Below are positions 1-26,368 of a stretch of 26,368 bases of DNA, piece by piece; positions within the stretch are counted from its first letter, which is position 1; every line of letters begins with the position of its first letter. The stretch comes from a virus. The DNA lies in the IMG/VR virus record IMGVR_UViG_3300010153_000090, positions 1-26,368 of that record; one strand, given 5' to 3'. The position numbers and the translations under genes were made by a program. The notes under the pieces were generated by a model that saw only the letters and a list, made by a program, of their open reading frames with translations, made no database searches and was not told the origin of the DNA.

Positions 1-45
1 GAAATAGTAAAGTAAAAAAATTGTTTAACCTTTTAAAAATGTGTT

Positions 46-1074
46 TTGACAAGAACATTATTAGTTGACGGAAATTCCTTATTAAATACTGGTTTTCATG
101 GTATAAAAAATATGTATAATGGTACAGACCATATAGGTGGGTTGTACCATTTTCTTAACACCTTAAGAAAACTAATAGATACGTACTTACTTACTAAGAT
201 TGTAGTCTTTTGGGATGGTGAACAAAACACCAAACCAAGACTGGAATTTTATCCGGACTATAAATTAAATAGAAGGTTAAAACCAAAATCAGAAGACGAC
301 CTACAGTCTTATGCGAGACAGAAATTACGTATACAAGAATACCTAGAAGAACTTTATGTTAGACAATCAACCTTTAAATTTTGTGAGGCAGATGATTGTA
401 TGGCACACTATTGTGAAAAATCACAAGAAGAAGATATTATAATCCTTACTTCAGATAGAGACCTACTCCAACTGATTAAAGAAAATGTGTCAGTACATGT
501 TATTTCTTTAAACAAGTTATTTAAAGATGGTGATAAAGTACCTTTAAATGGGGTGTACTTACCACCTTTTAATGTTAGAGTAGCAAAAACTATATGTGGT
601 GACTCTTCTGATAATATATATGGTATAAAAATGGTGGGTATAAAATCACTTATAAAAATAAAACCAGAGATATTGGAAGAAAAAGTAAGTCTACAAGATA
701 TACTAGATACCATAACCGCAAAAGATAAAATCAATAAAAAAGAACAAAATATACTAGAAGGGGTAACCCAGAAACAACCTAATATACTTTATAATGAAAA
801 AAATGATAGTTCTATACTAGAAATAAATTATAAAATTATAGGTGTTGGAGAACAATTTCTAACCAAAGATGCCGTAAACGGAATAAACGACCTATCAAAT
901 GAAGCGATTGACCCAGAAGGAAGACATTGGAAAAACGCTTTGGACTTGATGATGTCAGATGGAATTCTTAATATTTTACCTAAGAAAGATGATGCTTGGG
1001 TAGATTTTGTGAGACCATTTTTAAGATTAACCAGAATAGAAAAAGATTTTTATAAAAATAAAAGACATGAGTAA
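46..1074 (+). CDS. FEN-type 5'-3' exonuclease (PIN/H3TH, T4 RNase H-like)
   Basis: A 342-residue structure-specific 5' nuclease of the FEN-1 / T4 RNase H / Pol I 5'-nuclease family, expected to remove RNA primers and 5' flaps during phage lagging-strand synthesis. The metal-binding acidic motifs are in family order: DGNSLL (D8), VFWDG (D57), EADD (E114, D116, D117), TSDRD (D137, D139) and GDSSDN (D186, D189). The last runs into a helix-three-turn-helix-like segment (about 185-203). The last 130 residues show no motif I recognise. The only in-frame start before DGNSLL is TTG at 46; an in-frame TAA lies at 34-36. An ATG at 39 is in another frame and would join only through a one-base shift in a T run. 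There is no Shine-Dalgarno. The gene overlaps the next one by 8 bases. The family call is firm; the start is not. Confidence 0.9.
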   Translation: MTRTLLVDGNSLLNTGFHGIKNMYNGTDHIGGLYHFLNTLRKLIDTYLLTKIVVFWDGEQNTKPRLEFYPDYKLNRRLKPKSEDDLQSYARQKLRIQEYLEELYVRQSTFKFCEADDCMAHYCEKSQEEDIIILTSDRDLLQLIKENVSVHVISLNKLFKDGDKVPLNGVYLPPFNVRVAKTICGDSSDNIYGIKMVGIKSLIKIKPEILEEKVSLQDILDTITAKDKINKKEQNILEGVTQKQPNILYNEKNDSSILEINYKIIGVGEQFLTKDAVNGINDLSNEAIDPEGRHWKNALDLMMSDGILNILPKKDDAWVDFVRPFLRLTRIEKDFYKNKRHE

Positions 1075-1516
1075 AATTAAACAAAAAGGAGAGAACACAC
1101 AAAAATGTGAGTTCGTATTAAAATTAGGAAATAATATAGTTTGTCAAAGATTCTTTTCAGTTAGAAACTTTAACAATAGAGCCACAAACTCAATAGACTT
1201 ACATTATGCTGTACAAGGTGTAGTTACGGATATTGTGGATGACTTAAAGCTTAAAACTTTATATTTATTAGAAAGTAACTATAGAGAAAATGTTTTAGAT
1301 GAAGGTCAAGAAGACGCGTATTTTACGATAACTATAAAAAAAGGAAACAAAGTAATTTACGATACAATCACACCTGCCAACATCTATCCCCCAAAAGTTA
1401 GATACACCGTAGATATAAGACCACAAATATCTTATATATTGAGGGAATTGACTGGAGTACTATCCCAAAGAAAAGTTACAACCAACTACCAAGATTATGA
1501 CTTAATGGTCAGCTAA
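1067..1516 (+). CDS. Hypothetical protein, 149 aa, in replication block
   Basis: I do not recognise this protein. Its start lies inside the end of the nuclease gene (8-base overlap), so the two are probably translated together, and the helicase gene follows after 29 bases. The protein is mixed alpha/beta in character and has a charged N-terminus (MSKIKQKGENTQK). It has alternating hydrophobic stretches such as YFTITIKK and YTVDIRPQISYIL, two cysteines, and no signal peptide or membrane segment. Its position suggests a replication accessory role, but no motif supports a specific one. The stop is TAA. Confidence 0.8.
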   Translation: MSKIKQKGENTQKCEFVLKLGNNIVCQRFFSVRNFNNRATNSIDLHYAVQGVVTDIVDDLKLKTLYLLESNYRENVLDEGQEDAYFTITIKKGNKVIYDTITPANIYPPKVRYTVDIRPQISYILRELTGVLSQRKVTTNYQDYDLMVS

Positions 1517-1520
1517 TCTA

Positions 1521-1530
1521 GTATTTATTA
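1521..1530 (+). promoter_or_regulatory. Partial copy of the TATTTATTA start-proximal motif
   Basis: GTATTTATTA lies 15 bases before the helicase ATG, in the 29-base gap after the preceding gene. It matches the first part of the 14-base motif found upstream of the gp25-like gene (5157-5170) and the 73-aa gene (23386-23399), but the continuation is AAAGAA rather than TAAAA. In DNA this AT-rich a 10-base match is weak evidence; it is recorded because it also sits just upstream of a start. Confidence 0.25.
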
Positions 1531-1545
1531 AAAGAATAAAAAAAT

Positions 1546-2925
1546 ATGACAGACAATAAAAATTTTGGTTATTTAGGTTATAACTTTCAGTTAAAATTAA
1601 TTAATCTAATAGTAACAGATAATACTTTTTTCCAGTCAATAATTGACGCAATTAACGCTAAATATTTCGACAACCAATATTTCAGATTAATTATGCAATT
1701 GATTAAAGAGTATTATGAAAAATACCAAACAGCACCTTCGTTTGACGCTTTGGACCAACTTACAAGAATAGAAATTTCTTCGGAAATGGCAAGAAAAAAT
1801 ATTTTCGATATGTTAAAAGAAATTAAAGAAGCTTCTTTCGAAGACCATTTATTTATTAAAGAAAAGTCCATTAAATTCTGTAAACAACAAGAATTAAAAA
1901 AAGCTATTAGAAAGGTAGAAAATATAATGGAAAAAGGTGATTTTGAAAGTTATGATAAATGTGAAGAGTATATTCGTGATGCTATTAAAATTGGTGAGGG
2001 TGACATAGGAAGTTTCGAAATTTTTACAGAGTTAGAAAAATTACTTGAAGATGATTATAGACACCCAGTACCTACAGGTGTGGATGGTTTAGATAATATC
2101 TTAAATGGGGGTTTAGCAAAAGGTGAAATAGGGGTGGTATTAGCACCGACAGGTGTTGGGAAAACAACTATGTTAACAAGATTCGCGAATACAGCATTTA
2201 ATATGGGTTACAATGTTCTACAAATATTTTTTGAAGACAACCCAAAAATCATCCAAAGAAAACATTTTACTTGTTGGACAGGCATCCCTAATGATAAACT
2301 AACAGAACATAAGGAGACTGTATTAGATAAAGCGGACGAAATGAAAAAAACAGGTGGTAGATTAATACTTAAAAAACTACCTTCAGATGAAATGACAATG
2401 TTACAAATAAAAAACCAAGTAAGAAAAATAATTTCTGAAGGTATTAAAATTGATATGATTTTAATAGACTATATAGATTGTATTTTACCCGATAGAGCAT
2501 TTAATGATGAATGGAAGGGTGAAGGTTCAGTTATGAGGAAATTCGAAGGTATGTGTCATGAATTAAATATGGCTGGGTGGACAGCAACCCAAGGGAATAG
2601 AAGTTCTATATCTTCTGATGTGGTAACCACAGACCAGATGGGAGGCTCCATTAAAAAAGCTCAAGTTGGTCATGTTATAATATCCGTCGCAAAGACTTTA
2701 CAACAGAAAGAAATGGGATTAGCGACTATAGCTATTGTTAAATCTAGACTTGGAAAAGACGGTATCATTTTTGAGAATTGTAAATTTGACAATGGGACAC
2801 TAGAAATAGATACCGAAACTACACAAACATTCCTTGGTTTCGAGGAAGAAAAAACTAACAGAAATCGAGAAAGAGTTGCCCGAGCTCTACAAAGAAGAGA
2901 ACAAGTAATAAATAAAAATAATTAA
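1546..2925 (+). CDS. dnaB: Replicative DNA helicase, DnaB / T4 gp41-like
   Basis: A 459-residue RecA-fold hexameric helicase expected to unwind DNA ahead of the phage polymerase. The first 170 residues are helix-rich and would form the N-terminal domain. The ATPase domain begins at VPTGVDGLDNILNGGL (about 175-190), as in phage DnaB-type helicases. Visible motifs are Walker A APTGVGKT (200-207), a probable catalytic glutamate in FFED (E230), Walker B MILIDYID (304-311), a TQGNR segment (348-352) matching the TQLNR-type motif, and SRLGKDG (400-406). There is no zinc-finger primase domain, so the primase is either a separate gene or absent from the window. Length is close to T4 gp41. The start follows an A-rich leader without Shine-Dalgarno, and the reductase gene follows after 14 bases. 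Confidence 0.9.
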   Translation: MTDNKNFGYLGYNFQLKLINLIVTDNTFFQSIIDAINAKYFDNQYFRLIMQLIKEYYEKYQTAPSFDALDQLTRIEISSEMARKNIFDMLKEIKEASFEDHLFIKEKSIKFCKQQELKKAIRKVENIMEKGDFESYDKCEEYIRDAIKIGEGDIGSFEIFTELEKLLEDDYRHPVPTGVDGLDNILNGGLAKGEIGVVLAPTGVGKTTMLTRFANTAFNMGYNVLQIFFEDNPKIIQRKHFTCWTGIPNDKLTEHKETVLDKADEMKKTGGRLILKKLPSDEMTMLQIKNQVRKIISEGIKIDMILIDYIDCILPDRAFNDEWKGEGSVMRKFEGMCHELNMAGWTATQGNRSSISSDVVTTDQMGGSIKKAQVGHVIISVAKTLQQKEMGLATIAIVKSRLGKDGIIFENCKFDNGTLEIDTETTQTFLGFEEEKTNRNRERVARALQRREQVINKNN

Positions 2926-2939
2926 TAAAAAGCACAAAT

Positions 2940-4844
2940 ATGGAAGTATCAAATAAGATTCTGTCGGATATTACTGTCTACATGAAGTACGCTAAGTATA
3001 TACCGGAACTAAATAGAAGAGAAACATGGGATGAATTAGTTACCCGAAATAAAAAAATGCACATAAAAAAATATCCGCATTTAAAAGAAGAAATAGAACA
3101 AAAATATAAGTTCGTATACGATAAAAAAGTATTACCATCAATGAGAAGTATGCAATTCGGTGGTAAACCTATTGAGATTAGTCCAAATAGAATTTACAAT
3201 TGTGCTTATGTACCTATTGACCATATTGATTCTTTTAGTGAAACAATGTTTCTATTATTAGGTGGTACAGGTGTTGGTTACTCGGTACAAAAGCATCATG
3301 TAGCAAAATTACCAGTAATATCACAGCCGTACCCAAAAAGAACTAGAAGATTTTTAATTGGAGATTCAATTGAAGGTTGGGCAGACGCGATTAAAGTTTT
3401 AATGAAAACATATATGAATGGTGGGGGTAGTAGAGTAGAGTTTGATTATTCTGATATTAGACCTAAAGGAGCTAGATTAATAACATCGGGTGGTAAAGCA
3501 CCAGGACCTCAACCACTTAAAGAATGTTTAGTGAAGATAGAAGGTCTATTAAATCAAAAAGAAAATGGAGAACAACTTACAACAATTGAAGTACATGATA
3601 TCGTCTGTCATATTGCAGACGCAGTATTGGCCGGTGGTATTCGTAGAGCCGCTCTTATTAGTTTGTTTAGTGCTGATGACGATGCTATGATTGGATGCAA
3701 AGCTGGTAACTGGTGGGAACTCAACCCACAAAGAGGTAGAGCTAATAATTCAGCATGTCTAATGAGACATAAAATAACTAGAGAGTTCTTTATGGATTTG
3801 TGGAAAAGAGTAGAATTATCAGGAGCAGGAGAACCTGGTATATATCTTAATAACGATAAAGATTGGGGAACAAACCCTTGCTGTGAAATTGCTCTAAGAC
3901 CAAACCAATTCTGTAATCTTTGTGAAGTAAATGTATCAAATATAGAATCTCAAGATGACCTAAATGAAAGAGTAAAAGCAGCAGCATTTATTGGAACACT
4001 CCAAGCGGGATATACTTCTTTCCACTATCTAAGAGAAATATGGCAAGAAACAACTGAAAAGGACGCTCTTATTGGGGTATCAATGACAGGTATTGGTTCG
4101 GGTAAAGTTTTAAACTATGACATGAAAAAATCCGCTAGTTTAGTTAAAAGAGAAAACACGAGAGTTTCCAAACTAATAGACATAAATCCTTCCGCAAGAT
4201 GTACAACAGTAAAACCTGCAGGAACAACATCATTGACATTAGGAACATCATCAGGTATTCACGCTTGGCATAATGATTATTATATTAGAAGAGTTAGAGT
4301 TGGTAAGAATGAAGCAATTTATAGTTACTTAAACATTAATCATCCAGAATTAGTTGAAGATGAGTATTTCAGACCACATGACACTGCTGTAATTAGTATA
4401 CCACAAAAAGCTCCTGAAGGTTCTATTCTAAGAACTGAATCACCTTTTGATTTATTAGAAAGGGTTAAAAAAGTCGCAATAGAGTGGGTAAGGTCAGGAC
4501 ACAGAAATGGGTCTAACTCACATAACGTATCTGCAACGATTAGTTTAAAAGAAGATGAATGGGATAAAGCTGGTGAATGGATGTGGGAAAATAGAAAAGC
4601 TTATAATGGTTTATCTGTATTACCTTATAATGGGGGTACTTACACTCAGGCACCATTTGAAGATATCACTGAAGAAAAATATAATGAAATGATGAAATCT
4701 TTAAAAGACGTTGATTTAAGTAAAGTTGTTGAATTAGATGACAATACTAACTTAACTGGTGAATTAGCATGTGCTGGAGGACAATGTGAAATAGATGTTG
4801 ATATAAAATCTCTTGATAAAGAAAAAGAAGTTGAATTAACATAA
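2940..4844 (+). CDS. nrdJ: Adenosylcobalamin-dependent (class II) ribonucleotide reductase
   Basis: A 634-residue class II reductase that makes deoxyribonucleotides from ribonucleotides using a cobalamin-generated thiyl radical, needing no separate radical subunit and no oxygen. By analogy with the Lactobacillus leichmannii enzyme, C88 (IYNCAY) and C325 (NQFC) would form the active-site thiol pair. C314 in NPCCE would be the radical cysteine, with N312 and E316 as partners. C611 and C616 (CAGGQC) would be the C-terminal reductant-relay pair. Other family signatures are LLGGTGVGYSV (106-116), RPKGARLITSGGKAPGPQPL (174-193) and KPAGTTSLTLGTSSG (425-439). It is about 100 residues shorter than the Lactobacillus enzyme, and its active-site motif is NPCCE rather than the usual NPCGE. 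It looks intact, with no intein. A terminator-like hairpin follows 24 bases downstream. Confidence 0.92.
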   Translation: MEVSNKILSDITVYMKYAKYIPELNRRETWDELVTRNKKMHIKKYPHLKEEIEQKYKFVYDKKVLPSMRSMQFGGKPIEISPNRIYNCAYVPIDHIDSFSETMFLLLGGTGVGYSVQKHHVAKLPVISQPYPKRTRRFLIGDSIEGWADAIKVLMKTYMNGGGSRVEFDYSDIRPKGARLITSGGKAPGPQPLKECLVKIEGLLNQKENGEQLTTIEVHDIVCHIADAVLAGGIRRAALISLFSADDDAMIGCKAGNWWELNPQRGRANNSACLMRHKITREFFMDLWKRVELSGAGEPGIYLNNDKDWGTNPCCEIALRPNQFCNLCEVNVSNIESQDDLNERVKAAAFIGTLQAGYTSFHYLREIWQETTEKDALIGVSMTGIGSGKVLNYDMKKSASLVKRENTRVSKLIDINPSARCTTVKPAGTTSLTLGTSSGIHAWHNDYYIRRVRVGKNEAIYSYLNINHPELVEDEYFRPHDTAVISIPQKAPEGSILRTESPFDLLERVKKVAIEWVRSGHRNGSNSHNVSATISLKEDEWDKAGEWMWENRKAYNGLSVLPYNGGTYTQAPFEDITEEKYNEMMKSLKDVDLSKVVELDDNTNLTGELACAGGQCEIDVDIKSLDKEKEVELT

Positions 4845-4868
4845 ACTAAAAGTTAAAATAAATTATTG

Positions 4869-4898
4869 TAAATGGTGATTCCTTAGAGTCACCATTTA
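4869..4898 (+). terminator. Hairpin terminator after nrdJ
   Basis: A perfect 10-bp inverted repeat, TAAATGGTGA (4869-4878) and TCACCATTTA (4889-4898), encloses a 10-base loop. It is followed by TTATCTTATA, a T-rich but interrupted tail. It lies in the 73-base gap between the reductase and the DUF5522-type gene, at the boundary between the replication/nucleotide genes and the structural genes. That position suits a rho-independent terminator. The broken T tail leaves open a role as an RNA-processing or mRNA 3'-protecting structure. Confidence 0.7.
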
Positions 4899-4917
4899 TT
4901 ATCTTATAGAAATTAAA

Positions 4918-5127
4918 ATGAAAAGAAAGGACGATTGGATAGAAGACTTATACTATAGAGAATTCATCAAACCTAAACTACAACCAAAAGATTTTTATTG
5001 GGAAGATGGTAGGATGGTAATGACAGAAGAATATCATAAAAAAAGAGGTTATTGTTGTGGTAACAATTGTAGGCACTGTCCCTACACACCAAATCACCAA
5101 CAAAACAATAAAGTATTAACACAATAG
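4918..5127 (+). CDS. Small Cys-rich protein, DUF5522-type
   Basis: A 69-residue protein with the signature [19 protein letters not shown] (26-44) followed by [11 protein letters not shown]. That gives four cysteines (46, 47, 51, 54) plus H53, a plausible metal or cluster site. I recognise this as the DUF5522 type (typically '[24 protein letters not shown]'), short proteins of unknown function common in Bacteroidota chromosomes. The N-terminus is charged ([15 protein letters not shown]) and the C-terminus polar. It lies directly after the terminator and 48 bases before the gp25-like gene, so it may be transcribed on its own. It was probably taken from a host. Function is unknown. The start has an A-rich leader (GAAATTAAA) without Shine-Dalgarno; the stop is TAG. 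Confidence 0.85.
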   Translation: [69 protein letters not shown]

Positions 5128-5156
5128 ATAAAGCTATAATAAACCAATTTTTGAAG

Positions 5157-5170
5157 TATTTATTATAAAA
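5157..5170 (+). promoter_or_regulatory. TATTTATTATAAAA motif before the gp25-like gene, candidate late signal
   Basis: The 14-base string TATTTATTATAAAA ends 5 bases before the gp25-like start. The identical string ends 6 bases before the 73-aa gene start at 23406. It contains TATAAA, resembling the core of T4 late promoters (TATAAATA). It lies at the first structural gene, where a late promoter would be expected. A promoter this close would give an almost leaderless mRNA, so a translation-enhancing A/T-rich leader is an equally reasonable reading. Confidence 0.45.
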
Positions 5171-5175
5171 AAGAA

Positions 5176-5643
5176 ATGCCCACACAAAGATATGGTATAA
5201 CATTTCCATTTGTTGATAGTTCAGAAGGATTTTTTCTAGGACTAAACACAGATACTGATAGTGAAGTTAGGTCTAACCTTATACATTTAGTGCTTACACC
5301 TAAAGGTTCGAGGTATTTTTTACCAGATTTCGGCACTAATTTAAATAAATATATTTTTGAATTAATGGATACGACAACTAAAATATCTATTGAAAGAGAG
5401 ATAAGAGAAGCCGTAAATAAATACATACCCAATCTAACCATAAACAGTGTGGAGGTAAAAACATTGGAGGATTTAAAGGCAGAAGAAAAACTTAATGAAC
5501 AAAATAACGACCCGTCTATGGACGATGGTAATATGAGTTTTGTTGGGGAAGCACAAAGAAATTATTCTATGAGAGTAAGAATTGATTATACGTCAGGAGA
5601 TGGTGTATTTGAGACTAAAGATTTTGTTATAATAGATTTATAG
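5176..5643 (+). CDS. gp25: Baseplate wedge protein, gp25 / gpW-like
   Basis: A 155-residue protein of the T4 gp25 / P2 gpW lysozyme-like wedge family, which sits at the core of the contractile-tail baseplate and helps start sheath assembly. The family core is plain: NLIHLVLTPKGSRYFLPDFG (35-53), a run on T NLNKYIFE, then IEREIREAVNKYIPNLTINSVEV (about 72-94), ending in a beta-hairpin (MRVRIDYTSGDGVFETKDFVIIDL). An acidic, probably disordered insert (about 95-125) makes it slightly longer than T4 gp25 (132 residues). It begins the structural gene run, and the gp6-like gene starts 1 base after its stop, the usual 25-6 neighbourhood. Confidence 0.88.
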   Translation: MPTQRYGITFPFVDSSEGFFLGLNTDTDSEVRSNLIHLVLTPKGSRYFLPDFGTNLNKYIFELMDTTTKISIEREIREAVNKYIPNLTINSVEVKTLEDLKAEEKLNEQNNDPSMDDGNMSFVGEAQRNYSMRVRIDYTSGDGVFETKDFVIIDL

Positions 5644-5644
5644 G

Positions 5645-7483
5645 ATGGCAGAGAAAAAAATAGCATATACAGAAAGAGATTTTCTAGGTATTAGAAATGA
5701 ATTATTAAGATTAACTAATACTTATTATCCAGATTTAATTAAAAATGCAAATGACGCTTCTATATATTCTGTATTTTTAGACCTTAATGCGGCGGTAGCA
5801 GACAATTTAAATTTCCAAATAGATAGAACTTTTCAGGAGACCGTACTACAATACGCTCAAGAAAGAAGTTCTTTATATAATATAGCAAAAACTTATGGGT
5901 TAAAAATACCAGGAAATCGACCATCAGTAACTGTAGTGGATTTGTCTATAATAGTACCTGTTTTAGGTGATAAAGAAGACTTTAAATATTTAGGCAGGTT
6001 AAGAGCTGGTTCACAATTTAGAGGAGCCGGTCAAGTATTTGAATTACTAGAAGATTGTGACTTCTCCTCTCAGTATAATGCAGAAGGAGTTCCAAATCAA
6101 ACCAAGATACCCAACAAGGACGCAAATGGGATAACACAAAACTATACCATAGTGAAAAGAGAGGTGGTGGTTAATGGTATAACCAAAGTATTCAAAAAAG
6201 AAATTACTGACGCAGATAGTAAACCATTTTATAAAATATTTTTACCAGAAAAGAATGTTATAGGTGTGACATCAGTTATACAAAAACCAGGATTAGGGTA
6301 CCAAACAATACCATCAAACACTGACTTCCTATCAACAACAGCTAATAAATGGCATGAGGTGGAAGCTTTAGCTCAGAATGAAGTATTTGTGTTGGACCCA
6401 TCTATGCCCGCGGATACACCAGGGATTAAAGTGGGTAAATATATAACAGTACCACAAAGATTTATTACTGAATTTACACCACAAGGATTTTTTCATTTAA
6501 CATTTGGTAGTGGTAACCAAACTTCTCAGGACTTACTAGATAATTTTGCTTCTAAAGGGGTTAAATTGGATATGTCTAAATTTTTAAATAATATAGCTTT
6601 AGGTAATTCAGTTAAAGCTAACACCACATTGTTTATACAGTATAGAGTAGGTGGTGGAAAAGCAGCAAATATTGGTGCAGGTGCAATAAACTCAATTGGG
6701 AACATAGACTTTGTTGTAGGGGGACCAAGCCAACAAATAAACCAAACCGTTATTAGTAGTTTAGCGGTTACCAATACTACAGCTGCTATTGGGGGAGCAA
6801 ATCAGATGTCCCCAGAAGAAATAAGAAATTATATATCATATAACTTTGCTGCACAAAATAGAGGTGTGACTATTAATGATTATGTTTCTAAATTAAGGAC
6901 TATGCCTGCGACATTTGGTGCACCAGCAAAAGTGGGTGTCACGGAAATAGAAAATAAAGTTAATGTTAATGTACTTTCTTATACGCCAGATGGTAAATTA
7001 ACTTCATTAGTTAGTAGTACCCTTAAAAATAATATAGCTAATTATTTATCTAATTATAGGATGATAAATGATTATGTTATGGTGGGTGCGGCTAGAGTAA
7101 TAGATTTAGGTTTTTCCATTGACCTTATTTTGGAAAAAAATGCAAATGAAGGAGAGATAGTAACCAATGTTATTACTAAGATAAGTGATTATTTTGCTGT
7201 AGATAAAATGGAACTAGGAGAAGACCTAACAATAGGTAGTTTAAGAGCCTTTATAATGTCACAACCAGGAGTACTTAATCTCACCGACATCCTAGTATTC
7301 AATAAAGTAGGTGGAAACTACTCACAATCAGTTACTACACAACCCTATGTCAATGCAACCACAAAACAAATAGGTTTAATTGATGATACCATTTACGCTC
7401 AACCAAACGAGATACTTCAGATTCGTTTCCCAAACCAAGACATCGCGGTTAGATACAAAAAACCAACTAAACCAGTACTTTAA
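5645..7483 (+). CDS. gp6: Baseplate wedge protein, gp6 / baseplate J-like
   Basis: A 612-residue homologue of T4 gp6 / P2 gpJ, which joins wedges into the inner baseplate ring. The N-terminus (YTERDFLGIRNELLRLTNTYYPDL, then NDASIYSVFLDLNAAVADNLNFQIDRTFQE) is typical of gp6/gpJ proteins. The strongest segment is SPEEIRNYISYNFAAQNRGV from residue 389, followed by TINDYVSKLRTMPATFGAP, the conserved J-family region that precedes the repeated beta-alpha-beta domains. The C-terminus carries a second J-type segment (GEIVTNVITKISDYFAVDKMELGEDLTIGSLRAFI). Length is near T4 gp6 (660). It follows the gp25-like gene by 1 base. The stop is TAA, followed by the largest gap within the structural block (114 bases). 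Confidence 0.88.
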   Translation: MAEKKIAYTERDFLGIRNELLRLTNTYYPDLIKNANDASIYSVFLDLNAAVADNLNFQIDRTFQETVLQYAQERSSLYNIAKTYGLKIPGNRPSVTVVDLSIIVPVLGDKEDFKYLGRLRAGSQFRGAGQVFELLEDCDFSSQYNAEGVPNQTKIPNKDANGITQNYTIVKREVVVNGITKVFKKEITDADSKPFYKIFLPEKNVIGVTSVIQKPGLGYQTIPSNTDFLSTTANKWHEVEALAQNEVFVLDPSMPADTPGIKVGKYITVPQRFITEFTPQGFFHLTFGSGNQTSQDLLDNFASKGVKLDMSKFLNNIALGNSVKANTTLFIQYRVGGGKAANIGAGAINSIGNIDFVVGGPSQQINQTVISSLAVTNTTAAIGGANQMSPEEIRNYISYNFAAQNRGVTINDYVSKLRTMPATFGAPAKVGVTEIENKVNVNVLSYTPDGKLTSLVSSTLKNNIANYLSNYRMINDYVMVGAARVIDLGFSIDLILEKNANEGEIVTNVITKISDYFAVDKMELGEDLTIGSLRAFIMSQPGVLNLTDILVFNKVGGNYSQSVTTQPYVNATTKQIGLIDDTIYAQPNEILQIRFPNQDIAVRYKKPTKPVL

Positions 7484-7597
7484 TAATCTTTACTATAGAC
7501 CCATGTTGAGTACTTTTAGTTTTAATGGTGGAACTATTTATGTTATAAGCACCATAAATGCAATAAATTATTTTATGGGGGTATAATAATATAAACT
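7484..7597 (+). other. 114-base intergenic gap with alternative hairpins and a TA-rich box
   Basis: This is the longest gap in the structural block. It can form two mutually exclusive hairpins: ATGGTG (7525-7530) with CACCAT (7550-7555), or ATTTATG (7536-7542) with CATAAAT (7553-7559). A TA-rich run, TATAATAATATAAA (7582-7595), ends 2 bases before the 1220-aa gene. A 27-codon reading frame (7503-7586) also fits, but nothing supports it as a gene. The gap could hold a promoter, a weak terminator, or only spacer. Confidence 0.3.
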
Positions 7598-10500
7598 ATG
7601 GGTAAATCATTTAGAGTAAGAACTGACATTAGAGTTGGAGGTGCGACAGACAAGAATGTAACCTTCGACCTGAATCAGGACTTTGACTTATTAGAAATTC
7701 TTAGTCTTTCTTTAACACAAACAGATGTTTACACTCGTATGTGTGCAGATTTCGGAGTTGTGGTGGGTAGGGTTATCACTAATGGTGGTTTCGGTATCCC
7801 CAACGCAAAAGTTTCTATCTTCGTCCCCCTTACTGATGAAGATGAAAAAAACCAAGTAATAAAACAACTTTATCCATTTAAAGAACCCTTTGACGTAACA
7901 GAAGATGGTAAAAGATACAATCTCCTTAGTAGTGAACCCAATTTTGATTGTCATGTAACGGTAGGTACATTTCCCACACTCAACGATGTTCTAAATCAAC
8001 AGGATGTTAAATATGTGTACGATAAGTATTATAAGTATACTGTGAAAACTAATGAGGCAGGTGATTTTATGATATATGGTGTACCAGTGGGTGACCAGAC
8101 TATAATAATGGATGTTGATGTAAGTGATATAGGTTGTTTCTCATTATTGCCAGAAGATTTTAAAATAAAAGGATATGCAGATTCTGATTTTGACGGGGCA
8201 AAGTTTAAAGATGAAACAGTAATCGATAGTCTACCTCAAATACTAAGTCAACAAAAATCTATAGATATTAGACCTTTTTGGGGGGATGAAGAATTTTGTA
8301 GAGCCGCAATCACGAGGGTAGATTTTGATTTAGGAGCAACCGGATTCAAACTAGAACCTAACGCGGTGTTTATGGGTAGTACCGCATCTGATACGGATAA
8401 AGATTCGGTCAATAGAAACTGTAGACCAAAAGCAGCTATGGGTGAACTTTGTAGTTTAATATCCAAACCAGGAATAATAGACTGTATAAGATACACACCA
8501 TTCTTTGAAAACAACCCAAACGCATACCCTGGATGGGGTGGTGGAGGTTGGGGTGCACCCATAGGGGGTGAAGTACCAATACTAGAAAGATACTATTTAC
8601 CGAACGGAGGTAGAGTCATTGATGATACAGGTTCTTTTTTAGTGCATATACCAATGAATTTGGATTATATGGTAACAAATGAATTTGGGGAGATGGTCCT
8701 ATCGGATGACCCAAGTGTTGGGGTACCAACCAGAACCAGATGTAGGTTTAGGATAAGACCAGAACAAGCAACAGGTGGAGCAAGACAAAGGAGAATTGGG
8801 AGTTACTTAGTACCCAATATTAGAGAATATTATGACCCTTGGGCAGGAAATAATGATGGTGATTGGCCAGGAATAGACCCACGTAGTTATACATTTTCTG
8901 TGGACTATAGTGATTATCACCCATGGGCACAAAGAAATTTAATACCAGCGGCAAAAGATGTATTCTATGACATGACATTTAATAGGGTATACACCTTCTC
9001 ACAATTCCATGACCATATTAAACATGGTGGTCGAAGACAATTTGTGGGTATAAAAAATATATTACCGGAAGCCGACCAACAATGTGCAACGACAGCGATG
9101 TTCTTTCCGATAAATAGTGCAGTAAGAGCTCCTAGTTTAATGGTATTTCTGTGGATGTTCATAATAGATTTTCTAGGGATGATTTATATGTTTTTAACCA
9201 TACTAATATCCACTTTAGCCATATTTTTAAGTTTAATATTAGCTATTATATTAGTTATAATGTGGGCATTATGTTGGTTGTGGTGTGCAATATATTGTAT
9301 TCGTATTACTTTATGGGGTTGGACTATTTTAGATATGCAAAGTCTCATTGGACCTAACGGTGCACCTCCTGAAGAATGTGGGTCTATTTGTATTACGGGT
9401 GCAGGTTGTTTTGGTTGTGGTACTGATTGTTCATATTTTGGACTTAGAATGGGATTTGTTTTATTTACTCTTAGACAAACAAAGTACCCAGAATGTGAAA
9501 AATGTATGTGTAGAACTATGGGGATAATGAGTGTCCCAGATTCACTAATCTACTTATCTAGTCAATGGCCTTGTCCTGGTGGAGTACCAGACAGTGCATC
9601 AGCAACCTCAACGTCTCCTCCAGGTAGTTGTGTGCCCCAATGTCCACCTGGTAATGGGGCTACGGGTGATGATTTTGGTGGTAAGTGGGAACATGATTGT
9701 TGTGCACAAACAGATGAAACTAGAGTGTGTTGCCCAGACCACTATGGGTATAGGTCTGATTTTGGACCAAATACAGCTGGAAGTACAGATGATGGAGTTG
9801 CGGGTGGTGGATGTTATGTTAAATTAATATGCTTTAGCCCTGGGTGTATTGGGCCTAATTATAATCTTACAGTACTTAAAGAATGGGTTAGAAGAGAAAA
9901 AATAGCACAAGCTTTATGTAACGGTGTGATGAATTATTTCTGGGAGAATAGTTGGGTAAGTGGATTCCTATACCAATTCCAATTTAGAGCTAAAGTAGAA
10001 TATGACCCCGCTAATGATACATATGCTACCCAATCCAAATACTGTAAAAAACTGGTATACCTACACCCAACCGAACATACTTTCTTTTATAGGTCAACAC
10101 CATTCCAATGTACTGGAATCGGACCAAGTGATGGTAATTTTATTGGTGATACTGACGGGGTTTACAAACCTTGGTGGATGATTGGGGGTGGAAATTCTAC
10201 CAGCGATATGCATGCCAAAGGAGATATGGACCGCCATATCTTATTCCCAACCACTATGGTAGATATGGGTTCAAGAAACCAATGTATACAACAAATATGT
10301 TTAGACCCTAAATATGCTAATGAGTGTTCTGTTACCGACCAAATAGGAAGTACGACATTCCAGGATATAACAGAACTTATTTCAGATACTTATAATCTTA
10401 AAATGCAACAAGGAGGAGCTTCACTATCTACCTTCTTCCCACGTCCAGAATATGAAATTGGGGGTGATGTTTCACAAGCATTAATGCAAAACTGTATGTT

Positions 10501-11260
10501 AGGTGTTGTTGGGTATGAAGCAAATGTAGGTACAACAGCGTGTGAATGTAGTTACCCTAACGGTCTAGGTTTTGGTGGGTTCTCTACCGCACCAGATGAT
10601 ATAGTACCACTTAGTGGTTTATCTTACCCATCTCCTAATTTTACCGCGGGAACATACATACAAAATGCTCTTAATGTAAATAACTTAGGTAACGAAAACC
10701 CATTTACACACATTCTTCTATGGGAACCTCTACTCTTTACAGCCTCAACTCAAACCATTATGAATGGACAAGATTTAATAGATTGTGTAACACTTGAATT
10801 ATCAGCGTCCAGTCAAAGTGTTCCATTTTACCCATGGCATTTAGATGCTGCGGGTGGGGCTATGTTAGGTGGACAACCAATTGGTGGGTTTGGTACAGTA
10901 TGGAATGATTGGATAGGAACTACAGGGGAATTTAGGTATGCGTTTGGTATACCAGGTCCTTTAATGTCTATATTACCATCTATTAATTATAATACCGCTC
11001 AGGGTAGTGCATTACATGGTATAGGTACACCATTAGTTTATGACGGTGAGTTCCAATCGTATATGGGAGGACCACCTACCGGACCATTCTCCTTTGCCAA
11101 CAATAACTATCCGTTACTTAATGGTGCACCCGCTGTTAGTGATGCTTATGTGTTCTCACAACCACTATTTTATTATTTTGGGTTAAGACCTGGAGCAACA
11201 TCATTCAATACGTTTGTACGGAAATATATCGATGAAGAATTAGCAGACACTGTAATATAA
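7598..11260 (+). CDS. Large virion/baseplate-associated protein with hydrophobic block, 1220 aa
   Basis: A 1220-residue protein of unknown family, placed directly after the gp6-like gene and so probably a virion component. Residues 54-175 look like a carboxypeptidase-regulatory/transthyretin-type beta sandwich: VVVGRVITNGGFGIPNAKVS, then YTVKTNEAGDFMIYGVPVG. A Gly/Trp loop (PGWGGGGWGAP) lies near 310. Residues about 513-576 are almost uninterrupted hydrophobic, from SLMVFLWMFIIDF through LWGWTIL, long enough for two or three membrane helices. Next comes a cysteine-rich stretch (about 585-740), including CFGCGTDC, CEKCMC and CC pairs. The rest is Gly/Asn/Pro-rich beta-like sequence typical of phage structural proteins. 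There is no N-terminal signal peptide. The stop overlaps the next start (TAATG). Expression and operon position are clear; function is not. Confidence 0.8.
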   Translation: MGKSFRVRTDIRVGGATDKNVTFDLNQDFDLLEILSLSLTQTDVYTRMCADFGVVVGRVITNGGFGIPNAKVSIFVPLTDEDEKNQVIKQLYPFKEPFDVTEDGKRYNLLSSEPNFDCHVTVGTFPTLNDVLNQQDVKYVYDKYYKYTVKTNEAGDFMIYGVPVGDQTIIMDVDVSDIGCFSLLPEDFKIKGYADSDFDGAKFKDETVIDSLPQILSQQKSIDIRPFWGDEEFCRAAITRVDFDLGATGFKLEPNAVFMGSTASDTDKDSVNRNCRPKAAMGELCSLISKPGIIDCIRYTPFFENNPNAYPGWGGGGWGAPIGGEVPILERYYLPNGGRVIDDTGSFLVHIPMNLDYMVTNEFGEMVLSDDPSVGVPTRTRCRFRIRPEQATGGARQRRIGSYLVPNIREYYDPWAGNNDGDWPGIDPRSYTFSVDYSDYHPWAQRNLIPAAKDVFYDMTFNRVYTFSQFHDHIKHGGRRQFVGIKNILPEADQQCATTAMFFPINSAVRAPSLMVFLWMFIIDFLGMIYMFLTILISTLAIFLSLILAIILVIMWALCWLWCAIYCIRITLWGWTILDMQSLIGPNGAPPEECGSICITGAGCFGCGTDCSYFGLRMGFVLFTLRQTKYPECEKCMCRTMGIMSVPDSLIYLSSQWPCPGGVPDSASATSTSPPGSCVPQCPPGNGATGDDFGGKWEHDCCAQTDETRVCCPDHYGYRSDFGPNTAGSTDDGVAGGGCYVKLICFSPGCIGPNYNLTVLKEWVRREKIAQALCNGVMNYFWENSWVSGFLYQFQFRAKVEYDPANDTYATQSKYCKKLVYLHPTEHTFFYRSTPFQCTGIGPSDGNFIGDTDGVYKPWWMIGGGNSTSDMHAKGDMDRHILFPTTMVDMGSRNQCIQQICLDPKYANECSVTDQIGSTTFQDITELISDTYNLKMQQGGASLSTFFPRPEYEIGGDVSQALMQNCMLGVVGYEANVGTTACECSYPNGLGFGGFSTAPDDIVPLSGLSYPSPNFTAGTYIQNALNVNNLGNENPFTHILLWEPLLFTASTQTIMNGQDLIDCVTLELSASSQSVPFYPWHLDAAGGAMLGGQPIGGFGTVWNDWIGTTGEFRYAFGIPGPLMSILPSINYNTAQGSALHGIGTPLVYDGEFQSYMGGPPTGPFSFANNNYPLLNGAPAVSDAYVFSQPLFYYFGLRPGATSFNTFVRKYIDEELADTVI

Positions 11261-13041
11261 TGAGTAACGAAAAAAATATACGAATAGTAAGGGGGGAATC
11301 GAAATTTGCAGGGTCCCCAAACAGTGATTTGCGCCTACAACCTTATTTAGATTCCACACAAAAACAAATACACGAAGGAGATAGGAATCTAGTTTTAAAT
11401 CTTAGGGACCAATTTGATTTCGAAAGAGAGTACTCAACACAATATAGATTATACGGTAAAATAGACATATTATTTAATAACATTATAAGTGGGACAACCC
11501 AAGAAACCGATTTTATGGAATCTATGTATTTTATCCCAGACTATATAGGTTGTCCCCAAACGCTAGGGGTACCACCAACTTATTGTTCAGGCCTACCACC
11601 AGCGGAAACATTTACCTTTATACCTTCTAGAAGGTATGGAATCAATCCAAGTAAAGCAGGGTGGGAACCATTACTAGCATCTCAAGATAATTGGGTACAA
11701 TATATATCCTATGTTCATGACGCTGATACTCTACAACCTATGACGTACTATACTGATTATGCCTCAATTTCTGGAATGCAATTTCTAGCAGGAGATGGTA
11801 TACCTTTTACCCCTAGAGTCACAACTACTGATGGTAAAGAAGTATTACAAATAATCACACCTGTAAGGCATGGTGTACTTCCAGGTGAATATATAGAAAT
11901 ACAATCAGGAGCTACCACGTTTGGTGGTGCAAATCTGGTAGTGGATGTGTCTGTAACAGCAACCTATGCTACCCCACCCCAAACGATTTTTAAAATAGAT
12001 TATCTAGGTAACGGGTTAGAAAATTCAGAAGATTACGTAATGAATATTACAACTATAGGTTTAGATGTGACCTCTTTACCCACCGAACCAGTAGGTACAT
12101 TAAAAAGAGTAACAAATCCAGATAATATGTTGGAAACCAAATCTGAATACTATTGTCAAATACATAAACTTATAACCAACCCAAACGACTTTACGTTTGA
12201 CAAAACAGCTTTTGAAAGAGGAATATACAATAAGAAAGGAAGGATATTCCCAGCAAAAAGGACCCCAACATACAATACAAAATCGGTCTTATACCAATCA
12301 TACGACTCATTTTTATGGAATGTTAACAGAAATATCAATAGTGATAGTTACTATGACCAATTTAATAGACCATTAACAGAGTTTTATTTAACAATATTAA
12401 CCACCAACAGAAATTTAATTTGGGATTGGAATTCTGGTGGTAATTCTAGTCCTGCTGGTTATGGTTGGGGTTGGAATTTTAAAAAGAATGGTGTTGTTGA
12501 CCCATTTGTAGATAATGGAGCACACCCAGTCAGTCTAACTCAAAATGGTAATTTAGGTGTTGACCCACTACCACCTAGTGGGTCTACATTTAGAGGAGCT
12601 TTTGCGGAATATAATCCTTTTGAATTAAAAGAAAGGGTAATTTCTGAAATAGGTCATTCTTTAAAATTTAATACAAATACCATGTATAAGGTAGGTGGAA
12701 CACCTGGATATGATTTTGTGGAATCCATATTCAAATATAACCCCCACCATAAAATTCCAGTAAAAAAATTCTCTAATTATATAAGTTATAATGATAGTCT
12801 GTTTACATCGCCCCAGTACGCTGTTTATTCTTTATCAGAGGAAACATTTAGGTGGAGAGAAATTTTACCGGTAGAAACTTATGAAGATGGGGATAATGGG
12901 GTTAGTTATCCATATCTTAATGATGCACACTACCCATACCATAATTTAGAATTTAAAATAGAGGCAGTTGGGCCCGCATTAATCCCACTATCCTCTGGAA
13001 CATTAACTATACTAACAGAATATACAGATGGCTGTCAATAG
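11260..13041 (+). CDS. Hypothetical structural-type protein, 593 aa
   Basis: I do not recognise a family. It is translationally linked on both sides: its ATG shares a base with the preceding stop (TAATG), and its last 14 bases overlap the next gene. This suggests fixed expression ratios within one structural operon. The composition (Tyr, Asn, Thr, Pro, Gly-rich, few Lys clusters, no membrane segment) fits a beta-rich virion protein. The N-terminal 70 residues are charged (RLQPYLDSTQKQIHEGDRN) and may be helical. A middle section (about 195-260) has strand-like alternation, including HGVLPGEYIEIQSGATTFGG. It could be a baseplate, fibre-adaptor or fibre protein. It has only a few cysteines, unlike its neighbours. 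Confidence 0.75.
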   Translation: MSNEKNIRIVRGESKFAGSPNSDLRLQPYLDSTQKQIHEGDRNLVLNLRDQFDFEREYSTQYRLYGKIDILFNNIISGTTQETDFMESMYFIPDYIGCPQTLGVPPTYCSGLPPAETFTFIPSRRYGINPSKAGWEPLLASQDNWVQYISYVHDADTLQPMTYYTDYASISGMQFLAGDGIPFTPRVTTTDGKEVLQIITPVRHGVLPGEYIEIQSGATTFGGANLVVDVSVTATYATPPQTIFKIDYLGNGLENSEDYVMNITTIGLDVTSLPTEPVGTLKRVTNPDNMLETKSEYYCQIHKLITNPNDFTFDKTAFERGIYNKKGRIFPAKRTPTYNTKSVLYQSYDSFLWNVNRNINSDSYYDQFNRPLTEFYLTILTTNRNLIWDWNSGGNSSPAGYGWGWNFKKNGVVDPFVDNGAHPVSLTQNGNLGVDPLPPSGSTFRGAFAEYNPFELKERVISEIGHSLKFNTNTMYKVGGTPGYDFVESIFKYNPHHKIPVKKFSNYISYNDSLFTSPQYAVYSLSEETFRWREILPVETYEDGDNGVSYPYLNDAHYPYHNLEFKIEAVGPALIPLSSGTLTILTEYTDGCQ

Positions 13042-13978
13042 ATTAAATATAAAAGCTTCATTAAAGGATAGGAGTGTGACCATTCCTATAGGTCAAACAT
13101 TTGACGAAATAGGTAATGAACAATTAGTTAGAACTTGGGAAGAGGTAGAATTACAAGATAATATAAATGTAATACAAGATTATGAGACTACTAGATATGC
13201 TCATAAAAATAATGTTGTTAATCTTTATAGTGGTGGAAACAACACCATATCCTACTCATTTGAATTTTGGGATTCTGCAACTAATTCTTATGTAGATAAT
13301 TTTAATGTTTTAGGTTTTTTAAATAAGGATTTAGCTAAACCTAAAAAAGCATTTACTAGGAGTTTTTTTAAGTTTGATTTCTATGACTCACCATTAAGAA
13401 AAGAACAAAAAATAATGTTTACAACTATAATGCCATTAAATAATTGTATTAGAGTGGAAACGCCCGTAGATGAATTTGAAGACCCTATAGAATATTTTTC
13501 TCAGATAGCATCGGGTATATTATTACCTATGTATGGGGTATATGTCCCTACATGTGTTTTAGGCCCCTTACACGGAAGAAGTGAGAATTATTATATCCAG
13601 TGGTTAAAAGACAGAGAATTAACAGAAATTGACGAATTCTATATGAGTTGTAAATTCTTTAACGCAAAAACTGGAAAAGTAAGTAACATGATAAATGAAC
13701 AACCCACATTAAGTCAAATTACTAATGGGGAAATATTAAGTTACCCAGAATGGTTTTACTATAAAGTTAAATTATTTATAAACACCAGTAACGCATCTAC
13801 GACCAACCCAAAATATCGGTATGTGGTTACTCAGTTTAACGAAACTATTATGGCTATAGGGGGAGGGACACCAAGAGGGACTGGGTTACCAGGAGGTACA
13901 CCATCAGGTGCGATTCCAGGTACACTACAAGTACCCAACGCGATGCCAATAAAATTTTATGAATATGTAAGTGCTTAA
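13028..13978 (+). CDS. Hypothetical structural-type protein, 316 aa
   Basis: I do not recognise a family. The start (ATGGCTGTC) lies within the end of the preceding gene, and the giant gene follows after 3 bases, so it is probably co-translated with both. It is a mixed alpha/beta protein with aromatic segments (YSFEFWDSATNSYVDNFNV, FTRSFFKFDFYDSP). Near the C-terminus is a Gly/Pro/Thr-rich flexible linker (GGGTPRGTGLPGGTPSG, about 278-294) followed by a short hydrophobic tail. Linkers of this type are common in fibre-adaptor proteins. A partner or adaptor for the giant cysteine-rich protein is possible but is inferred from position only. Confidence 0.72.
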   Translation: MAVNRLNIKASLKDRSVTIPIGQTFDEIGNEQLVRTWEEVELQDNINVIQDYETTRYAHKNNVVNLYSGGNNTISYSFEFWDSATNSYVDNFNVLGFLNKDLAKPKKAFTRSFFKFDFYDSPLRKEQKIMFTTIMPLNNCIRVETPVDEFEDPIEYFSQIASGILLPMYGVYVPTCVLGPLHGRSENYYIQWLKDRELTEIDEFYMSCKFFNAKTGKVSNMINEQPTLSQITNGEILSYPEWFYYKVKLFINTSNASTTNPKYRYVVTQFNETIMAIGGGTPRGTGLPGGTPSGAIPGTLQVPNAMPIKFYEYVSA

Positions 13979-13981
13979 TAT

Positions 13982-16900
13982 ATGGAAATCCACAAATATA
14001 GAATAAAAAGAAGTAACCCTAGTGTTTACTTCACAGTACCATGTACTGGAGGGACGAATTTCTACCCTATAAATACGAGCACCAATTGTTCCGGGCTTAC
14101 AATGTACAACTCCACATTTAGTCAAGTACAAAACGCTTTACAGGGGGATATGAATAATTTTCCAACAGAGTTAACTGCTTGTTCGACTACTAATCCATGT
14201 GTTTTATTAAATGATACTACTACTATGCCAGTGTATGCACCCGGCCCACCATATGGTAATGTAGCACCAATAGCATCTCCATTTTGTTTAGATGTAGAAT
14301 CACATCCTTATGTGATATTTGCGGGGTTAAACTTATTTCAGGCTGGTGTAATGACATTTACTGGTGAAAGTTATAATGACTTAATAAGTGTGTTCCAGTT
14401 AACACAATCCACCTTATCCCAACCACTTAACACACAAACTACAGCTCATTTAGCAGCTAACACCGTATCTTGTTTTTGTCCACAACCTATTTTCAATGAC
14501 CTATACCAAATACCTTTATTCTTAGACCAAGACTTTAACGATATTGGTCACTATGATATCTGGGATGGTAATGTGGGACAAAAAGACATTTTTTCTAATT
14601 TTATAGTTACGGCAACTACTGCTGTAGGTAACAAAATACAAGTATCTAATACTACTGATTTCGGTTATTACAAGACATATCAAGATTCACCATATACTAT
14701 AGATTGGGGGGACTGCAATTGTAATTGTCCTATACCTCCATGTACAAATTCATTTGGGGACCCTTGTTGTGAAACACTACAATTCCCAACCCTAACCAAC
14801 CCAACACCCCACACTTATGCTGGTGTAGGGACTAGAAGAATTACCATAACACAGGAAAATGAATGGGGACCAACCTCAGTTTCTCAAGTTATATCGGTTC
14901 CTTTTATGCCATATAATACATTACAAGCTCAAACTTATAATGCAGCTGCCAACACAGGAATAGCTCCTAGTAATGCCCCCGTAATAGGACCAAGTGGACC
15001 AGTAGGTACTAATACATATTTTGGAGCATATCCTTTCTCACCTTTAGATTCAGGTACAGATATATTACAATATAGTGGAATGTCTCCAATATTTTATGGT
15101 GGTAACAATAGTAATTGTTTTGACGTTACAGGGAATACACAAAGTCTATTAGGTGCATTCCAGAGTTACACTTCACTATCAACAGGTAATTTACCCCCAG
15201 GATACCAACTGGGTGTGGCGGTACCATTAATGGGGGAAGTGATAAACCCACTAACCAACCAAATAGAACAAGGGGTTACTGGAATGATTACTATTGAAAC
15301 TACACAGTACACCGCTTACACCATTAGTATAGGGACTAATACACCAATAACATTTTATGACTTTAGTAATGGAGTTACTCTTTACGAAGCTGTTAGTTGT
15401 GGGTTAGATGCTTTTGCTTTTGGTGCGTTTGATTGTGTAAAGTGTGAAATAGGGGATTGTACTTATTGTGAAACAAAAGACGAATATATAGATAGAATAA
15501 CAACTCTAGCAGAACCAATAAGTTTTGACCCACTGCTTAACACTAATTGGGGTGAGTGGACTGGTACCACCAACTACATAAAAGGTGATATAGTATTTGA
15601 TTCTACATGGGGAGAATGTTGTTGTTATATGGCAGTAAAAGATATTAATCAGTCAGGGGGAACCATAGACCCTTGGGCCGGTATTAAACCAACAGATATG
15701 ATTCAAGGTGTGTGGTGGTTTAATGGACAACCATCAGAACATGTTTGGGAAGCTTGTACACCAGAATGTGAAGCATGTCCAGATTACACATCAATACCTT
15801 GTTATGACCCAACAAATACCTGGAATGCATACCCAACTATAACACCAGTAGGTCCCGCAGGAGTCTATAGTAATGGGAATGTATATATTACCGGCCAATT
15901 TACATTAGGTCAATGGGGTAATTGTTATAGAGCTTTATCCGGTGGTACATTACCACCCCCATCAGGATTAACAAATAACCAATATTGGGATTATATAGGA
16001 TGTTCTAGTTGGGTTTGTCCACCAGTATCAGCTCAAACAGGACAATCATCAAGTTCTACAGTAACTTGTGAGTTAGTACCAGGAACTGGGACAACAACAG
16101 TTGGACCATGTACCACAATTGGTTATACAGCTTATGAAGATTGTATGACTGATTTTTATCTAGGACAATGTTGTGAAGATAGATGGATTTGTGATGAACA
16201 ATATGCTTGTTCTGGGTGTACAGAAATTTCTTCAGCACATCCTTTATATAATGACCCTAGTGCGTTAGACCCAGCCCAAGGACCAGTTTTTGGTAATGAA
16301 ATGGATTGTTTAGAGTGGTGTGAACCACCGGCTTACTCATGTACTACTAGTAATCCACAAGCAGGGGGTAATTGTTGTAGTTTATTATCATGTCAAGACG
16401 ATTCTTTAAATGGAACAACCTACTATATAGACAATGTATATGCGGTAATGCAAACCTTACCACCAACACCAGCACCTTTTTCAAGCTTTATTGATTATGC
16501 CGCTTTTACTTTTGAATTGTTTTTTGACCCTTATACTCTAAGTGATTGTAATGCAGGGTTCACAAATCCAGCAGGGACTTATAGTGGTTGTTGTGATTGG
16601 GTTAGGTGGGTTTATAATTGTGAAGAAGGATGTAAACCCGTCTATGTAGGTTCAGGTTATGCAACTTCCGGTGATTGTTATGCAGCCAACCCACAATGGT
16701 TAGGGGTTGGAGACACCCCTTGTGGTTGGGACTGCCCAATCCCTTGTGAAGGATGTGTAACAGCAAGTACACTAATGGCACCGTATACCTATGACGCAAC
16801 AGGACTAACCCAATGTGAAATGGTTTGTTCTTGTGCTACGGAATGTTATGTATGTGATTGTTTAAATGAAGTAAATGGAGCAAATGTTCCTTGTTATGCA

Positions 16901-19900
16901 TTTATTAGTGCGGGTACACATACGTGTCCTTATTGGCCCGTTTCTAACACAGGAACGGACCCTTGGGTACCGACATCAGGTCCATATGCGGGAATGGCCA
17001 CCTTTGCATCATCAATTGAATGTCAAAGTGCGTGTACATGTCCTGGGGGATATGATTGTTTTGTGTATGATGATGTACCTTCTAATAGTCCTTCTATAGT
17101 AGGCACACAAGTAGGTGGTTGTACTTATTATGCTAGTGAGTGGGCTATGGCTCAAGTAGGAGTAACATACCCACCAGGTTCACCTACCGACCCTCAAGGA
17201 AACCCAACAGGGTATACTACTTTTGAAGAATGTTGTAACGCAACAGAGTGTTGTCGTGCGGTTTGTGAAGCAGACCCAGCACAGGCTGCATTCATGGGAT
17301 GGACAGCGTACACCACTACAGGTCCTGCACTCCAAAGTGGTGGTGGGGGACAACTACCATGTTATTGGGTATCGCAAAGTGACTTAGATGATACAGAAGG
17401 TCCAGGTTTTGTAAATTGTTGTTCACCAGCATATGTAAATCTAGCTTCAGGTTTATTTGGGATGGCACAATGTTTTATAGACCATCCAGGTTTACCTTAT
17501 TGTGATATGATAGATTGTGTAAATAGTTTATGTCCAGACCCACTGAGTACTACAGGAATGACATGTTGTGTACCACTAGAAGAAACTTGTAATTGTGCGT
17601 GTGAAGACTGGTTAACCGTAAACGGAATACCAATTACTACTGGATTTACTTGGATGGGACCATGGACTAATGTAAATAACACTTATAACATATATGAAAC
17701 CGTAACCTATGGAGATGCAAACACCCCTGATTGTTGTTGGATATGTATGTGTCCGATTGATATAACTGGTTTACCACCAGGAGCAGGAGGGGTTTATGAT
17801 TGTAACTCTAGTCCACCAGATGATGGACCTTACCCTGACGGAACACCAAATTGTTGGCAAACATGTGAAAGATTACCATCTTTTGACCCATCTACACCAA
17901 CACCAGTTATTGGAGACCCTTGTGGTCCTTGTGATACCGTTAGTGGAGATACATATTCTTGTACTGAATCGGGTTGTACACAATCTGCTTGTACGTACAA
18001 TGTACCCACAGGATACAATGTAGCTCAGTGGGAAACCGAAAATAATTGTTATTTAACTACTGATTGTTCCAATGCACTTTCTTTTTATCATGGCCAATGT
18101 AGAGCAGGTTGTTATTGTGCAGACCCAGGACCCCCATCAGGATTTGAAGCTTCAGAAGTCTCAAATTGTGTTGTACTGCAAGATTATATCCTAAATACTG
18201 ATTTGGGTATTAATTATCTTGGTTATTCTCCATACCCATATACATTTCCCCCTGTTGCACCCAGTGTAGTTTTACTATTTCTTGGAGCACCAAGTGGGTA
18301 TTTATGGTCATACGATTCTCTTATAACCTGTGAGACCCAACTATCTACTGGAATGTTTGATTGTTGTACGGGAGGTACAGGAACTACTACGTGGGAATGT
18401 GACTATAGTTGTAACTGCCCACAAGTAAATGGTAATCCATGTTTGGGTGGTGTAGGGTGTTATCCAGTTTATGGTCCCGGAGGAACTTTTGCTTCATTAT
18501 CTGCTTGTCAAGAATGGTGTACATGGGAATGTAATTCTCAAGGTGCACAAACCTGTCAATTTATCCCTATGTCCCTAGCAGCAGTAACTTATACTTCAGC
18601 TGTGGATTGCGAACTCGCAAATGTGGATTGTCTATGTAATAATTATGTAGAAGAATGGTGGTGTGATTGGGCTGGGGCTGATGCGGGATTGTACGATGCG
18701 GTAGGGTCCTCAGCGTGCCGCCCAAGTTCATATATTGGGTTACAAGGAATTTCATACCAAACACAAGCTATTGGACAAGGAGTAGGGGGTCCTTCAGACC
18801 CTACTAATAATTATAATTGGGCGGTAACCCTAGGTAATTTACCAGTGGGACAAGGATTCCCCACACAAGCACAATGTGAAGAGCATTGTAGATTTTGTTG
18901 TGATTGTGCACCTCCAGGGACAGGTGGTTGTGAATTATGTGGTAATCCAGCAACATCACATTGTAATTGGGGTGATTTGACCTGTCTTGGTGGTACAATG
19001 TCTTGTGGTACTGGTTTACCAAGTAGCATTTCACCAGGAAACTGTTCGGACCAACAAATAATTCAAACAGGGTCCAAAAGATGTGAAGAACCACAAACTG
19101 AATATTGTTGTCACGCTATAGATGGGTGTTTATCCTATATTGGAGCAGCACCAAATGGTAGTGATGGTAACCCATGTGTTACTTTCTTTGGAACAAATGC
19201 CGCGGCTTGTACTACAGAATGTAATTTTGTATGTGGGGAATGTGTTCCACCTATAGGAGATTGTCACTGTCAATTTGTTAATGGACCAGTATCACCTTCA
19301 TGTTCTCCATACCCATTTAATACGATGTTAGATTGTGAAAATCATGTTGCTGGACTAATTTTATTAGGGGATGATGGTTCATGTTGTAAATGTTATGAAT
19401 GTCACGCAAATAGCCCTATAACGTACCAAGAGTGGGACGGTACAGCATGGGTACTAGGGTCTACAATCGTTCCAACAGCTTTTGGTGTTTTACCTTGGGT
19501 TTCGGGACAAGCCTACGCAATAGGTGATATTGTTATTGATACTTTTGATAATACTGAGTGTTGTTATGTTTGTGTGTGGGATTATACAACAGACTGGACT
19601 ATCCCACCTTATTTCTACTATCAAGCATATCTTAATGACTTAACTGCGAATACACCAGTTTGGCCAGGAGGTGGTACAGGAAGTTTAATGTGGGTACCAT
19701 GTGATGTTGGTTGTGTACCGGGTGTGGGTACAACAACCTATGATTGTATTCCAGGTGCAATCACAGACAATTGTTCAACTAAAACACTAATAACACCACC
19801 CGTAACTCTGTTATCTAGTTTTGATGTTTTAGAAATGATAGGAAACCCGACAGGGGTACCATACTTACAAACAACTCTTGTTAACACAATAAAATTCCCT

Positions 19901-22741
19901 TATGGTGGATTTGCTGGTAGCATCACCAATGCATGTATACATAATGGTTTGCCACTAGCACAAGATGGGAGTGGTATAAAAATACATAATAGTGTTGCTT
20001 CAGCTCTAGGAATACCATTCGGATACCCATCATGGACTAACATGATTTCCAACCTAGCTAGTGCAGGTGTAACTAACAACGCGGGTAATATAGTTAGTTT
20101 ATCAGACGATTTTGATTCAGTTTGTTTAGCAATAAATGCTGTTTGGGGGTCATATAGGAGAGAGAAATGTATGGACTTTTTACCAGACCCATGTACATGT
20201 ACACAAGACCCTTGTTCGTGTCTATTGATTAATGGACCTACTGGAGAATTCAATAACATAGGAGACTGCCAACAATTATTACTCACTAATCCGTGTTGTG
20301 GTACTTGGGAATGTTCACGCAAGGATTGTGATTGTGTATTCGTACCAAATCTTTTAACTGGATATCCCTCACAAATGGATTGTTGGAATGATAAAAATTG
20401 TTGTGAAGTTCAGTACCCTGAATACGTATGTGACCAAATCCCTATTATAGGTCCTGTAGGTGGTAACAACTATAATTGTGATTGTGTACTAGTACCTAAT
20501 GGTACTGTTGGAGCTTACACAGGCCCAAATGCATTATTTGATTGTGAAAACGACCCAACCACATGTTGTTCAGGTATGACAATGCCAGATAGATGGAAAT
20601 GTACACCAGATTGTAATTGTGTTTTAGGTGACCCATTCAGTCAATATGCTACTTTACACGACTGTCAAACAGCAATCAACCATAATTGTTGTTATACCGG
20701 AGGAACCAAAGAGTGGGAATGTGTTAATTTTGGAAGCCCAACAGGGTGTAAATGTGTACAAACCGCTTCTCCTGGAGGTGGATGGCCTACACAAGCAGAT
20801 TGTGAAGCTCAGGTTAACGATTGTTGTTACACAGGAAAAACAAGATGGGATTGTAAAATAGGTAATAATGGATTATGCAAGTGTGTAAGCAATCCACTAT
20901 TTGGTACATACGCTTCTTTATATGATTGTCAAAATAGTATTGGCACACCAACCAATTGTTGTGAAACTCAATCCGGTGATTGTAAAGACGATTGTAGTAA
21001 AGGAACTATAACACCTACTTACATCGCACATAATGGTACTTACATCATTGGAACTACCGCAACTTACTCACTATCATCAACTAATATTTTAGGTTTATGG
21101 TTATCGGGGACTTATTATAATCTTTTTGATACGGTTAAAGACCCTTACGATGACTGCTGTTATGTTTTAGTACTTGATGGATGTCATTTTATTGGTAGTG
21201 ACATTATGAATTATTCACCTAGTCAAATATACCAAAATCACTTAAATGGGTTCTTCTATAATGGTACAACACTACCAGTATCAACCGCAGAACAATATGC
21301 ACAAAATAGGGGGCCAGTATGGTGGCCATGCGACCCAAAATGCCCAACTAGTAATCCCGATTCAGGTTATGATTGTATTAATTGTCCTGGAACTTGTAAT
21401 TGTGTAGTGAATAATACACCTAGTGCGATGTATCAAGGAGTTAACGCTTTATCACTATGTGTTGCAGACTGTAAATGGGGGTGTGAAGATTGTACTGTTA
21501 ATTTAGCTGGTTATTTAACCGGACCAATGGATTATGAAGGTATGTGGTACTCAACATTTTTACCAGCATATGTAGAAAATGACTGTGTTACTGACCCAGC
21601 TGACGGTTGTTGTTATTGTTGTGTAAGACTCACTTCACCAGGTTCAGGACCACTATCTAAGATTCAATGTAAATCCCAACATCAACCATCATTAAATATA
21701 GGTGTAAATATAGGTGGTGGTGCAACATGGATGGATTGTAAAGCACAAACAAATGGTGACCCATGTAAGGGTGGTCCGAGTACAGTTGATTGTAATAATT
21801 GTGACACTTACATGGCAACTACTTGGGGAGCTACATTACCATTAACATGGAAGGCCAACCCATTATCGTACCAACACTTTAATCCAAATATGTGTGTTTA
21901 CGACCCAAAACATGAATGTTGTTATTGTTGTATGGGTTCACCTAATGGAGACCCTAATGATTTTGGTCCTGGATGGATTGACCACGATGACCCGTTTGAA
22001 GGACCAGGTTTTCCAGCTTCAGCTCCTTGTTCTATATACGATATCGACCCAACTGATGGGAATTGGGAATATTACGGTTCAACAAATATGAATAACGGAA
22101 TAATCTATGGTTGGGTTAGTTGTAGCCCTACACTAGGTGTACCATGTGGTGGTGGGGTAACTAGTATGAACTACGCTTGTACAAACCAACCAGTACTGGG
22201 TAATCCTGGTAATATGGCATGTACACCAGACCCAGCAGGGCCATATACGAGTCTTCCACAATGTCAAAGTTCACCTTGTCCTCCCCCAGTAACCCCATGT
22301 AAAGAGTGTTGTGGGAAACTTAATAAAAATGGAACGTGGACCTACCAAAATCTCCAATCTAATGCGAATCCGTGTGATTGTGAATTTTGGTTGGGAATTG
22401 GGTGGACACCACAACCCTCAAATAAGTGTTGTATACCAAAAAAATGTCCAAAAGGACAGGTTTGGAACCAAGCACAATGTAGGTGTATACCTATAATCAT
22501 TGGGCCTCCCCCTCCTCCTCCTTTTGAGGATGATTGGGTGACTGGAGAACCTTGTATACAAACAGAAAGTTGTGCTAGGGGTCATTATTGGGATTGGGTT
22601 AAATGTGAGTGTGTTAGAGGGGAGGGCCCTTGTACACCACCTATAGAAGGATGTCCAAAAGGACAAGTATGGAATACCGTTACTTGTAGGTGTGAGAAAA
22701 TAATAATTGCACCCGACCCACAATCAGAAATTTTATCATAA
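13982..22741 (+). CDS. Giant cysteine-rich modular protein, 2919 aa, putative surface/adhesion protein
   Basis: A 2919-residue uninterrupted protein with about 250 cysteines by hand count (some 8-9%) and about 30 adjacent CC pairs, encoded mainly by TGT. I do not know a characterised homologue. The first 500 residues are cysteine-poorer and contain a PKD-like domain (about 200-310; DWGD at 241-244, then HTYAGVGTRRITIT). Beyond that are cysteine modules of three kinds. The first is W...GD.V.D..CCY modules resembling CBM5/12 carbohydrate-binding domains (from about 523). The second is W.C-C.CV-DC-CC repeats, six in tandem at 2069-2327. The third is three CxxGxxW...CxC repeats (2822-2904), two of them separated by a PPPPPP linker. 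A cysteine-poor insert lies at about 1931-2066. There is no signal peptide or membrane segment. It sits between wedge genes and overlaps the next gene by 1 base (TAATG). I infer a virion surface protein binding host glycans, stabilised by disulfides or metal. Confidence 0.8.
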   Translation: MEIHKYRIKRSNPSVYFTVPCTGGTNFYPINTSTNCSGLTMYNSTFSQVQNALQGDMNNFPTELTACSTTNPCVLLNDTTTMPVYAPGPPYGNVAPIASPFCLDVESHPYVIFAGLNLFQAGVMTFTGESYNDLISVFQLTQSTLSQPLNTQTTAHLAANTVSCFCPQPIFNDLYQIPLFLDQDFNDIGHYDIWDGNVGQKDIFSNFIVTATTAVGNKIQVSNTTDFGYYKTYQDSPYTIDWGDCNCNCPIPPCTNSFGDPCCETLQFPTLTNPTPHTYAGVGTRRITITQENEWGPTSVSQVISVPFMPYNTLQAQTYNAAANTGIAPSNAPVIGPSGPVGTNTYFGAYPFSPLDSGTDILQYSGMSPIFYGGNNSNCFDVTGNTQSLLGAFQSYTSLSTGNLPPGYQLGVAVPLMGEVINPLTNQIEQGVTGMITIETTQYTAYTISIGTNTPITFYDFSNGVTLYEAVSCGLDAFAFGAFDCVKCEIGDCTYCETKDEYIDRITTLAEPISFDPLLNTNWGEWTGTTNYIKGDIVFDSTWGECCCYMAVKDINQSGGTIDPWAGIKPTDMIQGVWWFNGQPSEHVWEACTPECEACPDYTSIPCYDPTNTWNAYPTITPVGPAGVYSNGNVYITGQFTLGQWGNCYRALSGGTLPPPSGLTNNQYWDYIGCSSWVCPPVSAQTGQSSSSTVTCELVPGTGTTTVGPCTTIGYTAYEDCMTDFYLGQCCEDRWICDEQYACSGCTEISSAHPLYNDPSALDPAQGPVFGNEMDCLEWCEPPAYSCTTSNPQAGGNCCSLLSCQDDSLNGTTYYIDNVYAVMQTLPPTPAPFSSFIDYAAFTFELFFDPYTLSDCNAGFTNPAGTYSGCCDWVRWVYNCEEGCKPVYVGSGYATSGDCYAANPQWLGVGDTPCGWDCPIPCEGCVTASTLMAPYTYDATGLTQCEMVCSCATECYVCDCLNEVNGANVPCYAFISAGTHTCPYWPVSNTGTDPWVPTSGPYAGMATFASSIECQSACTCPGGYDCFVYDDVPSNSPSIVGTQVGGCTYYASEWAMAQVGVTYPPGSPTDPQGNPTGYTTFEECCNATECCRAVCEADPAQAAFMGWTAYTTTGPALQSGGGGQLPCYWVSQSDLDDTEGPGFVNCCSPAYVNLASGLFGMAQCFIDHPGLPYCDMIDCVNSLCPDPLSTTGMTCCVPLEETCNCACEDWLTVNGIPITTGFTWMGPWTNVNNTYNIYETVTYGDANTPDCCWICMCPIDITGLPPGAGGVYDCNSSPPDDGPYPDGTPNCWQTCERLPSFDPSTPTPVIGDPCGPCDTVSGDTYSCTESGCTQSACTYNVPTGYNVAQWETENNCYLTTDCSNALSFYHGQCRAGCYCADPGPPSGFEASEVSNCVVLQDYILNTDLGINYLGYSPYPYTFPPVAPSVVLLFLGAPSGYLWSYDSLITCETQLSTGMFDCCTGGTGTTTWECDYSCNCPQVNGNPCLGGVGCYPVYGPGGTFASLSACQEWCTWECNSQGAQTCQFIPMSLAAVTYTSAVDCELANVDCLCNNYVEEWWCDWAGADAGLYDAVGSSACRPSSYIGLQGISYQTQAIGQGVGGPSDPTNNYNWAVTLGNLPVGQGFPTQAQCEEHCRFCCDCAPPGTGGCELCGNPATSHCNWGDLTCLGGTMSCGTGLPSSISPGNCSDQQIIQTGSKRCEEPQTEYCCHAIDGCLSYIGAAPNGSDGNPCVTFFGTNAAACTTECNFVCGECVPPIGDCHCQFVNGPVSPSCSPYPFNTMLDCENHVAGLILLGDDGSCCKCYECHANSPITYQEWDGTAWVLGSTIVPTAFGVLPWVSGQAYAIGDIVIDTFDNTECCYVCVWDYTTDWTIPPYFYYQAYLNDLTANTPVWPGGGTGSLMWVPCDVGCVPGVGTTTYDCIPGAITDNCSTKTLITPPVTLLSSFDVLEMIGNPTGVPYLQTTLVNTIKFPYGGFAGSITNACIHNGLPLAQDGSGIKIHNSVASALGIPFGYPSWTNMISNLASAGVTNNAGNIVSLSDDFDSVCLAINAVWGSYRREKCMDFLPDPCTCTQDPCSCLLINGPTGEFNNIGDCQQLLLTNPCCGTWECSRKDCDCVFVPNLLTGYPSQMDCWNDKNCCEVQYPEYVCDQIPIIGPVGGNNYNCDCVLVPNGTVGAYTGPNALFDCENDPTTCCSGMTMPDRWKCTPDCNCVLGDPFSQYATLHDCQTAINHNCCYTGGTKEWECVNFGSPTGCKCVQTASPGGGWPTQADCEAQVNDCCYTGKTRWDCKIGNNGLCKCVSNPLFGTYASLYDCQNSIGTPTNCCETQSGDCKDDCSKGTITPTYIAHNGTYIIGTTATYSLSSTNILGLWLSGTYYNLFDTVKDPYDDCCYVLVLDGCHFIGSDIMNYSPSQIYQNHLNGFFYNGTTLPVSTAEQYAQNRGPVWWPCDPKCPTSNPDSGYDCINCPGTCNCVVNNTPSAMYQGVNALSLCVADCKWGCEDCTVNLAGYLTGPMDYEGMWYSTFLPAYVENDCVTDPADGCCYCCVRLTSPGSGPLSKIQCKSQHQPSLNIGVNIGGGATWMDCKAQTNGDPCKGGPSTVDCNNCDTYMATTWGATLPLTWKANPLSYQHFNPNMCVYDPKHECCYCCMGSPNGDPNDFGPGWIDHDDPFEGPGFPASAPCSIYDIDPTDGNWEYYGSTNMNNGIIYGWVSCSPTLGVPCGGGVTSMNYACTNQPVLGNPGNMACTPDPAGPYTSLPQCQSSPCPPPVTPCKECCGKLNKNGTWTYQNLQSNANPCDCEFWLGIGWTPQPSNKCCIPKKCPKGQVWNQAQCRCIPIIIGPPPPPPFEDDWVTGEPCIQTESCARGHYWDWVKCECVRGEGPCTPPIEGCPKGQVWNTVTCRCEKIIIAPDPQSEILS
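14580..14910 (+). other. PKD-like domain in the giant protein
   Basis: Residues about 200-310 include TIDWGD (239-244) and later HTYAGVGTRRITITQENEWG, the two hallmarks of PKD/Ig-like domains (WGDG near the start, HTY.. G.Y.V.V near the end). A cysteine-rich insert (CNCNCPIPPC and following) separates them. Such domains usually act as spacers or adhesion modules on cell-surface and phage-tail proteins. The boundaries are approximate. Confidence 0.5.
15548..22080 (+). repeat. Dispersed CBM5/12-like 'CCY' modules in the giant protein
   Basis: At least six modules share the order W, 6-9 residues, Y or F, two residues, (G)D-x-V-x-D, 3-8 residues, CC[YW], then a later W-x-C. They lie at about 15548-15769, 17651-17803, 19496-19714, 21098-21343, 21545-21664 and 21824-22080; a weaker one is at 15821-16019. 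The shared cores read VFDSTWGECCCY, VIDTFDNTECCYVC, VKDPYDDCCY, VTDPADGCCYCC and VYDPKHECCYCC. The W..Y..GD.V...Y order resembles CBM5/12 (chitin-binding type 3) domains, but their usual WW motif is not clear in all copies. The repeat is seen directly; the glycan-binding role is inferred. Confidence 0.6.
20186..20962 (+). repeat. Six tandem W.C-C.CV-DC-CC repeats in the giant protein
   Basis: Residues 2069-2327 hold six units of about 35-50 residues. Each has (W)x-C, then C-x-C-[VL], an aromatic or Gly-rich turn such as GTYASLYDC or SQYATLHDC, then a CC pair. Units 5 and 6 are joined by near-identical text (NCCYTGGTKEWEC and DCCYTGKTRWDC) that is also similar at DNA level, pointing to recent tandem duplication. 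Looser relatives occur earlier (near 16600-16690 and 18390-18900). Six cysteines per unit is consistent with small disulfide-bonded domains. I cannot name a family with certainty. Confidence 0.65.
22445..22693 (+). repeat. Three C-terminal CxxGxxW...CxC repeats
   Basis: Near the C-terminus are CPKGQVWNQAQCRC, CARGHYWDWVKCEC and CPKGQVWNTVTCRC (residues 2822-2904). The first and third share a near-identical DNA stretch (TGTCCAAAAGGACA at 22445 and 22652). A six-proline linker lies between the first and second. They could be a small disulfide-bonded binding or anchoring module. Confidence 0.65.
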
Positions 22742-23370
22742 TGAAAAGTTTAAAAGAAGAAATAGATTTCGGAAAGACGTTTAAATTTGAAGTAGGGCCA
22801 ATTAAAGTTACAAAAAAATTGTATAGACCAACTCTTAAAAGGTTTGAAAAATGGTTAAATATAATAGAAAATAAACCATATTTTAATAATTTTGATTTAT
22901 TGTTAACTGGTTCTTTCCCTAATTATATTAATGGTAATTTAACTTGGAAAAGTTGGGATATAGATATTATTTTAATTGATGATGGGGATAATACTTTAGA
23001 ATCCATTAGAGACACATTGGTAGATTTATCACGAATAGCGTTAGAACAATGTGATTTTTATATAGATGTTTATTACCAAAATAGAGAAAATGTAGAATTA
23101 AATAAAGTTTGTTATAGAGGAGGGATAAAAAATTGTAAACCTTATAGTTTTGAAAAAGTAGGGTTAGCTTATGCTCCTCATGTTAAAAGAGATGGTAGAA
23201 TAGTCTCTAATTGGAATATAGATGAGGAAGTTATTGAGGGATTGTGGGTTACCAGACTACAATTTCCATCCCAAAAACAAATAGAAAGAATAAACAAAGG
23301 ATTCAAATACGATGATGAGATTTATTTAAGAGATTATAAAAAATATTTTACCACATCAGAATCAGTATAG
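22741..23370 (+). CDS. Nucleotidyltransferase-like protein in the structural operon
   Basis: A 209-residue protein whose centre matches the Pol-beta-type nucleotidyltransferase core: LLLTGSFPN (G57, S58), then WDIDIILID (D73, D75) 14 residues later, and a possible third carboxylate in FYIDVYY (D109). That spacing is slightly longer than the usual 9-13. The N-terminal 50 residues look helical, and the C-terminal part (KQIERINKGFKYDDEIYLRDYKKYF) is strongly basic/acidic helical. The substrate cannot be predicted; candidates include nucleotide transfer to a protein, sugar or RNA. Its ATG shares a base with the stop of the giant gene (TAATG), so it is translationally coupled to it. Its lysine-rich, cysteine-poor composition contrasts with that gene. 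The stop is TAG. Confidence 0.65.
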   Translation: MKSLKEEIDFGKTFKFEVGPIKVTKKLYRPTLKRFEKWLNIIENKPYFNNFDLLLTGSFPNYINGNLTWKSWDIDIILIDDGDNTLESIRDTLVDLSRIALEQCDFYIDVYYQNRENVELNKVCYRGGIKNCKPYSFEKVGLAYAPHVKRDGRIVSNWNIDEEVIEGLWVTRLQFPSQKQIERINKGFKYDDEIYLRDYKKYFTTSESV

Positions 23371-23385
23371 AAATAAGTGTTATGA

Positions 23386-23399
23386 TATTTATTATAAAA
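23386..23399 (+). promoter_or_regulatory. Second exact copy of TATTTATTATAAAA, before the 73-aa gene
   Basis: Identical over 14 bases to the motif at 5157-5170 and ending 6 bases before the ATG at 23406, against 5 bases in the other copy. It lies in the 35-base gap after the nucleotidyltransferase-like gene, so it may start a new late transcript or mark a strong translation start for the downstream baseplate genes. Confidence 0.45.
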
Positions 23400-23405
23400 T
23401 AAGTA

Positions 23406-23627
23406 ATGGCATTAAACGAAGTAAAAGTAACTGGGTGTATTTTACCTTTAACAAAATTAGAGGTATTAATGAATGTGTGCCAAAGACCAGAAGTAAGGTC
23501 AAATATATTTATTGAAAGGGGTAAAATAACAGTATTTGAAAAACCACAAAGATTAGGACAAATAAATAGTACCGGTGATTTAGAATTACATGGATACGGC
23601 TATTATAAAGTAGATAAACAACCATAG
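23406..23627 (+). CDS. Hypothetical small structural-type protein, 73 aa
   Basis: A 73-residue protein with no family I recognise. It is predicted to be mostly beta (ALNEVKVTGCILPLTKLEV, SNIFIERGKITVFEK, DLELHGYGYYKV) and has two cysteines and no membrane segment. It is bounded upstream by the repeated 14-base motif and followed after 3 bases by the 306-aa gene. The first three codons of both genes are identical (ATGGCATTA). Its place among baseplate genes suggests a small wedge or adaptor component, by context only. Confidence 0.72.
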   Translation: MALNEVKVTGCILPLTKLEVLMNVCQRPEVRSNIFIERGKITVFEKPQRLGQINSTGDLELHGYGYYKVDKQP

Positions 23628-23630
23628 ACG

Positions 23631-24551
23631 ATGGCATTAGGAGCATACGGAATTAAAAGACCAGCAGACGTAAAAGTAGAAGATGTACAAATAATAGTAC
23701 ACCAACAAGCAGACCGAGACTCTAGTTCACCAGTTTCTGTTTTTGAAGTAAACGCCGCTAGTGTCTTAACCCCTATATTACACAATGGAGTACAAACTGG
23801 TGGTCCCGTAGGTGAAATACTAGGTGGTCTTTATGATTTACAGCTTCCCGCAGCAATTTTTTCTAATAAAGGAATATACACTGTTTATATAAGACCACTA
23901 GAAATTAGAACTACAATTCTAGATTGTGGAATACTTTCATCGTTACCTAATGTAAAAGGATTGGTCTTTGATTTGAATAGTATACCCGCACAATTCAGAA
24001 ATAGATTTTCTCCGATGGACTTAGTTGGTTATAGAATAGAGTACTTAGACGCTGACAGTGGAGCAAAAATAAATAATTTCTATAGAATCGTCACATCTAA
24101 CTTTTACTGCACAACCGTAGAACAAAATAACACAAACCCAAGTCAAACATCCCCTAGGTACGTTTATACAAACGCAAAAACTAATTTAGTGTATTGTACC
24201 TTAACACCTACTAGTGCACCATCGAATAACCCCAATGCTATCCCATTTATTGGACAGCCAGGACAATCAGTCATAATCACTAACACCTACTTTAATCCAA
24301 CCGTACTCGATATAGAAATGGTAGACCACGATTTCGAGACACTTGCCATTGCATTATATGGAAACCAAGCCAAATCTATCGATAATGGAATTTATACTCT
24401 ATATGATTTATCAGGAACTAACAACATATACATGCAATATGACCTATATGAAGTTAGAGACCAATTTAATGGACAATTATTTGAAGTAAAACAAAATAGA
24501 GGAAACAATATTGATTTTAGTCAAGCGTTTGGTACAATAACTAACTTTTAG
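23631..24551 (+). CDS. Hypothetical structural-type protein, 306 aa
   Basis: A 306-residue protein lying 3 bases after the 73-aa gene and 5 bases before the gpI/gp7-like gene, so almost certainly part of the same late operon. It reads as a beta-rich globular protein (VEDVQIIVHQQADR, GIYTVYIRPLEIRTTILDCG, QPGQSVIITNTYFNPTVLDI) without transmembrane segments or repeats. Its length is close to that of T4 gp8 (334), another wedge protein near gp6 and gp7, but I see no motif that establishes homology. A baseplate or fibre-adaptor role is inferred from position. Confidence 0.72.
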   Translation: MALGAYGIKRPADVKVEDVQIIVHQQADRDSSSPVSVFEVNAASVLTPILHNGVQTGGPVGEILGGLYDLQLPAAIFSNKGIYTVYIRPLEIRTTILDCGILSSLPNVKGLVFDLNSIPAQFRNRFSPMDLVGYRIEYLDADSGAKINNFYRIVTSNFYCTTVEQNNTNPSQTSPRYVYTNAKTNLVYCTLTPTSAPSNNPNAIPFIGQPGQSVIITNTYFNPTVLDIEMVDHDFETLAIALYGNQAKSIDNGIYTLYDLSGTNNIYMQYDLYEVRDQFNGQLFEVKQNRGNNIDFSQAFGTITNF

Positions 24552-24556
24552 TAATT

Positions 24557-26368
24557 ATGGCTAGTAATCGATTTAGATATCCACCGGCCCCTAACAACGG
24601 AGGGGATACATTTAGTGATTTTTTAGTCGGAAATCAATACATGGGGTCACAACAAATGACCCTGGGGAATTTTTACACCCAACCTTCATATAATCAACCA
24701 ACACCCCCACAATATAATTTAGGTACATTTTCTAGTCCGATAACACTAGAATCTTTAAGTAATGAAAGTTTAGCGTTAGCTCAAAAATTAACAAGTAATA
24801 GTTTAGAAGTTTTTGTTAATAATGATATGAGTGAAATATCTAGTTTTGTGTTGTATGGGTCATTAAAAAAACGTTTATCGGTAGCCACTCAAAACATCGT
24901 TAATTTTTTTCCCGCAGCATTATTTGTAGATGGGGTTAATGCCAACTATGTTTCTGGTAATACTACAGCTTATGATATATTATATAGTTTAAGTACTGAA
25001 GAAACTACCTTTAAAACAAATGTAAATATACTTTCTAACCCATTTAATCTTGAATTCACAGTAAATGGTAATCTTTTAACAGGGCATATAAGTAAAGAAC
25101 AAATAATAAATAATTTTAATACTTTTGGGGTGTCCGCAGATACCTTATTAAGTATTGCTGACGGGACCGTATCCCCAATTAGGAATATAACTACTGAATT
25201 TAAGAAATACGCTTTAAGTTTTAGTGGTCAAATCGGGGAAAAAGAATATAGAATTAAAGAATTTAAACCACAAACTACAACTAACGACTATATAGAATTC
25301 ACTGTAAAAGGTAACCCATTCAACCTACCAGAGACCGGAGGAACAATAGTAACCTCAACAATAGAAACCTTTTATATAAAGCCAACACAAAATCAAACAC
25401 AGGAAGAATTTAATAATTTTAATAATGTAGAAAAATTCTTACTTAACAGAGACATAACCCCGATATACACTTCTGTTTTCCAAGTAGTAAAAGAAACTAC
25501 AAATGGTGTAAAATATTATGGGAAAGTAAAACAAACTTGGCCTTTAGAAGATAATGTAAATATAGATGTAACTAGTGATAGGTATACTAACTATTTAATA
25601 AAATTAGCGGATTTAGGGGATGAAATTGACAGAGAAAAAACAAATTTAGTTTCTAGATTCTTAACCGCACCCCAACTAAAGGAATTTGATGGCACAAACC
25701 AACACATAGAAAAAACACTACAGATTTATGGTAGAAGTTTTGACGACATAAAAACTTTTGTTGATGGTATAGCTTATATGACTAATGTGGCGTATGATAA
25801 CAAAAATACTATACCTAATGAATTAATAAAGAATTTTGCAAAAACTTTAGGTTGGTCAACACCAAGTACATTAAATAACACTACATTCTTAGATAGTGTT
25901 TTAGGGGTTAGTACCCCAGAATATTCAGGAACCAGTATAGCCAAAACACCAGCAGAATTAGATATTGAATTATATAAAAGAATATTACTTAATACCGCTT
26001 ATTTATTTAAGTCAAAAGGAACAAGAAAATCTATAGAATTTCTTTTAACTTTATTAGGGGCACCAGAAGCTTTAGTAGAGTTTAATGAATATGTTGTTAT
26101 AGCTGGGGCACCAATTAATTTAAATCCTGGCGTGAGATTCCAGTGGACAAAAAATCAAGGTGGGGATATTGCGGAATATAAAACCATACAAAATAAATTT
26201 GATTATCAGTGGGAAAAAATATCAGGTGGGTCGTACACAACTGATACTCTACAATATAGTATACCATTTGCCCAATATTATATACGAACAGGCACAACAT
26301 TTAATCCATTTATTTTAGACGACTACCCAATAGACCAACAAGGATACCCAACCAAACCAAGATATACA
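24557..26368 (+). CDS. Baseplate/tail protein, P2 gpI / T4 gp7-like (partial, runs off the window)
   Basis: An open frame from ATG at 24557 to the window end (604 codons, no stop), so the C-terminus is missing. The recognisable part is LYKRILLNTAYLFKSKGTRK (472-491), followed by SIEFLLTLLGAPEALVEFNEYVV. The 'hKGT ... hhLhhhG' pattern is that of the P2 gpI tail-protein family, whose T4 wedge counterpart is gp7. Just before it, VDGIAYMTNVAYDN and TIPNELIKNFAKTLGWS resemble the helical lead-in common in large-phage versions. The N-terminal 60 residues are Pro/Gln/Asn-rich and probably disordered. It would complete the gp25-gp6-gp7 wedge set. The start has no Shine-Dalgarno, and the alternative is much further downstream. 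The family call is moderate. Confidence 0.7.
   Translation, partial: MASNRFRYPPAPNNGGDTFSDFLVGNQYMGSQQMTLGNFYTQPSYNQPTPPQYNLGTFSSPITLESLSNESLALAQKLTSNSLEVFVNNDMSEISSFVLYGSLKKRLSVATQNIVNFFPAALFVDGVNANYVSGNTTAYDILYSLSTEETTFKTNVNILSNPFNLEFTVNGNLLTGHISKEQIINNFNTFGVSADTLLSIADGTVSPIRNITTEFKKYALSFSGQIGEKEYRIKEFKPQTTTNDYIEFTVKGNPFNLPETGGTIVTSTIETFYIKPTQNQTQEEFNNFNNVEKFLLNRDITPIYTSVFQVVKETTNGVKYYGKVKQTWPLEDNVNIDVTSDRYTNYLIKLADLGDEIDREKTNLVSRFLTAPQLKEFDGTNQHIEKTLQIYGRSFDDIKTFVDGIAYMTNVAYDNKNTIPNELIKNFAKTLGWSTPSTLNNTTFLDSVLGVSTPEYSGTSIAKTPAELDIELYKRILLNTAYLFKSKGTRKSIEFLLTLLGAPEALVEFNEYVVIAGAPINLNPGVRFQWTKNQGGDIAEYKTIQNKFDYQWEKISGGSYTTDTLQYSIPFAQYYIRTGTTFNPFILDDYPIDQQGYPTKPRYT

Follow-up and report, generated by a model that had tools for sequence, protein, structure and literature searches.

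The window, i.e., the whole stretch of DNA analysed, is a virus record of 26,368 bases in which genes for an exonuclease, a DnaB-like helicase, a ribonucleotide reductase and two baseplate wedge proteins (gp25 and gp6/Baseplate_J) lie upstream of the gene for a 1220-aa protein with an extremely hydrophobic block. The features concerned are as follows:

5176..5643, + strand: gp25-like baseplate wedge protein (PF04965, E 1e-11, over cut-off; PHROG 261)
5645..7483, + strand: gp6/Baseplate_J-like wedge protein (PF04865, E 1e-10, over cut-off; PHROG 6)
7598..11260, + strand: 1220-aa block-bearing protein, no Pfam or PHROG family (AF2 model m09f572bb112a, residues 1-1199)
7742..8356, + strand: N-terminal beta domain, residues 49-253, transthyretin/CnaB/carboxypeptidase-regulatory-like (VIA-align, weak Pfam)
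9134..9325, + strand: hydrophobic block as first described, residues 513-576, SLMVFLWMFIIDFLGMIYMFLTILISTLAIFLSLILAIILVIMWALCWLWCAIYCIRITLWGWT (hydropathy, charge count)
9137..9295, + strand: single predicted 53-residue helix, residues 514-566 (AF2, pLDDT 84-90; 3.60 period over columns 514-567)
9326..9877, + strand: cysteine-rich region, residues 577-760, 18 Cys (Cys count)
9485..9511, + strand: YPECEKCMC, 3' of the block, an instance of the family motif YPxCxxCxC (pattern search, alignment)
11260..13041, + strand: 593-aa protein, no family (ORF, neighbour count)
13028..13978, + strand: 316-aa protein after the 593-aa protein, none over family cut-off (ORF)
13982..22741, + strand: 2919-aa protein, probably fibre-like, 248 Cys (8.5%), no family (ORF)

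A preliminary description of this sequence had reported a hydrophobic block at residues 513-576 of the 1220-aa ORF, a cysteine-rich region directly after it and no signal peptide; the first two of these observations held up, and the third agrees with the hydropathy scan. Only two of the 64 residues in the block are charged, and residues 525-568 contain no D, E, K, R, H, N, Q or P across 44 residues. The best 44-residue Kyte-Doolittle (KD) mean is 2.52, whereas the highest value among 2000 shuffled versions of the 1220-aa protein is 1.90, and the best 19-residue mean is 3.06, compared to a shuffle maximum of 2.97. The N-terminus, MGKSFRVRTDIR, is without a hydrophobic stretch, as judged by the hydropathy scan only. 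The cysteine-rich region holds 18 of the 40 cysteines of the protein, or 9.8% of its residues, vs. 1.8% in residues 1-512 and 2.2% in residues 761-1220.

In the AF2 model, residues 1-45 are strands of low confidence and the protein is beta-rich to either side of the predicted helix. The beta domain at residues 49-253 gave VIA-align Z scores of up to 7.4 (82 aligned residues, 2.5 Å), which are under the clear-match level of the tool, and its Pfam match to CarboxypepD_reg (E 0.009) is below cut-off. The matches listed by Foldseek and VIA-align are mostly Ig/transthyretin-like beta domains and bear on the beta parts of the protein, not on the helix; only residues 49-253 are covered by at least one fifth of the VIA-align rows, and a second model, that of the relative L102, gave a similar list. 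For the whole protein, neither PHROG (at E 0.1) nor Pfam (over cut-off) gave a match, the gp7 families included, and the A1 profile retrieved only chance-level rows from the PDB sequences (best E 0.79). Assignment as a tape measure protein was considered and rejected, given the beta-rich parts on both sides of the helix and the lack of a tape measure PHROG match; in this connection, PF10145 was looked for in four larger records of relatives and not found, and phrog_5 gave no match either.

Of 158 loci with enough flank, all 158 have a gp6 homologue within 1.5 kb upstream of the gene for the block protein. In addition, gp25 lies upstream in 122 of 122 testable loci, and in 72 of 93 the following gene encodes a homologue of the 593-aa protein, where all these counts include the window and some loci are the same contig counted twice. 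This context suggests that the 1220-aa protein is probably a tail-baseplate protein. The order gp25-gp6-large protein, with gp25 and gp6 recognisable, is like that of the T4-type wedge module of gp25, gp6 and gp7. A helical bundle is described for the wedge proteins BW2 and BW3 in PMC10811340, and a gp7/BW3 protein would have a mostly helical N-terminal part that bundles with gp6, whereas the window protein starts with strands and the beta domain, and its long, strongly hydrophobic helix lies in the middle of the protein. The large proteins encoded a few genes past gp6 in immuto, Mel-JY01 and LR756508 showed neither a hydrophobic block nor profile similarity to the block protein.

Two further observations were made at these loci. 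Sequences fitting V-x-L/I-...-Q-x-F-D are found at the N-termini of the 1220-, 593- and 316-aa proteins (from 7598, 11260 and 13028; VTFDLNQDFD, LVLNLRDQFD and VTIPIGQTFD, respectively) and are perhaps a common docking strand on the baseplate. In locus L087, an extra 137-aa ORF (7579-7992, + strand), the first half of which is hydrophobic over a long stretch, lies between gp6 and the block protein, where the window has only ~110 bases.

Conservation of the hydrophobic block

Relatives were gathered in a protein scan (49), a profile scan (132, of which 80 were used) and a wider profile scan (590, of which 80 were used). In total, 149 family ORFs were taken, and the 8 that ended before residue 600 were left out, which left 141 for counting; the short loci L046, L047, L049 and L050 and the repeat loci L090 and L093-L098 were not read for the block. 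The 141 relatives carry 119 distinct block strings, L002 being the same as the window in the block protein and some loci being the same contig twice.

The block is found at the same place in all 141 relatives of at least 600 aa. Their 19-residue hydropathy peak between residues 450 and ~640 is above 1.8 in every case, above 2.0 in 139 and above 2.5 in 126. The preliminary description had proposed a search for the block in relatives and had named its absence from homologues as the outcome that would tell against it; such absence is excluded for the relatives examined. Past the block, the exact motif YPxCxxCxC occurs within 200 aa in 127 of the 141 relatives, and some of the 14 ORFs without it end at that place. 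The residues C633 and C636 are invariant in 70 of 70 alignment rows.

In the 70-row alignment, no residue between P504 and C633 is invariant, although invariant residues are found on both flanks. The mean hydropathy of residues 521-560 is ~2.2, with 3-4% charge, while the entropy of these residues is ~2.5 bits, compared to 0.5-2 bits in residues 1-500 save for one stretch at 2.05. Thus, hydrophobicity rather than sequence has been kept in the block. Within the helix, entropy is lowest (1.9 bits) in the most hydrophobic sector (KD 3.7) and is 3.0 bits in the least hydrophobic one (KD 0.2); the conserved face consists to ~80% of I, L, V and M with hardly any charge, and the variable face is small or polar.

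The less hydrophobic face varies among relatives. Its KD value is 1.48 in the window, 0.95 in 34 close rows, 0.58 in 30 other rows and -0.10 in 6 far rows, where 18.5% of its residues are charged. In the divergent relatives L080, L152 and L106, the helix is amphipathic: charged residues lie on one face, and no more than 18-35 residues are strongly hydrophobic. Full membrane-grade hydrophobicity is thus not shared by every member. As predicted from the sequences, what is common to the members is a long, conserved, greasy face, and the remaining surface ranges from greasy, as in the window, to charged, as in L080. The predicted helix of the window, like that of the close rows, is compatible with a membrane over its entire surface. 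Basic stretches just after the block were also noticed in divergent relatives, i.e., KRKRKR in L079 and RKKKKRK in L078; the net charge of the C-terminal flank has a median of 0 among the 141 relatives.

A single helix or several membrane crossings

The preliminary description had suggested that the block might cross a membrane twice or three times. The AF2 model of the window protein, built with 70 sequences (mean pLDDT 77.3, pTM 0.76), has one helix at residues 514-566. The AF2 model of residues 1-800 of L102, which is 44% identical to the window protein, was built with 47 sequences (mean pLDDT 69.6, pTM 0.51) and has one unbroken helix at residues 487-545, with pLDDT mostly 64-82. The predicted helix is therefore unbroken over 53-59 residues in both models, which are not fully independent because their input sequences overlap.

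Further analyses of the alignment gave a consistent picture. The best period of hydropathy over columns 514-567 is 3.60, with an amplitude that was reached by none of 1000 column shuffles. From one third of the block to the next, the phase of this period is 48, 44 and 50 degrees, and in three alignment subsets of 34, 6 and 30 rows it stays within 33-58 degrees. Because a turn would break the phase that all thirds keep over the 54 positions, two or three crossings are unsupported. The block is instead predicted to be one continuous helix of ~53 residues, or ~80 Å at 1.5 Å per residue.

A two- or three-pass transmembrane domain, as first proposed, does find some favour in the length and hydrophobicity of the block, which would suffice for it: three non-overlapping 19-residue stretches (from 514, 544 and 565) have negative octanol sums, and a proline is found at column 545 in 28% of the 70 rows. 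The octanol scan is permissive, as two stretches in the cysteine-rich region were also marked. Given that neither AF2 model has a turn and that the phase of the 3.6 period is unbroken in the whole set and near constant in the three subsets, we regard a multi-pass domain as very improbable. What stood of the preliminary reading, without the two or three crossings, is that a protein encoded in the baseplate cluster of a contractile virus has a conserved, membrane-grade hydrophobic segment.

The viruses that carry the block

The 26,368-base window fragment contains no gp23 capsid or sheath gene, and the virus type was read from larger records of relatives. T4-type gp23 was found in two of seven and two of six such records, i.e., in 4 of 12 distinct records (one was tested twice). 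The sheath family was matched in four of four larger records (E 2e-7 to 3e-8), with one match over cut-off; the matching frames of L179, L181 and L182 are very long (1070-1145 aa). The gp23 and sheath genes of relatives indicate that these viruses are probably contractile members of the T4 superfamily.

The gp23 of the block-bearing viruses is 34-36% identical over 250 aa to that of RM378, the only Far-T4 isolate (PMC4360716, PMC7198788, PMC13037479, each for the parts dealing with this group). The nearest gp23 proteins from isolates, those of Flavobacterium phage immuto and Microcystis phage Mel-JY01, are 44-47% identical over ~40% of the protein, and the nearest gp23 record overall is a 484-kb phage. 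By pairwise gp23 identity, on which the name rests, the viruses appear to be related to the uncultivated Far-T4 group. RM378 shares with them a matching gp23 but has no recognisable homologue of the block protein: hmmsearch with the A1 and A3 profiles against the ORFs of at least 250 aa from the whole of RM378, and from the examined parts of immuto, Mel-JY01 and LR756508, yielded no E value below 0.2. Similarly, tblastn searches with four members (the window, L087, L132 and L099) against 50,697 phage records gave no match and thus no isolate relative. A relative was found in BFVD, the uncharacterised protein A0A8S5LA66 of Myoviridae sp. ctPuP5 (994-aa model; Foldseek E 9e-56, 981 columns, 25% identity). 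In the literature, we found no paper joining 'Far-T4' with 'transmembrane', the available text of the founding Far-T4 paper contains neither 'baseplate' nor 'transmembrane' (PMC4360716), and among the papers listed on baseplates and membrane segments no title or abstract opening concerned the block protein.

One relative, L087 (QCKH01000004.1), lies in a single-cell genome labelled Prochlorococcus sp. AG-409-L21, one of 151 genomes of that family. Its gene order, as read by eye, is the same as that of the window, i.e., exonuclease, helicase, ribonucleotide reductase, gp25 and gp6. The gp23 of the same assembly is of the same kind, with 62% identity to the gp23 of another record (G002), and the virus seemingly lies on two contigs, one with the block protein (C4) and one with gp23 (C9, L169). 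Neither contig was found to carry psbA, which was seen solely on a different contig of the assembly. The hosts suggested in print for Far-T4 viruses are Bacteroidetes/Flavobacteriales (PMC7198788, PMC13037479). For a group with such suggested hosts, this link to a cell is a rare one.

Possible roles of the helix

It has long been asked how the DNA of contractile phages crosses the inner membrane once the tube is through the outer layers; elsewhere, this passage is ascribed to the tape measure protein or to unknown components. We tentatively propose that a bundle of long hydrophobic helices is stored in the baseplate and becomes membrane-active on firing, in a manner like that of phi29 gp9, a reading that we consider plausible but short of probable. 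Several copies of the protein, three or six, would each contribute a helix in the resting virion, and these helices would pack via their conserved aliphatic face, sheltered by the baseplate. Opening of the baseplate or passage of the tube would release the bundle into the host membrane, where it would act as an anchor or a hydrophobic barrel of helices and aid DNA passage in the way of the phi29 gp9 L-loop. The stored-bundle half of the proposal comes from the conserved face; the release half, like the presence of the protein in the virion, its oligomerization and its membrane insertion, is what we infer.

For the preliminary suggestion, in which contraction might expose the block and let it enter the host envelope, there is by analogy a solved precedent in the L-loops of phi29 gp9. 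These make up a bundle of helices in the knob tube and, once ejection has taken place, a helix barrel that is hydrophobic on its outside, as given in parts of PMC6542822. Both systems have a hydrophobic helix-forming segment within a tail-tip protein, with the tail role here coming from gene context. As far as the same parts of that paper describe it, phi29 is a short-tailed phage in which a loop is held in a knob tube, whereas the viruses here are probably contractile, the gene follows gp6 and the segment is one 53-residue helix. The phi29 gp9 fold was not among the fold matches listed for either AF2 model, and no sequence similarity to it was shown.

The greasiest face of the helix is also the most conserved, which suggests first of all that it packs in a helix bundle. 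A block buried in a coiled or trimeric core, which the preliminary description had named as an outcome unfavourable to its reading, is borne out in this part, a conserved greasy face being expected for a bundle. Such a face is no less to be expected in a buried protein core than in a stored bundle. The helix might be a permanent structural core: three or six copies would form a helix bundle in the baseplate, with this helix as the central strand, and the helix would never meet a membrane. The conserved aliphatic face would then form the bundle core, and the variable face would lie under other baseplate proteins or, in divergent relatives, in water. The aliphatic nature of the conserved face and the small or polar nature of the variable one, the single straight helix in both AF2 models and the amphipathic versions in L080, L106 and L152 are all consistent with this explanation, which we consider possible and nearly as likely as the stored bundle. 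The extent of the hydrophobicity argues against it: the 44 residues of the window without D, E, K, R, H, N, Q or P and the KD values of 0.95-1.48 on the supposedly exposed face are far greasier than an ordinary coiled coil, and a 19-residue peak above 2.5 has been kept in 126 of 141 relatives. The less hydrophobic face of the window and of its close relatives does not resemble a water-facing surface, which speaks, in turn, for the stored bundle. A helix of 53 residues is about twice as long as a bilayer is thick, which speaks against that proposal.

Basic residues are usually located at the inner side of membrane anchors (the positive-inside rule). A membrane-grade helix followed by a basic stretch, as in L079 and L078, would accordingly suit a protein that sits in the host inner membrane and on which the baseplate is built, the helix having no role in entry. 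A single crossing would, however, place the 510-aa N-terminal and 650-aa C-terminal parts, both conserved and beta-rich, on opposite sides of the membrane, and the median charge of the C-terminal flank, 0 among the 141 relatives, also tells against it. We consider such an assembly anchor improbable.

If the stored-bundle proposal is carried further, viruses across this uncultured T4-superfamily group may have in their baseplates a membrane-penetrating device of their own, in which an oligomeric bundle of 80-Å hydrophobic helices, unlocked by contraction, would form or line the inner-membrane passage; this extension is speculative and, at present, rather unlikely. A conserved membrane-grade helix encoded by a baseplate-operon gene of widespread uncultured viruses nonetheless offers a specific 53-residue segment for study and, even if only structural, an unusually hydrophobic baseplate element. 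Since no Pfam or PHROG family covers the block protein, its gene is also a good marker for these viruses.

The cysteine content of the whole 1220-aa protein is 3.3%. In the phage Milano, the structural proteins have a mean of 2.1% Cys and disulfide networks lock the baseplate, according to parts of PMC10811340. The 2919-aa ORF of the window (13982-22741, + strand), which is without a family match, is far richer in cysteine, and many of its counterparts in relatives, mostly cut by the end of the locus, also have 7.7-8.3% Cys. Such a cysteine-rich giant, probably fibre-like, is odd for a virus that assembles in the cytoplasm.

Follow-up and report, generated by a model that had tools for sequence, protein, structure and literature searches.

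What is a phage doing with a single protein of nearly three thousand residues, roughly one in twelve of them cysteine, encoded among the genes of its baseplate? The protein comes from a 26.4-kb linear IMG/VR record (26,368 nucleotides, the window). It raises the questions of how some 250 cysteines are accommodated during synthesis in a reducing cytoplasm and at what point they become oxidized. A sequence-only reading had suggested a disulfide- or metal-stabilized adhesion structure, and our goal was to see how far that suggestion holds.

A cysteine-rich giant in a baseplate operon

The ORF is uninterrupted and encodes 248 Cys in 2919 residues (8.5%) with 29 CC pairs, so the size and composition given earlier (about 250 Cys, about 30 CC) were right. 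The calculated mass is 313 kDa, the pI is about 4 and Lys plus Arg make up 2.4%, which makes the protein acidic and poor in basic residues. The remaining proteome of related contigs contains 1.1-1.2% Cys, from which about 34 Cys would be expected in the giant (z about 37). To our knowledge it would be among the most Cys-dense large phage proteins described.

The giant starts 3 nt past the preceding gene and shares one base with the next, and most gaps in the operon are short or overlapping. The genes for gp25 and gp6/J lie upstream on the same strand, which confirms the baseplate operon setting (Table 1). The more specific claim that the giant lies between wedge genes is established on the upstream side only. 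Downstream, the gene at the window end is probably structural; it is distantly homologous to a gene without annotation that comes three genes after gp6 in the phages immuto and Mel-JY01. Before the operon lie a 5'-3' exonuclease gene (Pfam) and two genes that we take from their translations to encode a DnaB-like helicase and a ribonucleotide reductase. Raised Cys content is seen in the giant and the 1220-residue partner (3.3%), against 1.1-1.2% for the rest of related contigs, and we infer the virion status of these two proteins from operon position. Loci that extend far enough have the partner on the upstream side of the core gene. Its long internal hydrophobic stretch has a counterpart at a similar position in 14 of 14 homologues checked, some of which have more such stretches, and could possibly be a membrane-inserting part of the baseplate.

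Table 1. Features of the window, with residue numbers of the giant where applicable
Feature	Positions	Strand	Residues	Basis or remark
gp25 baseplate wedge	5176..5643	+		Pfam GPW_gp25 1e-11; PHROG 261
gp6 / baseplate J	5645..7483	+		Pfam Baseplate_J 1e-10; PHROG 6
Partner gene	7598..11260	+	1220 aa	40 Cys; hydrophobic stretch aa 511-570
Operon gene	11260..13041	+	593 aa	
Conserved gene directly upstream of giant	13028..13978	+	316 aa	Bait for finding the family
Giant Cys-rich protein	13982..22741	+	2919 aa	ATG start; 248 Cys
Conserved N-terminal core	13982..15778	+	aa 1-599	
PKD-like domain	14600..14899	+	aa 207-306	Foldseek prob 1.00, TM 0.70
CBM5/12-like motif W..Y..GD.V...CC[YF].AV...W..C	15557..15778	+	aa 526-599	Alignment
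Further CBM5/12-like motif core	17678..17740	+	aa 1233-1253	Pattern only
Two copies of ~40-aa Cys module	18404..18664	+	aa 1475-1561	HMM i-E 3.7e-8, 1.7e-5
CBM5/12-like motif	19514..19567	+	aa 1845-1862	Conserved CCY and W..PC
Tandem array of six Cys modules (C-x-C ... GxYxSxxDC ... CC)	20198..20971	+	aa 2073-2330	
CBM5/12-like motif	21113..21163	+	aa 2378-2394	Pattern only
Two CCYCC CBM5/12-like motifs	21569..21925	+	aa 2530-2648	Direct DNA repeat, 72% identical
C-terminal repeats CxxGxxWxxxxCxC	22427..22693	+	aa 2816-2904	Read from sequence
Gene whose start overlaps the giant's stop	22741..23370	+	209 aa	
Small protein	23406..23627	+	73 aa	Conserved across family
Putative structural gene	24557..26368 (cut by window end)	+		1063 aa in relative L003

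Family and module architecture

Searching IMG/VR with the giant itself recovered 5 close relatives. With the 316-residue gene as query this became 23 loci, and a profile of the N-terminal region gave 44 IMG/VR loci. Across the family the core gene sits at the same place, after the 316-residue gene, and the intact ORFs come from many separate metagenome assemblies. The giant has no match in Pfam, PHROGs (tail families included), PDB (phmmer) or INPHARED (tblastn); no relative appeared among 50,697 phage records (the best of one search reached only E 0.5), in a plasmid search, or in a pattern and profile search of GTDB genomes with the core. The earlier statement that there is no characterized counterpart thus agrees with all the collections searched. 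A lineage of uncultured viruses is set apart by this family, whose gene has no relative in the cultured-phage collection searched (INPHARED).

The smallest complete member has 777 aa and 28 Cys, the largest 2991 aa and 255 Cys. A core tree with midpoint rooting sets the single giants (2440-2991 aa) apart from shorter proteins (777-1253 aa), with a support of 1.0 for the shorter group, a low 0.20 for the giant node, and 0.94-0.98 for the two nodes nested in it. Members of the shorter group carry a second gene (225-1078 aa) behind the core gene. This second gene is usually rich in Cys and ends in the domain that is a free protein in the giant group, in the window as the 73-residue ORF. Because it is fused to the second gene in the sister group, the 73-residue protein belongs to the system of the giant, where it may perhaps act as an anchor.

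All members share the core from about residue 176, with an invariant DxNDxGxY...DG...FxNF around residues 184-207. Residues 207-306 match PKD1 of V. cholerae PrtV (4l9d), and this predicted fold supports the presence of a PKD domain in the core. The PKD motif reads WGDC in the window protein and WGDG in the shorter relatives. Two relatives (L058 and L021) have Pfam PKD matches of E 0.002-0.007, under the cut-off. The nearest viral structure to the core is likewise an uncultured-phage PKD protein (E 3e-15); BFVD entry A0A6J5L9U6, a PKD domain protein of an uncultured Caudovirales phage, has 26% identity to the core over 341 columns, but the library entry is only 364 aa and lacks the long Cys-rich part.

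Several copies of the motif W..Y..GD.V...Y... liken the giant to CBM5/12 modules, from which it differs in having CC where the usual residues stand and in matches that remain under the Pfam cut-off. PF02839 reaches E 0.001-0.07 in four relatives, all under the curated cut-off (L058, L062 and L068, in the region corresponding to residues 526-599, and once in L021), and the window protein itself has no match to this Pfam family. The roughly 2300 residues past the core hold more CBM-like CC[YFW] motifs and nine Cys modules of about 40 aa (i-E < 0.01), clustering at residues 2073-2330. The small modules carry 4-6 Cys each and the tandem ones vary in copy number between relatives, which bears out the modular make-up proposed for the protein. 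The C-terminal repeats are also found in L003 and L012. Of the two structure models, with middling pLDDT values of 66 and 62, the latter (AlphaFold2, residues 1690-2345) had no PDB match and no known fold. Half of the module, GxYxSxxxCxxxC, is weakly like anntoxin and ornithodorin, both Kunitz-type proteins, but this likeness is not significant (E 0.8-1.4) and the rest of the Cys pattern differs.

Two of the shorter relatives (L072 10001-12622 and L021 10870-13830) contain dockerin/EF-hand-like repeats, seen as weak Pfam hits, together with GCTDPxAxNYNPxAT-like repeats.

Cysteine constraint and the likely state of the protein

The window protein and its L003 relative are 72% identical overall, with 244 of 244 aligned Cys kept in the pairwise alignment (243 of 244 in a 16-sequence alignment) and 70% of the other residues conserved. 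Relatives with 32-40% identity retain 81-93% of the Cys and 28-35% of the other residues, making Cys the most conserved residue of the family. The dN/dS values of five pairs are 0.20-0.33, a clear sign of purifying selection, and the family is a genuine, uncharacterized and strongly constrained one. This pattern of Cys conservation is what structural disulfides would leave, with metal ligands being less likely. We also tried to use the joint loss of Cys pairs as proof of pairing. With two poorly aligned sequences excluded, the signal is weakly above that of shuffles (26 of 1000 reach the value) and Thr gives a similar one, and we do not rely on it.

These observations lead us to a reading in which the giant is probably an acidic, glycan-binding adhesin attached to the baseplate, armoured by disulfides and oxidized at or after lysis. 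The N-terminal core of about 600 residues would dock beside the gp25 and gp6 wedges, with the PKD domain, the CBM5/12-like modules and the long chain of small Cys modules pointing outward, where they could bind glycans on host or particle surfaces. The protein would be synthesized reduced in the cytoplasm. By eye it has no hydrophobic start resembling a signal peptide, and no TM-like stretch was found; release would therefore be by lysis and not by export. Lysis would then expose it to oxic water, disulfides would form, and the product may be an appendage that resists shear and proteases. Disulfide state, location in the virion, ligand and timing of oxidation are all inferred here. The reading is supported by the operon position, the tight coupling to neighboring genes, the constant place of the core gene across the family, the Cys constraint, the purifying selection, the acidity and scarcity of Lys and Arg, the PKD fold and the recurrent sub-threshold CBM5/12 matches, as well as by the variation in module copy number and by further Cys-rich giants that carry this module too (13 and 3 copies, in the 210-kb contig of the relative L047). 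The adhesion part of the earlier proposal thus gains from the PKD fold and in part from the CBM5/12 matches.

Disulfide-bonded virions are known from the Agrobacterium phages Milano and 7-7-1 (PMC10811340, PMC12796354). The structural proteins of Milano contain 2.1% Cys and form extensive disulfides in the virion, including those of the sheath, baseplate and receptor-binding proteins (PMC10811340), which qualifies the earlier remark that phage proteins are rarely Cys-rich. The likeness to these phages lies in a contractile tail and in raised Cys in structural proteins, which the giant and its partner putatively are. The Milano figure is an average over structural proteins, with bonds that are partly locks between chains, whereas 8.5% is reached here within one modular protein of 2919 aa. 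Disulfide-bonded baseplates are therefore already known, but we found no precedent for this density of cysteine.

The Milano precedent also suggests an alternative, in which disulfides between subunits act as a lock on the baseplate or tail fibres that opens in a reducing environment at the host, as has been speculated for that phage, whose disulfides lie in both baseplate and fibres. The 40 Cys of the 1220-residue partner would fit such a latch. However, many of the giant's Cys lie in small repeated modules, for which local bonds within a module fit better than a few cross-links, and gp6, gp25 and the 316-residue protein are poor in Cys. We consider the latch unlikely.

Metal binding is another way in which such a protein could fold in a presumably reducing cytoplasm, with Zn or Fe held by the Cys, and no thioredoxin was found in 11 contigs, which fits this idea. 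The spacing of the Cys speaks against it. C-x2-C, as expected of Zn ribbons or metal clusters, is not enriched (23 observed, 20.7 expected), only three close C-x2-C pairs are present and His makes up 1%. The spacings that do exceed composition are C-x10-C (z 4.3), C-x3-C (2.7) and C-x-C (2.3), while the 29 CC pairs show a slight excess over the 21 expected (z 1.9) and mostly follow from composition. In our judgement the modules also look like small extracellular disulfide domains. Stabilization by metal thus appears improbable, and of the two options first offered it is the disulfide one that is favored.

It is similarly hard to credit a purely structural or scaffolding role, in which the length of the protein would set a dimension of the virion. 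The great length, the baseplate operon and the presence of the N-terminal core in every member are what such a role would predict, but lengths across the family differ nearly fourfold with changing repeat number, and PKD and CBM-like modules are more in keeping with an adhesin. Finally, an assembly artefact or false gene fusion, conceivable for so long a single ORF with a two-gene sister group and a worry attached to the original claim of an unbroken frame, is ruled out by the uninterrupted ORFs of more than twelve divergent homologues from many assemblies, near-identical pairs from different metagenomes and the dN/dS values.

More tentatively, the protein might represent a new class of phage appendage with about 100 or more disulfides per chain, built from an expandable kit of small Cys modules that also serves several other giants of the phage. 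Folding would wait until the protein is released into oxic water, so that oxygen from the environment completes the maturation of the virion. Such a kit illustrates a way in which phages may construct surface proteins of very large size.

Related phages and their contigs

By gp6, and by the terminase and sheath sequences of related contigs, the nearest phages are Flavobacterium phage immuto, Microcystis phage Mel-JY01 and an uncultured 484-kb phage, at 25-36% identity. The first two are the nearest cultured relatives, and in their baseplate regions we found no homologue of the giant, the 316-residue gene or the 1220-residue gene. Host prediction with a DegT-like aminotransferase pointed to mixed phyla. 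Glutaredoxin-like genes occur in 10 of 15 contigs; since phage ribonucleotide reductases are often accompanied by such genes, we did not count them as evidence.

The other large Cys-rich ORFs carrying the ~40-residue module were located at L098 14122-19998 and L099 1-2968 (both minus strand; 13 and 3 copies). At L098 8867-14089, on the minus strand of a related 210-kb phage contig, a Cys-rich giant of 1740 aa (5.2% Cys) includes a PT-HINT/intein-like domain (Pfam E 1.5e-21). A phage contig, L097, contains a tmRNA gene at 11559-11967 (RF00023, 123 bits) and, judged by sequence, a DnaK-like gene at 2878-4749.
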